From Haemophilus sp. C1 (lineage in GTDB: Bacteria > Pseudomonadota > Gammaproteobacteria > Enterobacterales > Pasteurellaceae), in NCBI RefSeq assembly GCF_001276515.1, contig NZ_LDVZ01000003.1, positions 62,001-126,000 on the forward strand: a stretch of 64,000 nucleotides of DNA. The letters are read 5' to 3'. Position 1 is the first letter of the stretch, and the number at the start of each line of letters is the position of its first letter. The notes below the pieces were generated by a model that ran no database searches, was not told where the DNA came from, and worked only from the letters and a program-made list of their open reading frames with translations. Below are positions 1 to 64,000 of this stretch, piece after piece. The translations under genes were made by a program, and so were the position numbers.

Positions 1-570
1 AGAGAATTGCCAGAATTCAGGCATTAATTTAGGGTGTGGATATGAAGATAAACCATCGGTAAAGGCTTCTTGACGGAAGTTATCCATTTGTTCTTCAGTT
101 AAACGACCTTCTAAGAATGCACGCGCATACATACCCGGAGCAGCATGGCCTTGGAAGAAAATTAAGTCACCACCGTTTTTCTCGGTTGCGGCTTTGAAGA
201 AGTGGTTATAGCACACTTCATACATGGTTGCTGCAGCTTGATAAGTTGAGATATGACCACCTAAGTCAAGATCTTTCTTCTGACTACGCAATACCATAGC
301 AATAGCATTCCAACGCACAGCAGAACGAATACGACGCTCAATAACATGATCACCTGGGTAAGCAGGTTGTTCAGAAGCAGGGATAGTATTGACATAATCG
401 GTCGTTACACCTGTCGGTAATGAAACACCGTTAGTGCGTGCTTGGCCGATAACTTGCTCAATAATATATTGTGCACGCTCTACGCCTTCTTCACGAATCA
501 AAGAATCTAATGATTGTAACCAATCTTGAGTTTCGATTGGATCAACGTCATTTTTTAAAATCTCAGACAT
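1..570 (-). CDS. aceE: Pyruvate dehydrogenase E1 component, N-terminal 190 residues (partial)
   Basis: E1 decarboxylates pyruvate with thiamine diphosphate and passes the acetyl group to the lipoyl domains of E2 in the cytoplasmic pyruvate dehydrogenase complex. The visible N-terminus reads MSEILKNDVDPIETQDWLQS and continues through RSAVRWNAIAMV and the GHISTYQAAATMYEVCYNHFF stretch, which are typical of the homodimeric (AceE) E1 of gamma-proteobacteria. The start is the ATG at 568-570, preceded on the minus strand by AGGAAAACC at a good ribosome-binding distance. The gene continues beyond the left edge, so only about a fifth of the expected ~885 residues is present. It is divergent from mgsA. 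Confidence 0.97.
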   Translation of the reverse strand, partial: MSEILKNDVDPIETQDWLQSLDSLIREEGVERAQYIIEQVIGQARTNGVSLPTGVTTDYVNTIPASEQPAYPGDHVIERRIRSAVRWNAIAMVLRSQKKDLDLGGHISTYQAAATMYEVCYNHFFKAATEKNGGDLIFFQGHAAPGMYARAFLEGRLTEEQMDNFRQEAFTDGLSSYPHPKLMPEFWQFS

Positions 571-604
571 AGGTTTTCCTTATCTGTTAATTAAGTGAAC
601 ATTA

Positions 605-622
605 GTTTAGTAAACACTAAAC
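605..622. promoter_or_regulatory. Perfect 7-4-7 palindrome in the aceE leader, possible operator
   Basis: GTTTAGT-aaac-ACTAAAC is a perfect inverted repeat centred about 43 bases upstream of the aceE start codon. It does not match the E. coli PdhR box as I remember it. Its position between promoter and start makes a repressor site or an mRNA hairpin equally possible. The rest of the 302-base gap up to mgsA holds one Haemophilus uptake sequence (758-766) and AT-rich DNA with no other gene that I can see. Confidence 0.35.
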
Positions 623-872
623 ACGAATATCAGAAATGCTTGCCTTTTTACAAACATTTAACAAATCTTGTAAATTTTAGAAGATTTTTTGAGATAAAGA
701 TAGTAAATTTTCATCAAATCTCCCTGTTGAGGGGCTTGTTAATCGGTAATCTTTTGAAAGTGCGGTAATTTTTTCGTGTGTTTTTTATGCTCACCGAAAT
801 CATCAGTAAAACATTGCATTCTGTAGGGCTTTGTTTTAAAGTTTTTCAAACTTATTTCAAAAGGAATCAATA

Positions 873-1331
873 ATGCATACAACCACACGAACCCTCACTC
901 AACACAAACGTATTGCACTTGTGGCTCATGATAGCTGCAAAAAAAATTTACTGAATTGGACTCAAAAACATAAAGATGCACTTAAGCCTCATATACTTTA
1001 TGCAACAGGTACGACAGGGCATATCTTAGAACGAGAAACAGGTTTAAGCATTCAATCTTTATTAAGTGGTCCAATGGGCGGCGACCAGCAACTTGGCGGA
1101 TTAATCGCAGAAAAGAAAATCGACATGATGATCTTCTTTTGGGATCCAATGAATGCCGCACCACATGATCCAGATGTGAAGGCCCTCATGCGTATTGCAA
1201 CAGTGTGGAATATCCCTGTTGCGATTAATCAAAGCTCTGCAGATTTTCTTTTAACTTCAGTTTTATTTGAACAAGATGTCGAAATTGACGTGCCAGATTA
1301 TGAAGGGTATTTAGAAGAGCGTTTAGCTTAA
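873..1331 (+). CDS. mgsA: Methylglyoxal synthase
   Basis: Converts dihydroxyacetone phosphate to methylglyoxal and phosphate, an overflow bypass of lower glycolysis in the cytoplasm. The 152-residue length is normal. The phosphate-binding TGTTG loop lies at about 45-49, and GPMGGDQQ carries the catalytic Asp71. His98 and Asp101 lie in the [11 protein letters not shown] segment, with the same numbering as the E. coli enzyme. The start is preceded by AAAAGGAATC. The gene stands alone, divergent from aceE and followed by a palindromic repeat. Confidence 0.97.
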
Positions 1332-1361
1332 ACTGCAACGAAAATTTACCGCACTTTATAG

Positions 1362-1435
1362 TTGTAGGGTGGGCGTTAGCCCACCAATAACCATCAAAAA
1401 TGAATAAAAAAGGTGGGCTGAAGCCCACCCTACAA
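1362..1435. repeat. Palindromic intergenic repeat built from two GGTGGGC hairpins
   Basis: TTGTAGGGTGGGC at 1362-1374 is exactly complementary to the sequence at 1423-1435. Each arm also folds on itself (GGTGGGC-gtta-GCCCACC and GGTGGGC-tgaa-GCCCACC). The unit lies just after mgsA and just downstream of an uptake sequence at 1348-1356. Repeats with a TGTAGGGTGGGCTTCAGCCC core are scattered in Haemophilus genomes as I recall. This copy could terminate mgsA transcription. Confidence 0.75.
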
Positions 1436-1524
1436 TACTTTTCTTCTTCCCTCTATTTTATCAATTCGCCCAAATCGTCATAAATAAATAAAAAATTTTT
1501 TATTTTTAATCGTTTTCGCTTGCG

Positions 1525-1541
1525 TTTTTTTTTTTTTTTTT
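1525..1541 (+). repeat. Homopolymeric tract of 17 T upstream of the lipoprotein gene
   Basis: Seventeen consecutive T residues lie 110 bases upstream of the lipoprotein start codon and about 50 bases upstream of a possible -10 (TATAAA, 1589-1594). Tracts of this length change by slipped-strand mispairing in Haemophilus and can alter promoter strength. No good -35 element is visible at the proper spacing from the -10. The rest of the gap (1436-1651) holds no gene. Confidence 0.6.
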
Positions 1542-1651
1542 ACAATCGGAAAGTTTTTATTGGTGTTTTTGTAAATAGATTTTTTATTTATAAAACCTCT
1601 CCTTTTCAATAAAAACATTCCTCTATTTTTATTTATTCCAAAGGAAAAATT

Positions 1652-2647
1652 ATGAAACCAACCTTTAAAACAACCGCACTTGCGATTTTAGTTTCATTGG
1701 GTGCAACGGCTTGTCTTTCTAATTCTGATAATTCGCCAGCAAAACCAACACCCGTTCAACCGCAAAATTCATCAGATGCGCCAGCTATTACGCTTGCAAC
1801 ACCTGAAGACTATAATTATGAGGAAGCATCTAAAACGTCAAATGGAACGAAGTGGCGTACATTAGATTTAAATAATACAGCTTCAGATAATAATCCATCA
1901 GGCTCTAATGAACGTTTTGGAATTAATATCGTCGGGTCTGATTCTTTAGTGGCTGGTACTTTAGATTTAAACGAAATTTCAGGGAATAAATTAGGTTCTC
2001 ATGAAGGGAAAAAAACAATAAACAATACAGAAGTGACATATGATGTAGTCAATTTGCCATATGCTAGCTATGGAATGGCAACGACTGAGGTTGATCCCGA
2101 TCCAAGGAATCGTGCAAGAGAATCCAAAGAGCATGTAAAATATGTACTATATTTTGGGGGAGCATATTTACCTCAATCTGATGGACCTGGTTTGGGGGGG
2201 ATTGGCAATGGTAAGTTTGCATATGAAGGAAATGTTAAGGCAATGGTAAAAGATATTCAGGGTGAGGTAATTGCTTATAATAAAAATGATGGTGTAGTAA
2301 AGCTAACTATAGATTCTAGTAAATTCTTAGCGGGGCGATCGAAAATACTTGATTTCTCTGGTGAAATGAGTAGTAAGCTATTAGGGCGTACAATTCAACT
2401 TAAGACTGATAAACCAGAGGACTTTATAACTTATCAAGATTATAAGGTTACTGGCGATGCAATCTATAACACTGATACTGATGGACGGTTTAAATTAGAA
2501 TTTTATGGTAAGAGCGGTTTTTCTGATATGGCAGGTACAGCCACTATTTATAGCAACCCTCGTTCACCAAATGGTGATTTAGGTAGTATTGATGGCAAAA
2601 AAATTAGTAGTTATGAAGCAGTATTTGGCGGACAAATACAACCATAA
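1652..2647 (+). CDS. Surface lipoprotein of the TbpB/hemophilin beta-barrel type (Slam substrate)
   Basis: A 331-residue protein with a lipoprotein signal: basic start, hydrophobic stretch, then ATAC with Cys21 as the likely lipidated residue, followed by a Pro/Ser/Asn-rich linker to about residue 45. The C-terminal part has alternating strands and ends with an EAVFGGQ-type segment, the hallmark of the TbpB-like 8-stranded barrel. Proteins of this group bind host iron or haem carriers and are displayed or released by Slam proteins, and a Slam gene follows directly. The ligand cannot be read from the sequence: haem (hemophilin-like) is a guess. A run of seven G at 2194-2200 lies inside the coding region. 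AAAGGAAAAA precedes the ATG. A strong terminator separates it from the Slam gene. Confidence 0.7.
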   Translation: MKPTFKTTALAILVSLGATACLSNSDNSPAKPTPVQPQNSSDAPAITLATPEDYNYEEASKTSNGTKWRTLDLNNTASDNNPSGSNERFGINIVGSDSLVAGTLDLNEISGNKLGSHEGKKTINNTEVTYDVVNLPYASYGMATTEVDPDPRNRARESKEHVKYVLYFGGAYLPQSDGPGLGGIGNGKFAYEGNVKAMVKDIQGEVIAYNKNDGVVKLTIDSSKFLAGRSKILDFSGEMSSKLLGRTIQLKTDKPEDFITYQDYKVTGDAIYNTDTDGRFKLEFYGKSGFSDMAGTATIYSNPRSPNGDLGSIDGKKISSYEAVFGGQIQP

Positions 2648-2668
2648 TAATTTAGCTATCACATTGTC

Positions 2669-2693
2669 GGCGGACTTTAGTCCGCCATTTTTA
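2669..2693 (+). terminator. Rho-independent terminator after the lipoprotein gene
   Basis: GGCGGACT-tt-AGTCCGCC at 2669-2686, followed by ATTTTTAT. Its place between the lipoprotein and Slam genes suggests that the abundant lipoprotein transcript is partly stopped before the exporter gene. Confidence 0.8.
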
Positions 2694-2743
2694 TCTTCTT
2701 TTATAATGAGCTAATGTTCGCTTCAAATAACATATTGACCATA

Positions 2744-4234
2744 ATGAAAAAAACATTCCTATTTCTCACCGTTCTTTTTCCCATTTTTGCCTCGGCAGAA
2801 ATCTTAGTGCAAGATGTTCGTCAAATCCCAGTAAATACTGACTTTGATAATAAAATTAATATTGCGAAACCTGAAAAACGAGAACCAAATTTACCGCACT
2901 TAGGTACAGAACAAGCCGAACAAATTCAAATTACCCTTGAGCAACTTAAACAAAACCCAGTTTTAACCCACGAATTATTAACTCGTGCCATTTATGCCCG
3001 CAATCCAGAAATGATTAAAAAATTGCTGGAAATTTACCGCACTTTTCCAAATCGTGACCCGATTATGGAACGCTTTGCGGAAGGGAAATTGGCTGCGATA
3101 ACGGAAAACTATACTGTAGCCATTGATAAATATCGTGAAATTTTAGCCAAAAATCCAAATTTAAATCCTGTGCGAATTGAACTGGCTATCGCTTTATTCA
3201 ATCAAAAACAAGATGGTGCTGCCAAAGACCAATTTGAAAAAGCGCAAACTGCAGGGAATTTACCGCCTCAAGTTAAGCGTTTAATGGATGCTTATTTAGA
3301 GGCTTTAAAAGAACGTGATAGCTGGAATGTGGATTTTTCTTTTAACTATGTGCGAGATACCAATGTGAATAATGTCGGCAGTGGACGCCGTTTAGTTCTA
3401 CGTAATGGTGGGGTAATTACTCGCCCTGAATCAATGTTGCCTCAAACTGCACACGGATTGGCGTATTCACTGGATATTTCGAGAGATTTCAATTTATGGC
3501 GTTCTCATTACCTCACAGTGGGTAATGCGTTCGGGGGCAAGAGTTATTGGGATAATCATGAATTTGATGATATTTCCAACCGCACTTTTGTTGGCTATGC
3601 GCATAAAACCACGAAGCAAAATTTCCGTATTAAACCTTTTTATGAAAAACGTTGGTATGGTGGCGAAAGTTACCGTTGGTCTAACGGGGCAAGGGTAGAA
3701 TTTTCTCGTTGGTTAAGCCCGAATTGGCAGATTTCTACGGCGGGAGAATTTTCCAAACAACGTTATCTCGACAGTACATCACAAAACGGCAATAACAAAC
3801 TAATTTCAGCAACCTTACTTTGGGCAAGAACACCAAAACAGTTTTTCTATCTCGGTTCTGATTTTATGGCAGAAAGAACGAAGGTTCGTCAATATAGTTC
3901 AGACACTAAAAGTTTACGTTTAGGTTGGGGACAAGAGTGGGGATGGCTTGGTTTTTCTTCTCGTTTAAATTTATCTTTTACGCAAAGGCAATACAAAGAT
4001 GTATTAACTTTGGGTTCATACCAAACCCCGTTAGGCTTGCTTGATCTTTCCGTAGGTAAAAAACGAAAAGATAAAATTTACGGTGTGAATTTATCCCTAT
4101 GGAAACGTGACTGGCATATTTGGGGGATTACGCCAAAACTCCAATTAAGCTGGCGTAAACAAGATAGTAATATTCCAGAAATGTATTCTTACACTCAGAA
4201 GAATGTGAATGTGTTATTTGAGAAAACCTTTTAA
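2744..4234 (+). CDS. Slam-type surface lipoprotein assembly modulator (TPR plus DUF560 barrel)
   Basis: An outer-membrane protein that moves a partner lipoprotein or secreted barrel protein across the outer membrane. I start it at the ATG at 2744 (about 496 residues) because a clean signal peptide begins there (MKKTFLFLTVLFPIFASA, cleavage before EI). An in-frame ATG at 2714 would bury the signal. Residues ~35-190 are helical with TPR-like repeats. After SWNVDFSFNYVRDTNVNN, a signature of Slam barrels, the remaining ~300 residues alternate aromatic and polar residues as beta strands and end in a terminal Phe. The adjacent lipoprotein is the expected client. Two uptake sequences lie inside the gene. 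No strong ribosome-binding site is seen. Confidence 0.85.
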   Translation: MKKTFLFLTVLFPIFASAEILVQDVRQIPVNTDFDNKINIAKPEKREPNLPHLGTEQAEQIQITLEQLKQNPVLTHELLTRAIYARNPEMIKKLLEIYRTFPNRDPIMERFAEGKLAAITENYTVAIDKYREILAKNPNLNPVRIELAIALFNQKQDGAAKDQFEKAQTAGNLPPQVKRLMDAYLEALKERDSWNVDFSFNYVRDTNVNNVGSGRRLVLRNGGVITRPESMLPQTAHGLAYSLDISRDFNLWRSHYLTVGNAFGGKSYWDNHEFDDISNRTFVGYAHKTTKQNFRIKPFYEKRWYGGESYRWSNGARVEFSRWLSPNWQISTAGEFSKQRYLDSTSQNGNNKLISATLLWARTPKQFFYLGSDFMAERTKVRQYSSDTKSLRLGWGQEWGWLGFSSRLNLSFTQRQYKDVLTLGSYQTPLGLLDLSVGKKRKDKIYGVNLSLWKRDWHIWGITPKLQLSWRKQDSNIPEMYSYTQKNVNVLFEKTF

Positions 4235-4245
4235 TTAAATACAAA

Positions 4246-4275
4246 ACAGGGCGATAATTTATCGCCCTGTTTTTG
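4246..4275. terminator. Terminator between the convergent Slam and DUF945 genes
   Basis: ACAGGGCGAT-aattt-ATCGCCCTGT at 4246-4270 followed by TTTTG. A-rich sequence on the left arm side lets it serve both converging genes. Confidence 0.85.
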
Positions 4276-4278
4276 TTA

Positions 4279-5718
4279 TCATCCAAATCCCCCCATCACA
4301 AGCATAAAGAGTACCATTTTTAACTGTTCTTCTGGGATTGGCTTACCATTTAGTTTCAATTCGTTATTCTCTAAAGCAAGCGTTAATGTGACGGTTTTAT
4401 CGGTGTTTACGATAATGCCATTTGCTTCGTCTTCAGCAATTAATTCGTCCATTCTGTAAACTAAATCTTGTTTTTGATTTTCTGGTGTAAATTTAGATAA
4501 TAATGAAATTGCAGTTTCTTTATTCACATCAAAATTGATCGAAAAATCTTTGAATTGTTTGTATAAGCCACTGCGCATTAAATCAAATTTAGGGTTTGGC
4601 ACTAAAGCAATGTTCAGATCTAATGCCACTTTGCCTTTTTCATCAGAAATAGAAAGAGGGGCTAATTTAATTTGAGGCTGATTATTCGCAATGACCATGC
4701 CTGCTTGTTGTAATTTTTGCACCAATGGTTTAGGTAACGGCATATCTGAATCAGCCTTGCCTATTGCCACTAAAATGTTTAAAAGTTCTTGTAAAGCATT
4801 GCCATCAATATGGTTGAATTCTACATTGTTGGTCACTTTACCTAAGTTATTGCCATTAATATGTAATTCATCCAGATTTGTTTTATTTATGATATTTACT
4901 GTATCACCCTCAACTTGTGTAGTTAAATTTGCTTGGCTGTTTTTCTGAATAAGAGAGAATTTTTCGCCAGTCTCTGCAGATTCGGTATTTTGCTCAAAAT
5001 AGCCTATTTTACTATTGATATTCCCACTATAAATAAATGGCCATTTTGTGCTTTGCAACGAGCCTTGTACGACAAGATCTTTTATTTTAATTGATGAAGC
5101 GATTGAAACTGCATGATTTGGGTCATTTGAATTAAATGCATCTACAGATAGTGTATAATTGCTTGGTTCATTTTTGTCTAAATCAACATTTAATACGACA
5201 TTTGACCAATCAAAGTCAGCCTTAGATTGCTCATTGTGATATTGCCCCGATGTAAGTTTTAATTCCGCATTACCGTTTAAGGCATAATTCATTGCGAAAT
5301 TAAGTTGTAACGGTTTCTCTGATTTTGTGATGTCAAAGAGTGCTTGAGTTGTTTCATTTTTTCCTAACAAGGTTTGGCTTGAGAAAATGGTTGGAACGAA
5401 ATTCAGTTTTGCCACACGATCAAGCGGCAAAGGCCCGTGATAAAGTATTGATGATAAAGGAATAATGATCGTTTCATTTGCCTTGTGGATTTCTATTTGA
5501 TCTTGAATATGAGACGCAAATAATCCTCTATCAAATTTTATATTTTTATAAAAAATTTTACTTTCTTCTAATGCATCTGTTTTGGCAAATAGTTGATTTA
5601 ACTGGTTGAGTTGATGTAAATATTCTTCTTCCGCTTTTTTCCCTGTAAACCATGCACCTGTACACCAAACGGCAGCAAGAGCAACGATTACGCCTGCAGC
5701 AATTTTTGATTTTTTCAT
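4279..5718 (-). CDS. YdgA-like DUF945 protein, membrane-anchored periplasmic
   Basis: A 479-residue protein with one N-terminal hydrophobic segment (about residues 6-26, after MKKSK) and a long soluble region presumably in the periplasm. The overall pattern (KKAEEEY start of the soluble part, repeated small beta segments, LxLNGKPIPEEQL near the end) fits the DUF945/YdgA family, whose members are around 480-500 residues and have no settled function. It lies between the Slam gene (convergent) and dnaK (divergent) with no operon partner. A ribosome-binding site (AGGAAAG) precedes the ATG. Confidence 0.8.
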   Translation of the reverse strand: MKKSKIAAGVIVALAAVWCTGAWFTGKKAEEEYLHQLNQLNQLFAKTDALEESKIFYKNIKFDRGLFASHIQDQIEIHKANETIIIPLSSILYHGPLPLDRVAKLNFVPTIFSSQTLLGKNETTQALFDITKSEKPLQLNFAMNYALNGNAELKLTSGQYHNEQSKADFDWSNVVLNVDLDKNEPSNYTLSVDAFNSNDPNHAVSIASSIKIKDLVVQGSLQSTKWPFIYSGNINSKIGYFEQNTESAETGEKFSLIQKNSQANLTTQVEGDTVNIINKTNLDELHINGNNLGKVTNNVEFNHIDGNALQELLNILVAIGKADSDMPLPKPLVQKLQQAGMVIANNQPQIKLAPLSISDEKGKVALDLNIALVPNPKFDLMRSGLYKQFKDFSINFDVNKETAISLLSKFTPENQKQDLVYRMDELIAEDEANGIIVNTDKTVTLTLALENNELKLNGKPIPEEQLKMVLFMLVMGGFG

Positions 5719-5889
5719 TTATTTCTTTCCTATTTTAAAGTAAAAATTTTCGCCAAATTTATCACAAATCCCTTTTTCTTGCCTGAAAATTTTTGTTTTC
5801 CCCTTGAAGTTCATTATTTGAGACTTATCTTGAAAAACAAGAACGGAAATCACCGCACTTTAAGAAATAAAAAATTTTTAAAATTTTCT

Positions 5890-5919
5890 CTTGAAATGCG
5901 AAAGAATATCCACATCTTA
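5890..5919 (+). promoter_or_regulatory. Sigma-32 heat-shock promoter of dnaK
   Basis: CTTGAAA at 5890-5896, a 13-base spacer, then CCACATCTTA at 5910-5919. This fits the sigma-32 pattern (CTTGAAA, 13-15 bases, CCCCATnT) with one clear mismatch in the -10. The dnaK ATG is about 50 bases downstream. An uptake sequence sits just upstream at 5852-5860. Confidence 0.75.
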
Positions 5920-5970
5920 CAATTCGTAACAAATTACCCCGAATTTTAAAATTTTTACTAGGAGTACAAA

Positions 5971-7878
5971 ATGGGAAAAATTATTGGTATTGACTTAGGT
6001 ACAACAAACTCTTGTGTAGCAGTAATGGACGGCGACAAAGCGCGCGTAATTGAAAATGCAGAAGGTGCACGTACAACCCCTTCAATTATTGCTTATACAG
6101 ATAATGAAACCTTAGTTGGTCAGCCTGCAAAACGTCAAGCAATCACCAACCCGAAAAATACATTGTTTGCGATTAAACGTTTAATTGGTCGTCGTTTTGA
6201 AAGCGAAGAAGTTCAACGCGATATTAAAATTATGCCTTTCGAAATCGTGCGTGCAGATAACGGCGATGCGTGGGTAAATGTAAAAGGCGATAAGTTAGCG
6301 CCGCCACAAATCTCTGCTGAAGTATTGAAAAAAATGAAAAAAACTGCAGAAGATTTCTTGGGTGAATCTGTAACAGAAGCGGTAATTACTGTTCCTGCAT
6401 ACTTTAACGATGCACAACGTCAAGCAACGATTGATGCAGGTAAAATCGCAGGTTTAGATGTTAAACGTATCATCAATGAACCAACAGCGGCTGCGTTAGC
6501 ATTCGGTTTAGGTTCAAGCAAAGAGAACCAAGTGATCGCAGTTTACGACTTAGGTGGTGGTACATTCGATATTTCAATCATCGAAATTGATAACTTTGAT
6601 GGCGAACAAACTTTCGAAGTATTAGCAACTGGTGGTAACACTCACTTAGGTGGTGAAGACTTCGATAACCGTGTAATTGATTACATTATTGATGAGTTCA
6701 AAAAAGAACAAAACATCGATTTACGTAATGACCCAATGGCATTACAACGCGTAAAAGAAGCAGCAGAGAAAGCTAAAATTGAACTTTCATCAGCTCAATC
6801 TACTGAAGTGAACCTTCCGTACATCACTGCAGATGCTACAGGCCCTAAACACTTAGCATTAAATATCACTCGTGCAAAATTAGAAGCATTAGTAGAAGAT
6901 TTAGTGGCAAGCTCAATTGAGTCTTTGAAAGCTGTATTAAAAGATGCAGGTAAAAGCGTAAGTGAAATCCACGATATTATTCTTGTGGGTGGACAAACTC
7001 GTATGCCACTTGTACAACAAAAAGTTGCTGAGTTCTTTGGTAAAGAAGCTCGTAAAGATGTTAACCCTGATGAAGCGGTAGCAATCGGTGCGGCAGTTCA
7101 AGGTGGTGTATTAAAAGGTGATGTGAAAGACGTTCTTTTATTAGATGTTACTCCGTTATCACTTGGTATCGAAACCATGGGCGGTGTGATGACCACTTTA
7201 ATTGAGAAAAACACAACGATTCCAACCAAAAAATCGCAAGTGTTCTCAACAGCAGAAGATAACCAAAGTGCAGTAACCATTCACGTTCTTCAAGGTGAAC
7301 GTAAACGTGCATCAGACAATAAATCTTTAGGTCAATTCAACCTAGAAGGTATTAATCCTGCACCGCGTGGTATGCCACAAATCGAAGTAACATTTGATAT
7401 TGATGCAAACGGTGTAATCAACGTATCTGCAAAAGATAAAAATACGGGTAAAGAACAACAAATTCGTATTCAAGCATCATCTGGTTTATCTGATGAAGAA
7501 ATTCAACAAATGGTGCGTGATGCAGAAGCAAATGCTGATGCAGACCGTAAATTTGAAGAACTTGTTCAAGCACGTAACCAAGCAGATGGTATCGCACATG
7601 CAACTCGCAAACAAATTACCGAAGCAGGTGATGCGTTAGCTGCTTCAGACAAAGAGAAAATTGAAGCAGCAGTCGCTGAGCTTGAAACAGCGGCAAAAGG
7701 TGAAGATAAAGCAGAAATTGAAGCAAAAATTGAAGCGGTAATTAAAGCCTCTGAACCATTAATGCAAGCTGCTCAAGCAAAAGCTCAACAAGCTGGTGGC
7801 GAGCAACCACAACAATCATCAGCAAAAGATGATGGCGTGGTAGATGCTGAATTTGAAGAAGTGAAAGATAATAAATAA
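5971..7878 (+). CDS. dnaK: Chaperone DnaK (Hsp70)
   Basis: ATP-dependent Hsp70 that binds exposed hydrophobic segments of client proteins with DnaJ and GrpE. The 635-residue length is normal. The nucleotide-binding domain (about 1-385) shows [13 protein letters not shown] at the start, [10 protein letters not shown] at about 193 and GGEDFDNR. The conserved linker [15 protein letters not shown] leads into the substrate-binding domain, and the C-terminus ends in the acidic EFEEV motif. CTAGGAGT precedes the ATG. It is expressed from the sigma-32 promoter upstream and followed by a strong terminator, so dnaJ probably also has its own transcription. Confidence 0.99.
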
Positions 7879-7902
7879 TTCACCGCTCTTCTTAGCATAA
7901 AC

Positions 7903-7927
7903 AAAGGGCGTGGAAACACGCCCTTTT
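7903..7927 (+). terminator. Terminator after dnaK
   Basis: AAAGGGCGTG-gaaa-CACGCCCTTT with a stable GAAA loop, 25 bases after the dnaK stop codon. Confidence 0.85.
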
Positions 7928-7944
7928 GGTGTATATAAATGATC

Positions 7945-8056
7945 CCCCTCTTTAGAAAAGAGGGGTTAGGGGAGATTTGATAGCGATATCAAATTTTCTT
8001 ATGAGCTAAATTTACTTCTGCCAAATCTCCCCCCGCCCCTCTTTGCTAAAGAGGGG
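7945..8056. repeat. Inverted repeat element between dnaK and dnaJ
   Basis: Two 35-base arms (7945-7979 and 8022-8056) are inverted copies of each other with only a few mismatches, separated by 42 AT-rich bases. Each arm starts with CCCCTCTTTAG and contains its own CTCTTT/AAAGAG hairpin and a GGGGAGATTTG end. This looks like a dispersed miniature palindromic element inserted into the intergenic region. A transcript crossing it would form a long stem. A degenerate ACAAGTGGTC sequence follows. Confidence 0.8.
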
Positions 8057-8105
8057 AGTATGTTACAAGTGGTCAAATTTCTATAAAATTTACAAACGAA
8101 ACATT

Positions 8106-9254
8106 ATGGCAAAAAAAGATTACTACGAAGTCCTTGGCCTACAAAAAGGGGCGAGTGAGAATGATATTAAACGTGCGTATAAACGTTTAGCATCTAAACA
8201 TCATCCTGATAAAAACCAAGGCAGTAAAGAAGCGGAAGAAAAATTCAAAGAAATTAATGAAGCTTATGAAGTATTAGGCGACGATCAAAAACGCGCAGCC
8301 TACGATCAATATGGCCACGCAGCCTTTGAACAAGGTGGTGGCGCTGGTGGTTTCGGTGGCGGCTTTGGCGGTGCTGATTTTGGTGATATGTTCGGCGATA
8401 TCTTTGGCGATATTTTTGGTGGCGGTGGCCGTGGTCGTCAGCGCGTTGTTCGTGGCGAAGACTTACGCTATGACTTAGAAATCACTTTAGAAGAAGCTGT
8501 AAAAGGTACAACGAAAGATATTCAAATCAATACTCTTGCCCATTGTGATAGTTGTGGTGGTTCTGGCGCAGAACAAGGCTCTAAAGTTGAAACCTGTCCA
8601 CATTGCCACGGTTCGGGTCGAATTCGTCGTCAACAAGGTTTCTTTGTATCTGAAAGTATTTGTCCAACTTGTCATGGTAGCGGTAAGAAAATTGAAAAAC
8701 CTTGTCATAGCTGTCATGGAGAAGGGCGAGTTCATAAGAAAGAAAATCTTTCAGTAAAAATTCCTGCAGGTGTAGATACGGGTAACCAACTTCGTTTAGC
8801 AGGAAAAGGCGCAGCAGGCGAAAATGGCGCGCCAGCTGGGGATTTATATGTTGTGATTCACGTGAGAGAACATAATATTTTTGAACGTGACGGTAACAAC
8901 TTATATTGTGAAGTACCAATTAGCTTTGCCACAGCTGCACTTGGTGGGGAAATTGAAGTGCCAACCTTAGATGGCCGAGTGAAGCTTAAAATCCCAGCTG
9001 AAACGCAAACTGGAAAATTATTCCGCATGCGAGGCAAAGGTGTCGCCTCTACACGTAGTGGCTATGCGGGCGATTTGATTTGCCGTATCGTGGTCGAAAC
9101 GCCAGTTAATTTAACCAGCGAACAAAAAGAATTACTTCAAAAACTTGAAGAAAGTTTACAGGGTAAAGATTTAAGTAAACACGCACCAAAATCTTCAGGA
9201 TTTTTAGACGGTGTGAAAAAATTCTTTGATAACTTGGGTAAATCTGACAAATAA
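8106..9254 (+). CDS. dnaJ: Chaperone DnaJ (Hsp40)
   Basis: Co-chaperone that delivers clients to DnaK and stimulates its ATPase. I start it at the ATG at 8106 ([11 protein letters not shown], 382 residues), the standard DnaJ N-terminus. The open frame reaches back to 8043, but that stretch belongs to the upstream repeat. The J domain has HPD at 33-35 and is followed by a Gly/Phe-rich linker of GGFGG and DMFGDIFGD repeats. The four zinc-binding CxxCxGxG motifs are [24 protein letters not shown] and CHSCHGEG. Two client-binding beta domains complete it. It lies 227 bases from dnaK, with a terminator and a repeat between them. Confidence 0.98.
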
Positions 9255-9262
9255 AGGTAATG

Positions 9263-9290
9263 AAAAAGTCCGCATTTCGCGGACTTTTTT
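9263..9290 (+). terminator. Terminator after dnaJ
   Basis: AAAAAGTCCGC-atttc-GCGGACTTTTT followed by further T residues. It separates dnaJ from the convergent proA. An uptake sequence follows at 9318-9326. Confidence 0.9.
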
Positions 9291-9349
9291 ATATGCAAAT
9301 AATCTCTTCTAAAAATTACCGCACTTTTTGTGCTTTTTGTTCAATGGCA

Positions 9350-10603
9350 CTATTTGCGGATAGTATATTCGCCTTCACACACCCATTTATAACTTGTTAA
9401 TGCTTCTAATCCCATTGGGCCGCGAGCATGGAGTTTTTGGGTACTCACGGCAACTTCTGCGCCTAATCCAAATTGTCCGCCATCAGTAAAGCGTGTGCTT
9501 GCATTCACATAAACGGCAGCAGCATCGACTTGATTAATAAATTGACGGGCTAGGATTTGTGAGGAAGTTAAGATACTTTCAGAATGTTGCGTACCATATT
9601 GGCGGATATGCTCAATAGCAGCATGAATATCTTCCACAACAACCACATTCAAATCCAATGATCCCCATTCTTCGCGCAATTCTTTTTCTGTCACTTCGCA
9701 GACGTTCGCACCCGCTTGTTTCAATATATTAAGTGCGGTGGATTTTGCGTGATATTTTACGTTTTTGACAGCGAGATGAGAGACCAGTTTGGGTAAAAAT
9801 TCTTCAGCAATAGAACGTTGTACTAACAACGTCTCTAAAGTGTTACAAGTGCTTGGACGTTGTGTTTTAGCGTTATCAATAACAAAAATCGCTTTATTTT
9901 GATCCGCACTTTCTTCAACGAAAGTATGGCAAACACCTACACCACCCACAATAACAGGAATAGTCGAATGTTGTTTACACAATTCATGTAAACCCGCACC
10001 ACCGCGAGGAATAATCATATCCACATAGCGATCTAGTTTTAATAATTGCATAACGAGTTCACGGTTTGGATCGGTAATGGCTTGCACAGCAAATTTTGGT
10101 AAGCCTGCTTGCTCTAAAGCATTTTGCACAACTTCGATTAAGATCTTGTTAGAAAACTGCGTTTCTTTACCACCGCGTAAAATCACTGCATTACCGGTTT
10201 TAAGGCAAAGACTTGCCACATCAATGGTTACATTTGGGCGAGCTTCATAAATTGTACCAATGACGCCGAGCGGAGTGCGTATGCGTTCGATTTTAAGTCC
10301 GCTATCCAATGTACCGCCGTCTATGATTTTACCCACAGGATCTGCAAGTGAAATAACATGGCGTACATCATTAGCAATGCCTTGCAAACGTTCTTGCGTG
10401 AGCAGTAGGCGATCAATCAAAGCATCGGATAATCCATTTTGTTTGGCAAGGTCAATATCTTTTGCGTTTTCGGCTAAGATAAGAGGGGATTGTTGTTCGA
10501 GTTGTTCTGCAATAATGGATAATGCACGATTTTTTTCAGCAGTGGTGAGTTGAGCCAAGATAAATGCTGCATCTTTGGCTTGTTTACCCATTTGTTCTAA
10601 CAT
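9350..10603 (-). CDS. proA: Gamma-glutamyl phosphate reductase
   Basis: Second step of proline synthesis: NADPH-dependent reduction of gamma-glutamyl phosphate to glutamate semialdehyde. It is a 417-residue aldehyde-dehydrogenase-fold protein. The substrate and cofactor region reads [10 protein letters not shown] at about 119-128, and the catalytic Cys253 is in PSTCNTLET. Near the C-terminus, [15 protein letters not shown] and [17 protein letters not shown] are family hallmarks. The start has GGAAATAA upstream. The TRIC-type gene lies 20 bases upstream on the same strand, so the two are likely cotranscribed. proB is not in this window. Confidence 0.97.
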
Positions 10604-10623
10604 AATTATTTCCTTTATTGTAT

Positions 10624-11286
10624 TTATTTCTTTTTATTTGGCAGCTTATCTTGTTCTTCCGATGTGAGTTCTTGGTAATTAAACACTGGCAACCCCCATT
10701 CGAAATGAATAGCTAAAAGACGTAAAGTAAAGCTGCTAATAAGTGTGAGTAACACAGCAAGTGTATGTTCTACTTGAAGTGTGCTTAATGCGTAATAAGT
10801 CAGCGTGGCAAATAGCGCAATGCTGGCGTAGAGTTCTTTTTGGAACACGAGAGGAATTCGATTGCATAGCATATCGCGTAAAACACCGCCAAAAGCACCC
10901 GTAATACAGCCTGCAATACAAACAATAGTGAGGCTATGTCCCATATCCATTGCAATTTGCGCGCCAATAATGGAATACACCACTAACCCCATCGCATCGA
11001 GCACCAAGAAAATAGTGCGGAAATAGCGCATAAAATGATTGATGAATGGCGCAACATATACGGTAATTACCGCCGCACTTGCCACCATTAAAAAATATTC
11101 TGGGTGCTTAACCCAGCCGAGAGGATAATGCCCAAGCAGTACATCACGCACAGAGCCACCGCCAATGGCAGTGACGGATGCGATAATAATCACGCCAAAA
11201 ATATCCATTTTTTCACGACCAGCCGCAAGTGCACCTGTCATTCCTTCAGCGGTGATACCGATGATATATAAAATACTAAGTAACAT
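10624..11286 (-). CDS. TRIC-type / UPF0126 membrane protein (YicG-like)
   Basis: A 220-residue integral membrane protein with about seven hydrophobic segments and two internally related halves. Each half carries a GG(G/V)xRDxL motif ([11 protein letters not shown] near 42-52 and [11 protein letters not shown] near 133-143), characteristic of the UPF0126 family now linked to trimeric TRIC cation channels. The transported ion here is not known. A charged cytoplasmic tail ([11 protein letters not shown]) ends the protein. It is immediately upstream of proA on the same strand, with no evident functional link to proline synthesis. Confidence 0.85.
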
Positions 11287-11383
11287 TCATGTACCTAAGT
11301 GCGGTTAAAATTGGTTTCATTCTACTTTAAAATTTAATGAATTTTTAGCATAATGGCGCATTATTTTTTCAGACGTCAAAATT

Positions 11384-12184
11384 ATGTCAGAACAATCTTC
11401 TAAATATATCGCAGCATTGCTTGCGGTATTATCAATCTTAATGGTGCTTGGCATCGATCTATTTATTTTTTCTTTGCAATCTGAAAAGCAAACAATGCCT
11501 CACTTAGGTGTAGGTGTGTTGGTTGCCCAGTTAATTTCTTTATTGGTGTTTTATCGCGGCGAAATTTGCCCGGGACAACGTGGTCGTTTAATCAAAGTGA
11601 ATCTGACTTTTGCCATTTATTGGGCAGTATGGTTGGTGATAAGTTTATTGCAGAATAATCACACTCTTACTAACGTGATGAGCGTATCTGGTCTTTCTGT
11701 CGTGTATTTTATTTGGAAACAACCAAAAACTGAAAAAATCCGTAATAGCTTTTTATTGATGGCTGCATTAATTGCGGGTTTAGGTTGCTTGAGTTATTTA
11801 ATGATTTTTACCGTGCTTCCTGCGAGTGATTTTGCTGAATATAACCCGTTTGCACCGATTTTATCTGGCGTGATTTTGACAAATCTTGCGCTTGTGATTG
11901 CACGAAATCGTTTACAAGGTTTTATTGCATTGTTTCCGTTAGCCATGATTATATTGCTCGCCTTAAATGCTTTGGCAATGTTTTTATTTTTACTTTTAAA
12001 TGGCATGGAAAGTGCGGTTAATTTTGACAGTATTTTCGCTTACATCATTTATTTTGTTTGCCATTTTGTTATTGCGGCTATTCTGATTTTACATAGTTTC
12101 CAAAAGTGGAAATTATCTGCCAATAGTTTATTTATCCTATTATTTATTGCTGTTTGCTTGCCGTTATGGATGGTCTTCGCTTAA
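11384..12184 (+). CDS. Integral membrane protein of unknown function, about eight helices
   Basis: A 266-residue very hydrophobic protein. Hydrophobic segments begin near residues 10, 43, 73, 95, 122, 155, 180, 210 and 245, with short polar loops such as YRGEICPGQRGR and WKQPKTEKIR. I recognise no family motif. Its stop codon overlaps the start of the next gene (TAATG), so the two are translationally coupled and may work together. The upstream gap contains an uptake sequence (11297-11305). Confidence 0.8.
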   Translation: MSEQSSKYIAALLAVLSILMVLGIDLFIFSLQSEKQTMPHLGVGVLVAQLISLLVFYRGEICPGQRGRLIKVNLTFAIYWAVWLVISLLQNNHTLTNVMSVSGLSVVYFIWKQPKTEKIRNSFLLMAALIAGLGCLSYLMIFTVLPASDFAEYNPFAPILSGVILTNLALVIARNRLQGFIALFPLAMIILLALNALAMFLFLLLNGMESAVNFDSIFAYIIYFVCHFVIAAILILHSFQKWKLSANSLFILLFIAVCLPLWMVFA

Positions 12185-13050
12185 TGGAAAAGCAGAATAA
12201 TATTGCCTCTTTGATGTTGGTGGTAGGCTGTATTTTATTTGGCTTAGGTAGCTTGATTGTTAAGTTTGTGCCTGTCGGTGCTTATGCAATTGCTTTTTGG
12301 CGATTATTAATTGCATCGGGCATTTTCTATTTTTTAGTGAAACTAAAACGCCAACATTTTCCAAAAAGTAAAAAAGCCTTATTTTTTGCCGCACTTTCTG
12401 GAGTATTTTTAGCGTTTGATCTTGCCTTTTGGCATGAAAGTATTTACGCCGTAGGTCCAGGCATTTCTACTTTATTAAATAGCTTGCAAATTTTTTGTTT
12501 GGCTGCCATTGGTTTTGTCTTTTTTGCCGAACGTCAAAGTAAACTACAAATATTAAGTTTGTTTTTGGCGATAGTTGGCGTAGCGTTAATTTCTGTCGAA
12601 GAATTACAGCATAATATTGACGGAATTTATGGCATTGTGATTGGTTTAATTTCAGCGGTAATGTTGGCTGGTTCTATGGTGATGGTGAAAAAAGTTCATC
12701 AAGAAGAGCAAACAGCATTATTTCCATTGATGTTAATTATCAGTTTGACTGGTGCTTTAGTGCTGCTTGTCCCATCTTTAATTTTCAATTCAAATAATCT
12801 TTATCCAACAACATGGCAGGATTGGGGATTAGTCGTGATTTATGGTGCGGTGATGCAGTGCGTAGCTTGGGGTATGATTGCTTATTCAATCCCTTTGCTT
12901 TCGCTAAGTGTTACTGGATTATTGTTACTCACGGAGCCAGTAGCTGCATTGTTGATTGATTATTTCTATTTGGATAAAGCGATTAATCTTTGGCAATGGC
13001 TTGGTGCATTGCTCACTTTATTTGCGATTTATTTAGGATCGAAACGTTAG
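12184..13050 (+). CDS. EamA/DMT-family transporter
   Basis: A drug/metabolite-transporter-family membrane protein of 288 residues with ten predicted helices as two EamA repeats. The first repeat begins near GCILFGLGSLIVKF and contains FWRLLIASGIFYF. The second contains WGMIAYSIPLLSLSVTGLLLLTEPVAALL, a typical EamA ending. The ATG at 12184 overlaps the stop of the preceding gene, and I prefer it to in-frame ATGs at 12154 and 12166, which lie inside that gene. The substrate is unknown. The two coupled membrane proteins form a small operon. Confidence 0.9.
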   Translation: MEKQNNIASLMLVVGCILFGLGSLIVKFVPVGAYAIAFWRLLIASGIFYFLVKLKRQHFPKSKKALFFAALSGVFLAFDLAFWHESIYAVGPGISTLLNSLQIFCLAAIGFVFFAERQSKLQILSLFLAIVGVALISVEELQHNIDGIYGIVIGLISAVMLAGSMVMVKKVHQEEQTALFPLMLIISLTGALVLLVPSLIFNSNNLYPTTWQDWGLVVIYGAVMQCVAWGMIAYSIPLLSLSVTGLLLLTEPVAALLIDYFYLDKAINLWQWLGALLTLFAIYLGSKR

Positions 13051-13058
13051 AAATTAAT

Positions 13059-13083
13059 GTTCCCTCACAAATATTGAGGGAAC
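13059..13083. terminator. Hairpin between convergent EamA and efflux genes
   Basis: GTTCCCTCA (13059-13067) pairs with TGAGGGAAC (13075-13083) around a 7-base loop. There is no strong T tract on either side, so termination is likely but not certain. Confidence 0.6.
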
Positions 13084-13100
13084 AATGATGAATTGCGAGC

Positions 13101-14303
13101 TTATTTTCTCTCAGATTTTTTAAGATTTCGGCTGGTTAGAAAGTAATACGCCAACACGGAAATTGCGACACATGCCCCCATAGTAAATAGCATTGGGGCA
13201 GCGGTATCCATCTTCATTGACGCGACTAAACTTCCCATAATTGCACCCACTGCAAAACGTACGCTACCAATCAAAGAATTTGCCGTTCCCGCCATTTGAG
13301 GACATCTTTCTAAAGCTGATGCCATTGCATTTGATGAAATCACTGGGTTTGGACCGACGAAAAAGGCGACGCCAATTGCCATAGGCCAAAAACCGAGATC
13401 TAAAAGTGCGGTCAAAATTAGCCACATTCCAGAAAGGAATTGAATTATGAGGGCTATCCGTAACATTGTTTCTGCGCCCACTTTAGTGACAAATCGGCTA
13501 TTCAAAAAGGAGGCAAAGATCATCGTAACGATATTCATCATGAAGAAGTAACCGAACTGATCGACGGGAACCCCATAAATACCGATATAGACAATTGATC
13601 CTGCAGTCACAAAAGCAAACAGCCCGCCAAATCCAAAAGAGGCGGTAAACATATAGCCGAGCACTTCTTTTTGCTTCCAAAGCAGAAGGAAATTGCGAGC
13701 GATAATATTTAAGCGTAGCGGAATGCGATTTTCTTTTTTATGGGTTTCTGGAATGATGAAAAAGACCAATGCTGCGGCTAATAATCCCACCAGCGAAATA
13801 ACGTAAAAAATTGCGTGCCAGTGGAAAAATTTAACGATGTAACCCCCAATAATTGGCGCAACTAAAGGTGCAAGCATAAATACTAAGGTGATGGTGGACA
13901 TCACTTTAGATAGTTGATCTTTACTAAATAAATCACGCAATAATGCGCCTGAAAGCACAACAGGTGCAGCACCAAAGAAACCTTGCACAAAACGAAGTGC
14001 GGTGAAATTTCCGACTGAATTTATTTCAGTGAGTACTAAAGCTGTTAGCGCGCCTACAATGACACCGAGTAAAATGATCGGTTTTCGTCCGAAACTATCA
14101 CCAAAAGGCCCCCAAAAAAGCTGACCAAACGCCATGCCATAAGCAAAAGAGGTGAGAGTGTGTTGTACTTGTTCTGGACTCACGCCGAGATCTTTCGCAA
14201 TTTCTAAGAAAGACGGCAAATACATATCCACGCCAAAAGGCGGTAGCATAGCGAGAATACCGAGCGTAAGAATAAAGATGAAAGTAGATTTTTGCTGACT
14301 CAT
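13101..14303 (-). CDS. bcr: Bcr/CflA-family multidrug efflux transporter (MFS)
   Basis: A 400-residue inner-membrane major facilitator with about twelve helices. Typical Bcr/CflA features are visible: MYLPSFLEIAKDLGVSPEQVQ after helix 1, GQLFWGPFGDSFGRKP (MFS motif A, residues about 57-72) and GALLRDLFSK. Known relatives export bicyclomycin, chloramphenicol or sulfonamides, but the substrate of this copy is unproven. Its start codon lies one base from the stop codon of rsuA, which precedes it on the same strand, so the two genes are cotranscribed and probably coupled. Confidence 0.9.
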   Translation of the reverse strand: MSQQKSTFIFILTLGILAMLPPFGVDMYLPSFLEIAKDLGVSPEQVQHTLTSFAYGMAFGQLFWGPFGDSFGRKPIILLGVIVGALTALVLTEINSVGNFTALRFVQGFFGAAPVVLSGALLRDLFSKDQLSKVMSTITLVFMLAPLVAPIIGGYIVKFFHWHAIFYVISLVGLLAAALVFFIIPETHKKENRIPLRLNIIARNFLLLWKQKEVLGYMFTASFGFGGLFAFVTAGSIVYIGIYGVPVDQFGYFFMMNIVTMIFASFLNSRFVTKVGAETMLRIALIIQFLSGMWLILTALLDLGFWPMAIGVAFFVGPNPVISSNAMASALERCPQMAGTANSLIGSVRFAVGAIMGSLVASMKMDTAAPMLFTMGACVAISVLAYYFLTSRNLKKSERK

Positions 14304-14304
14304 C

Positions 14305-15003
14305 TTATTTCACCAAACTTTCGATTTCGTTTTGAGTCAATGGGCGGTATTCGCCTTCTCCTAAGGATTCATCTAGTACAACATCACCAATTTTCCAGCG
14401 ATGTAACCCAACGACTTTATTCCCAAGTGCGGCAAACATACGTTTTACTTGATGATAGCGACCTTCAGAAATGGTTAGATTCACGTTGTAATCATCTAAG
14501 ATTTCTAATTTTGCTGGTTTAGTGGGCTCTTTTTCTCCGCGTAATAAAATGCCTTCCGCACAAGCGGTGGAATAATTTTCTTCTACGGGATCAGCTAATG
14601 TCACCAAATAGGTTTTTTCACAATGATGTTTTGGGGAAGTGATGCGATGTGACCATTGTCCATCATCGGTAAGCAATACGAGACCTGTCGTATCCACATC
14701 TAAGCGACCCGCGCTATGTAATTTGCCCGCCAAAGGGTAATCAAAAAATTGATAAATTGTTGGACAGTCGCCGTCATCATTGGAACAAACACAGCCTTGT
14801 GGTTTATTCAACATAAAATATTGACCTTCTTCCACCCAAGTTAATAATTCATCTTCAAAATAAATTTCGTCTTCTTGTGAAATTTGTACTGAGCCACTTT
14901 TGACAATTTCACCATTAATTTTTACCGCACTTTGGCGGATTGCTTTTGTTGCTTGAGAGCGAGTTAATCCCACATTTTCAGCAATAAATTTATCTAATCT
15001 CAT
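14305..15003 (-). CDS. rsuA: 16S rRNA pseudouridine(516) synthase
   Basis: Isomerises U516 of 16S rRNA to pseudouridine during small-subunit assembly. The 232-residue protein starts with an S4 RNA-binding domain (MRLDKFIAENVGLTRSQATK). The catalytic domain has the family signature AGRLDVDTTGLVLLTDDG with its active-site Asp (about residue 102), and GRYHQVKRMFAALGN near 182-196. ATG at 15001-15003. It is the first gene of a two-gene unit with the efflux transporter. Confidence 0.95.
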   Translation of the reverse strand: MRLDKFIAENVGLTRSQATKAIRQSAVKINGEIVKSGSVQISQEDEIYFEDELLTWVEEGQYFMLNKPQGCVCSNDDGDCPTIYQFFDYPLAGKLHSAGRLDVDTTGLVLLTDDGQWSHRITSPKHHCEKTYLVTLADPVEENYSTACAEGILLRGEKEPTKPAKLEILDDYNVNLTISEGRYHQVKRMFAALGNKVVGLHRWKIGDVVLDESLGEGEYRPLTQNEIESLVK

Positions 15004-15067
15004 TATGTTTTCTCTTGTTAAAATTCGCTAGGCATTGTACAGGTTTTTGCTTTTAGAACGAAACAAA

Positions 15068-15088
15068 AAAGGCTGCAATGCAGCCTTT
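15068..15088 (-). terminator. Terminator after the DUF1919 gene
   Basis: AAAGGCTGC and GCAGCCTTT surround a 3-base loop. On the minus strand the stem runs into TTTTTTGTTT, so it serves the leftward gene at 15101-15724. Confidence 0.85.
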
Positions 15089-15100
15089 ATTCGTTGTTTA

Positions 15101-15724
15101 TTATCTAGTTTGATTAAACCACTTCACGTAATCGAATTGATCGTAATATTTTTTCCCATTCCAGCCAGAAAATTCAAAAATATCACCCACCTGATTTTGC
15201 TTTTCGAAGCCTTTTATATAACAAGCCGATTTAAAAGCTGGGTAGGGCTTGTGAGTAAAAATTACTTTATTTTTGAAAGGGAGTTGATCAAAAAGTTGAA
15301 TGTCTTTTTCGGTTACACCATCTCGATCTGTCATCATAATAAAAAGATTATCGAAATTCATTCGTGACGTTCGAAGTTGCCATTTTTCATTGGCTTCTTG
15401 CTCACTGTGATAATGCATAAAATGAATTTCAAGATCGGCAAGTTTCCCCACTGGATAACTTTTTTCTGTTTGTACGAATGTGAGAGGTTGAGTACGGTAG
15501 AAATCCATATTTTGTAAATAACGCAAAAAATCCTGTGGCGAGAGATAGAGATTCACAAAAGGGGAATTAAACGGCTGGTGTAAATCATGTAAGATAAAAG
15601 CCCCCACGCAATTGGCAGAAATGACAGTCATACCTTGATTTGTTAGTTTACGTTGCAGAGTGCGATTAATGAAAAATCTTTGGCATTTATTCACCGCACT
15701 TTTAATTTTTTGAAATGGATTCAT
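15101..15724 (-). CDS. DUF1919 family protein
   Basis: A 207-residue soluble protein. Recognisable DUF1919 features are ISANCVGAFILHDLHQPFNSPFVNLYL (substrate-pocket-like N-terminal part), FLRYLQNMDFY and the IMMTDRDGVTEKDI segment, ending with FSGWNGKKYYDQFDYVKWFN. Family members lie near polysaccharide or lipopolysaccharide synthesis genes in other bacteria and may be glycosyltransferase-related, but no function is established. It is a single gene here, between rsuA and the divergent maeB. Confidence 0.8.
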   Translation of the reverse strand: MNPFQKIKSAVNKCQRFFINRTLQRKLTNQGMTVISANCVGAFILHDLHQPFNSPFVNLYLSPQDFLRYLQNMDFYRTQPLTFVQTEKSYPVGKLADLEIHFMHYHSEQEANEKWQLRTSRMNFDNLFIMMTDRDGVTEKDIQLFDQLPFKNKVIFTHKPYPAFKSACYIKGFEKQNQVGDIFEFSGWNGKKYYDQFDYVKWFNQTR

Positions 15725-15921
15725 TTTCTCATCCTTTATGCTTTTGTTGCGAAAATCCTACCTTTTTTGCTGAAAAATGAAAAGTCTAGCTAATGCCTCG
15801 CATCAAAAAAATTTTGTTATAAAGTTGTAAAAATTTGCAGTTCGTCACAATTTTTTGAATAAAAAACAGATATAATCGACGCAATATTTCAATCCTGTTT
15901 CAAGAAAATGGAGCACTTATT

Positions 15922-18192
15922 ATGACCGAACAATTACGTCAAGCAGCCTTAGATTTCCACGAATTTCCAATTCCTGGAAAAATCGAAGTTACCCCAACAA
16001 AATCACTCGCAACACAACGTGATTTAGCCTTAGCTTATTCGCCAGGTGTGGCAGAGCCTTGTTTAGAAATTGAAAAAGATCCTGCCGCCTCTTACAAATA
16101 TACGGCGCGTGGCAATTTAGTGGCGGTGATTTCCAATGGTACAGCGGTACTTGGTCTTGGTAATATTGGCGCGCTTGCGGGCAAACCGGTAATGGAAGGA
16201 AAGGGAGTATTGTTTAAAAAATTCGCAGGTATCAACGTATTTGATATTGAAGTGAATGAACATGATCCCGATAAACTTGTTGATATTATTGCTTCGTTAG
16301 AGCCAACTTTTGGTGGGGTAAATCTTGAAGATATTAAAGCACCGGAATGTTTCTATATTGAACAAAAATTGCGTGAGAGAATGAATATTCCTGTATTCCA
16401 CGATGACCAACATGGTACGGCGATCATCAGTGCTGCCGCGATCATCAATTCTCTTCGTATTGTAGGTAAAAAAATTGAAGATGTCCGACTTGTTGCCTCT
16501 GGTGCGGGTGCTGCATCTATTGCGTGCTTGAACTTATTGCTTTCTTTAGGTATGAAACGTGAAAACATCACAGTTTGCGACTCGAAAGGCGTGGTATATA
16601 AAGGCCGTGATGACAAAATGGATCAAACCAAAAAAGATTATGCAATTGAAGATAATGGCTGGCGTAAACTTGGCGATGCGATGCCAAATGCAGATATTTT
16701 CTTAGGTTGTTCTGCGGCGGGTGCGCTTACACAAGATATGGTGAAAACCATGGCTGCGCATCCAATTATTCTTGCTTTAGCTAACCCAAATCCTGAAATT
16801 ACCCCGCCAGAAGCGAAAGCAGTTCGTCCTGATGCAATTGTATGTACAGGCCGCTCTGATTATCCAAACCAAGTAAATAACGTGCTTTGTTTCCCATTCA
16901 TTTTCCGTGGCGCATTAGATGTGGGTGCAACGACGATTAATGAAGAAATGAAACGTGCGGCAGTTTATGCCATTGCTGACCTTGCATTAGAAGAGCAAAA
17001 CGAAGTTGTAACTTCTGCTTACGGTGGTGAAGGCGCGACTTTTGGTGCAGATTATGTGATTCCTCGTCCATTCGATCCTCGCTTGATTGTGCGTATTGCA
17101 CCAGCGGTAGCAAAAGCTGCAATGGAATCTGGTGTGGCAACTCGTCCAATTCAAAATTGGGATACTTATGTTGAAAAACTAACTCAGTTTGTTTACAAAA
17201 CTAGCTTGTTTATGCGCCCTATTTTCAGCCAAGCAAAAGCGGCAAAACAACGTATTATTTTGGCAGAAGGGGAAGAAAATAAAGCATTGCATGCCACCCA
17301 AGAAGTGATTTCAATGGGCTTGGCAAATCCAATTTTAATTGGTCGCCGCAGCGTGATTGAAGAAAAAATTAAAAAACTTGGTTTACGTTTAACTGCAGGT
17401 GTGGATTTTGAAATTGTGGATAACGAAGATAATCCTCGCTATGAAGAATGTTGGAAACATTATTACGAGCTTACCAAACGTAAAGGCATTACACCTGCAA
17501 TCGCAAAACGTGTCGTGCGTTCTAACACCACCGTATTAGCTTCTACGTTACTGAGCTTAGGCTATGGAGATGCTTTAGTATGTGGTTTATTTGGTTCATA
17601 CGGAAAACACCTTGCATCTATTCGCGATATTATTGGCTTAAAAGATGGCGTGAAAACTGCCGCTGCTTTAAATAGCCTTGTATTACCGACTGGTAACGTA
17701 TTCTTAACGGATACTCACGTAAACAGTAATCCAACAACAGAAGAATTAGCTGAAATTACCTTAATGGCAGCGGAAGAAATTCACCGTTTCGGTATTGAAC
17801 CTGCTGTTGCATTGCTTTCTCATTCTAATTTTGGTTCCTCTAATTCATTAGGTGCACCAAAAATGCGAGAAGTATTACAGATCGTCAAAGAGCGTAATCC
17901 ACACTTAATGATCGATGGTGAAATGCGTGGCGATTTAGCGATGAATGAAGCTCACCGAAAAGAAGTCATGCCTGATAGCCCATTGAAAGGAAGCGCAAAT
18001 TTATTAGTATTCCCTGATTTGAGCTCATCACGTATTAGTTATAGCTTATTACGCGGCACCACTACGGCAATTACCGTTGGCCCGATCTTAATGGGTATGA
18101 ACAAATCTGCGCATATTCTTAATCCAGGGGCATCTGTTCGCCGTATTATTAATATGATTGCGTATGCTGCGGTGAAAGCACAACAAGAGTAG
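15922..18192 (+). CDS. maeB: NADP-dependent malic enzyme with C-terminal phosphotransacetylase-like domain
   Basis: Oxidatively decarboxylates malate to pyruvate and makes NADPH. The 756-residue length matches the hybrid MaeB type. The malic domain (about 1-420) has [11 protein letters not shown] near the start, [10 protein letters not shown] with metal ligands, and an NAD(P)-binding [13 protein letters not shown] near 185. The C-terminal half (about 430-756) resembles phosphotransacetylase ([33 protein letters not shown]). In E. coli this part is regulatory, binding acetyl-CoA. GGAGCACTT precedes the ATG. The gene is monocistronic with its own terminator. Confidence 0.96.
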
Positions 18193-18240
18193 TTGAAAAA
18201 GTGCGGTGAATTTTTATTAAATTTCCGCCGTTTACTTAAC

Positions 18241-18273
18241 AAAGCCTCGATTTTTCTCGAGGCTTTATTTTTT
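18241..18273 (+). terminator. Terminator after maeB
   Basis: AAAGCCTCGA-tttttc-TCGAGGCTTT followed by ATTTTTTTG. An uptake sequence lies between it and the maeB stop. Confidence 0.9.
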
Positions 18274-18380
18274 GTAATTCTATTGAATGTGATTAGCTAA
18301 AATTGTTCTACACAGAATTCGGCATATTGTTTGCATTTGAGATTAACTAAAACTATGCGAAAATTGACCGCACTTTAAGA

Positions 18381-18476
18381 CTTTTGTCGTGTCGAAAAGG
18401 AACCGACCGATAGACAGTTGCCTATCTTTCTTCAATTTAATACGGCTTGGATGCCGTTTTGTTAGTGGTTTTTACA
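18381..18476 (+). promoter_or_regulatory. Leader with successive small hairpins upstream of the sulfatase gene
   Basis: Three short inverted repeats occur in the ~100 bases before the start codon: CTTTT/AAAAG (18381-18399), GATAG/CTATC (18409-18426) and ACGGC-ttggat-GCCGT (18442-18457), the last followed by TTTTG. Together they could be a structured 5' leader or a weak attenuator. I do not recognise a named riboswitch. Confidence 0.3.
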
Positions 18477-20402
18477 ATGAAAAAAGCGCATTCTCCTTTA
18501 TTCCCAATCTTCACCTTCGTGTTGATTAATCTCATCATCCTTTCCTTATCTCGTTTGGGACTTGCCGTATGGCAATCAGAGCGTGTATCCGCCGTAGATG
18601 GCTGGTTGCAATTATTTTTGCAAGGCGTACGAATGGATGTGGTGGCACTCTGTTATTTATTTGGCGTACCAGCATTGCTCACAACATTGTTCCATAGCAA
18701 CAAAGTTTGGGTAAAAATTTTACGAATTTGGTTAACGCTTGGTAGTGTGTTTATTATCTTTATGGAAATTGCCACACCTGCCTTTATTGAAACCTACGAT
18801 TACCGTCCAAATCGTTTATTTATCGAATACCTGATTTATCCGAAAGAAGTTTTTTCAATGCTTGCTGAAGGGCATTTAAGTGCGGTTATTTTTAGCCTTG
18901 TTTTCACAGTTTTAGCTGCCGTGATTTATTGGAAAATTTCTGGTTGGGCAGTCAAAAATTTACGTTCAATGAGTTGGAAACTTCGCCCTGTGATTGCTTT
19001 GCTTGTTATTGTCGTGAGCTTCCTTGGCGCGCGCTCAAGTTTTCAACACCGTGGTATTAATCCTGCCATGGTGGCATTTTCTTCTGATGCGTTAGTGAAT
19101 TCTCTAGTGCTTAATTCGGGCTATTCCGTGATTTATGCCGCGCAGCAATTTAAAGATGAAGAAAAATCTTCAGAAATGTACGGAAAAATGGATGCAGATG
19201 AAATGTTTCGTATTGTTAAAGCCAGCCGTGGCCGCCCAGACAGCGATTATATTTCAGATAAATACCCAACTTTAACGAAAAATGTCGCGACTTATCAGGG
19301 TAAACCTAAAAATATCGTGATTTTGTTACAAGAAAGTCTCGGTGCTCAATTCATTGGTACACTCGGTGGCAAACCACTTTCTCCAAATGTGGATCAGCTC
19401 GCAAAAGAAGGGTGGTTGTTTGAAAATCTTTATGCAACAGGCACACGTTCAGTACGCGGTATTGAAGCAACCACCGCAGGTTTTACGCCAACGCCAGCTC
19501 GTGCAGTGGTGAAACTTAATAATGCCCAAAGTGGTTTCTTTACTATTGCAGATTTATTACATAAACAAGGCTATAACACTTCCTTTATTTATGGTGGCGA
19601 AAAGCACTTTGACAATATGGCGAGCTTTTTCTATGGCAATGGCTTTAAAGATATTTGGGATCAACAAGACTATCAGAATCCAACATTTACTGGCACTTGG
19701 GGTGTGAGTGATGAGGATTTATTTGATAAAGCCAATGAAACTTTCACGAAATTACAAAATGAAGGTAAACCGTTTTTTAGTTTAGTGTTTAGCTCTAGCA
19801 ATCATGATCCATTTGAATATCCAGATGGCAAAATTGAGCTTTATGAGCAACCAAAAGCCACTCGTAATAATGCGGCAAAATATGCAGATTATGCGTTAGG
19901 TCATTTCTTTAAAATGGCAAAACAGTCTAATTATTGGAAAGATACGATTTTCTTAATTGTTGCGGATCACGATTCTCGTGTAGGCGGAGCAAGTCTTGTG
20001 CCAATTAAGCATTTCCATATTCCAGCCTTGATTCTTGGTGATGGAATTGCGCCACGTCGTGATAGCCGTCTTGTGAGCCAAATTGATATGCCAACCACAT
20101 TACTTTCTTTAGCAGGCGTAAGTGGCAATTATCCAATGATTGGGTTTGATTTAACGCAAGATGTAAATCCAGATCGTGCCTTTATGCAATACGATCAAAC
20201 TCAAGCAATGATGAAAGGTAATAATGATGTGGTGATTCAAATGCCAAATAAAGCGGCACAAGGTTATCATTATGATAAAGCTTCAGAAACTTTAACGCCA
20301 AAAGATGTGTCTGATGCAATGAAAAAAGAGGCATTGGCTCACGCTTTATTAGGCAGTTATTTATATAAAAATCGCTTGTATTCTTCAGGTGAAAATAAAT
20401 AA
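18477..20402 (+). CDS. LtaS-like sulfatase-family phosphotransferase (membrane-anchored)
   Basis: A 641-residue protein with about five N-terminal membrane helices (residues ~8-195) and a periplasmic alkaline-phosphatase-fold domain from about 270. The likely catalytic Thr is in LYATGTRSVRGIEATTAGF, preceded by the metal-binding ILLQESLGAQF. DHDSRVGG and a later HFHIPALI supply further metal ligands. Relatives transfer phosphoglycerol or phosphoethanolamine head groups to glycans or lipids (LtaS, OpgB). The acceptor here is unknown. I start at the ATG at 18477 (MKKAHSPLF) rather than the in-frame ATG at 18447 because the latter overlaps the leader hairpins. A perfect palindromic terminator follows. 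Confidence 0.85.
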   Translation: MKKAHSPLFPIFTFVLINLIILSLSRLGLAVWQSERVSAVDGWLQLFLQGVRMDVVALCYLFGVPALLTTLFHSNKVWVKILRIWLTLGSVFIIFMEIATPAFIETYDYRPNRLFIEYLIYPKEVFSMLAEGHLSAVIFSLVFTVLAAVIYWKISGWAVKNLRSMSWKLRPVIALLVIVVSFLGARSSFQHRGINPAMVAFSSDALVNSLVLNSGYSVIYAAQQFKDEEKSSEMYGKMDADEMFRIVKASRGRPDSDYISDKYPTLTKNVATYQGKPKNIVILLQESLGAQFIGTLGGKPLSPNVDQLAKEGWLFENLYATGTRSVRGIEATTAGFTPTPARAVVKLNNAQSGFFTIADLLHKQGYNTSFIYGGEKHFDNMASFFYGNGFKDIWDQQDYQNPTFTGTWGVSDEDLFDKANETFTKLQNEGKPFFSLVFSSSNHDPFEYPDGKIELYEQPKATRNNAAKYADYALGHFFKMAKQSNYWKDTIFLIVADHDSRVGGASLVPIKHFHIPALILGDGIAPRRDSRLVSQIDMPTTLLSLAGVSGNYPMIGFDLTQDVNPDRAFMQYDQTQAMMKGNNDVVIQMPNKAAQGYHYDKASETLTPKDVSDAMKKEALAHALLGSYLYKNRLYSSGENK

Positions 20403-20406
20403 ACAG

Positions 20407-20434
20407 AACGCCAGCTTAAGCTGGCGTTTCTTTT
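20407..20434. terminator. Bidirectional terminator between the sulfatase gene and uvrB
   Basis: A 22-base perfect palindrome (AACGCCAGCTT and its complement, 20407-20428) followed by TCTTTTAG. It sits between convergent genes. Confidence 0.8.
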
Positions 20435-22472
20435 AGTTTTCAAAAACAAACTGTTCACGTAATTGATGTAATTGATCGCGAATTGCTGCGGCTTTTTCAA
20501 ATTCCAAATCTTGGGCAAATTTATACATTTGTTGTTCCAGTTTTTTGATTTGTTGTTGATATTCTTTGGCATTTTTCGGTGTATTATAAAGTGCGGTTGG
20601 TTCTGCTGCCATTTTTCCACGTTGTTTATTGGCTTTCGCTTTTTGATTTGCTCCTTGTCCAATATCTAACAATTCACCGACTTTCTTATTTAATGCTTGT
20701 GGCACAATACCATGTTCTTCATTGTATTTACTTTGTTTTTCACGACGACGGTTGGTTTCGGTAATGGCTTTCTCCATTGATTTGGTGATGCTATCCGCAT
20801 ATAAAATTGCTTTACCGTTTAAGTTTCGTGCAGCTCGGCCGATGGTTTGAATTAAAGAACGTTCGGAGCGCAAAAATCCTTCTTTGTCCGCATCTAAAAT
20901 CGCCACAAGAGACACTTCTGGAATATCTAAACCTTCACGCAATAAGTTAATTCCAACCAATACATCAAATTCGCCTAAACGCAAATCACGGATAATTTCG
21001 ACGCGCTCCACGGTATCAATATCAGAATGTAGATAACGCACACGAATCCCGTGTTCATCTAAATAATCCGTTAAATCTTCCGCCATTTTTTTAGTGAGTG
21101 TTGTCACTAAAACTCGCTCATTTTTATCCGCTCTTTGGCGAGCTTCGGAAAGTAAATCATCTACTTGAATTGAGACTGGACGAATTTCAATGAGCGGATC
21201 AAGCAAACCAGTCGGACGAACCACTTGATCGATGATTTCACTACCTGATTTCTCTAATTCATAAGGCCCTGGTGTTGCGGAAACATAAATGGTTTGTGGG
21301 GCTAAGCGTTCAAATTCTTCAAAGCGTAACGGACGATTATCTAATGCTGATGGTAAACGGAAACCATATTCGACTAAGGTTTCTTTACGTGAACGGTCGC
21401 CACGATACATTCCGCCAATTTGAGGCACAGTCACATGAGATTCATCAATAATTAAAATAGCATCAGAGGGCATATAATCAAATAATGTCGGTGGTGGTTC
21501 GCCCTCATTTCTTCCCGATAAATAGCGAGAGTAGTTTTCAATGCCCGAGCAATAGCCCAATTCATTCATCATTTCAATATCAAATTGGGTTCGTTGGCTG
21601 ATACGCTGTTCTTCTAAAAGTTTATGTTCTTTAATGAAGTATTCACGGCGTGATACCAGTTCTTTTTTGATGTTTTCTATCGCATCTAAAATACGTTCTC
21701 TTGGCGTCACATAGTGAGTTTTTGGATAGATCGTAAAACGTGGGACAGCACCAAAACTACTGCCAGTGAGAGGATCAAATAAACTTAATCGTTCAATTTC
21801 ATCATCAAATAACTCAATACGCACCGCACGATCATCGGATTCCGCAGGGAAAATATCAATAATTTCTCCACGAACACGGAAAGTTCCACGCTGAAATGCT
21901 TGATCATTGCGGGTATATTGCAATTCCGCTAACTTCGCTAAAATTTGACGCTGATCGATAATGGCACCTTGTTGTAAATGCAACATCATTTGTAAGTAGC
22001 TATCAGGATCACCCAAACCATAAATAGCTGAAACAGAAGCCACCACGATGGTGTCTCGACGTTCTAAAAAAGATTTCGTCGCTGAAAGACGCATTTGTTC
22101 GATTTGATCATTAATGGACGCATCTTTTTCAATAAAGGTATCACTGCTAGGCACATAGGCTTCTGGTTGATAATAATCATAATAAGACACAAAATATTCC
22201 ACCGCATTTTCTGGAAAAAAGGCTTTCATTTCTGCATAAAGCTGGGCTGCAAGGGTTTTATTCGGTGCAAGTAACATCGCTGGGCGATTTAATTGAGCGA
22301 TTACATTGGCAATAGTAAAGGTTTTCCCCGAGCCTGTTACCCCGAGTAAAGTTTGGTGAGCTAATCCATCCGTTAAATTTTCAGCCAGTTTTTCGATAGC
22401 TTGTGGCTGATCGCCAGAGGGACGAAAGTCGGAATGTAGAATGAACGGTTTTGTGTTGATTTTTTCAGACAT
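20433..22472 (-). CDS. uvrB: Excinuclease ABC subunit B
   Basis: Damage-verifying helicase-like subunit of nucleotide excision repair. The 679-residue length is normal. The Walker A motif is GVTGSGKT at 44-51, the DNA-clamping hairpin region is [21 protein letters not shown], and the DEAH-like box is [13 protein letters not shown] and the C-terminal helicase motif [24 protein letters not shown] follow. The last ~35 residues form the UVR domain that contacts UvrC. The ATG is at 22470-22472. The nine bases that would normally hold the ribosome-binding site are an uptake sequence (22474-22482). Confidence 0.98.
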
Positions 22473-22737
22473 AAAGTGCGGTCGGTTTTTTCATAGTTTT
22501 GAATAATGTCTATTTTAGCATATTTAATGTGTAAAATTGATCAGGCAAAAATCTAAGTTTTACACAGACTTAGCGATGTCAAGAGGAAGATGTCACAAAT
22601 TCATAAAAAAAACTTTAATTTTTTACTAGACAAAACTTAACCTGTTGATTTTAAATTAAAATTTAATTTTAGGCTAATCTGTAATCAAGATCGAACAATC
22701 CTTGTAAGAACAAGGGATCCGCAAAATTTTAAAAAGT

Positions 22738-22772
22738 TAATCCACAAAGTTATCCACAGGCTCTGTGGATAG
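22738..22772. promoter_or_regulatory. Cluster of three DnaA-box sequences
   Basis: A perfect DnaA box TTATCCACA at 22750-22758 faces an inverted TGTGGATAG at 22764-22772 (one mismatch to TGTGGATAA). A third TAATCCACA (one mismatch) lies at 22738-22746 in the direct orientation. The two facing boxes form the palindrome TATCCACAG-gct-CTGTGGATA. The cluster is in the 436-base AT-rich gap between uvrB and tRNA-Asn, which otherwise holds the tRNA promoter, a small CTTGT/ACAAG hairpin and no gene. There is no dnaA, gidA or dnaN nearby to mark an origin. Confidence 0.6.
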
Positions 22773-22847
22773 AAAAATAAATATTAGGTGGTATATAAAA
22801 AATGAGGAAATTTTTTATTTTTTTATGAAATTTTTTTAAATTTTGCA

Positions 22848-22876
22848 TTGACAAGCTAACTATCGACCATTAAAAT
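22848..22876 (+). promoter_or_regulatory. Sigma-70 promoter of tRNA-Asn
   Basis: Consensus TTGACA (22848-22853), a 17-base spacer and TAAAAT (22871-22876), followed by a GC-rich TCGCGCCC discriminator typical of growth-rate-controlled stable RNA promoters. Confidence 0.85.
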
Positions 22877-22908
22877 TCGCGCCCTATTCCTTGTGATACA
22901 AAGTTTAT

Positions 22909-22984
22909 TCCTCCTTAGTTCAGTCGGTAGAACGGTGGACTGTTAATCCATATGTCGCTGGTTCAAGTCCAGCAGGAGGAGCCA
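22909..22984 (+). tRNA. tRNA-Asn (anticodon GTT)
   Basis: A 76-base cloverleaf with encoded CCA. The acceptor arm is TCCTCCT...AGGAGGA, the D arm contains AGTCGGTAGA, the anticodon arm GGACTGTTAATCC has GTT at 22942-22944 (positions 34-36), and the T arm is CTGGTTCAAGTCCAG. The promoter lies upstream at the expected distance. Downstream, CTTTTGGTT (22991-22999) pairs with AACCAAAAG (about 23039-23047) as a processing hairpin before the terminator. Confidence 0.98.
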
Positions 22985-23053
22985 ATTTTTCTTTTGGTTT
23001 AGAGTTTGTTTGTCTCCTTTTACAAATTCTAAATTAGCAACCAAAAGATTTTG

Positions 23054-23083
23054 AGCCCATCATGTTGATGGGCTTTATTTTTA
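23054..23083 (+). terminator. Terminator after tRNA-Asn
   Basis: AGCCCATCA-tgt-TGATGGGCT (23054-23074) followed by TTATTTTTAAC. Confidence 0.85.
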
Positions 23084-23086
23084 ACT

Positions 23087-24055
23087 TCAAAATAGGATTT
23101 TGCTTCCGCCAGTTGAGATGGTTGTGCCATATAACAAGCTCAAGGCAAAAAATAGCATTATTCCACCTGCTATTAATTTCACGATACTTTCGCTTTTTCC
23201 TTTTGTATTTTTTGAACTATACCAATGCCCTAAGTGAATCGCAGTATTTCGCGCATAACGTACAATTCCCGCGAAGGCTGACAGCATAAGTCCTGTGCCG
23301 AAAGACATGGCCAATACAGCTAAAATTCCCCAGCTATAAAGATCAAGCATATAAGCTAAAAATAAAACGAAAATTGCACCGCTACATGGGCGCATGCCAA
23401 TTGTTAGAATCACGAGAAATTGTGATTTTAGATTGGTTGCTTGTGCAGTTTGCGTGGGGCTTGGCAAATGTTGGTGTCCACAACTACATGTGTTTGGCTG
23501 AAAAGTGCGGTTATTTTTCACCGCACTTTTTTCGTGTAGGGGGAGGGGATTTAGGGATTTAATGGCTAATTTAGCTTTTTTACGATAGGTACGTAAACCT
23601 TGCAAAATCCAATAACAGCCGAGAAATACCAATAATAGCAAGGCAGTTCGTTCTAACCAAAGTTGACTTAATTTGAAATAACGTGATGAAAGATTTAGCA
23701 CTACAACAAGCAATGTTGTTGCTGTAATCGCGATAATGCCTTGCATTAAGGAAGAAAGTAAGCTCAAGATAGTACTTTGTTTTAATTGGCTTTCATGAGT
23801 AGAAAGATAGCTGGCGATAATAAATTTGCCGTGTCCCGGACCGAGCGCGTGTAATGCCCCATAAATGAAACTAGCAAAAATAAGCGTGATGCCTGCCTTG
23901 ATGCTATTATTTTGAATTTGGTGTAAATTTTCCGAAATAAGCTGATTAAAATCTTTTTGCCATGCAGCAATATGTAAGAAAAACCAAGGGGAAAAATAGC
24001 CAAATAAGGCGAGTGCAATCACTAATATCACGAGACCAGTTTTATATTTTTTCAT
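23087..24055 (-). CDS. zevB: Zinc uptake membrane protein ZevB (NicO/RcnA-type)
   Basis: A 322-residue inner-membrane protein of the nickel/cobalt transporter (NicO) superfamily with about seven hydrophobic segments. The metal-path motif is GALHALGPGHGKFIIASYLSTH (about 66-87), and MRPCSGAIFVLFLAY (about 225) is a second family motif. A polar loop between them contains CSCGHQHLP, a Cys/His metal-binding patch. In H. influenzae the zevA-zevB pair is known to support growth at low zinc. The stop codon of zevA lies 2 bases upstream of this ATG. Inside the gene, two uptake sequences form a perfect 11-base inverted pair (23501-23530) in the loop-coding part. Confidence 0.8.
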   Translation of the reverse strand: MKKYKTGLVILVIALALFGYFSPWFFLHIAAWQKDFNQLISENLHQIQNNSIKAGITLIFASFIYGALHALGPGHGKFIIASYLSTHESQLKQSTILSLLSSLMQGIIAITATTLLVVVLNLSSRYFKLSQLWLERTALLLLVFLGCYWILQGLRTYRKKAKLAIKSLNPLPLHEKSAVKNNRTFQPNTCSCGHQHLPSPTQTAQATNLKSQFLVILTIGMRPCSGAIFVLFLAYMLDLYSWGILAVLAMSFGTGLMLSAFAGIVRYARNTAIHLGHWYSSKNTKGKSESIVKLIAGGIMLFFALSLLYGTTISTGGSKILF

Positions 24056-24057
24056 TT

Positions 24058-24678
24058 CTACTCACATTGAATTATTATTTTTTGCGCGAACATTACGCCT
24101 AAGGAATCATCTTCGTTCTTTTGGGATTTATCAAGTGAAGATGCGTAGGATTGGATTTTTTCATCCACATTAGGTTCAATTAATTTTCCTTGGCAATTTT
24201 TCGGAAGTGCGGAAAAATCTACCGCACTTTTTGAGGCGTAAGTCATTGCCACATAATAAGTGGGATCGTAAGTTTGTAAGCTAAATGTGTTTTTTTCTAA
24301 CTTTTGAGAATGGGCGAGTGGCACATCAAAATAATATTGAAGTTGTAAGCTTTGAACGTTAATGCCGTAATTTTTTGGGTGAGGGGAATATTTGATTTTA
24401 TTATTCTGAGCATCATATAGATAGCTAAAATAATGTTCACTGACGATATTTCCCATGACATCATCAAGAAGTTTTTGTTTCTCCGCTTTAGTTCTAGCTT
24501 GTTTCATATCATAAATAATCGCAGACGAACTTGGTTCATCCAACGTCCATTTCATTGAAAAGCCAGTAAGTTGATTATTTTCTATAATGGGCGTGCTTTG
24601 CATATCAATAAATGCGTGAGGGTGAGCTAAAACACCACAACTAATGAATAGACCGAGTAATAATGAATACGTTTTCAC
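24058..24678 (-). CDS. zevA: Periplasmic zinc-binding protein ZevA (DUF1007)
   Basis: A 206-residue secreted protein with a signal peptide (MKTYSLLLGLFISCGVLA) followed at once by HPHAFIDM, the His-rich start diagnostic of DUF1007 proteins. LTGFSMKWTLDEPSSSAIIYDM and the YYFDVPL segment also fit. It probably captures zinc in the periplasm and hands it to ZevB, encoded directly downstream. Two inverted uptake sequences lie in the gene near 24205-24232. A perfect FNR half-site pair is 81 bases upstream of the start, so oxygen-dependent control is possible. No Zur box is evident to me. Confidence 0.8.
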   Translation of the reverse strand: MKTYSLLLGLFISCGVLAHPHAFIDMQSTPIIENNQLTGFSMKWTLDEPSSSAIIYDMKQARTKAEKQKLLDDVMGNIVSEHYFSYLYDAQNNKIKYSPHPKNYGINVQSLQLQYYFDVPLAHSQKLEKNTFSLQTYDPTYYVAMTYASKSAVDFSALPKNCQGKLIEPNVDEKIQSYASSLDKSQKNEDDSLGVMFAQKIIIQCE

Positions 24679-24758
24679 AAAAAATCCTAATTATTTTGAA
24701 TGATAGAATTTGAAGTTGTTTATTCTACACGCAAAAACGAATTTTTCTGTCAAAAATG

Positions 24759-24772
24759 TTGATGTAAATCAA
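24759..24772. promoter_or_regulatory. Perfect FNR-type operator
   Basis: TTGAT-gtaa-ATCAA matches the FNR consensus with no mismatch in either half. It lies between zevA (leftward, start at 24678) and a probable rightward transcript that ends at the orphan terminator at 24898. It could serve either. Confidence 0.75.
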
Positions 24773-24825
24773 AAAAACTCTCAATAGCATTTCCTTTACC
24801 TTTCAATATTCAGTAACATAGCCTC

Positions 24826-24922
24826 GTCAAGTGATTGCTTGATATTCATAAAGTTCCTAAATAAAATAATCATAAATATAGCTAAACTACTTTCCTGCCA
24901 CCCGTTTCGGGTGGTTTTTTTT
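24826..24922 (+). ncRNA. Candidate FNR-activated small RNA
   Basis: A strong terminator, CCACCCG-ttt-CGGGTGG plus eight T (24898-24922), has no gene upstream of it on this strand. About 54-61 bases downstream of the perfect FNR site are possible -10 elements (CAATAT at 24804-24809, TAACAT at 24814-24819). With TAACAT the FNR site would sit near -61, a class I activating position. The predicted transcript is about 95-105 bases. It has an AT-rich unstructured middle and a pyrimidine-rich CTTTCCTG stretch just before the terminator, as found in Hfq-dependent RNAs that mask ribosome-binding sites. Architecture resembles FnrS of enterobacteria, but no sequence similarity is claimed. The 5' end is an estimate. 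Confidence 0.45.
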
Positions 24923-24936
24923 ATCTAAGTCGAAAT

Positions 24937-24957
24937 ATGCACTCTTGCATTGTGCAT
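24937..24957. promoter_or_regulatory. Inverted repeat upstream of the HigB-like gene, possible autoregulatory operator
   Basis: ATGCAC and GTGCAT separated by nine bases, 46 bases upstream of the toxin start codon. Toxin-antitoxin operons are usually repressed by their own antitoxin at such palindromes. Confidence 0.4.
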
Positions 24958-25002
24958 TTATTCTTATTATGATCAACTCGAGTATAACCAAGAGAATAAT
25001 AG

Positions 25003-25308
25003 ATGTTTAATTTAAAGCGTGAGCATTTTAGAGATGATTATCTTTATAGGTTTTATCAATATGGCGATACTCATAGTAAGATCCCTTCTAATTTATCTAA
25101 AGTATTGGCAAGAAAATTGGATATGATAAGTGCTGCGGAAGACATCAATGATTTACGTTCTCCGCCAGCTAATCACTTAGAGTTGCTTGAGCCAAAAGAA
25201 AATAAAATTTATTCCATTCGAGTAAATAAACAATATCGCCTAATTTTTAAATATGAGAATAACGAAGTAAATAATTTATATTTAGATCCACATTCTTATA
25301 ATTTATAA
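25003..25308 (+). CDS. higB: HigB/RelE-type toxin
   Basis: A 101-residue basic protein of the RelE/HigB ribosome-dependent mRNase family. The fold-defining pattern is visible: an N-terminal helix region, then LARKLDMISAAEDINDLRSPPANHLELLEP, and the core strands YSIRVNKQYRLIFKYENN with the Arg residues expected near the active site. It ends LYLDPHSYNL. As in other HigBA operons, the toxin gene comes first and the antitoxin follows 10 bases later. GAGAATAATAG precedes the ATG. Intact, with no sign of decay. Confidence 0.85.
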   Translation: MFNLKREHFRDDYLYRFYQYGDTHSKIPSNLSKVLARKLDMISAAEDINDLRSPPANHLELLEPKENKIYSIRVNKQYRLIFKYENNEVNNLYLDPHSYNL

Positions 25309-25318
25309 GGAAGATAAT

Positions 25319-25642
25319 ATGATGACGAGAAAACCCACCTCTGTTGGTGAAATTCTACAAGAAGAGTTTTTAGAACCTTTAAGTCTTAAAATTAATGATT
25401 TAGCTCAAATTTTAGATGTACATCGTAATACGGCAAGCAATATTGTTAATAATAGTTCACGAATTACGCTAGAAATGGCAGTTAAACTTGCTAAAGCATT
25501 TGATACTACGCCTGAGTTTTGGCTTAATCTGCAAACACGTATTGATTTATGGGACCTTGAACACAATAAACGTTTTCAACAAAGTCTTGCAAATGTTAAG
25601 CCCGCTCTACATCGGCGTGGTACTTCTACATTTGCAATGTAA
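25319..25642 (+). CDS. higA: HigA-type antitoxin with helix-turn-helix
   Basis: A 107-residue XRE-type DNA-binding antitoxin. The N-terminal part reads KPTSVGEILQEEFLEPLSLK, the standard HigA/VapI opening. The helix-turn-helix lies at about 27-50 (INDLAQILDVHRNTASNIVN), followed by EMAVKLAKAFDTTPEFWLNLQ. It binds HigB and represses the operon. Ribosome-binding AAGGAAG precedes ATGATG, so either of two adjacent start codons is possible. An inverted pair of uptake sequences of the other Pasteurellaceae type ends the operon. Confidence 0.87.
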   Translation: MMTRKPTSVGEILQEEFLEPLSLKINDLAQILDVHRNTASNIVNNSSRITLEMAVKLAKAFDTTPEFWLNLQTRIDLWDLEHNKRFQQSLANVKPALHRRGTSTFAM

Positions 25643-25697
25643 TTTAAGTCCTAAAGTGTCTATTTAATTTAGGGAGCTGCTTTATCCCTAAATATTT

Positions 25698-25744
25698 ACA
25701 AGCGGTCAATTTTCGCAAAACTTTCCTAAAATCCTACCGCTTGT
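25698..25744. repeat. Inverted pair of Actinobacillus-type uptake sequences
   Basis: ACAAGCGGT at 25698-25706 and its complement ACCGCTTGT at 25736-25744. The first extends into the typical TCAATTTTCGCAAAA tail of this dialect. This core belongs to the A. pleuropneumoniae subclade of Pasteurellaceae rather than the Haemophilus AAGTGCGGT type used elsewhere in the window. The pair can fold as a hairpin between higA and ettA and may act as a terminator. Confidence 0.7.
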
Positions 25745-25806
25745 TTCCTATATTTTCGCCCTATTTTCCAGTAAAATAGAGCGTCATTTTTAATGAGGAA
25801 TAATTA

Positions 25807-27477
25807 ATGTCAACGCAATTTGTATATACGATGCACCGTGTCGGCAAAGTGGTGCCGCCGAAGCGTCATATTTTGAAAGATATTTCTTTGAGCTTCTTCC
25901 CGGGGGCGAAAATCGGGGTGTTGGGCTTAAATGGTGCGGGTAAATCTACCCTTTTGCGCATTATGGCAGGTGTAGATAAAGAGTTCGAAGGTGAAGCACG
26001 TCCGCAACCGGGAATTAAGATCGGTTATCTTCCGCAAGAACCAAAATTAGAACCGCAACAAACCGTGCGTGAAGCAGTGGAAGAAGCAGTTTCTGAAGTG
26101 AAAAATGCACTGACTCGTTTAGATGAAGTGTATGCGCTTTATGCGGATCCTGATGCGGATTTTGATAAATTAGCTGCAGAACAAGCCAATCTTGAAGCCA
26201 TTATTCAAGCACATGATGGACATAATTTAGATAACCAATTAGAGCGCGCCGCAGATGCGTTACGTTTACCTGATTGGGATGCCAAAATCGAACATTTATC
26301 TGGTGGTGAGCGTCGTCGTGTAGCACTTTGTCGCTTATTACTAGAAAAACCAGACATGCTCTTATTAGACGAACCAACTAACCACTTAGATGCAGAATCG
26401 GTGGCATGGTTAGAGCGATTCTTACATGATTATGAAGGCACCGTTGTGGCGATTACCCACGACCGTTACTTCTTAGACAACGTAGCGGGTTGGATCTTAG
26501 AGCTTGACCGTGGTGAGGGTATTCCTTGGGAAGGCAACTATTCTTCTTGGTTAGAGCAAAAAGAGAAACGTTTAGAGCAAGAACAAGCAGCTGAAAATGC
26601 GCGTCAAAAATCCATTGCGAAAGAATTAGAGTGGGTTCGTCAGAACCCGAAAGGTCGCCAAGCGAAAAGCAAAGCACGTATGGCGCGCTTTGATGAGTTG
26701 AATTCTGGCGAATATCAAAAACGAAACGAGACTAACGAACTCTTTATTCCACCTGGTCCACGTTTGGGTGATAAAGTGATTGAAGTACAAAACTTAACTA
26801 AGTCTTATGGCGACCGCACTTTAATTGATGATTTATCATTCAGCATTCCAAAAGGTGCTATCGTGGGTATTATCGGAGCGAATGGTGCGGGTAAATCAAC
26901 CTTATTCCGCATGTTGTCAGGTCAAGAACAACCAGATTCAGGTTCTGTAACCATGGGTGAAACCGTTGTGCTTGCTTCGGTGGATCAGTTCCGTGATTCA
27001 ATGGATGACAAGAAAACTGTGTGGGAAGAAGTGTCTAACGGACAAGATATTCTCACTATCGGTAACTTTGAAATTCCAAGCCGTGCGTATGTGGGCCGTT
27101 TCAACTTCAAAGGTGTGGACCAACAAAAACGTGTGGGCGAATTATCGGGCGGTGAACGTGGTCGTTTACACTTAGCGAAACTTTTACAACGTGGCGGAAA
27201 CGTCCTGTTATTGGATGAACCAACCAATGACTTAGACGTTGAAACCTTGCGTGCCTTAGAAAATGCGATTTTAGAATTCCCAGGCTGTGCAATGGTGATT
27301 TCCCATGACCGTTGGTTCTTAGACCGTATCGCAACACATATTTTAGATTATGGTGATGAGGGTAAAGTCACGTTCTATGAAGGTAACTTCTCAGACTACG
27401 AAGAGTGGAAAAAGAAAACCTTAGGCGATGCAGCGACTCAGCCACATCGTATTAAATATAAACGTATTGCGAAGTAA
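25807..27477 (+). CDS. ettA: Energy-dependent translational throttle protein EttA (ABC-F)
   Basis: An ABC-F ATPase that binds the ribosomal E site and gates the first elongation steps according to ADP/ATP ratio. The 556-residue length is normal. Two ABC domains are seen. Domain 1 has Walker A GLNGAGKST (about 39-47), signature LSGGERRRVAL and Walker B LLLDEPTNHLD. The linker (PtIM) has WLEQKEKRLEQEQ and WVRQNPKGRQAKSKARM. Domain 2 has GANGAGKST, LSGGERGRLHL and LLLDEPTNDLD. No membrane domain. It begins MSTQFVYTMHRVGKVVPPKR, the EttA N-terminus, with GAGGAATAATT before the ATG. Confidence 0.95.
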   Translation: MSTQFVYTMHRVGKVVPPKRHILKDISLSFFPGAKIGVLGLNGAGKSTLLRIMAGVDKEFEGEARPQPGIKIGYLPQEPKLEPQQTVREAVEEAVSEVKNALTRLDEVYALYADPDADFDKLAAEQANLEAIIQAHDGHNLDNQLERAADALRLPDWDAKIEHLSGGERRRVALCRLLLEKPDMLLLDEPTNHLDAESVAWLERFLHDYEGTVVAITHDRYFLDNVAGWILELDRGEGIPWEGNYSSWLEQKEKRLEQEQAAENARQKSIAKELEWVRQNPKGRQAKSKARMARFDELNSGEYQKRNETNELFIPPGPRLGDKVIEVQNLTKSYGDRTLIDDLSFSIPKGAIVGIIGANGAGKSTLFRMLSGQEQPDSGSVTMGETVVLASVDQFRDSMDDKKTVWEEVSNGQDILTIGNFEIPSRAYVGRFNFKGVDQQKRVGELSGGERGRLHLAKLLQRGGNVLLLDEPTNDLDVETLRALENAILEFPGCAMVISHDRWFLDRIATHILDYGDEGKVTFYEGNFSDYEEWKKKTLGDAATQPHRIKYKRIAK

Positions 27478-27488
27478 TTTATATTGAG

Positions 27489-27521
27489 AAAGTGCGGTTG
27501 ATGTTGACCGCACTTTTCTTA
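27489..27521 (+). terminator. Uptake-sequence pair acting as terminator after ettA
   Basis: AAAGTGCGGT (27489-27498) and ACCGCACTTT (27507-27516) form a 10-base stem with an 8-base loop, followed by TCTTACTTTTTT. Inverted uptake pairs often serve as terminators in Haemophilus. Confidence 0.85.
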
Positions 27522-27538
27522 CTTTTTTGGGAGTGATT

Positions 27539-27880
27539 ATGCTAGTTTATTTACATATTTTTTTCGCCTTTTTAAGTTTTGCCTTGTTGGTGATTCGTGG
27601 CGCAATGCAGCTTACTGGCAAAAACTGGCGTTCGATAAAATTATTAAAAATTTTACCGCACTTATCAGATACCTTGTTGATTGTTTCTGGTGTCGTCATT
27701 TTATATCTCTTTGCTTTTGATATTGAATGGTGGTTGATAGCGAAATTCGCATTATTGATTTTGTATATCCTGTTTGCTGCGAAATTTTTCAGTAAAAAAG
27801 TTTCTCAACCCAAAAGTATTTTCTTTTGGCTTGCTTGCGTAAGTTTTATTGGTGCGATGTTAATTGCCTATCTGAAATAA
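27539..27880 (+). CDS. SirB2-family membrane protein
   Basis: A small inner-membrane protein of 113 residues with four hydrophobic helices, starting MLVYLHIFFAFLSFALLVIRG. The motif RGAMQLTGKNW and LPHLSDTLLIVSGV fit the SirB2 (invasion regulator-like) family, which is close to HemJ/UPF0093-like four-helix proteins. Function unknown. I choose the ATG at 27539 because TTGGGAGTG provides a ribosome-binding site just before it. The frame is also open back to 27527. It is followed after 4 bases by tmcA, suggesting one transcript. Confidence 0.8.
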   Translation: MLVYLHIFFAFLSFALLVIRGAMQLTGKNWRSIKLLKILPHLSDTLLIVSGVVILYLFAFDIEWWLIAKFALLILYILFAAKFFSKKVSQPKSIFFWLACVSFIGAMLIAYLK

Positions 27881-27884
27881 AACG

Positions 27885-29855
27885 ATGTCATCTCGCCATC
27901 TTCAAATTTTAATCAGCAAAACTTTGCCGCTTGTGCCTGATAACGTGTTAATTATCGGTGAAAGCGGTATTGCTTTTTCTAAAGCAACGAATTTGCTCGG
28001 ACAAGAATTTGAACATATCTTATTTGATGGACGAAATGGCATTCATCTTGAAGCGCTAGCTATTGCAGCTGGAACTCTGAAAATGGGCGGCACACTTTGT
28101 TTAGTGTTGTCCGATTGGGAAAATTTATCTCAGCAGCCTGATCAAGATAGTTTACGTTGGAATGGAAATCAGTCAGCAATCGCCACGCCTAATTTTATTT
28201 ATCATTTCAAACAGTGCATTGAACGCTATCATTTCCCTATTTTCAGAGAGGAAAGTGCGGTTGAATTTCCTGCGGTTTTTTATTCTAACGAGCATCACAA
28301 AAATGCCACGTTAGCGCAACAACAAATTATCGAGACTATTTTACAGGCCGAGCAGGATATTTATTTTCTAACTGCCAAGCGGGGAAGAGGGAAATCCGCA
28401 TTATTGGGGATGCTTGCTAATCAAATTCAGGCAGCAGTTTATCTCACCGCACCGAATAAAAGTGCGGTACATTCAGTTATTGAATTTTCAGAACGAGAGA
28501 TAGAATTTATCGCCCCCGATGAACTGGCTATTAGGTTACAAAATGAACCTGAATTTAGTCAATCTGCTTGGTTGCTCGTAGATGAAGCAGCGATGATCCC
28601 ATTGCCATTATTGCAAGAATATTCTCAATATTTTCAACATATTGTCTTTAGCACAACAATTCATAGCTACGAAGGAACGGGGCGTGGTTTCGAATTAAAA
28701 TTTAAACGGAAAATTCACCGCACTTTTCAGCATTTTGAGCTTAAACAGCCCCTACGTTGGCAAGAAAATGATCCGTTAGAACATTTTATTGATGATCTTT
28801 TGTTGCTAAATGCCGAAGATGATTTTCAGCACTTTGACTATAGCAATATTACTTATAATATAGAGGAAAACGCTAAAAATCTTTCCTTCCCCTGCTTGCG
28901 GGGGAAGGTGCCCGAAGGGCGGAAGGGGGATTTAGATATAGCCAGTCTCCCTCAAGCTTTGGAAGCTCCCCTCACAAGTAAGGGTAGTAAAGGAAAATAT
29001 AATCGTCAATTTTTCTTTCGAGATTTTTATGGGCTAATGACGATTGCTCACTACCGAACATCGCCACTTGATCTTCGTCGTTTACTGGATGGGGAAAATC
29101 AACGTTTTTATTTTGCCGAATATCAACAGAATTTGCTCGGTGCAATTTGGGCATTAGAAGAAGGAAATATGGCAGATGATGAGTTGATTATTCAAATTCA
29201 ACAAGGCAAACGTCGCCCGAAAGGGAACCTTGTTCCACAGGCATTATGTTTCCATGAAAATCTGTCCCAAGCCTGTAAACTGCGTTCACTCCGCATTTCA
29301 CGTATCGCCGTGCAACCAAATTGGCAGCAAAAGGGCATTGGGCAAAATTTGATGCAAGCCATGGAAAATGCCGATGTGGATTTTCTTTCGGTGAGTTTTG
29401 GCTACACCGACGAACTGGCAAAGTTTTGGCAAAAGTGCGGTTTTATTTTGGTGCATTTAGGCGAGCATCAAGAAGCGAGCAGTGGTTGTTATTCAGCGAT
29501 TGCCCTTAAAGGTCTTTCCAAAGAAGGCTTGGCTTTAGTTGATACTGCGAACAAACAATTTCAGCGTAATATCCCTTTATCTTTTCATCCGCTCGCCATA
29601 AATTTTGAGCAAAATCAGCTTGATTGGCAGCTTGATGAGTTCGATTGGGCGGGCTTAAAAAACTTTGCTAATTTTCACCGCACTTTATTTTCGAGCCTTC
29701 CTGCGATGAGGCGTTTATTAAAATTAGTGGGCAAAGAAAATTTCCCATTAATTTCCGCTTATTTAACAAAAAAACAACTTCCCATTAACAAGAAAAAAGG
29801 CGTAGAATGGCTACGTTTAGAAATTAAACAATATTTAGAACGAGGAACTTTATGA
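27885..29855 (+). CDS. tmcA: tRNA(Met) cytidine acetyltransferase TmcA
   Basis: Adds an acetyl group to the wobble cytidine of elongator tRNA-Met using acetyl-CoA and ATP. The 656-residue length is close to that of E. coli. The order is an N-terminal DUF1726 region (1-~140), an RNA-helicase-like domain with Walker A TAKRGRGKSALLG near 165 and VDEAAMIPLPLL, a GNAT domain with SLRISRIAVQPNWQQKGIGQ near 470, and a C-terminal tRNA-binding tail. Between the helicase and GNAT domains a stretch of repeat DNA has been inserted in frame (about residues 330-365). The stop codon overlaps the next small gene (ATGA). At least five uptake sequences lie inside the gene. Confidence 0.92.
   Translation: MSSRHLQILISKTLPLVPDNVLIIGESGIAFSKATNLLGQEFEHILFDGRNGIHLEALAIAAGTLKMGGTLCLVLSDWENLSQQPDQDSLRWNGNQSAIATPNFIYHFKQCIERYHFPIFREESAVEFPAVFYSNEHHKNATLAQQQIIETILQAEQDIYFLTAKRGRGKSALLGMLANQIQAAVYLTAPNKSAVHSVIEFSEREIEFIAPDELAIRLQNEPEFSQSAWLLVDEAAMIPLPLLQEYSQYFQHIVFSTTIHSYEGTGRGFELKFKRKIHRTFQHFELKQPLRWQENDPLEHFIDDLLLLNAEDDFQHFDYSNITYNIEENAKNLSFPCLRGKVPEGRKGDLDIASLPQALEAPLTSKGSKGKYNRQFFFRDFYGLMTIAHYRTSPLDLRRLLDGENQRFYFAEYQQNLLGAIWALEEGNMADDELIIQIQQGKRRPKGNLVPQALCFHENLSQACKLRSLRISRIAVQPNWQQKGIGQNLMQAMENADVDFLSVSFGYTDELAKFWQKCGFILVHLGEHQEASSGCYSAIALKGLSKEGLALVDTANKQFQRNIPLSFHPLAINFEQNQLDWQLDEFDWAGLKNFANFHRTLFSSLPAMRRLLKLVGKENFPLISAYLTKKQLPINKKKGVEWLRLEIKQYLERGTL
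28885..28930 (+). repeat. Palindromic repeat inserted in frame inside tmcA
   Basis: CCTTCCCC (28885-28892) pairs with GGGGAAGG (28901-28908), then GCCC-gaa-GGGC (28910-28920), then GGAAGGGGG. This GC-rich double hairpin is unlike the surrounding AT-rich coding sequence. It is translated as FPCLRGKVPEGRKGD, a peptide typical of translated intergenic repeats. The reading frame stays open. A further repeat-like stretch may extend to about 28990. Confidence 0.65.
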
Positions 29856-30025
29856 CAGAACAAACTGAGAAACCAAAATGTTGGTTTAAGCGTGCACTTG
29901 AAAAATATGATAATTTCATTAAAGAGTGGGGGTTAGATCAACCTAATTGTAGCTGCGTGCCTATGTCAGCAACAGAAGATGAAAATGGTAATTTGAAGAA
30001 AGAAGAATCTTCTTTAAAGAAATAA
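29852..30025 (+). CDS. Small 57-residue protein, DUF5363-like
   Basis: Begins MTEQTEKPKCWFKRALEKYD and continues with FIKEWGLDQPNCSCVPM, ending in a Lys/Glu-rich tail. The ATG overlaps the tmcA stop (ATGA), which indicates translational coupling. Three Cys, two of them as CSC, suggest metal or disulfide chemistry, but no function is known to me. I recall a similar small Pasteurellaceae family (DUF5363) with WF-R-LDKYD and GxDQ--C-CVP. The assignment is tentative. Confidence 0.65.
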   Translation: MTEQTEKPKCWFKRALEKYDNFIKEWGLDQPNCSCVPMSATEDENGNLKKEESSLKK

Positions 30026-30056
30026 ATATTAACTGTTTTTTTAAACAGTAAGTTTA

Positions 30057-30085
30057 TTGAAAGATAATTCAAATTCCAGTACACT
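30057..30085 (+). promoter_or_regulatory. Sigma-70 promoter of mfd
   Basis: TTGAAA (30057-30062), a 17-base spacer, TACACT (30080-30085). Transcription would start near 30092, which rules out the in-frame ATG at 30086 and supports the mfd start at 30128. Confidence 0.7.
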
Positions 30086-30127
30086 ATGCGTCAATTTTTA
30101 TACAAGATTGGCGCATTATTTATATTT

Positions 30128-33100
30128 ATGAAAACGGCTTTTTTCCAACCTGATATTCCTACCCAACCCAATGATCACAAAATTTTAGGCAATGTATTAC
30201 CCGGCGCAGATGCACTGGCGATCAGTGAAATTGCAGAGCAAAATCAAAATTTAACCGTCGTGGTGACACCAGATACGCGAAGTGCGGTGCGTTTATCACG
30301 TATTTTATCGGAATTAAGCAGCCAAAATGTATGCCTTTTTCCTGATTGGGAAACGTTGCCTTATGATACCTTTTCTCCCCATCAAGAAATTATTTCCTCG
30401 CGTTTAAGTGCGCTTTTCCATTTACAAAATGCGAAAAAAGGCATTTTCTTATTGCCGATTTCGACATTAATGCAACGCCTTTGCCCACCGCAATATTTAC
30501 AACACAATGTGCTTCTGATTAAAAAAGGTGATCGTTTGGTTATTGATAAAATGCGCTTACAATTAGAAGCGGCGGGCTATCGTGCTGTGGAGCAAGTATT
30601 AGAACACGGCGAGTACGCTGTTCGTGGAGCCTTGTTGGATCTTTTCCCAATGGGAAGTGCGGTGCCTTTTCGCCTCGATTTTTTTGATGATGAAATTGAT
30701 TCCATTCGCACTTTTGATGTGGATACGCAACGCACTCTTGATGAAATTAACTCAATTAACCTTTTGCCAGCTCACGAATTTCCAACAGATGACAAAGGGA
30801 TTGAATTTTTCCGTGCACAATTTCGTGAAACCTTTGGGGAGATTCGTCGAGATCCCGAACATATTTATCAGCAAATCAGTAAGGGTACCTTGATTTCTGG
30901 AATTGAATATTGGCAGCCACTTTTCTTTTCTGAAATGGCGACTTTGTTTGATTATTTGCCAGAACAAACGCTGTTTGTAGATATGGAAAACAACCAAATG
31001 CAAGGCGAGCGTTTTTATCAAGATGCAAAACAGCGTTATGAACAACGTAAAGTGGATCCGATGCGTCCGCTTTTACCGCCTGAAAAATTATGGCTTAATG
31101 TTGATGAAGTCAATCGTCGATTGAAATCTTATTCAAGCATTACATTTAAAGCGGAAAAAGTGCGGTCATCTGTACGCCAGAAAAATTTACCTGTTGCCGC
31201 TTTACCAGAAGTGACTATTCAATCCCAGCAAAAAGAACCATTGGGGCAATTACGACAATTTATTGAGCATTTTAAAGGAAATGTACTGTTTTCCGTGGAG
31301 ACGGAAGGTCGCCGAGAGACTTTGCTTGATTTGCTTTCACCGTTAAAACTCAAGCCAAAACAAATTCAATCTTTGGAACAGGCTGAAAATGAAAAATTTA
31401 GCTTGTTAGTCAGCTCTCTTGAACAAGGTTTTATTATTGAACAATCGCTTCCTGTTGCGATTATTGGTGAAGCTAATTTACTTGGCGAACGGGTTCAACA
31501 ACGTTCTAGAGATAAACGTAAAACGATTAATCCTGACACGCTTGTGCGCAATCTTGCCGAGCTGAAAATAGGACAACCCGTTGTTCATCTTGATCACGGT
31601 GTGGGGCGTTATGGCGGTTTGGTCACCTTAGATACAGGCGGTATTAAAGCAGAATATTTGCTGTTAAATTATGCAAATGAATCGAAACTTTATGTGCCAG
31701 TGACTTCATTACATTTGATTAGCCGTTATGTTGGTGGCTCTGATGAAAGTGCGCCATTATATAAATTGGGTAACGAGGCTTGGGCGAAATCACGCCAAAA
31801 AGCAGCGGAGAAAATTCGTGATGTAGCGGCCGAGTTATTAGATGTTTACGCACAACGTGAAGCGAAGAAAGGCTTTGCCTTTAAATATGATCGTGAAGAA
31901 TTTCAACAATTTGCCGCAACTTTTCCTTTTGAAGAAACTTACGATCAGGAAATGGCAATTAATGCGGTGATTTCGGATATGTGTCAACCAAAAGCAATGG
32001 ATCGTCTTGTTTGCGGCGATGTAGGTTTTGGTAAAACTGAAGTGGCAATGCGGGCCGCATTTTTGGCTGTGATGAATCATAAGCAAGTAGCAGTGTTAGT
32101 GCCAACCACACTGTTAGCCCAACAGCATTATGAGAACTTTAAAGATCGTTTTGCGAATTTGCCTGTGAACGTAGAAGTATTATCGCGTTTCAAAACTGCA
32201 AAAGAACAAAAACAAATTCTGGAAAATCTTGCAGAAGGGAAGGTCGATATACTGATTGGTACCCATAAATTAATTCAATCAGATGTCAAATTTAACGATC
32301 TTGGCTTGTTGATTATTGATGAAGAACACCGTTTTGGTGTGGGGCAAAAAGAGAAAATCAAACAGCTTCGTGCGAATATTGATATTCTTACGCTAACGGC
32401 AACGCCAATTCCGCGTACGCTCAATATGGCGATGAATGGTATTCGTGATCTTTCCATTATTTCTACGCCACCTGCTCGCCGATTAAGTATTAAAACCTTC
32501 GTCCGCCAGAATGACGATCTTGTTGTACGAGAAGCGATTTTGCGTGAAATCTTACGTGGCGGACAGGTTTATTATCTCCATAATGATGTCGCAAGTATTG
32601 AAAATACAGCAGAAAAACTGACCGCACTTGTGCCAGAGGCGCGAGTGATAGTGGGGCACGGACAAATGCGAGAACGTGAGTTAGAACGTGTGATGAGTGA
32701 TTTTTACCATCAGCGTTATAACGTATTAGTTTGTTCAACCATTATCGAAACGGGTATTGATGTGCCAACGGCAAATACCATTATTATTGAACGAGCGGAT
32801 CATTTTGGTTTGGCTCAGTTGCATCAATTACGTGGACGAGTCGGGCGTTCACATCATCAGGCTTATGCGTATTTGCTTACGCCACCGCCAAAAATGATGA
32901 CAAAAGATGCCGAACGTCGTCTAGATGCCTTGGAAAATCTTGATAATCTTGGGGCTGGTTTTATCTTGGCAACTCACGATTTAGAGATTCGTGGCGCTGG
33001 CGAATTACTCGGAAATGAACAAAGCGGACAAATCGAAAGCATTGGTTTTTCGCTTTATATGGAATTATTGGATGCAGCGGTTAAAGCGTTAAAAGAAGGG

Positions 33101-33568
33101 CGAGAGCCATCATTAGAAGAATTGACGCAACAACAAGCGGATATTGAATTGCGCATACCTGCTTTATTGCCAGATGATTATTTAGGTGATGTGAATATGC
33201 GTTTATCCTTTTATAAACGTATTGCCGCAGCAGAGAGTAAATCAGAATTGGACGAGTTAAAAGTTGAGTTAATAGATCGGTTCGGACTATTGCCAGATGC
33301 GACAAAAAATCTATTGCAAATTGCAGAGTTGCGTTTATTGGTTGAGCCGTTAAAAGTTGTGCGAATTGATGCTGGAACGCAAGGCGGTTTTATTGAGTTT
33401 TCAGCAAAAGCACAAGTGAATCCCGATAAATTTATTCAATTAATTCAAAAAGAACCTATTGTGTATCGCTTTGATGGCCCATTAAAATTTAAGTTTATGA
33501 AAGACCTATCTGATAACAAAGTGCGGTTAGAATTTGTGGTGGATTTGTTAAGAACGATTGCGGCATAA
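30128..33568 (+). CDS. mfd: Transcription-repair coupling factor Mfd
   Basis: An ATP-dependent translocase that removes RNA polymerase stalled at lesions and recruits UvrA. Starting at the ATG at 30128 the protein has 1,146 residues, about the E. coli length. The N-terminal part (1-~330) is the UvrB-like module (FPDWETLPYDTFSPHQEIISSRL). The CarD-like polymerase-interacting domain follows at about 470-540 (GQPVVHLDHGVGRYGG). The translocase has Walker A GDVGFGKTE, DEEHRFGVGQKEK, TLTATPIPRTL and QLRGRVGRS. The C-terminal TRCF domain ends it. uvrB lies 8 kb away on the opposite strand. Confidence 0.97.
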   Translation: MKTAFFQPDIPTQPNDHKILGNVLPGADALAISEIAEQNQNLTVVVTPDTRSAVRLSRILSELSSQNVCLFPDWETLPYDTFSPHQEIISSRLSALFHLQNAKKGIFLLPISTLMQRLCPPQYLQHNVLLIKKGDRLVIDKMRLQLEAAGYRAVEQVLEHGEYAVRGALLDLFPMGSAVPFRLDFFDDEIDSIRTFDVDTQRTLDEINSINLLPAHEFPTDDKGIEFFRAQFRETFGEIRRDPEHIYQQISKGTLISGIEYWQPLFFSEMATLFDYLPEQTLFVDMENNQMQGERFYQDAKQRYEQRKVDPMRPLLPPEKLWLNVDEVNRRLKSYSSITFKAEKVRSSVRQKNLPVAALPEVTIQSQQKEPLGQLRQFIEHFKGNVLFSVETEGRRETLLDLLSPLKLKPKQIQSLEQAENEKFSLLVSSLEQGFIIEQSLPVAIIGEANLLGERVQQRSRDKRKTINPDTLVRNLAELKIGQPVVHLDHGVGRYGGLVTLDTGGIKAEYLLLNYANESKLYVPVTSLHLISRYVGGSDESAPLYKLGNEAWAKSRQKAAEKIRDVAAELLDVYAQREAKKGFAFKYDREEFQQFAATFPFEETYDQEMAINAVISDMCQPKAMDRLVCGDVGFGKTEVAMRAAFLAVMNHKQVAVLVPTTLLAQQHYENFKDRFANLPVNVEVLSRFKTAKEQKQILENLAEGKVDILIGTHKLIQSDVKFNDLGLLIIDEEHRFGVGQKEKIKQLRANIDILTLTATPIPRTLNMAMNGIRDLSIISTPPARRLSIKTFVRQNDDLVVREAILREILRGGQVYYLHNDVASIENTAEKLTALVPEARVIVGHGQMRERELERVMSDFYHQRYNVLVCSTIIETGIDVPTANTIIIERADHFGLAQLHQLRGRVGRSHHQAYAYLLTPPPKMMTKDAERRLDALENLDNLGAGFILATHDLEIRGAGELLGNEQSGQIESIGFSLYMELLDAAVKALKEGREPSLEELTQQQADIELRIPALLPDDYLGDVNMRLSFYKRIAAAESKSELDELKVELIDRFGLLPDATKNLLQIAELRLLVEPLKVVRIDAGTQGGFIEFSAKAQVNPDKFIQLIQKEPIVYRFDGPLKFKFMKDLSDNKVRLEFVVDLLRTIAA

Positions 33569-33572
33569 AAAG

Positions 33573-33604
33573 AAGTCCGATCATTGTGATCGGACTTTTT
33601 TCTT
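33573..33604 (+). terminator. Terminator after mfd
   Basis: AAGTCCGATCA-ttg-TGATCGGACTT followed by TTTTCTT. A second hairpin (TATAGCCAGAC-gaaa-GTCTGGCTATA, 33604-33629) follows directly. Confidence 0.9.
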
Positions 33605-33633
33605 ATAGCCAGACGAAAGTCTGGCTATAAAAA

Positions 33634-33960
33634 CCATACGCTATGCGTATGGAGCCAAATAGCTTAAGCGATGAACAGAAAAAAATCCTCGCCATATAAT
33701 GAACAAGGCTGACAACCAAAATTCAACATATAGGAGGATTATCATGGTAAGTAAAACCAGTAACGATTTAAGTCTATCACACACAAAATGGAACAGTAAG
33801 TATCACATTGTATTTATCCCGAAGTACAGAAGAAAAGCAATTTATGGAAAGTTAAGAGCAGATATAGGTCAAATATTGAGGCAGTTATGTGACTATAAAA
33901 ATGTGGAGATAATAGAAGCGCATGCAATGCTAGACCATATCCATATGCTCTTAAAGGTTC
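33634..33960 (+). mobile_element. Remnant of an IS200/IS605-family insertion sequence
   Basis: CCATACGC-tat-GCGTATGG (33634-33652) is a left-end subterminal hairpin of the type IS200 transposases recognise. It is followed by a ~90-base leader, a ribosome-binding site (AGGAGGATT) and the first half of a tnpA gene. The right end, including its hairpin, is missing: near 33950 the sequence passes into the gyrA terminator. The element is therefore a dead fragment between mfd and gyrA. Confidence 0.8.
33744..33960 (+). pseudogene. Truncated IS200 TnpA transposase
   Basis: Reading from the ATG at 33744: the N-terminal TnpA sequence (LSHTKWNSKYHIVFIPKYRR) and the metal-binding HUH motif HIH (His65 and His67) are intact. 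The protein departs from the family right after HMLL at about residue 70. The catalytic tyrosine helix, normally near residue 120-130 of ~150, is lost, so it cannot transpose. The open frame reaches 34004 only by running into the gyrA terminator. Confidence 0.85.
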
Positions 33961-33965
33961 TACAT

Positions 33966-33989
33966 AAAAACCGCACGTTTTACGTGCGG
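33966..33989 (-). terminator. Terminator after gyrA
   Basis: CCGCACGT-ttt-ACGTGCGG (33971-33989). On the minus strand it runs into TTTTTATG. Confidence 0.85.
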
Positions 33990-34008
33990 ATTGTTATTTT
34001 ATAATAGG

Positions 34009-36651
34009 TTATTCTTCAGAACTGCTTTCTTCCAAAGAATCTTCTTCATCTGCATCACAAACACGTTCTAAACTGACTACATGTTCATCATCTGCAGTAC
34101 GAATTAAACGAACACCTTGAGTGTTACGACCAACGATGCTCACTTCGCTTACGCGTGTGCGAACAAGAGTTCCTGCATCAGTGATCAACATAATTTGGTC
34201 TGTTTCTTCTACTTGAGTTGCAGCAACCACTTTACCGTTACGCTCGCTTACTTTAATGGAGATTACGCCTTTTGTATTACGTGATTTAGTTGGGTATTCA
34301 CTTAATTGTGTGCGTTTTCCATAGCCGTTTTGCGTTGCGGTTAAAATGGCACCTTCGCCTTTTGGCACAACTAGAGAAACCACTTTATCGATATTTAAGT
34401 CTAATGCTGTTTCAGTGTTGTCATCAGAAATATCTTCAATTTCTACCGCACTTTCATCATCAGAAATATCGTTTGTTAAAGCTAGTTTGATACCGCGAAC
34501 CCCTGTTGCTAAACGCCCCATTGCACGCACAGCATTTTCTGCAAAACGTACCACACGACCTTGTGATGAGAACAACATAATTTCGTTGCTACCATCAGTA
34601 ATATCCACGCCGATTAATTCATCTTCATCACGTAAATTCAATGCGATGATACCGTTTGAACGTGGACGGCTAAATTCGGTTAAGGCGATTTTCTTCACAA
34701 TACCGCCAGCAGTTGCCATAACTACGAATTTATCTTCTTCGTAAGCAGAAACTGGCAAGATTGCAGTAATACGCTCGTTTTCTTGTAACGGAAGAATATT
34801 CACAATTGGACGACCGCGTGCGCCACGGCTTGCTTGCGGAAGTTGATATACTTTTAACCAATATAAACGGCCACGGCTAGAGAAGCAGAGGATCGTATCG
34901 TGAGTATTTGCCACCAGTAATTTTTCGATGAAATCTTCTTCTTTCATCTTCGTCGCAGATTTGCCTTTACCGCCTCGACGCTGTGCTTCATAGTCAGTTA
35001 GTGGTTGGTATTTCACATAACCTTCGTGAGAAAGCGTCACCACCACGTCTTCTTGTGCGATTAAATCTTCTAAATCAATATCGCCAGATGCGGTGGTAAT
35101 TTCAGTTAAACGATTATCTCCGAATTGTGTTTTCACTTCTTCTAATTCTTCACGAATCACTTCCATTAAGCGTTCTGCACTACTTAAAATATGAAGAAGA
35201 TCCGCAATTTTAACTAATAATTCTTCATATTCTTTTACAACTTCTTCAAAGGCAATGCCAGTTAAACGGTGTAAGCGAAGTTCTAGAATTGCGTTTACTT
35301 GCGCTGGCGATAAGTAATATTGTTCGCCTTGAATACCAAGATTTTCTTCTAAATCATCGGGACGCGCAGAAACATCAAGCAGATTAATAATATCGCTATG
35401 TAACGTCCAAGAGCGTGAACTGATTGCTGTTGCAGCTTCTTCACGGTTTTTAGAGTTGCGAATAATCGCAATCATTTCATCGATATTAGAACGAGCAACC
35501 GCTAAACCTTCCAAAATGTGCGTACGTTCACGCGCTTTGCGAAGCTCAAAGATAGAACGACGTGTAACCACTTCACGGCGGTGTAAAACGAAGGATTCAA
35601 TGATTTCTTTAAGATTAAATAAACGTGGCTGACCGTGATCCAATGCCACCATATTGATACCAAAGGTCACTTGCATTTGAGTAAGTGAGTAAAGATGGTT
35701 TAATACCACTTCCCCTACTGCATCACGTTTAATATCAATTTCAATACGGATCCCTTCTTTGTTTGAAAGGTCAGTAATATTGCTGATGCCTTCGATTTTT
35801 TTCTCGCGAATTAATTCGGCGATTTTCTCGACTAATTTTGCTTTATTTACTTGGTATGGCAATTCAGACACGATAATTTGCTCGCGTCCTTTTTCGTTGG
35901 TTTCTACCGTTGCACGAGCGCGAACATACACTTTACCACGACCAGTGCGATAGGCTTCTTCAATTCCTTTACGACCATTAATTAATGCAGCAGTCGGGAA
36001 GTCAGGCCCTGGAATATGTTGCATTAATTCATCAATGGTAATTTCATTGTTGTCGATATAAGCCAAACAACCATTTAATATTTCATTTAAGTTGTGTGGA
36101 GGAATGTTAGTTGCCATCCCCACCGCAATACCTGAAGAACCATTTGCTAAAAGTGCTGGAATACGAGTCGGCAATACATCTGGAATCATTAATTCGCCAT
36201 CATAGTTTGGCGAGAAATTGACGGTTTCTTTATCCAAATCCGTGAGTAATGCTTGCGTAATTTTTTGCATACGTACTTCGGTATAACGCATTGCAGCTGG
36301 CGCATCACCATCAATTGAACCAAAGTTACCTTGCCCATCAACCAACATATAGCGAAGTGAGAATGGTTGCGCCATACGAACGATTGTATCGTACACAGCG
36401 GAATCGCCGTGAGGATGATATTTACCGATTACATCCCCCACAACACGCGCTGATTTTACGTATTTTTTATTGGCGGTATTGCCTTCGCGATCCATTGAGA
36501 ACAACACGCGGCGATGAACTGGTTTTAAACCATCTCGAACGTCAGGTAATGCACGCCCAACGATAACCGACATCGCATAGTCAAGGTAGGAAGATTTGAG
36601 TTCTTCTTCGATATTGACAGGGGTAATAGATGATTGGATTGAATCCGTCAT
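34009..36651 (-). CDS. gyrA: DNA gyrase subunit A
   Basis: The cleavage-rejoining subunit of gyrase, which introduces negative supercoils. Starting at the ATG ending at 36651 ([20 protein letters not shown], 880 residues) there is a ribosome-binding AAGGAAT upstream. The frame extends seven codons further to 36672, a less likely start. The catalytic Tyr123 is in [10 protein letters not shown]. The quinolone-resistance region HGDSAVYD has Ser84 and Asp88, the sensitive residues. The C-terminal half is the DNA-wrapping beta-pinwheel with the GyrA box QRRGGKG. The acidic C-terminal tail ends in EESSSEE. gyrB is not nearby. Confidence 0.98.
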
Positions 36652-36710
36652 TGGTATTCCTTTTTTGATCAAAAATTGTGGCGGATTATAGCATAAAGGT
36701 ATGTTTTTTA

Positions 36711-37219
36711 CATTAGGATTTCGCCTAATGGCGACTTACTTTCTTTTGCTTGTACAAAAGAAAGTAAGCAAAGAAAAGTACCCCCAGTTAAATCGCTGAT
36801 CTTTGCTTTGTTTCAATTTTCTTTACGGCAATTTTCTAAACTCGCAACTACGTTGCTCAAACAGACGAAAATTGCCTAAAAATTGAAAGTCGCAAAGGCG
36901 ATTTATATAGGGCTCGAGTTTATCGGAGGATCATTTAAAAAGTGCGGTTGGTTTTAGGGAGGTTTTTATAGGTCGTTTTATTTGTAGGTAGAATTAAATG
37001 GGTTCCCTTCTTTTCCGCCTTTGTTTCATAGAATTTGTAGGAAATTTTCGTCTGTTTGAGCCGTTTGCGGCGAGTTCAGAAAATTTCCGTTAAGCAAATT
37101 GTATGAAACAAAGGAAATAAGGAAAAGCAGGGGCGCTTTTCTTTTGCCTACTTTTCTTTGGCGAAGCAAAGAAAAGTAGGTCGTACTTTCAAGAATTGAA
37201 AGTACGAAATAAGCCTAAT
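36711..37219. repeat. Composite inverted-repeat element, about 0.5 kb, noncoding
   Basis: The gap between gyrA and ycaO is filled by nested palindromes. The outer ends are inverted (ATTAGG...TTTCG at the left, complementary CGAAATAAGCCTAAT at the right). Near them lie perfect hairpins: 36735-36768 (14-base arms), 37147-37180 (14-base arms) and 37181-37207 (11-base arms). Inside, a 50-base module (36827-36876) has an inverted, mostly matching copy at 37040-37088 with the shared core GCTCAAACAGACGAAAA. The first module is itself closed by GGCAATTTTC/GAAAATTGCC. No open frame covers it. One uptake sequence lies near its centre. It looks like a dispersed element whose right end touches the ycaO stop codon. 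Confidence 0.75.
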
Positions 37220-38983
37220 TTATTTTTGATGTGTTTGCTTCGCTTTCTGCAACTTCCCATAAGCCTCTAGCAACGCCTGATGCTCCTTAAAGTTTTCCAA
37301 ATTTTCATCACTTGCTGGAAGATTGTAGAACGGATTGCCATCTTCAGAGACAGCAGCCCAAGCTTGTTTAACCGCATCTTTACCATACATTTTCTCAAAC
37401 ACTGCACGATATTGTGCTGGGTCGCGATTTTGATCTAAATGTAATTCAATGATGGAAATTAATGCACGGTAATAATTCACACGTTCTACAGTAAATACAG
37501 AACTATTCATATTCAGCGTCCAGTTTGCCCAATCTAATGCCTGTTCTAATTCGCCTAATGCAAGATGGAGCATTGATTTTAATTCGCCCACGCGTAAGGT
37601 TGTCCAGCCGCTATTTTTAGGAGCAACGATACCGATAAATTCACGCACGCGAGTTGCATCGTCAATATCTTGTCCGTCTAATTCTTCTAATAATTCTTGA
37701 TAGGTTTCCGCATCGTGATGCCAGTTTGGTAAATCGAGTAAAATTTCGCGCCAGTCCATGCCCATATTGTTGTTGGCGTAAATTAAATCGTCTGCAGGAT
37801 AAATATCAGACATACCTGGCACAATAATACGGCACGCATAGACATCTAAATGGTTGTAATCCATTACGTAAACTTCTTTTTCATCCGCACGGAAAATTGC
37901 CATTAAATTATTGTATTCTTCCTGCGTTGTACCACTGAAATCCCAATCAGCAAATTCATAATCTGGTGTTTGTTTAAATAAATCCCAAGAAATTAAACCG
38001 CTAGAATCAATAAAGTGGGTTTCTAAATTAGCGTGTTCAGCCACATCATCATTATTGAAAGATGGCGGAGAGAAAACATCCAAATCTTTCAAGCTACGAC
38101 CTTGTAAAAGTTCAGTCACCGTACGTTCTAATGCTACTTGGAAATTTGGATGTGCACCGAAAGAGGCAAAGCACGTACCGTTATTTGGATTTAATAATAC
38201 GACGCAAATAACAGGGTATTTTCCGCCAAGTGAAGCATCAAACGCATAAATAGGGAAACCTTCTTCCTCTAATTTTGCAATGGAAGCCTTAATAGATGGA
38301 TAGCGATCCATCACCGATTTTGGAATTTCTGGCAGACTAATTGCTTCAGCGATAATTTTGTTTTTCACATAACGCTCAAAGACTTCTGACAAGCCTTGCA
38401 CGCGTGCTTCAAATTTTGTATTGCCCGCAGACATCCCATTTGAGACATAAAGGTTGGCAATAATACTTTGTGGAATGTAAACGGTTTGTTCGTCCGATTG
38501 ACGAATATAAGGCATAGCAACGATCCCACGATCATAATTGCCAGATTGTAAATCGACTAATAATTCAGGCGTAAGCTCGGCATTAGGATCAAAATAATCC
38601 AATAAATAATCATCTAAAATGCCATTAGGCAGTAAAGCATCATCTTCAATCGGGAACCATTTTTCATTGGGGTAATGTACAAAATCGCTGTTTGCAATCT
38701 TTTGCCCTAAATAGAAATCAGCAAAAAAATAGTTGGTGGAAAGACGTTCAAAATATTCGCCAAGAGCGGAGGCTAACGCCGCTTTTTTGCTAGCCCCTTT
38801 ACCATTAGAAAAACACTGTGGGCAGTCTTTATCGCGAATATGCACAGACCACACATTTGGCACCGGATTCAACCAAGATGCTTCTTCAATATTAAAACCA
38901 AGTGCGGTCAATTTTTGCTGAAATTTTGCAATACTATCTTCCAATGCGGCATCTTTGCCAGGGATAAAAGTTTGTTCTGTCAT
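37220..38983 (-). CDS. ycaO: YcaO-family protein
   Basis: A 587-residue protein like E. coli YcaO, which is reported to assist RimO in beta-methylthiolation of ribosomal protein S12. YcaO enzymes are ATP-dependent and activate amide bonds. The ATG at 38981-38983 (MTEQTFIPGKDAALEDSI) has TAGGAAC upstream. The open frame further upstream overlaps uptake sequences and is not coding. Visible features are CPQCFSNGKGASKKAALASALGEYFER (ATP-binding Glu region, residues ~55-82), GLSEVFERYVK and a C-terminal tetratricopeptide-like part. No RiPP precursor gene is adjacent, so a housekeeping role is more likely. Confidence 0.9.
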   Translation of the reverse strand: MTEQTFIPGKDAALEDSIAKFQQKLTALGFNIEEASWLNPVPNVWSVHIRDKDCPQCFSNGKGASKKAALASALGEYFERLSTNYFFADFYLGQKIANSDFVHYPNEKWFPIEDDALLPNGILDDYLLDYFDPNAELTPELLVDLQSGNYDRGIVAMPYIRQSDEQTVYIPQSIIANLYVSNGMSAGNTKFEARVQGLSEVFERYVKNKIIAEAISLPEIPKSVMDRYPSIKASIAKLEEEGFPIYAFDASLGGKYPVICVVLLNPNNGTCFASFGAHPNFQVALERTVTELLQGRSLKDLDVFSPPSFNNDDVAEHANLETHFIDSSGLISWDLFKQTPDYEFADWDFSGTTQEEYNNLMAIFRADEKEVYVMDYNHLDVYACRIIVPGMSDIYPADDLIYANNNMGMDWREILLDLPNWHHDAETYQELLEELDGQDIDDATRVREFIGIVAPKNSGWTTLRVGELKSMLHLALGELEQALDWANWTLNMNSSVFTVERVNYYRALISIIELHLDQNRDPAQYRAVFEKMYGKDAVKQAWAAVSEDGNPFYNLPASDENLENFKEHQALLEAYGKLQKAKQTHQK

Positions 38984-39101
38984 TTTTGTTCCTAAATGAG
39001 AAAAAAGTGCGGTGAATAATAGGGGAGTTTTAATGGCTGGGCAAGATTTTTTCGGCAAAAATGAACCCCGAAAAATGTCGGGGTTTTCTACCGCACTTTT
39101 C

Positions 39102-41094
39102 TTAGAATTGATAGCGCATATTTGAGAAGAATAGACGACCTTCTTCTGGATAACCGGCTTGATAGTAGTAGTTTTTATCAAAGATATTTGACACACCCGC
39201 TTCTAAGCTAAGTTGTTTGGTGATGTTATAAATCACTTTAGCATTTGTGTTACCAAAACCTGAAAGTTTTACCGTTTTAGCATCATCTAAATAATAGCGA
39301 CCGTGTTCCGCTTCTTGACTGATATAAAACGCAATACTTGGTACAATTCTCCAATCTACATAAGCAAAGAATTTGTGTTTTGGAACATCTGTGACGATAA
39401 GATGTTTCGTTTTATTTTTTGCTTGAGTGTAGGTGTAGTTTGCACCAAGAGTTAAATTATCAGTAGCAAAAATGGACGCGGCAAGTTCAGCACCTCTAAA
39501 GATTTCTTTACCAACATTTTGCTCTTGGCTGACGCTATGAGTAATTGCCACTGTATCAATCGCATCTTTCACTTCAGAATAGAATAATGCACCATCTAAT
39601 CTTAACCAATCACCAAAAGTACGCATATAACTGGCTTCATTCATAATGGTAAGCTGTTTCAGGGCTTAAGAATGGATTGGGTTCTGTTTTACCAAAACGA
39701 CGAGAATAACGTTCTTTCATTGTGGCAAAGCGAGTTTTTTTCGCGAAGCTAAGTGAAAACTCGTCATTTTTATCAAAGTTATGTACGAGTTTAACTTGAT
39801 AATTAAGTGCCTGTTTATTGCCAATATCAAAAGGACAAATTGCGTTATTTTTGCCTGTTTTCGTACATTTTTTTTCATACTGTTCTGCACGATTAGATTG
39901 GCGATAGTCGTAGCTTACGCCTGTGACCAATTTTGTTTGATCAGTAAAAGCATAAGCATTTTCTAAGCCAAAACTATAAGTGCGGTCTTTATCAACTTCA
40001 ACCGGATCATTGTTGTTATGCGCACGGTGAACATCATATTTCACAATGGCAGAAAATTTTAAGCTATCTTTTGTCGTTAAATCACCGCCTAAGTCAAAAC
40101 CCGCGCCATAGGAATAGTCTCGGTAAAAACTATTGAAAGCATATTTTTTAGTCTGTTTGGTGAATGTTTCATCATCAAAAGAGCGTAAATCATTTTTGAA
40201 TGAATCGTAGAAGACTTTTGTATTCAAATAGAGATTGTGTGCATCAAATTCAGTATGGGATAGGAAATACATACTATCTTTATCCCATATCGGCCAACGC
40301 CAGTATCTTCCTGAACCATCTTTACCTGAATAAAGCGGTGACTGCTTATTCCCTTTTTGCGTAGAAAGTACCAAGGCATATTCATCAGATTTGTTTGGCG
40401 TAAAGGCCATTTTTAGGCTTAGTTTTTTATCTCGTTGAATAGAGTTTTCAGCTCTGCCGCCGTCATCGCCTTTTGGATTAATTTGTTGATAATGACGAGA
40501 GAGTTGAGCACCTTGTTTTTCAAGGAATGAGCCACTTAATTGTGCGTAGAACAATTCTTGTTTAGTGCCTAAGTTAAAATAAGTTTGGTTTGTTCCCGTA
40601 TTGCCACTTTTACCATGGGAAAAACCATATCCAATAGCGCCTTCCAATTCTTTTGTTGGTTTTTGAGTGATAAGGTTTACTGCACCACCTAAGGTATTGG
40701 CGCCATATAATACGGAGCTTGCGCCTTTGGAAATATCAATACGAGATAAGTCAAAAGTTGTAAAACGACCAATATCCATATTGCCATCATAGGGGACATA
40801 AACTGGGATACCATCAATAAAGACTGGTACTCGTCGCGCATTAAAACCACGTACGAGTAAATTGTGTTCGTTACGCCCGCCACTACGTTCTAAAAAAACA
40901 CCCGGAGTGGATTTTGCAACATCCGAAACACGAATTTGATTGTTTCTTTGTAAATCAGATTGCTCGATTCTGCTGGTACTTAGGTCGGTGCTGTTTTCAC
41001 CAATTACTTCAATTTGACCAAGAGTGAAAACATTATCTGCATAGGCAGGTAAACACGCCAAACCAATGGCGGTGCAAAGTAAGGTTTTTTTCAT
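39102..41094 (-). pseudogene. TonB-dependent outer-membrane receptor, interrupted by a frameshift
   Basis: The first 485 residues (39637-41094) have a signal peptide (MKKTLLCTAIGLACLPAYA), a TonB-box-like TLGQIEVIGE, a plug domain (VRGFNARRVPVFIDGIPVYVPYDG, then ISKGASSVLYGANTLGGAVNLIT) and barrel strands up to FLSPETAYHYE, then TGA. The barrel continues in another frame (39102-39644) with FGDWLRLDGALFYSEVKD and ends in the terminal aromatic FSNMRYQF. The shift lies within about 39630-39650 and fits a 1-base insertion or 2-base deletion. No simple repeat tract is there, so it looks like a fixed mutation or a sequencing error rather than a phase switch. Complete, it would have about 664 residues. 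Divergent from the ABC operon that follows. Confidence 0.85.
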
Positions 41095-41118
41095 ATTAAG
41101 ATCCTTCTTTGATTAGGG

Positions 41119-41595
41119 TTACAGTAACGTTGGATTGAACCGCACTTTCAATGCAATCGTAATTGCGGCGAAAATTTTTTCATCGTTGAGAGGAAAGTTT
41201 TCGCGTAAAGTGCGGTGGGAATCAGTTATGTTTATTTGAGCTTGTGATAATTCATTTAATAAAATCGGGAGAGAAAGATTAAGTTGCTCGGCGATTTGTT
41301 GAATAGAGAAATGCTCGAAAGTCATCATCAAGCGATCTAAATTGCAGTAAGAGGGCATGCGATTATGTGTGATAAGATCGGCAAATTGAGTGTTGATTTT
41401 TACCCATTTCTTCTTACGGCTATAAAAATGCAGTAACAAACCAAATACGGTAAATCCAGCAAAGAAAAGATGAATGTCTAAGGCTTGACTAAAAGGAAAT
41501 CCTAGCCACATTGAAATGCCACTTGCAACAACGAAAAGTAAACTTAAGGCTAGTCCCCACACTAAGAAAAATTTATAAATCACTTCAAATTTCAT
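41119..41595 (-). CDS. Two-helix membrane protein with helix-turn-helix-like tail, unknown function
   Basis: A 158-residue protein. Two hydrophobic helices (about residues 8-32 and 40-60, the second containing FFAGFTVFGLLLHFYSRKKK) are followed by a soluble region with FEHFSIQQIAEQLNLSLPILLNEL, which resembles a helix-turn-helix. It precedes the receptor gene by 24 bases and shares its divergent promoter with the ABC operon, so it probably belongs to the uptake system, perhaps as a sensor or a receptor accessory. I recognise no named family. AAAGGATAATTC precedes the ATG. Confidence 0.75.
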   Translation of the reverse strand: MKFEVIYKFFLVWGLALSLLFVVASGISMWLGFPFSQALDIHLFFAGFTVFGLLLHFYSRKKKWVKINTQFADLITHNRMPSYCNLDRLMMTFEHFSIQQIAEQLNLSLPILLNELSQAQINITDSHRTLRENFPLNDEKIFAAITIALKVRFNPTLL

Positions 41596-41624
41596 TGAAT
41601 TATCCTTTATCTACGGAATAAATC

Positions 41625-41647
41625 TATATAATAAAATATATAACGTT
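41625..41647. promoter_or_regulatory. ModE-like operator 1
   Basis: TATATA, six bases, then TATATAACGTT. The half-site and the six-base spacing match the E. coli ModE consensus as I remember it (ATCGnTATATA-N6-TATATAACGAT). The left outer bases match poorly and the right half has one mismatch. It is 30-52 bases upstream of the leftward membrane-protein gene. Confidence 0.55.
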
Positions 41648-41680
41648 AAATATTATAGAACTATTTTGCCTATTTTTGCT

Positions 41681-41707
41681 ACGTTATATTTAAATAAATA
41701 TAGCGAT
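41681..41707. promoter_or_regulatory. ModE-like operator 2
   Basis: ACGTTATATT, then six bases, then AATATAGCGAT. It is a close match to both outer parts of the ModE consensus (CGTTATAT on one side, ATATAnCGAT on the other) with the correct six-base spacer. It ends 43 bases before the binding-protein start codon and would overlap its promoter. The only other notable feature of this divergent region is its extreme AT content. Confidence 0.6.
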
Positions 41708-41749
41708 GTTGTAAAATTAGCCATTATTTCTCATTTTTAAGGAGCTAAA

Positions 41750-42742
41750 ATGAAAAAAATGTTCACGATTTTCACCGCACTTTTTGCTTTGCAAGTGAGT
41801 GCTCAAGATTTAACTTACCAAGCAGGCAGCTTGCCTGAACCAGCCAAAATTGAAAAAGTATTAAGCGCGGGGAACCCGAGTGATGTGTTGTTACTTGCTG
41901 TTGCACCTGAAAAATTAGCAGGCTTTGCTGGCTTTAAAATGGAATCAAAAGCAGGTGCGTTGTTTGATGGTGAGATTAAAAAATTACCCACACTCGGTAA
42001 AATTGCGGGAAAAGGCAGCACGCTTTCTGCAGAAAAAATCGTTGCGTTAAAACCTGACTTGATTATTGATGTGGGGAATATTGCGCCGAATTATAAAGAT
42101 CAAGCTGACCGCACTTTTGCTCAAACTCAAGTGCCTTATTTGTTGTTAGATGGCAGATTAAGTGAAACGCCTGCTTTGTTACGTAAATTAGGTAAGTTGC
42201 TTGGTAACGAAAAACAAGCTGAAGCACAAGCCAAATATGCGGAAGAAACCCTTAAACAAGCACTCTATTTTGCTAAACAACATCATAAAACTGCCTATTT
42301 AGCGCGTAATGCGGATGGTTTGCAAACCGGTCAAAAAGGTTCGATTCATACGGAAGCAATGGAATTGATTGGCTTGGAAAACGTCGCAGAGGGAGATCAA
42401 AAAGGCTTAACTCAAGTTTCAATGGAACAACTTTTATTGTGGAATCCTCAAATGATTTTCACCCAATATGATGAGTTTTATAAAGCGCTTGAAAACAATC
42501 CGCAATGGAAAGAATTAAGTGCGGTGAAAAATCAGCAAGTTTTCTTTGTGCCGCATACACCATTTGGTTGGATTGATTCACCACCAAGTTTAAACCGTTT
42601 ATTAGGCGTGCGTTGGTTACAACATATGTTGAGTGGTAGGGCGAATGCTGACTTTGTGCCTGAAATTCAACGTTTTTATAAATTGTTCTATCACATTGAC
42701 TTAAGCAATGAACAAGCACTTAAGTTGTTTCAAGTAAAATGA
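41750..42742 (+). CDS. FecB/BtuF-type periplasmic metal-chelate binding protein
   Basis: A 330-residue secreted protein (signal MKKMFTIFTALFALQVSA, cleavage before QDL) of the cluster A-II substrate-binding class. It has the typical KLPTLGKIAGKGSTLSAEKIVALKPDLIIDVGNI pattern in lobe 1, a long connecting helix, and lobe 2 with TPFGWIDSPPSLNRLLGVRWLQ. Relatives bind siderophores, haem, cobalamin or, in H. influenzae MolA, molybdate. The ligand here is unknown. TAAGGAGC precedes the ATG. The stop codon overlaps the permease start (ATGA). Uptake sequences lie at both ends of the gene. Confidence 0.88.
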   Translation: MKKMFTIFTALFALQVSAQDLTYQAGSLPEPAKIEKVLSAGNPSDVLLLAVAPEKLAGFAGFKMESKAGALFDGEIKKLPTLGKIAGKGSTLSAEKIVALKPDLIIDVGNIAPNYKDQADRTFAQTQVPYLLLDGRLSETPALLRKLGKLLGNEKQAEAQAKYAEETLKQALYFAKQHHKTAYLARNADGLQTGQKGSIHTEAMELIGLENVAEGDQKGLTQVSMEQLLLWNPQMIFTQYDEFYKALENNPQWKELSAVKNQQVFFVPHTPFGWIDSPPSLNRLLGVRWLQHMLSGRANADFVPEIQRFYKLFYHIDLSNEQALKLFQVK

Positions 42743-43755
42743 TGAGCTCGACTTTTCTTTTACGTTCGCCTCGTTTGTTTTTTATCTTGTTAGTTGGATT
42801 GTTGTTTGGCAGTATTTTACTTGCTTTGAATGTGGGAAAATACCCGCTTTCCCCTAGCCAACTTTGGGAGACAATAAGCTGTTCGTTTAGCGGGCAATAT
42901 GAAGGAAACACGGAACAAACAGTATTGTGGCAAATTCGTTTGCCACGTATTTTTGCCGCTTGTTTTGTCGGGGCTGCGCTTGCTTGTGCGGGCGCAACTT
43001 ATCAAGGTATGTTTAAAAATCCGCTTGTTTCGCCAGATATTTTGGGTGTTTCAGCGGGCGCAGGTTTTGGGGCAAGTTTGGCAATTTTTTATAATTTGCC
43101 AATGATTTATATCCAACTCTTTGCTTTTAGCGGTGGTATTTTAGCTGTGTTATGTGTATCGCTCATTGCCTCGCGTAGTCGTACACAAGATCCTATTTTG
43201 GTGTTAGTACTTTCTGGGATTGCAATTGGTTCTTTACTTGGCGCAGGCATTTCTTTGTTAAAAATTCTTGCGGATCCTTTCACTCAATTACCTTCAATCA
43301 CTTTTTGGCTACTTGGTAGCCTGACGGCTATTAATCAACAAGATTTAATTCAACTGATCCCGATGTTGTTGCTAGGGATTGTTCCCATTTTTTTATTGCG
43401 TTGGCGGTTAAATTTACTGTCTCTTGATGAAGATGACGCACAAACGCTAGGTGTACCAATTAAACGTACTCGCTGGATTTTAATTGTGTTCACCACACTT
43501 TGTACGGCAAGTGCGGTGGCAATGACAGGAATTATCGGCTGGGTTGGTTTGTTGGTACCGCACATCGCACGCTTGTTGGTGGGGGCAAATTTTATTCGTT
43601 TATTGCCGACATCCTTATTGCTTGGTGCGTCTTTTTTATTGCTTACTGATACGCTGGCTCGCACGATTGCGCCGATTGAACTGCCACTCGGTATTTTGAC
43701 TTCTGCGTGTGGTGCACCATTTTTCCTTTATTTATTAGTGCGAGGGCAAAAATAA
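42739..43755 (+). CDS. FecCD/BtuC-type ABC permease
   Basis: A 338-residue inner-membrane subunit with about ten helices. Family signatures are LWQIRLPRIFAACFVGAALACAGATYQGMFKNPLVSPDILGVSAGAGFGA in the first third, the cytoplasmic coupling region DEDDAQTLGVPIKRTRW and GWVGLLVPHIARLL near 265. It dimerises and pairs with the ATPase encoded next. It starts within the binding-protein stop codon and ends within the ATPase start codon, so the operon is translationally coupled throughout. MolB of H. influenzae, a molybdate permease, belongs to the same superfamily. Confidence 0.93.
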   Translation: MMSSTFLLRSPRLFFILLVGLLFGSILLALNVGKYPLSPSQLWETISCSFSGQYEGNTEQTVLWQIRLPRIFAACFVGAALACAGATYQGMFKNPLVSPDILGVSAGAGFGASLAIFYNLPMIYIQLFAFSGGILAVLCVSLIASRSRTQDPILVLVLSGIAIGSLLGAGISLLKILADPFTQLPSITFWLLGSLTAINQQDLIQLIPMLLLGIVPIFLLRWRLNLLSLDEDDAQTLGVPIKRTRWILIVFTTLCTASAVAMTGIIGWVGLLVPHIARLLVGANFIRLLPTSLLLGASFLLLTDTLARTIAPIELPLGILTSACGAPFFLYLLVRGQK

Positions 43756-44519
43756 TGTTACTCGAAACACAAAATCTTGCCATTGGCTATGAAGGAAAAA
43801 CGCTTGTTCAACGTATCCGATTTACCCTAGAGGAAAATCAAATTTGTTGTTTACTTGGTGCAAATGGCGCAGGCAAAAGTACGTTTTTGAAAACCTTATT
43901 AGGGTTACAGCCACCAATTAACGGTGAGATTTTTTGGCAAGGAAAATCACTTTCTCATTATTCACCAACAGAATTGGCTCGTCATATTGCTTATGTGCCA
44001 CAAGCACATTCTCATTTATTTCCTTTTTTAGTGCAGGATATGGTGATGATGGGAAGAAGTGCTTTTTTGAAGTGGTATCAAACTCCGAAAAAATCTGATT
44101 TGGATTTGGCATTAATGGCGTTGCAAGAGTTAGAAATTGCTCATCTTGCGCAGCGTTATTATCATCAATTAAGTGGTGGTGAAAAACAGCTTGTGTTGAT
44201 TGCCCGCGCGATCGCTCAACAAGCCAAACTTTTAATTATGGATGAGCCGACTTCCAGCCTTGATTTTGGTAATCAAATTCGAGTGTTAGAAAAAATAAAA
44301 CAACTGCAAAAGCAAAATATTGCGCTTATTATTAGCACGCATAATCCACAACAAGCGGCATTTTTAGGGGATAATATTGTTTTGCTTGATCAACAATTTG
44401 GCTTTCAACAAGGCGATAAAAAACATTTATTAACCTTAGAAAACTTGGCGAAAATTTACCGCACTTCGCCCGAACTTTTACATCAACATTTGAATAACTA
44501 CATTGAAAAATCACTATGA
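43755..44519 (+). CDS. FecE/BtuD-type ABC ATPase
   Basis: A 254-residue ATPase with Walker A LLGANGAGKST (about 34-44), Q-loop YVPQAH, signature LSGGEKQLVLIARAIAQ, Walker B LLIMDEPTSSLD and switch STHNP. I start it at the ATG at 43755, which overlaps the permease stop (TAATG). The frame is open further upstream but inside the permease gene. It powers uptake by the FecCD-type permease. The stop overlaps the methyltransferase start (ATGA). Confidence 0.94.
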   Translation: MLLETQNLAIGYEGKTLVQRIRFTLEENQICCLLGANGAGKSTFLKTLLGLQPPINGEIFWQGKSLSHYSPTELARHIAYVPQAHSHLFPFLVQDMVMMGRSAFLKWYQTPKKSDLDLALMALQELEIAHLAQRYYHQLSGGEKQLVLIARAIAQQAKLLIMDEPTSSLDFGNQIRVLEKIKQLQKQNIALIISTHNPQQAAFLGDNIVLLDQQFGFQQGDKKHLLTLENLAKIYRTSPELLHQHLNNYIEKSL

Positions 44520-45322
44520 CTATTTACGACATCAATTTTGCTGAACTGTATCAACAACACTTAATCGCTTGTAATCATTACAACTTACCTCCGACAAAAT
44601 GGGATAAAAAAGCCGTGAAAATGGCAGAAAATTTGGTCGGCAAGCCTTCAGCATATAATCAGCAATTATTGCAAGCTATGAATGTGCAAACCGATGAAAC
44701 TGTGTTGGATATTGGCTGTGGCCCCGGTACCTTTGCTGTGCCACTCGCACAACAAGGCTCAACCGTATATGCCTTAGATTATAGCAATGGAATGTTAGAT
44801 TGCTTGGCGCAGTTCAAACAGAAATTTGGTTTGCATCATCTCACGACATTTCATAAATCTTGGGCGGATAATTGGGATGATGTACCACAAGCTGATGTGG
44901 TGTTGGCATCTCGTTCGACATTGGTGGATGATTTGGACGATATGATCGAAAAACTCTGTGCCAAAGCGAAAAAACGTGTGTTTTTGACTTCTGTCACACA
45001 ACGTCATTTTTTAGATGATGGCGTATTTGAGGCGATTGGCCGTGAGGATATTGGTTTCCCGACTTATATTTATTTACTCAATCGGTTGTATCAAAAAGGC
45101 ATTCAGGCAAATTTGAATTTTATTGAAACAGAATCAGGTTGTTTTCAAGGTGAAAGCTACGAGGATTTATTAGCTTCGGTGGAATTTTCTTTAGGCGAAC
45201 TTTCCGAAAAAGAAAAACAGGGTTTAAAAGCCTTTTACGATCATAAACAAGCCAACAACGAACCAATTTCTCACGGACAGAAAAAATGGGCGTTGATTTG
45301 GTGGAATGTGGAACGCATCTAA
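44516..45322 (+). CDS. Class I SAM-dependent methyltransferase, last gene of the ABC operon
   Basis: A 268-residue Rossmann-type methyltransferase. Motif I is ETVLDIGCGPGTFAVPLAQQG (about 62-82), then VYALDYSNGML (motif II) and ADVVLASRSTLVD (motif IV region). The N-terminal part is helical, and the C-terminal half (NRLYQKGIQANLNFIETESG) may bind the substrate. The target is unknown. Its start overlaps the ATPase stop (ATGA), so it is made together with the transporter. That makes a role in modifying or releasing the imported chelate, or in the metal cofactor pathway, plausible but unproven. Confidence 0.88.
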   Translation: MTIYDINFAELYQQHLIACNHYNLPPTKWDKKAVKMAENLVGKPSAYNQQLLQAMNVQTDETVLDIGCGPGTFAVPLAQQGSTVYALDYSNGMLDCLAQFKQKFGLHHLTTFHKSWADNWDDVPQADVVLASRSTLVDDLDDMIEKLCAKAKKRVFLTSVTQRHFLDDGVFEAIGREDIGFPTYIYLLNRLYQKGIQANLNFIETESGCFQGESYEDLLASVEFSLGELSEKEKQGLKAFYDHKQANNEPISHGQKKWALIWWNVERI

Positions 45323-45373
45323 TGTTTTAAGCGGAATCAATTTATTTTTCTATCACTAATTAAAAGGACGATT

Positions 45374-46090
45374 ATGTTATTTGCTTTGCCTGCGCTGAAT
45401 GATAACTACATTTGGCTTTATCAACGAGAAAATCTGCCTCTTATTATTGTCGATTTGCCTGAAACGGACAAGCTGTTTGCATGGCTAGATAAGCAAAACG
45501 CAACGGTTGAAGCGGTGTTGCTTACTCACGAACATGATGATCATACACAAGGTGTGTCGGCATTTAAAAAACGTTATCCAACGGTGCCGATTTATGGGTC
45601 GCAAGAATGTGAGAAAAAAGGAGCAACTCAAATTGTGAACGAAGGGAAGATCCTTACCACACATTATCAAATTGATGTAATTCCGACTGGTGGACACACT
45701 AAACAGCATGTTAGTTTTTTAGTAGATAATCATTTATTTTGTGGTGATGCGTTATTTTCTGCAGGTTGCGGACGTGTTTTCACCGGTAATTATGCGCAGA
45801 TGTTTGAAGGTTTACAGCGTTTGAATGCATTGCCTGACGAGACGATTGTTTGCCCTGCTCACGAATATACCTTGGGAAATTTAGCGTTTGCGGAAACGGT
45901 GCTGGTGGATAAAAGTGCGATAGAAAAAAGTGCGGTAGAAAAACAACGTATTTTTGTTGAAACACAACGGGCTGAAAATAAACCTAGTTTGCCGACGACA
46001 TTAAAACTAGAGCGAGAAATTAATCCGTTTTTACAAGCAAAAACACTTGAGGAATTTACCGCACTTCGCAAAGCCAAAGATATTTTCTAA
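45374..46090 (+). CDS. gloB: Hydroxyacylglutathione hydrolase (glyoxalase II)
   Basis: Hydrolyses S-lactoylglutathione to lactate and glutathione, the second step of methylglyoxal removal, a link to mgsA at the start of the window. A 238-residue metallo-beta-lactamase-fold enzyme with the binuclear metal motif THEHDDH (51-57), [10 protein letters not shown] and [13 protein letters not shown], and PAHEYT. AAAGGACG precedes the ATG. Near residues 178-188 the tandem peptide [10 protein letters not shown] comes from two uptake sequences in tandem, one degenerate. Confidence 0.95.
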
Positions 46091-46132
46091 TATTGGGTGA
46101 GGACAAAGTGCGGTGATTTTTTTATTAGTGGG

Positions 46133-46993
46133 TTATTTCTTTCTCGCTAACATAGTGGCAAATTTCATTTTAATGCGATTGCCGTTTTCATCGGTTTTGT
46201 GTAATTCGCCCATATTTTCGTTATATTCTAAGAATTCCCAATCTTTGTAATAGTCTTTCAATTCGTTTTCAGCAAAAGTGAATGAGAACGGAAGTGGGCA
46301 AGGCACATCATCTGTGGACATCGCCGCAACGATTAAGTTATATCCGCCAACATTGGTGTGTTCTTGCATATTTTTAATGATTGACGGCACACGTTCACGA
46401 TTTAAGAACATAAACACTACCGTTGAAACAATAAAATCATAGTTTTCTTGAATGTTGGCAGAGTTAATGTCGTAAAGTGCGGTAGAAATATTAAGGTTTT
46501 CTTTCTCTTTGGTTTCATTTAAAAAGGCAATGCTGTTTTCATTGTGATCCCAAGAGGTTACATCATAGCCTAATAAACTTAAATAAAGTGAATTACGCCC
46601 TTGGCCGCAACCTAAATCTAATACTTTACAAGGCGAGATAATTTTTGCTGCATCCACTACATCACCGTGAGTGGCAGTCATGTTGTATTTTTTACTGAAA
46701 TAATCTTCTTTTTTGCAATAGAAACCTAGGGTACATTCTAAATCATCAGAAAGCGCTTCAACACGATGCCATGCTTGAGGTTCAACAAAAGGAATCTCGC
46801 TTTCTGGCGTAAAAATATGCTCAGCAACAATATCGCCATTTTCGGTTAGCTCATAAAATTTGAGCTTACCTTTTAATACGGTTAATTTCCCCCAAGTACC
46901 GACTTTTGTATTGTGCTTTTCTTGGAACATTTGTGGCAATTTGTCTTTTGTCCACACTGGCATTTGTTTATAGCAAATTAATTCGTTTTTCAT
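46133..46993 (-). CDS. tehB: Tellurite resistance methyltransferase TehB
   Basis: A SAM-dependent methyltransferase that detoxifies tellurite. In H. influenzae it has also been linked to oxidative-stress resistance and haem use. The 286-residue form begins MKNELICYKQMPVWTKDKLP. The N-terminal cupin-like domain (about 1-95, WHRVEALSDDLECTLGFYCKK) is typical of the longer H. influenzae version. Motif I is VLDLGCGQGRNSLYLSLLG. I use the ATG ending at 46993 (GGAGAATATT upstream). The open frame further upstream overlaps the metG terminator. Confidence 0.94.
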   Translation of the reverse strand: MKNELICYKQMPVWTKDKLPQMFQEKHNTKVGTWGKLTVLKGKLKFYELTENGDIVAEHIFTPESEIPFVEPQAWHRVEALSDDLECTLGFYCKKEDYFSKKYNMTATHGDVVDAAKIISPCKVLDLGCGQGRNSLYLSLLGYDVTSWDHNENSIAFLNETKEKENLNISTALYDINSANIQENYDFIVSTVVFMFLNRERVPSIIKNMQEHTNVGGYNLIVAAMSTDDVPCPLPFSFTFAENELKDYYKDWEFLEYNENMGELHKTDENGNRIKMKFATMLARKK

Positions 46994-47059
46994 AATATTC
47001 TCCAAACAGATAAATAGTTGAGTGTTATAGTAGGTTATAAGCCACCTATTTTCAACTAG

Positions 47060-47088
47060 AAAATAAAAGGGCAACGTAATGTTGCCCT
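47060..47088 (-). terminator. Terminator after metG
   Basis: AGGGCAAC-gtaat-GTTGCCCT (47068-47088), read leftward into TTTTATTTT. It lies between metG and tehB, so tehB is transcribed separately. Confidence 0.85.
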
Positions 47089-47105
47089 CATTTAGATTGA
47101 ATTGA

Positions 47106-49154
47106 TTATTTTACTTGCATGCCCGCAGTGACACCGCTATCAGCGGATAACAAGAATAAATCACTACCACCTGTTCCTGCAGATAGAATCATTCCCTCAG
47201 ATACACCGAATTTCATTTTACGTGGTGCAAGGTTTGCCACTATAATCACAAAACGACCTTCTAATTCTTCAGGCTTATTGTAAGCTGCTTTAATGCCAGA
47301 GAAAACTTGACGAGTATGATCGCCAAGATCTAATTCAAAACGTAAAAGTTTATTGGATTCTGGCACTGCTTCGCATTTCAATACTTTTGCTACACGCATA
47401 TCAAGTTTAGCGAAATCATCAATGGTGATGGTTTCAGCAATAGGTTCAACGGCAGAAAGTGCGGTTGATTTTGCTTCTGTTTTTTCTGCTGCTTTATTGG
47501 CTGCTGCAAATAAGGCTTTGGTTTCTTCTACAACGGCATCAATTTGTTTTTTCTCTAAACGAGAGAACAGGGCTTTAAACGGCGCAAGAGTATGGCCAAG
47601 CAATGGTTGATGAATATTATCCCAACGTAATTCAGCTTGTAAGAAGGCTTCTGCACGTTCAGCCAGTTTTGGAAGAACAGGTTTTAAGTAAGACATCAAC
47701 ACGCGGAAAAGCTCAATTCCCATTGAACATACGGCTTGTAATTCTGCCTCTTTGCCTTCTTCTTTTGCAATCACCCAAGGGGCTTTTTCATCAATGTATT
47801 TATTGGCTTTATCCGTTAATGCCATAATTTCACGAATGGCTTTATTGTATTCACGGCTTTCGTAATAAGCAGCGATTTGCTCGGCTTGGGCAGTAAATTC
47901 TGCAAATAATGTTTCATCTTCCAGTTTATTTGCAAGTTTGCCTTCAAAGCGTTTCGCAATAAAGCCTGCATTGCGTGAAGCTAAATTCACTAATTTGTTT
48001 ACAATATCCGTATTGACACGTTGTACGAAATCCTCAAGATTAAAGTCTAAATCTTCAATGCGATCATTTAATTTTGCCGCATAGTAATAACGCAAACATT
48101 CAGGATCGATATGATTCAAATAAGTGCTGGCTTGAATGAAAGTCCCACGAGATTTTGACATCTTCGCCCCATCCACTGTGACATAGCCATGAGTGAATAC
48201 ATTAGTCGGTTTACGATAGCCACTGCCTTCAAGCATTGCTGGCCAGAATAGACTGTGGAAATAAACGATGTCTTTACCGATGAAATGATAAAGTTCTGCA
48301 TCGCTGCCTTCCGCCCAAAATTCATTGAAATCAATGCCTTCACGATTGCATAGATTTTTGAATGACGCCATATAGCCGATTGGTGCATCTAACCAAACAT
48401 AGAAGAATTTATCTTTTGCGCCCGGAATTTCAAAACCAAAATAAGGCGCATCGCGTGAAATATCCCATTGTTGTAAACCACTCTCAAACCATTCTTGCAT
48501 TTTGTTCGCAATTTCAGATTGAAGTGAGCCAGAACGAGTCCATTCTTTTAACATCCCTTCAAATGCAGGTAAGTCAAAGAAAAAGTGTTCAGATTCTTTT
48601 ACCACAGGTGTTGCACCAGAAACCGCTGAACGAGGATTAATTAAATCCATTGGGCTATAAGTAGAAGCACACACTTCGCAGTTATCGCCATATTGATCTT
48701 CTGCTTTACATTTCGGGCAAGTGCCTTTCACAAAACGATCAGGCAAGAACATATTTTTTTCAGGGTCGAATAACTGAGAAATAACTTTACTCTTAATAAA
48801 ACCATTGGCTTTGAGTTTATTGTAAATTTCTGCGGTGAGCTGTTTGTTTTCTTCGCTGTGAGTGGAATGGTAGTTATCAAAGCTAATATTGAAACCTGCA
48901 AAATCACGCACGTGATCGGCTTTTGCTTTAGCAATTAATTCTTCAGGTGTAATGCCAAGTTTATCAGCATTCAACATAATCGGCGTACCGTGCGCATCGT
49001 CCGCACAAACAAAATGGATTTTATTGCCACGCATACGTTGAAAACGCACCCAAATATCCGCTTGGATATGTTCTAACATATGACCTAAATGAATTGCCCC
49101 ATTGGCATAAGGCAAGGCGCAAGTGACTAAAATTTTACGGGGTTGAGTTGTCAT
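47106..49154 (-). CDS. metG: Methionyl-tRNA synthetase
   Basis: Charges tRNA-Met with methionine. A 682-residue class I synthetase of the long, dimeric type. It has the HIGH-like HLGH at 22-25, a zinc knuckle with CPKC and CEVC (about 146-161), KMSKS in [11 protein letters not shown] near 335, an anticodon-binding helical domain, and a C-terminal tRNA-binding OB fold ([20 protein letters not shown] to the end). The start overlaps no other gene. The ribosome-binding site is weak (AGAGAATAATAA). Divergent from mrp. tmcA in this window acetylates the elongator tRNA-Met that MetG charges. Confidence 0.98.
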
Positions 49155-49303
49155 TTATTATTCTCTTTTTAGCATACAAAAATTGTGCTTATCTTACTTT
49201 AAATAGGGGATTTTTTCTAGTTTGAAAAACTTTAACTTAACATACCGCACTTTCCGTGATTAAATATGCCCGACAAATTTACTCTACTAAACAGGAAGTT
49301 ATT

Positions 49304-50416
49304 ATGGCAACCTACTTTTCTGATAATTTGACTGCCGAGCAACAACATCAAGTTCAGCAGATTATCCAACAATTTCAGCATCCAACCCTGCAAAAGGATC
49401 TGATTGCGCTTAATACTTTGAAAAAAGTGGAAAAGGGCGGTGATACTTTACGCATTGAATTGAAATTACCTTTTGCATGGAATTCTGGTGCAGAACAGTT
49501 AAAACAAGCGGTTTCAGATGCGTTGTTGAAAGCAACAGATTGTAAATCAATTAAATGGGCGGTGACTTATCAAATCGCCACACTTAAACGTGCAAATAAT
49601 CAACCTGCTGTAAAAGGTGTGAAAAATATTATTGCGGTGAGTTCTGGTAAAGGCGGTGTAGGGAAATCATCAGTTTCCGTTAATCTCGCTTTAGCATTAC
49701 AAGCACAAGGCGCACGTGTTGGAATTTTAGATGCGGATATTTATGGCCCTTCTATTCCACATATGTTAGGCGCAGCGAATCAACGACCAACTTCGCCAGA
49801 TAATCAACACATCACCCCAATTAAAGCACATGGTTTATCTGCAAATTCCATTGGCTTTTTAATGAATGAAGACAGCGCAACAATTTGGCGCGGTCCGATG
49901 GCGAGTAGCGCATTAAGCCAATTATTAAATGAAACCCTATGGGATAGTTTAGATTATCTTGTTATCGATATGCCTCCGGGCACTGGCGATATTCAACTTA
50001 CCTTATCACAACAAATTCCCGTGACTGGTGCCGTGGTAGTGACAACTCCGCAAGATATTGCTTTGCTTGATGCGGTGAAAGGTATTTCGATGTTTGAGCG
50101 AGTATCCGTACCAGTGTTAGGCATTGTGGAAAATATGTCGATGCATATTTGTAGCGAGTGCGGTCACCACGAAGCGATTTTTGGCACAGGCGGTGCAGAG
50201 AAAATGGCGGAAAAATACAATGTAAAAGTATTAGCTCAACTTCCTCTGCATATTCGTATCCGTGAAGATTTAGATGCAGGCAACCCAACTGTTGTGCGAG
50301 TGCCTGAAAATGAAATTTCACAAGCGTTCTTACAACTTGCAGAAAAAGTCTCTACAGAACTTTACTGGCAAGGTTCCGTAATCCCAAGTGAGATTTTATT
50401 TAAAGAAGTGAAATAA
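49304..50416 (+). CDS. mrp: Mrp/ApbC iron-sulfur carrier ATPase
   Basis: A P-loop scaffold/carrier for Fe-S clusters in the cytoplasm, 370 residues. The N-terminal ~95 residues are the MIP18-like DUF59 domain. The deviant Walker A SSGKGGVGKSS is at 113-123, followed by DADIYGPSIPHMLG and DYLVIDMPPGTGD. The cluster-binding CxxC is CSECGHHEAIFG near 287. I choose the ATG at 49304 (MATYFSDNLTAEQQ) with AGGAAGTTATT before it. The frame extends to 49256 without a ribosome-binding site. Confidence 0.95.
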   Translation: MATYFSDNLTAEQQHQVQQIIQQFQHPTLQKDLIALNTLKKVEKGGDTLRIELKLPFAWNSGAEQLKQAVSDALLKATDCKSIKWAVTYQIATLKRANNQPAVKGVKNIIAVSSGKGGVGKSSVSVNLALALQAQGARVGILDADIYGPSIPHMLGAANQRPTSPDNQHITPIKAHGLSANSIGFLMNEDSATIWRGPMASSALSQLLNETLWDSLDYLVIDMPPGTGDIQLTLSQQIPVTGAVVVTTPQDIALLDAVKGISMFERVSVPVLGIVENMSMHICSECGHHEAIFGTGGAEKMAEKYNVKVLAQLPLHIRIREDLDAGNPTVVRVPENEISQAFLQLAEKVSTELYWQGSVIPSEILFKEVK

Positions 50417-50428
50417 TAGAAAAAAGAT

Positions 50429-50448
50429 AGGGCTGCATTTGCAGCCCT
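50429..50448 (+). terminator. Terminator-like hairpin after mrp
   Basis: AGGGCTGCA-tt-TGCAGCCCT. The T tract is poor (TAGAATTTATTTT). Confidence 0.6.
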
Positions 50449-50536
50449 TAGAATTTATTTTCATCTAATTTACATTGAATATGATGAAATGATCCTTTTA
50501 TTTGATCATCAATAAATATCAAGTTACACTAGCAGA

Positions 50537-50553
50537 GTATCATTAAGTGATAC
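50537..50553. promoter_or_regulatory. Palindrome upstream of the MazE-like gene, possible autoregulatory operator
   Basis: GTATCA-ttaag-TGATAC, about 90 bases before the antitoxin start. A second, wider inverted repeat (GCTGA...TCAGC, about 50587-50632) lies closer to the gene. Confidence 0.4.
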
Positions 50554-50640
50554 ATTATTGCCAATAGTTAATTAGTATAAGGAGAGGCTGATTTTTGACT
50601 TATTTTTTATTAAAAATAAACTTTTGTCAGCTATATAACG

Positions 50641-50910
50641 ATGAATATGAGATTACAAGTAAAACAGTGGGGAAATAGTAAAGCAATCCGTTTACCTAAG
50701 GACTTTACGGATTCTATGAATTTAGATATGGGAGACTTTTTGGAACTAGAAAAAATTAGCGATAATACAATTAAAGTGATTGTTGTGCCTAATAATCCGA
50801 AAAAAAGGAAAAGATTAACCTTAGATGAACGCCTTGCAATGACCTCATCAAAACAATTACCCGTCATTCAAGAATGGGATTCACTTGAGCCAACAGGACA
50901 GGAAATTTGA
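50641..50910 (+). CDS. MazE/AbrB-type antitoxin
   Basis: An 89-residue protein with an N-terminal swapped-hairpin DNA-binding domain of the MazE/SpoVT-AbrB type: MRLQVKQWGNSKAIRLPKDF, then NLDMGDFLELEKI. The acidic C-terminal tail (residues ~60-89) would wrap the toxin. The ATG at 50647 (MRLQ) is an alternative start. Its stop overlaps the toxin start (TGATG). No strong ribosome-binding site is seen close to either ATG. Confidence 0.88.
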   Translation: MNMRLQVKQWGNSKAIRLPKDFTDSMNLDMGDFLELEKISDNTIKVIVVPNNPKKRKRLTLDERLAMTSSKQLPVIQEWDSLEPTGQEI

Positions 50911-51260
50911 TGGCTAAACAACAATTTAAAAGAGGTGATATTATCACGGTGTGCTTAAATCCCGTTGTAGGAAATGAATTACAGGGTGAGAAACGTCCTG
51001 CATTAGTATTAAGCGATAATAAATTTCATAATTTGGGATTTATGATGATAGCACCGATTACACAAGGAAATGCGGCGCTTGCCAGAGAAAATGGTTTTGC
51101 GGTAACGTTAAGTGGAACAGGTTGTAAGACACAAGGTGTTGTTGCATATCAAGCCAGAATAATTGATTTTCGAGGTAGAGATGCGAAAAAAGTTGAATCT
51201 GTACCAGATTATGTTTTATTTGAAGTTCAAGACATTGTTGAAGCGATTTTAAGAGATTAG
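50910..51260 (+). CDS. MazF/PemK-type endoribonuclease toxin
   Basis: A 116-residue PemK/ChpB-like mRNA interferase that would arrest growth when the antitoxin decays. The RGDIITVCLNPVVGNELQGEKRPALVLS opening contains the conserved RGDI and RPALVLS elements, with the catalytic Arg in the loop. MMIAPITQG and GVVAYQARIIDFRGRDAKKVE follow. The ATG at 50910 overlaps the antitoxin stop. A strong terminator ends the pair. Confidence 0.9.
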   Translation: MAKQQFKRGDIITVCLNPVVGNELQGEKRPALVLSDNKFHNLGFMMIAPITQGNAALARENGFAVTLSGTGCKTQGVVAYQARIIDFRGRDAKKVESVPDYVLFEVQDIVEAILRD

Positions 51261-51261
51261 A

Positions 51262-51297
51262 AAAATTGCCCTAGTTTTTGCTAGGGCAATTTTTATT
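51262..51297 (+). terminator. Terminator after the MazEF-like pair
   Basis: AAAATTGCCCTAG and CTAGGGCAATTTT (51262-51293) around a 6-base loop, followed by T residues. It overlaps the 3' end of the broken gene on the other strand. Confidence 0.9.
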
Positions 51298-51571
51298 GTG
51301 GATCAATTAAATCGACAAGTTTCATAATAACTTCATCAATTAAATAATCTTCTGCTTTTGTAGCAAATTTTGCTCACCATACTTCTTTTCCCACGGATTT
51401 AGATTGAGTGAGTTCAGAGATTGACCTATTCAAACATTCAATTTCTTGACTATCAATATCTGTTAGCAATTCCGTAAGGCTTTTTCGTCCACGAACCTGT
51501 CGTTTATCGGAAGAAAGCACTATTTTTTCTCCTTGTGCTTTTAAATTATAGTAAGTATTTATTCTATCCAT
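51293..51571 (-). pseudogene. Small gene interrupted by an in-frame TGA
   Basis: From the ATG at 51571, which overlaps the end of the nitroreductase gene, 65 codons encode MDRINTYYNLKAQGEKIVLS and a Lys/Ser-rich region ending SKSVGKEVW, then TGA (51374-51376). The same frame continues for 26 more codons (AKFATKAEDYLIDEVIMKLV) to TAA at 51293-51295. The downstream part has the composition of real protein and the gene boundary fits the terminator, so an original ~92-residue protein broken by one nonsense mutation is the simplest reading. Family unrecognised. Confidence 0.5.
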
Positions 51572-52221
51572 CTCACCACTTCATCCAACCCTTTACGGGA
51601 TTTTTTCGCAATATCGCGTGAGCGGTAGCCGAAAGTTGCGGCAACAGAAACCGCATATTCTTGAGGATCGAATAATCCTTCTTTGGCGAGGCATTCATTC
51701 ATTTTGTCGTAATGAAAACCTTCAATTGGGCAAGAATCAATGCCAAGGGCTGCGGCGCCAGTAAGCATATTGGCAAGGGCGATATAAGTTTGTTTACTGC
51801 ACCAATCAAATAAAGTGCGGTCGCTTTCGAGCAATTTCATATCTTCTTCTTGCAAGGCTTTGTATTTTGCGAGAGCGGCTTGTTGTTGCTCGGCATTCAA
51901 GCCTTTACGCGCCATCACATCCACAAAAAATAGGCTGTCATAACGGGCATTTTTCTTCGCTAAAATCACTACAAGATGACTGCAATTATCAAGCTGATTC
52001 ATCATTCCCCAGCTAAAAGGTTTCATTTTTTCGCGCAGGGTTTTATTTTGTATCACTAAAAATTTCCAAGGCTCGGAGCCTACAGAACTCGGCGATAATC
52101 GACCGCACTCTAAAATACATTCAAAATCTTCATCACTGATTTTTTTTGCGGGATCGTAATAACGTGTTGAGCTGCGTTGATGGAAGAGTTCAAGAACTTG
52201 TTCACGAGTAAGTTGAGTCAT
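51559..52221 (-). CDS. NAD(P)H-dependent nitroreductase-family protein
   Basis: A 220-residue FMN enzyme of the NfsB/NfnB type: an FMN-binding HQRSSTRYYDPAKKISDEDF start, then ECGRLSPSSVGSEPWKFLVI (phosphate-binding Ser/Arg residues), YIALANMLTGAAALGIDSCPIEGF, and SVAATFGYRSRD near the C-terminus. Such enzymes reduce nitroaromatics or quinones, and the natural substrate is unclear. The stop region overlaps the start of the small broken gene by 13 bases. A single uptake sequence lies within it. Confidence 0.92.
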   Translation of the reverse strand: MTQLTREQVLELFHQRSSTRYYDPAKKISDEDFECILECGRLSPSSVGSEPWKFLVIQNKTLREKMKPFSWGMMNQLDNCSHLVVILAKKNARYDSLFFVDVMARKGLNAEQQQAALAKYKALQEEDMKLLESDRTLFDWCSKQTYIALANMLTGAAALGIDSCPIEGFHYDKMNECLAKEGLFDPQEYAVSVAATFGYRSRDIAKKSRKGLDEVVRWIE

Positions 52222-52304
52222 TTTATTTCCTCTTTTTTAAATAAAAATGTGCTGCCATATTAAAGATTAGTTTTTGCTAAAACAAGGGAAAGATTCTAGA
52301 ATAG

Positions 52305-53009
<705 letters not shown>

Positions 53010-53016
53010 AAAAATT

Positions 53017-53045
53017 GGCCGCACTTTGCGGCCTTTGTTTTTTGA
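53017..53045 (+). terminator. Terminator after siaB
   Basis: GGCCGCA-ctt-TGCGGCC (53017-53033) followed by TTTGTTTTTTG. Its loop region contains an incomplete uptake sequence (CCGCACTTT). Confidence 0.88.
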
Positions 53046-53116
53046 TACGCATATTTGCTTTTTTCCAATAAAAACTCACCTAAAAATCACCGCTCTTTTG
53101 ATTACTTCTTGCGCAA

Positions 53117-53138
53117 AAAAAGCAAACGTTTGCTTTTT
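53117..53138. promoter_or_regulatory. PurR/LacI-family operator upstream of the autotransporter gene
   Basis: A perfect 22-base palindrome centred on AGCAAAC-GTTTGCT, 163 bases before the start codon. It fits every fixed position of the E. coli PurR consensus ANGCAANCGNTTNCNT. Nearer the gene are a hairpin AACCTCT/AGAGGTT (about 53236-53265) and AT-rich DNA. No homopolymeric tract like those reported for some phase-variable adhesins is present. Confidence 0.6.
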
Positions 53139-53300
53139 ATTTTTATGATATTTTAAATGTAAATTATTGTAAATACTGCTTCTGAAAATTGAATTTTATA
53201 ACTAAATCTATATAATTTTATCATTTTGTATACTTCAACCTCTTTTACAAATTGAATAGAGGTTGAGAATCATTTTTTGACATAGTTATAGAGATATTTT

Positions 53301-56300
53301 ATGAACAAAATTTTCCGTGTTGTATGGAGTCAAGCGACTCAATCTTGGGTGGTCGTTTCAGAATTAACCAAAGCACATAAAAAACAAAGTTCATCCAATG
53401 CACAAAAAAGTGCGGTTAATTTTTCAGGCAATTTTATTAAATCTTCAGCCATCGCATTGGCATTATTAAGTGGCCATTCGGCTTATGCAGCTGAGGCTGC
53501 AAGTGGGTTGATTCAGATTAATTCAACAAAAGGGATAGCTACTGCAACAGGTAGCGACTCTATTGCTATTGGTAACGATTCTAAGGCAATTGGAAATAAT
53601 AATTCACTTGCTATTGGTCATAGTGCACAAGCAACAGGAAACGATGGAGCATTAGCAATAGGTAGAAACTCAAAAGCCGGTGGAAATAACGGTATAGCCT
53701 TAGGTAGAGAAGCTGAAACGACTGAAAATGATTCTATAGCCTTAGGTTATAAAGCGAAAGCAATAGGAAAGGATGGAGCATTAGCAATAGGTAGAAACTC
53801 AACAGCCGATGGAAAGAACAGTAGTATAGCCTTAGGTAGCGACTCAAAAGCCAGTGGAGAAAGCAATATAGCCTTAGGTTATCTAGCGAAAGCAGATAAA
53901 AATTTTGCTATAGCTATCGGTAAGGGTGCTAGTGCTCAAAAATTTAATAATGCTGTAGCTATTGGTGCAAACGCACAAGCAAATGGTGCTACATCGTTGG
54001 CATTGGGAATGGAATCGAAAACTACAGGTCACGATAGTTATGCCATAGGCTACAGAAGTGAGACCATTGGAGACACGTCAATAGCGTTTGGTCGACAAAG
54101 TACAGCAAGAGGAAAGTATGATATTGTTATGGGTGCAGAAGCTGAAACTCGAGATCAAGATGACCGTAAAGGTTATAGTATTGCCATTGGTGCTGGTGCT
54201 ATGTCGGGAACTAACAAACCTGGGAAAAATCTTAATGGTGGAGATGCTGGCGGTGTAGCTATTGGTACTGGTGCTTATACTGGGGTAAATAGAAATAATA
54301 TTTCTTTAAACTCTGCTGTTGCAGTAGGGGCCGGTGCCGGTGCTGGATTTAGAAAGTTAGATAATAATGGTATGCCTGCGCAGAATGCTACAGATGTTGA
54401 TAATAATGATGAAGTGCTGAAAAAAGCGTTTGGTGTTAAAAATGTTGCAGATTATCAAAAAATAGCAGGTGGTACTAACGGATACACAAATGTAGATATT
54501 AATGAAGCCACAGCGTTAGGTCGTAATGCACGTGCTATAGGAGACCAATCTGTGGCAATAGGGGCTCAAACTATTGCTGGTATGGGTGCTATTGCATTAG
54601 GTGGAAATGATATTACTCAATTTGCAAATAAAAAATATTACAAATCAACCAAAGAAAATTTTGCTGTTACAGAAACAATAGACCATAATCAAGATGCAAA
54701 AATATCAGATGACACGATTAGTGGTGCATATAATAGACTTGTTGGTACTGCGTTAGATACACAATATAAAGCGACTTATGCACAAGATGGTTCAGTAGTA
54801 TTAGGAGCACAAGCTCATTCAGGAACACCATTGGGAACGGCACTTGGTACGAATGCTTTAATACGTAAAGGTGCATTTGGTGCAACAGCCATTGGTGCAG
54901 GTTCACAAGTTCAAGCTAATGCAGAAGCAGCGGTAGCAATTGGTATGGGATCTTTTGCCAATGGTAAGTATGCCGTAGCAGCAGGTACTGGGTCCCGGGC
55001 AGAATTAGGCGATATAGCTATGGGTTATAAAGCACAAGCCAGTGGTAAACAAGGTGCTATTGCTATTGGTCAATCTACGAATGCTCAAGGTGACTCATCT
55101 ATTATGATTGGCGGTGCTAACATTTCTAATGCTGCGGCTCAAATTACTAGTTATAAAGCAGAACGAAAAAATCCCGATGGCTCTCATATGACCTATACAA
55201 AAGAGGTGACAGAACGTATTAATGGACAAGATGTAAAACGTACATATACGTTCGTATCTACAGAGAATAAGACGGGTAAAGTGGAAGATGCCTATGCTGA
55301 ATTAACAGGCAAACCAATGAATGTAAAATCGTTAGATTATAATGACTCGAAGAATAGCAATGGACATGCCTCTACCTCTATAGGTGTACATTCCTTAGCA
55401 CAAGGTAATCTGGCTTCTGCTTACGGTGCTAGCTCTCGTGCAATAGCGATTGGCTCCTTAGCGTTGGGTACAGGTGCGATTGCAGATAGACAAAATGCAG
55501 TGGCTATTGGTACAGGATCTACAACGGACTTAGTAGGTACTCGTCAATTAGATGCGAGCTACGATAAATATGGTAACTGGGTAGCTAGTGATTCTCCTGA
55601 TGCGGTATATAAATTTAGATGGGCCGGCGGTATAAATACATCTGAAGGTGACGTAGTATCCTTTGGTAGCTCCGGCGCAGAACGTCAATTGAAAAATGTG
55701 GCGGCGGGTCGCGTGGCAGAAGATTCGACAGATGCCATCAACGGCTCACAGTTAAACTCCGTGGCGCGCAAAGTGGCATCCGGCTGGCAGATCGCCGGCA
55801 ATGAAAAAACCAAAGTCGCCGGTATAGGCTCGGACGATCAGGTTAACTTCACCGACGGCAAGGGCACGACGGTAACTGTAATGGCGCAGGACGCGGTAAA
55901 AGAAACCGTGACCGAAAACGGCAAACAGGTTGAAAAAATCAAAACCCCGAAAGGCGCGAACGTCAAATTTGATATCAAAAATGCCGACGATTCTTTGGAA
56001 GTCGGCACAAACGGCGTGAAGGTCAAGACTTCAGATGGCATCGAGACCACGACAAACGGCATTAAGGTCAATACCGGCAAAGGCCTCAAAATTGATGCGG
56101 CTGATGGCAACAAAGTTGCGGTTAATACTGATGATAAAACAATCACTGTCAGCGATGATGGCACAGTGAAGGCTGTTGCAGGAACGATAGAAACGGTTAC
56201 AGCTAAGAATAAAGTCACTGGTGAAAAAGTTGGTCAAGTACGTCCTGCTAAAGATGATAAAGGCAAACTGGCTACAGTCGATGCGGTGGCAAATGCCGTC

Positions 56301-59300
56301 AACAATGCCGCGTGGAGCATTACGTCCGATACCGACGGCGGCAGCTTCGCAACGTCCGGTCATACCAAAACCACCGAAAAAATCAGCGCGGGCGGCAGCG
56401 TAACCTTTAAAGCAGGCAACAACCTGATAATCAAACAGGCAGGTACGGACTTTACCTACTCGCTCAATCCGATTTTGAACGGGCTGACATCGGCAGAGTT
56501 TAAAGGCACAGGTGAAAATGCGCCGATTACCAAACTGACCAATGCAGGCATTACGGTAACAACACCGGCAGATGCGGTTGCAAATACGCCGGAGAAAACG
56601 GTAACGCTGAATCAAGACGGCTTGAACAACGGTGGCAATGCGATTTCTAATGTGAAATCTAATCTTCCTGCTACTAAAAATAGCGACACTGCAAATACAG
56701 CAGCTGCGCCAAGTAATGCCACGAAAACTCAAGCAGTGCCAAATACAACGAATATGAAAGGCACAGATTATGTCAATCCAAACAATGCCGCTACCGTGGG
56801 TGACGTATTAAATGCAGGTTGGAACTTGAAAGGCAAGGGCACAGCGGTTGACTTTGTAAAAGCCTACGATACTGTGGATTTTGTGGACGGTGATGGTACA
56901 ACTGCGTCTGTTGAAAGCAAGGATGGTCAAACCTCGACCGTGAAATACAGTGTAAACACCACGACAATCAAGCCCGATACAGCTAATGCAGGTAAGGTTA
57001 AAGCAGAAGGAACAGGCAATACATTTGCAACAGCAGAAACTGTAGCAAGTGCGATTAATGATGCCTATTGGAAAGCAGCGGCTTCAGGTAATGGTGCAAC
57101 AACGGATGTAGCAGACAATGTGAAAGCTGGTGATACGGTGACCTTTAAAGCAGGCAAAAACTTAACGGTTACACACAACAATACGAATAAATCGTTTGAG
57201 TTTGCAACCACTGATACACCGGAGTTTAGCTCTGTTCAATTTGGGAATAATGGTCCGAAAATCACCCACGATGGTGATAACTTAAAAGTCACTAAAGCGG
57301 ATGGCAAAAGCCCGACCAAAATCACCAACGTAGCTAACGGTAGCGATGGCAACGATGCTGTAAACGTAAGCCAATTAAAAGCAAGCGGTTGGAAAGTTGC
57401 AGGAAATAGCAAAACTGAAGTTGACACCATCAATCCAAGCGAGCAAGTGAATTTCTTGAATGGTAGTGGCACAACCGTAACTGTTGAAAAAGATAAAGGT
57501 GCAGACGGCAAAGAAAACGGCAACGTCAACGTGAAATACGATGTGAACGTTGGCAATGGTTTACAGAAAGATACGGCAAGCAATACTATTTCTGTAAAAC
57601 CAGCGGATAGCACAATTACCGTTGGTACAGATGGCGTGAAAGTAAATACGGGCGATATTGCAACGGAATCAACGGGTAAGGCAACAACTGCATTAGATAA
57701 AGCGATTGCAGAAGCGACCAAGGAATTGGCTGAAGCGACCGAGGCTGGGGATGCTACTGCACAGCAAGCGGCACAAGCGAAACTTGATGCTGCAAATCAA
57801 GCAAAAACTGATGCGGGCAAACAGATTGCGACGGTAGAAAATGTCACTGAAGCCATCAACAAGGCGGGTTGGAATGCCATTGCTGCTAAAACTGAAAATG
57901 GAGAGGTGTCAGGCGAAGCAGCGCAACTTGTGAAACCGGGCCAAACCGTTACATTTGAAGCAGATAAAAATGTCAAGATTGCTCAAAATGGAAGTAAATT
58001 CACATTCTCGACAAAAGATAATGTTGAATTTAAATCTGTCAAAGTCGGCGAAGAAAAAGACGGCAAAAAACCGGTCAGCCTGACAACCAGTGTGGCAACA
58101 CCTGCCGATAATAATCAGACAGGAAAAGCCCCGACGACTGCGTTGAATATCAGCAGCGGCGAGGGTAAGGATGCGAAACCGACGCAAATTACAGGCGTAG
58201 GTTCGGTGTTGAATGCAACAACGGTTACAAGCGCGCCGGACGGCACCACGCCGACAACCCAACCGAAATTGGTTAACCTCGGTACGGCACATAATCAGAC
58301 GGCATTGGCAGACAATGTTTTAAACTCTGCCGCCACTGTACGCGATTTGGCAAATATGGGCTGGAAAGTTTCGGCAGATAAAGTAACCGGCGCAGACGAT
58401 AAGTCATACAGTGATGTGGTGAGAAATGCGGACGAAGTGAAATTCGTCGGCAAAAACGCCGCCAAAGTATCGGGTAAAACCGAGAACGGCGTGCGCACTA
58501 TTACCGTTGATGTGGAAGTGCCTGATGTTAAAACTGCCAAGCTGGTTTCCAGCACCGACGGTTCTGTGATTGCGCCGTCAACTGATCCCGCGCTCCAAAA
58601 AGCATTAAAAGATGCGAAAGACGAGTTGGCCAGATTGCCTGACACTGCAACTAAAGCGGAAAAAGAAGCGGCTGAGAATAAAGTCAAAGATGCCGAAACG
58701 GCATTAAATAATGCTTTGGATGATACAGGCGTTGCTACGGCTAAAAATGTTGCGGATATGATCAACAATTCCGGCTTTACGCTGAAAACTTCCGCTGACG
58801 AGGGCAAGAAAGATGCCGCATCGGCAGGCAGTGAAGTCATCAAACCGGGCAAAACCGTTGAAATGGTCGCGGGTAAAAACTTAACCGTGAAACAAGGAAC
58901 TAACGGTAAAGTAACTTACAGCCTGAATCCGGAATTAATTAACCTGACCTCCGCCGAGTTCAAAGCCGACGGCAAACCGACGGTGAAAATCAGTTCAGAC
59001 GGCATTACCATTACGCCCGCTGCGCCGACGACCGGCGGTGAGCAAAAACCGAATGTTAGTCTGACCGAAAACGGCTTAAACAACGGCGGCAATGCGATTT
59101 CTAATGTAGCCGGCAACCTTGACGGCGCGAAAACCGGTACGACCGCGCCGACAACTTCAGCAATAAAACCGACCGCACTTACCGAAACCAATGCGGCAAC
59201 CGTGGGCGATGTATTGAATGCAGGCTGGAACTTGCAAGAAAAAGGCGAGGCAAAAGACTTTGTCAAAGCCTACGACACCGTAAACTTCGTACAAGGCGAC

Positions 59301-62300
59301 GGCACGGACGTGTCTGTCAGCGTGTCTGCCGACAAGCAGACCTCGACCGTGAAATACAGCGTCAAAGCCGACGGCAACTCTTTGGAAGTCGGCGCAAACG
59401 GCGTGAAGGTCAAGGTTTCAGACGGCATCAAGACCACGGCGAACGGCATTGCCGTGAAAGCCGCCGATAAAACGCTTACGGTCGGCACAGACGGCGTAAA
59501 AGTCAATACAGGCGCGATTGCCGCAGCAAATGGCGGCGAAGACCAAACCGCCGATCGCGGCAAGGTAACCGTTACCCCCAAAACCAAGGAAGACGGCAAA
59601 CTGGAAACACAGGCGGAGGCAGAAACCCGCGCGGCTTCCGAGATTGCCACAGTGAAAAACGTTGCGGATGCAATCAACAGCGCGGCGTGGATTGCCAAAG
59701 TGGAAAACACGGACGACAGCGTGGATACGCCGACCGAAAACGATAAAGGCACGGCGGTCAAGGCGGGCGACACGTTGAACCTGAAAGCGGGCAAAAACCT
59801 GCGTGTCAACCACACCGGCGGCAACATTACCTTTGCCTTGGCGAAGGACATTACAGTTGAAACCGCCAATGTGGAAAACACGCTGACCATTGGCAAAGAT
59901 AGGGCGAAAGTCAATATTGCAAGCAGTGCAAACGGTTTGACCCTCTCCGGCACGGAAACCGCCGCCGACGGCTCGACAAACAACAACGCCCCAGTCTATC
60001 TGAACGGTATCAAGCCGACCCTGACCGACACCTTGGCGGGCAGCCCGACCACGAACATTACCGCCAACATTAATGCCACCGCCTATCACCGCGCCGCCAG
60101 CGTTCAAGATGTGTTAAATGCCGGTTGGAACATCCGGGGCGCGAAAAAGGCGGGCGGCGAGGTCGAAAACGTCGATTTCGTCCGCACTTACGATACCGTG
60201 GACTTTGTCAGCGGCAATAAGGCGACGACGGATGTTACTGTTGCCGCAGAAGACGGCGGCAAACGCGCAGTCGTTACCATTACCGCCAAAAACGACGCCG
60301 GCAGCATCACGACGGCGGGCGGCAAGGTTGTCGTCGGCACAAACGGGAAGGCAGACACCGACCCTAAAGCAGGGAACAAAGTGGCAAAAACCGGCGATGT
60401 GGCAAACGCCATCAATCAGTCGGGATGGAAAACCAATGCGACCAAAATCAACGGTGCAGCGGCAACCAAGGCGGACAAAACCCAATTAATCAACCCGGGC
60501 GATGCCGTCAATTACGAAAACGGCAACGGCACGGTTGCCAATGTGGAAGTTACGCAAGGTAAGGACGGCAATCCCGATACCGTCAGCGTGAAATACGATG
60601 TCAAAGCCGACGGTACGACCATTAAAGTGGGCGACGACGGCAAAGTTACAGCCGTAACGGGCACGATAGAAACGGTTACAGATAAGAATAAAATCGCTGG
60701 TGAAAAAGTTGGTCAAGTACGTCCTGTTGATGCTGATAAAGGCAAACTGGCGACAGTTGATGCGGTGGCAAATGCCGTCAACAGCGCGAAATGGTATGCG
60801 AAGGCAACCAACACAGATGAAGAGATTAAAGATAAGGATAAAACCAATGACACAACAGGCGAAGGCATTGCCGCAGGCGATGAAGTAACCTTCACGGCAG
60901 GCAAAAACCTGCGTGTCAAACATACCGGCAAAAACTTTACCTTTGCCACTGTGGAAACGCCCGAGTTTGAAGGCTTGAAACTGGTTCAAGGCGGCAACAC
61001 CGTCAATATCGCGCCGACTGCAAATGGTTTGAGCTTCAGCCGTCCTGCCGCAACGGCGGGCGGGAAGGGACAGCCAGTCACCCTTGGCGGCATAAGCAGC
61101 GGTTTGGAGAAATTCGACGCTGCCGATCCGAAAACCGAGGGGCTCTTGAACCTCAATAAAACCGAAGCTGGCAAGACCGAACCGACAGTAGGCGACAATA
61201 CCGCCGCCACCGTGGGCGACTTGCGCGGTATGGGCTGGGTGCTTTCTGCCGATAAGGAAACAGACAATCCCGACAAGACTTACAACGCGCAGGTAAAAAA
61301 TGCCGAAGAAGTGAAATTTGTCGGCAAAAACGCCGCCAAAGTATCGGGTAAAACCGAGAACGGCGTACGCACCATTACGGTAGACGTGGATCACCAGCTT
61401 GCGACGAATAATTCGGTCAAACCGGTGGAATATACCAAGAAAGACGGAACAAAAGTCTATCCGAAAACCGTGACCAAAGATGACGGCACGACGGAAACCA
61501 AGTTTTATCCGAATGCCGACGGTACGGGAGACGAAGTGCCAGCAGACGATGTAATCGTTTCGGTCAACGGCGCGAACGGCACGAAATCTCCGACCACCTT
61601 GTCGAATGTTAAATCAAACCTTCCCGAAACCCGCAATACGGCGGATGCCGGCAAACCGGCAAGCAAATCGCAATCCGCCCCGACAATCGGCACGGCGGAC
61701 GGCAATGTGAATGCGAACAACGCCGCTACCGTGGGCGACGTGTTAAACAGCGGCTGGAACTTGAAGGGCAACGGAAGTGCGGTTGATTTTGTCAGGGCGT
61801 ATGACAGCGTGAACTTTGTAAACGGCAAGGGAACGACGGTCAGCATCGAAACCGACGGCAAGGAAAGCCGGGTGAAGGTGGATGTGGATACGGGTGTAAT
61901 CACTGCGGAAACCAAAGACGGTAAAGCTACGGGTAAAGTTGCAGGTCCGGTTGCTAATGCTGCGGATTTATCGAAAGCAATCAAAGATGCTCAAGATGAA
62001 TTGGCGAAAGCAGTAGATGAACAGGCTAAGAAAGCGGCTCAAACTAAACTTGATACGGCAAATAAAGCGGCAGATGAGGCAGGTTTGAACAAAGTTGCAA
62101 CCGCTCAAAATGTTGCGGATATGATTAACAACTCCGGCTTTACGCTGAAGACTTCCGCCACTGCTGCCGCCGACAATCTGACTGCCGACAATACCCTGAA
62201 GAACGACGGGGAAGTCATCAACCCGGGTAAAACCGTTGAAATGGTTGCGGGTAAAAATCTAACCGTGAAACAGGATGCGGGCGGCAAAGTCACTTATGCG

Positions 62301-64000
62301 ACCAAAGACGACGTTGAGTTTGCAACTGTGAAAATCGGTAAAGATGAAGACGGCAAAAAACCGGTCAGCCTGACGACGGAAGCAGCTAAAGAAGCATCCA
62401 ATAACGATGCGGCAAACAAACCGGCAACGGCACTGAAAATCTCTTCAGACGGCAAACCGGCCCAACTTGTCGGCGTGGCATCGGTGTTGAATACAAGCAA
62501 AGTCATCACCAAACCGAACGGCGATAAAAAGGCGGACGGTAAGCCGGCAGAGTCGAAAACGGAAAAACTGATCGACTTGGCAGGTACAAAAGCAGCACCG
62601 GTGAACAAGAACGCCGCCGCAACCGTAGGCGACCTGCAAAATATGGGCTGGGTGGTATCGACCAAAGACGGCAACGGCTACACCGATGTCGTGAAGAACG
62701 CCAACCAAGTGGACTTCAAAGGCGGTACCGGCATTTCCATTACAGGTAAAACCCTTGAAGATGGCACCCGCCAATTGACTGTAGGCATTAAAGAGGGAGA
62801 AGTTACAGATAAAGTAACTATTACTCATAAAGATGGAACTAGAACAGAAGCTGTTAAGATCGGAGATAATTATTACAAGCTCGATAAAGATGGAAAACCA
62901 GAAGGCTTCCAAACAGATGTGAATGGTAAACCTGCAGGTACCCCATTAAATATCGATAAAGATAATGATGTGATAACTAACAGCGGTTCAGGCTTTGTTA
63001 CTGGTAATACTGTGGCAACAGCAATCCAAGAGTCTGGTTGGAATGTTGGTTTGGCTGACGCATCCAAAGCTAATGCAGCATTTAGTGATAAAGATAAAGC
63101 GTTATCAGCAGATAAACTTGAGAAAGTCAATCCAAATGACAATGTTCGTTTTGCTGATGGTAAAGGCACAAAAGCAGCAGTCGCAACCGTTGAGCGTGTT
63201 GATGAGTTCGGCAAGAAAGTGACTGATACTTATGTGAAGTTTGATGTGGATGAGGGTAAAATTACTGCGGACACAACCAAACCTGGTGCGGTAAAAGGCC
63301 CTGTTACTGCAGATGAAGCGAAGAAACTTGCTGATGATTTAGCAAATGCGCAAAACGCAGTAAACAATTTGGCACCAGATGCAGATGAAGCAACGAAAAA
63401 AGCTGCTCAAGATGTACTTAAAGCAGCCCAAGATGCGGCAGCACCGTTGAACAAAGTAGCGACTGCCCAAAACGTTGCGGATATGATTAACAACTCTGGC
63501 TTTACGTTGAAGACTTCTGCAACTGCCGATGGTAAGAAAGAATCTGGTGACGATGAAGTTATCAACCCAGGCAAAGCGGTTGAAATGATTGCAGGTAAAA
63601 ACTTAACCGTGAAACAAGAAGCTGATGGTAAAGTTACTTACGCAACTAAAGACGATGTTCAATTCAATAGCGTACAGTTTGGCGGTGATAAAGGACCTAA
63701 GATTTCATCTACTGCAGAGGGTAACATCAATGTAAGTGGTGCGGATGGTAAGGCACCTGCTAAGATTACTGGGGTTGCTGCAGGTGATATTTCACCAAAC
63801 AGCACAGATGCAGTAAATGGGGCACAGCTTTATGCATTAGCGGGCGATCAGAAAAATGTAAATCCTACAAATAATAAGTACGATACGATTGAGTATGATA
63901 GCCAAAATAATCCTAAGTATGTGACTAAAGACGCGCCTACAGGTAAAACAGTTGTAACTGAAAAAATTGATGGGCATGATGTCGCAGTGTTAAGAACTTA
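53301..64000 (+). CDS. Giant trimeric autotransporter adhesin (Hia/Hsf type), 3' end outside the window
   Basis: An open frame of at least 3,566 codons from the ATG at 53301 to the window edge. I read its start, several internal repeats and its end in the same frame and saw no stop. It begins with an extended signal peptide (MNKIFRVVWSQATQSWVVVS, cleavage after AYA near residue 62). The head (to about residue 780) has many YadA-like repeats (SIAIG, ALAIG, SIALG). A neck-like sequence, ERQLKNVAAGRVAEDSTDAIN, precedes the stalk. The stalk repeats blocks such as ADMINNSGFTLKTSA (three copies), GEKVGQVRP with ATVDAVANAVN (two) and GKNAAKVSGKTENGVRTITV (two), and NxAATVGD neck motifs. The C-terminal membrane anchor lies beyond the window. 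Base composition alternates between AT-rich Haemophilus style and GC-rich neisserial style along the gene. Confidence 0.93.
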   Translation, partial: MNKIFRVVWSQATQSWVVVSELTKAHKKQSSSNAQKSAVNFSGNFIKSSAIALALLSGHSAYAAEAASGLIQINSTKGIATATGSDSIAIGNDSKAIGNNNSLAIGHSAQATGNDGALAIGRNSKAGGNNGIALGREAETTENDSIALGYKAKAIGKDGALAIGRNSTADGKNSSIALGSDSKASGESNIALGYLAKADKNFAIAIGKGASAQKFNNAVAIGANAQANGATSLALGMESKTTGHDSYAIGYRSETIGDTSIAFGRQSTARGKYDIVMGAEAETRDQDDRKGYSIAIGAGAMSGTNKPGKNLNGGDAGGVAIGTGAYTGVNRNNISLNSAVAVGAGAGAGFRKLDNNGMPAQNATDVDNNDEVLKKAFGVKNVADYQKIAGGTNGYTNVDINEATALGRNARAIGDQSVAIGAQTIAGMGAIALGGNDITQFANKKYYKSTKENFAVTETIDHNQDAKISDDTISGAYNRLVGTALDTQYKATYAQDGSVVLGAQAHSGTPLGTALGTNALIRKGAFGATAIGAGSQVQANAEAAVAIGMGSFANGKYAVAAGTGSRAELGDIAMGYKAQASGKQGAIAIGQSTNAQGDSSIMIGGANISNAAAQITSYKAERKNPDGSHMTYTKEVTERINGQDVKRTYTFVSTENKTGKVEDAYAELTGKPMNVKSLDYNDSKNSNGHASTSIGVHSLAQGNLASAYGASSRAIAIGSLALGTGAIADRQNAVAIGTGSTTDLVGTRQLDASYDKYGNWVASDSPDAVYKFRWAGGINTSEGDVVSFGSSGAERQLKNVAAGRVAEDSTDAINGSQLNSVARKVASGWQIAGNEKTKVAGIGSDDQVNFTDGKGTTVTVMAQDAVKETVTENGKQVEKIKTPKGANVKFDIKNADDSLEVGTNGVKVKTSDGIETTTNGIKVNTGKGLKIDAADGNKVAVNTDDKTITVSDDGTVKAVAGTIETVTAKNKVTGEKVGQVRPAKDDKGKLATVDAVANAVNNAAWSITSDTDGGSFATSGHTKTTEKISAGGSVTFKAGNNLIIKQAGTDFTYSLNPILNGLTSAEFKGTGENAPITKLTNAGITVTTPADAVANTPEKTVTLNQDGLNNGGNAISNVKSNLPATKNSDTANTAAAPSNATKTQAVPNTTNMKGTDYVNPNNAATVGDVLNAGWNLKGKGTAVDFVKAYDTVDFVDGDGTTASVESKDGQTSTVKYSVNTTTIKPDTANAGKVKAEGTGNTFATAETVASAINDAYWKAAASGNGATTDVADNVKAGDTVTFKAGKNLTVTHNNTNKSFEFATTDTPEFSSVQFGNNGPKITHDGDNLKVTKADGKSPTKITNVANGSDGNDAVNVSQLKASGWKVAGNSKTEVDTINPSEQVNFLNGSGTTVTVEKDKGADGKENGNVNVKYDVNVGNGLQKDTASNTISVKPADSTITVGTDGVKVNTGDIATESTGKATTALDKAIAEATKELAEATEAGDATAQQAAQAKLDAANQAKTDAGKQIATVENVTEAINKAGWNAIAAKTENGEVSGEAAQLVKPGQTVTFEADKNVKIAQNGSKFTFSTKDNVEFKSVKVGEEKDGKKPVSLTTSVATPADNNQTGKAPTTALNISSGEGKDAKPTQITGVGSVLNATTVTSAPDGTTPTTQPKLVNLGTAHNQTALADNVLNSAATVRDLANMGWKVSADKVTGADDKSYSDVVRNADEVKFVGKNAAKVSGKTENGVRTITVDVEVPDVKTAKLVSSTDGSVIAPSTDPALQKALKDAKDELARLPDTATKAEKEAAENKVKDAETALNNALDDTGVATAKNVADMINNSGFTLKTSADEGKKDAASAGSEVIKPGKTVEMVAGKNLTVKQGTNGKVTYSLNPELINLTSAEFKADGKPTVKISSDGITITPAAPTTGGEQKPNVSLTENGLNNGGNAISNVAGNLDGAKTGTTAPTTSAIKPTALTETNAATVGDVLNAGWNLQEKGEAKDFVKAYDTVNFVQGDGTDVSVSVSADKQTSTVKYSVKADGNSLEVGANGVKVKVSDGIKTTANGIAVKAADKTLTVGTDGVKVNTGAIAAANGGEDQTADRGKVTVTPKTKEDGKLETQAEAETRAASEIATVKNVADAINSAAWIAKVENTDDSVDTPTENDKGTAVKAGDTLNLKAGKNLRVNHTGGNITFALAKDITVETANVENTLTIGKDRAKVNIASSANGLTLSGTETAADGSTNNNAPVYLNGIKPTLTDTLAGSPTTNITANINATAYHRAASVQDVLNAGWNIRGAKKAGGEVENVDFVRTYDTVDFVSGNKATTDVTVAAEDGGKRAVVTITAKNDAGSITTAGGKVVVGTNGKADTDPKAGNKVAKTGDVANAINQSGWKTNATKINGAAATKADKTQLINPGDAVNYENGNGTVANVEVTQGKDGNPDTVSVKYDVKADGTTIKVGDDGKVTAVTGTIETVTDKNKIAGEKVGQVRPVDADKGKLATVDAVANAVNSAKWYAKATNTDEEIKDKDKTNDTTGEGIAAGDEVTFTAGKNLRVKHTGKNFTFATVETPEFEGLKLVQGGNTVNIAPTANGLSFSRPAATAGGKGQPVTLGGISSGLEKFDAADPKTEGLLNLNKTEAGKTEPTVGDNTAATVGDLRGMGWVLSADKETDNPDKTYNAQVKNAEEVKFVGKNAAKVSGKTENGVRTITVDVDHQLATNNSVKPVEYTKKDGTKVYPKTVTKDDGTTETKFYPNADGTGDEVPADDVIVSVNGANGTKSPTTLSNVKSNLPETRNTADAGKPASKSQSAPTIGTADGNVNANNAATVGDVLNSGWNLKGNGSAVDFVRAYDSVNFVNGKGTTVSIETDGKESRVKVDVDTGVITAETKDGKATGKVAGPVANAADLSKAIKDAQDELAKAVDEQAKKAAQTKLDTANKAADEAGLNKVATAQNVADMINNSGFTLKTSATAAADNLTADNTLKNDGEVINPGKTVEMVAGKNLTVKQDAGGKVTYATKDDVEFATVKIGKDEDGKKPVSLTTEAAKEASNNDAANKPATALKISSDGKPAQLVGVASVLNTSKVITKPNGDKKADGKPAESKTEKLIDLAGTKAAPVNKNAAATVGDLQNMGWVVSTKDGNGYTDVVKNANQVDFKGGTGISITGKTLEDGTRQLTVGIKEGEVTDKVTITHKDGTRTEAVKIGDNYYKLDKDGKPEGFQTDVNGKPAGTPLNIDKDNDVITNSGSGFVTGNTVATAIQESGWNVGLADASKANAAFSDKDKALSADKLEKVNPNDNVRFADGKGTKAAVATVERVDEFGKKVTDTYVKFDVDEGKITADTTKPGAVKGPVTADEAKKLADDLANAQNAVNNLAPDADEATKKAAQDVLKAAQDAAAPLNKVATAQNVADMINNSGFTLKTSATADGKKESGDDEVINPGKAVEMIAGKNLTVKQEADGKVTYATKDDVQFNSVQFGGDKGPKISSTAEGNINVSGADGKAPAKITGVAAGDISPNSTDAVNGAQLYALAGDQKNVNPTNNKYDTIEYDSQNNPKYVTKDAPTGKTVVTEKIDGHDVAVLRT
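53643..53801 (+). repeat. Exact 30-base direct repeat in the adhesin head
   Basis: The sequence at 53643-53672 recurs unchanged at 53772-53801, 129 bases (43 codons) apart, both encoding DGALAIGRNS. Identical DNA between otherwise diverged head repeats points to a recent in-frame duplication or exchange that could lengthen or shorten the head. Confidence 0.8.
58994..59005 (-). other. Perfect 12-base neisserial DNA uptake sequence, copy 1
   Basis: TTCAGACGGCAT, the complement of the Neisseria uptake sequence ATGCCGTCTGAA, lies in frame inside the adhesin gene and encodes part of SSDGI. Confidence 0.85.
59417..59428 (-). other. Perfect 12-base neisserial DNA uptake sequence, copy 2
   Basis: A second TTCAGACGGCAT, 423 bases after the first and again in frame (VSDGI). 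A 10-base core copy occurs at 62444-62453 and a one-mismatch 12-base copy at 56030-56041. Haemophilus uptake sequences lie in the same gene at 59172-59180 and 61775-61783. Confidence 0.85.

What the first reader, a model, noticed from the sequence alone, without database searches (positions are those of the whole stretch)
53301..64000. Chimeric adhesin with neisserial uptake sequences in a Haemophilus gene
The gene alternates between AT-rich DNA (head to ~55640, ~56630-57930, ~61900-62110, from ~62780) and GC-rich DNA with neisserial codon choice (~55640-56620, ~57930-61900, ~62110-62780). Two perfect 12-base neisserial uptake sequences (58994, 59417) lie in the GC-rich part. One exact 12-mer would be expected roughly 0.001 times in this length under random uniform sequence. 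Two perfect Haemophilus uptake sequences lie in the same part (59172, 61775). A gene readable by the uptake machinery of both genera suggests repeated transfer between co-resident respiratory bacteria and a shared adhesin pool.
Basis: partly seen in the sequence, partly recalled or inferred. Interest (0 to 1): 0.75.

Follow-up and report, generated by a model that had tools for sequence, protein, structure and literature searches.

The report
Haemophilus adhesin with a Neisseria stalk
A giant surface adhesin gene in a Haemophilus chromosome has a long middle section of near-identical Neisseria DNA, complete with Neisseria uptake signals, showing that these throat bacteria swap pieces of an adhesin across genus lines.

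Summary
The gene (53301 to beyond 64000; complete protein 3899 aa, P0001) encodes a trimeric autotransporter adhesin at a Haemophilus locus. Its stalk, 57301-62700, is nearest to Neisseria: 50 of 54 100-bp bins are >=90% identical to a Neisseria locus, 8 of 54 to a Pasteurellaceae locus; 52 are nearer Neisseria, none nearer Pasteurellaceae. A 305-bp run just upstream (56634) is exact to N. bergeri. Housekeeping DNA beside the gene is only 63-71% identical to three Neisseria genomes in matches longer than 60 bp. Of the 120 best stalk relatives, 114 have anchors nearest the neisserial references, 4 (the window's included) the Haemophilus ones. Beyond about 62735 most bins are Haemophilus again. 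Three neisserial uptake words exceed codon-preserving shuffles and recur in matching Neisseria alleles. The three Neisseria genes carry heads with Haemophilus codon usage, that of N. bergeri up to 99% identical per bin. Correction: AT-richer inner segments are shared with Neisseria too. Exchange is shown; uptake through these words and direction are inferred. Haemophilus-Neisseria mosaics with both uptake words are published (modA), so this is a large new member of a known kind.

The parts
53301..64000 (+). Giant trimeric autotransporter adhesin gene, open at the window end; complete protein 3899 aa (P0001)
   Evidence: P0001 begins with the window's 3566 residues
53301..53414 (+). Extended signal peptide region (ESPR), residues 1-38
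   Evidence: Pfam PF13018, E 2.9e-15
53301..55600 (+). Head with Haemophilus codon usage; 13 of 23 bins >=90% to Pasteurellaceae loci, 8 of 23 to Neisseria loci; 17 nearer Pasteurellaceae, 3 nearer Neisseria
   Evidence: YadA_head PF05658
55601..57300 (+). Junction zone where H. haemolyticus M19187/M19501 and Neisseria tracts are both near-identical (11 of 17 bins >=90% on either side); contains a 305-bp exact match to N. bergeri (from 56634) and a 341-bp exact match to M19187 (from 56556)
57301..62735 (+). Stalk of neisserial type: of the 54 bins to 62700, 50 are >=90% to Neisseria loci and 8 to Pasteurellaceae loci; 52 nearer Neisseria, 0 nearer Pasteurellaceae
62736..63998 (+). Distal stalk, mostly Haemophilus type (8 of 12 bins from 62701 >=90% to Pasteurellaceae loci) with a short patch at about 63400-63700 up to 91% identical to the Neisseria genome G053; Haemophilus codon usage
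58994..59005 (-). Perfect 12-mer neisserial DUS; identical at the aligned site in N. bergeri and H. haemolyticus M19187
59417..59428 (-). Perfect 12-mer neisserial DUS; identical at the aligned site in N. viridiae and H. haemolyticus M19501
62444..62453 (-). Perfect 10-mer neisserial DUS; identical in N. bergeri, N. polysaccharea and G053
53408..53416 (+). hUSS core followed by an AT tract, in the head; conserved in G001, G003, M19187 and M19501, degenerate in the three Neisseria genes
59172..59180 (-). hUSS core inside the neisserial stalk; identical in N. polysaccharea, N. viridiae and M19501; 245 bp from the DUS at 59417
61775..61783 (+). hUSS core followed by TGATTTT inside the neisserial stalk; N. 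viridiae and N. polysaccharea differ from the core by one base, N. bergeri by two
61230..61391 (+). Best Trp-ring domain (residues 2644-2697) of the repeated stalk modules; nearest solved structure Hia
   Evidence: Pfam PF18669; 1s7m, E 5.3e-21
52326..53009 (+). Cytidylyltransferase (CTP_transf_3) gene just upstream; with the nitroreductase and mrp-like genes it marks a conserved Haemophilus locus
   Evidence: the name mrp is recalled

Best explanation
The gene encodes a type Vc trimeric autotransporter adhesin: ESPR signal, YadA-type head, a long stalk of repeated Trp-ring and neck modules, and a C-terminal trimeric anchor. It sits at a Haemophilus locus with a Haemophilus-type head, mostly Haemophilus distal stalk and Haemophilus anchor. 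About 5.4 kb of its stalk was exchanged with AT-DUS commensal Neisseria (N. polysaccharea/bergeri/viridiae/lactamica group). The likely route is natural transformation followed by homologous recombination between the repeated, conserved stalk and head modules, which would also explain the many short tracts. Exchange probably went both ways: neisserial stalk into several Haemophilus genes, and Haemophilus-type heads into Neisseria genes. Stalk DNA carrying DUS can be taken up by Neisseria, and stalk DNA carrying hUSS by Haemophilus. Shown: the shared near-identical DNA, breakpoints, discordant trees, codon signature and conserved uptake words. Inferred: uptake through those words, direction of each tract, and adhesion to the shared mucosa.
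For: Identity: 90-93% to Neisseria over 0.6-3.2 kb stretches (and 86% over 2.5 kb), with 305 bp exact, against 63-71% for neighbouring housekeeping DNA in the 14 of 16 matches longer than 60 bp; the other two are 60 bp at 78% and 44 bp at 84%. Stalk bins: 50 of 54 >=90% to 21 Neisseria loci, 8 of 54 to 47 Pasteurellaceae loci. Anchors of the 120 listed stalk relatives: 114 neisserial, 4 Haemophilus, 2 unmatched; 107 of the 114 are >=97% identical to a neisserial reference, 6 are 95-96%, one (P0015) matches weakly. Codon log-odds: Haemophilus reference -0.52 (sd 0.10), Neisseria +0.48 (sd 0.21); the window's 58851-62600 mostly +0.1 to +0.7, head and tail -0.40 to -0.86, first 1.2 kb of the three Neisseria genes mostly -0.37 to -0.77. 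DUS: 3 DUS10 against 0.026 in codon shuffles, the same sites in Neisseria. Ten Haemophilus genomes hold 23 DUS12, 0 for the reversed control; 2 of 3 in M19501 and 1 of 1 in M19187 lie in this gene family. AU tests: Haemophilus-anchored stalks as one clade p 0.037; neisserial-anchored heads as one clade p 0.011. Runs tests p 0.0002-0.0014 in 4 of 4 regions tested.
Against: Direction is not settled for most tracts, and the inner AT-richer tracts shared by both genera have intermediate codon usage. The tail is not purely Haemophilus: 2 of 12 bins are >=90% to the Neisseria genome G053 and 3 of 12 are nearer Neisseria. The hUSS core in two Neisseria genes may be chance. For P0016, P0060 and P0080 only protein was available, so a closer Haemophilus nucleotide relative may exist; in protein tiles the best of these three beats the best neisserial one in 1 of 37 stalk tiles and equals it in 9. 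AU tests were run on two of the five segments treed, with short alignments and hand-picked unnamed rows. At DNA level only one genome per species was searched, and only 2-3 candidates per genome were scored.
Confidence: 0.86

Rival explanations
1. Reverse origin: the stalk arose in Haemophilus or another Pasteurellaceae and Neisseria acquired it, later gaining DUS and neisserial codon usage by amelioration.
For: The Neisseria genes have Haemophilus-codon heads; a second Pasteurellaceae genus, G149, carries stalk tracts at 69-87% identity and two DUS10 in the same region.
Against: Stalk GC3 and codon log-odds are neisserial in both genera, including inside Haemophilus; anchors nearest Neisseria outnumber Haemophilus ones 114 to 4 in the 120 listed; 3 of 140 Pasteurellaceae genomes carry the stalk at E<=1e-40, though 4 of 83 Neisseriaceae genomes is not many more.
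Confidence: 0.07
2. Both genera drew the stalk independently from an unsampled third donor, such as another oral member of either family.
Against: AT-DUS words at the aligned sites and neisserial anchors point to AT-DUS Neisseria themselves; a 305-bp exact match to N. bergeri needs recent direct or near-direct exchange.
Confidence: 0.05
3. Assembly chimera or contamination.
For: The window's own assembly could not be inspected; all three Neisseria contigs end within about 80-290 bp upstream of the gene.
Against: The frame is intact across every junction and the complete protein is listed from a 150,975-base contig; P0016 and P0080, named H. haemolyticus and on other long contigs, and M19501/M19187 show differently arranged hybrids; the three Neisseria flanks are DUS-rich with no hUSS, the nine Haemophilus flanks counted are the reverse.
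Confidence: 0.01
4. No transfer: an ancient shared adhesin kept similar by purifying selection, with DUS appearing through SDG codon use.
For: Trimeric adhesins of both genera share the fold and Trp-ring modules.
Against: 90-100% nucleotide identity in surface-protein DNA against 63-71% in housekeeping DNA; codon shuffles reject the DUS by codon use; anchor and stalk groupings conflict.
Confidence: 0.01

Closest known systems
modA phasevarion methyltransferase DRD exchange between Neisseria and H. influenzae (Gawthorne et al. 2012, PMC3311624; abstract, section 9 and passages read)
   Same: Mosaic gene exchanged between the same two genera; neisserial and Haemophilus uptake words reported near the exchanged domain
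   Different: A DNA methyltransferase specificity domain of pathogenic species; here a roughly 5.4-kb surface adhesin stalk shared with commensal Neisseria
Kroll et al. [quoted passage not shown] not held; title seen in reference lists; content recalled)
   Same: Chromosomal gene transfer between the genera, linked to uptake words (recalled)
   Different: Recalled as Haemophilus-to-meningococcus transfer of whole genes such as sodC; here many internal tracts, with neisserial DNA in Haemophilus
Hia/Hsf of H. influenzae and NhhA/Msf of Neisseria (PMC3960869 passages; PDB 1s7m, 3emf, 5lnl)
   Same: Trimeric autotransporters homologous across the two genera; Hia and Hsf chains match stalk domains of this protein
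   Different: NhhA is given as 57 kDa and its likeness to Hsf as ~74% similarity at protein level, not near-identical mosaic DNA
TabA/TahA trimeric adhesins of H. influenzae biogroup aegyptius (PMC3309571 passages)
   Same: Large Haemophilus trimeric adhesin repertoire; TabA1 has a raised G+C of 47%
   Different: The passages shown mention no neisserial stalk, and the main text has no word beginning 'uptake'

Membership tests
Trimeric autotransporter adhesin (type Vc) | ESPR signal, YadA-type head, coiled stalk and Trp-ring domains | tested here: met
   PF13018, PF05658, PF05662, PF18669 above curated cut-offs; Hia_Tpr_ring_dom PF22414 below its cut-off
Trimeric autotransporter adhesin (type Vc) | C-terminal YadA anchor | tested here: met
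   Outside the window; PF03895 precomputed on the complete protein P0001. Identity to other anchors: P0060 99%, P0016 and P0080 90%, H. parainfluenzae 87%, G149 86%, G001 83%, M19187/M19501 48%, Neisseria G053 42%
Trimeric autotransporter adhesin (type Vc) | Trimerisation and adhesion | not testable with these tools
   Inference from the family only
Intergeneric (Neisseria-Haemophilus) mosaic gene | Tract identity to the other genus far above genome background | tested here: met
Intergeneric (Neisseria-Haemophilus) mosaic gene | Discordant relationships between segments of one gene | tested here: met
Intergeneric (Neisseria-Haemophilus) mosaic gene | Donor-type codon usage inside the tract | tested here: met
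   for 58851-62600; intermediate at 56451-57801
Intergeneric (Neisseria-Haemophilus) mosaic gene | Donor uptake words inside the tract | tested here: met
Intergeneric (Neisseria-Haemophilus) mosaic gene | Two-way transfer | tested here: inconclusive
   Neisseria heads have Haemophilus codon usage and mix with Haemophilus heads in the tree, but donor and direction per tract are not fixed
Intergeneric (Neisseria-Haemophilus) mosaic gene | Uptake words promote entry of this DNA in both genera | not testable with these tools
   Needs uptake assays
Hia/Hsf orthologue | Whole-length relationship to Hia/Hsf | tested here: inconclusive
   Only short domain stretches match Hia and Hsf chains, which are themselves fragments

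The most novel reading that the evidence does not exclude
The stalks of these giant adhesins form one recombining, cross-genus gene pool: AT-DUS Neisseria and H. haemolyticus-group Haemophilus keep swapping stalk modules, and the stalk DNA holds both genera's uptake words (hUSS and DUS 245 bp apart at 59172-59428, with the same spacing in N. viridiae) so that it stays readable to both. That would keep open a leak in the uptake-word barrier at a surface antigen.
Probability: 0.35. Interest if true: 0.78.

Novelty: new member of a known kind. Interest (0 to 1): 0.6.

Why it matters
Uptake words are thought to limit DNA uptake to close relatives with the same word. A gene in which kilobases of near-identical DNA cross between Neisseria and Haemophilus, with both sets of words inside, gives a natural case for measuring how strong that barrier is in the human throat. 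It also means that surface adhesins, which are considered as antigens and diagnostic markers, need not respect genus lines, and that commensals are a shared reservoir.

Tried and rejected
Codon use of the SDG motif as the source of the DUS: rejected by 2000 synonymous shuffles. Contamination or misassembly: judged very unlikely from flank uptake words, intact frame and several differently arranged hybrids. Base composition as a donor marker: rejected in part, because the AT-richer inner segments are also shared with Neisseria. hUSS in Neisseria genes as proof of reverse flow: dropped, since hUSS cores occur there at the level of the reversed control. A first version of the bin counts used 13 Pasteurellaceae loci of 9 genomes and 4 Neisseria loci; one search repeats it with all 47 Pasteurellaceae and 21 Neisseria loci listed there (many overlapping), which left the stalk counts of bins >=90% unchanged and raised the tail's Pasteurellaceae bins from 2 to 8 of 12. 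Phase-variable repeats: units of 1-6 bases in at least five copies and at least 9 bases long were not found in 53001-63998; tandem repeats found are three rows in the head and one in the stalk. No structure was predicted. Nine answered paper searches listed no report of this adhesin exchange by title or by the shown start of the abstract; the lists were capped (for example 15 of 539) and the library lacks most subscription papers.

Full report
What is there. A single open frame starts at 53301 and runs off the window (3566 aa, no stop). A protein search returned the complete product, P0001, 3899 aa, from a 150,975-base contig; a script confirmed that it begins with the window's residues. Pfam finds ESPR, YadA head repeats, YadA stalk and Trp-ring domains above cut-off, and P0001 carries the YadA anchor. 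The nearest solved structure is the Hia Trp ring (1s7m, E 5.3e-21). It is a trimeric autotransporter adhesin.

The locus is Haemophilus. The window holds 60 hUSS cores against 0.47 expected. Upstream DNA matches G001 and G007 of the same genus at 93.7-96.0%, with the adhesin in the same place. Window 47106-50416 (metG and an mrp-like gene, names recalled) is 95-97% identical in all 10 genus genomes. Of the three other Haemophilus-anchored proteins among the stalk relatives, P0016 and P0080 are named H. haemolyticus; P0080 is identical to the window in all 50-residue tiles from 251 to 1300. The strain is therefore probably H. haemolyticus or close; the species was not settled.

Observation. Composition and codon usage alternate as described. 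With 31 ORFs from the window and 49 neisserial ORFs as references, per-codon log-odds average -0.52 (sd 0.10) in Haemophilus and +0.48 (sd 0.21) in Neisseria. The head scores -0.50 to -0.86, windows starting at 58851-62451 score mostly +0.1 to +0.7 (lowest -0.03 and -0.19), and those from 62751 score -0.40 to -0.63. Windows starting at 56451-57801 are intermediate (-0.14 to -0.41) (all). The uptake words are as reported, plus a third DUS10 at 62444 and a third hUSS at 53408. Codon-preserving shuffles give 0.026 DUS10 and 0.015 DUS12 for the stalk; 3 and 2 are seen, and no shuffle of 2000 reached either.

Where the stalk comes from. A scan of one genome per species found ten loci encoding stalk relatives: N. 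polysaccharea, N. bergeri and N. viridiae first, then two H. haemolyticus and one H. parainfluenzae, then four weak ones. BLASTN gives, for example, 89.8% over 3188 bp (N. bergeri), 91.0% over 2905 bp and 91.8% over 1349 bp (N. viridiae), 85.7% over 2475 bp and 93.5% over 612 bp (N. polysaccharea). In 100-bp bins of 57301-62700, 50 of 54 are at least 90% identical to one of 21 Neisseria loci and 8 of 54 to one of 47 Pasteurellaceae loci; 52 are nearer Neisseria (46 by more than 3 points), 2 tie and 0 are nearer Pasteurellaceae. In the head 13 of 23 bins are at least 90% to Pasteurellaceae and 8 to Neisseria; in the junction zone 11 of 17 each; in the tail 8 of 12 to Pasteurellaceae and 2 of 12 to Neisseria, the latter from G053. 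So the tail is mostly but not purely Haemophilus; G053 also matches 71 bp at 63552-63622 at 98.6%. The longest exact runs are 305 bp to N. bergeri (from 56634) and 341 bp to H. haemolyticus M19187 (from 56556), overlapping in the junction zone. The control is the 13 kb of ordinary genes upstream: 14 of 16 matches to the three Neisseria genomes are 63-71% identical, the other two are 60 bp at 78% and 44 bp at 84%.

How widespread. At E<=1e-40 the stalk is found in 3 of 140 Pasteurellaceae genomes and 4 of 83 Neisseriaceae genomes, with only 2-3 candidates scored per genome. In the protein collection 2035 of 2343 scored candidates pass 1e-50 and the best 120 are listed. Of these, 114 have an anchor nearest the neisserial references, 4 the Haemophilus ones (P0001, P0016, P0060, P0080) and 2 (P0017, P0055) match neither. 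Of the 114, 107 are at least 97% identical to a neisserial reference, 6 are 95-96% and P0015 matches only weakly. All 37 tiles of 50 residues from 1301 to 3150 have a match of at least 0.90 in the 114; the best of P0016, P0060 and P0080 is lower in 27 tiles, equal in 9 and higher in 1. After 3150 the 114 reach at most 0.64, while P0060 is 0.96-1.00. Best of 114 against best of 3 is not a balanced comparison. In one search I had left P0015 out of this set and P0055 in; one search replaces those counts.

Two-way traffic. The three Neisseria genes begin with about 1.2 kb of Haemophilus-type codon usage (-0.37 to -0.77, with one N. viridiae window at -0.15). The N. bergeri head is 89-99% identical to the window in bins 54301-54700, 81% in the next and 91-92% at 54801-55000. 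Trees were built for five segments from 22 proteins, 7 of them hand-picked unnamed rows. In the head tree N. bergeri joins H. haemolyticus M19187 (SH-aLRT 96). Holding the four neisserial-anchored heads together is rejected (p-AU 0.011), as is holding the four Haemophilus-anchored stalks together in residues 2101-2420 (p-AU 0.037). The other three segments were not AU-tested. Runs tests on informative sites show blocks in 4 of 4 regions (p 0.0002-0.0014).

Uptake words. The DUS at 58994 is identical in N. bergeri and M19187, the one at 59417 in N. viridiae and M19501, and the one at 62444 in N. bergeri, N. polysaccharea and G053. Ten Haemophilus genomes hold 23 DUS12 in all and none of the reversed control; in M19501 2 of 3 and in M19187 1 of 1 lie in this adhesin (placed with the coordinates). 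The three Neisseria flanks hold 10-13 DUS10 and no hUSS; the nine Haemophilus loci counted hold 3-13 hUSS and no DUS10 in their flanks. The hUSS core at 59172 is also in N. polysaccharea, N. viridiae and M19501. At 61775 N. viridiae and N. polysaccharea differ by one base and N. bergeri by two. hUSS cores in the three Neisseria genomes number 17-20, like the reversed control (20-24), so the shared one at 59172 could be chance.

Different neighbourhoods. In N. polysaccharea and N. viridiae a DNA gyrase subunit A-type gene lies downstream of the adhesin (with an IS1595-type transposase between in N. viridiae). M19501's gene lies between a tetrahydrodipicolinate succinyltransferase gene and an adenylosuccinate synthetase gene, and the window's gene lies after a cytidylyltransferase gene. 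In one search the window's upstream 13 kb gave no match longer than 150 bp to the three Neisseria loci, so internal parts crossed between genera and these flanks did not.

Mechanism. The best account is transformation and homologous recombination at the repeated modules. In N. meningitidis, USS-bearing plasmid gave 2 colonies in all experiments, and the control without DUS did not transform (PMC3630211, passages). In H. influenzae the central GCGG is crucial for uptake, with the AT tracts contributing (PMC7811141, passages). So DUS in the Haemophilus copy would let Neisseria take it back, and hUSS in the stalk would help Haemophilus. This step is inferred.

Known relatives. Mosaic exchange with both uptake words is described for modA between the same genera (PMC3311624; abstract, section 9 and passages). 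Nine answered paper searches listed no report of this adhesin exchange by title or shown start of abstract. It is therefore a new, unusually large member of a known kind.

Noticed in passing
G005:C1:986062-986152 and G009:C1:1957125-1957215: Two Haemophilus genomes each hold a pair of 12-mer DUS on opposite strands 79 bases apart, an arrangement recalled from neisserial DUS terminators; perhaps another transferred piece.
   Followed up: no
G006:C1:1221852-1224250 and G004:C5:40506-42686: Further Haemophilus genomes hold two same-strand DUS12 about 2.2-2.4 kb apart.
   Followed up: no
L009, L010, L011 (5' ends): All three Neisseria contigs end within about 80-290 bases upstream of the adhesin start, as if a repeat lies there.
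   Followed up: no
L011:9613-10266: IS1595-type transposase gene between the adhesin and the gyrase A-type gene in N. viridiae.
   Followed up: partly
window 49154-49256: metG and the mrp-like gene (names recalled) are adjacent in the window and in 4 of 10 genus genomes; in the other 6 about 1.1-1.3 kb of extra DNA lies between them.
   Followed up: no
window 50907-51260: 117-aa ORF that looks like a MazF/PemK-type toxin by eye (recalled, not searched).
   Followed up: no
L065 (G149, another Pasteurellaceae genus): Carries stalk tracts 69-87% identical to the window and two DUS10, so a second Pasteurellaceae genus may take part in the exchange.
   Followed up: partly
G053:C1:1704000-1723900 (L062): A fourth Neisseria genome whose adhesin matches both the stalk and a patch of the otherwise Haemophilus-type tail.
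   Followed up: partly
L012 and L013 C-termini: The M19501 and M19187 hybrids end in a second Haemophilus anchor type, 48% identical to the window's, so neisserial stalk has entered at least two kinds of Haemophilus adhesin.
   Followed up: partly
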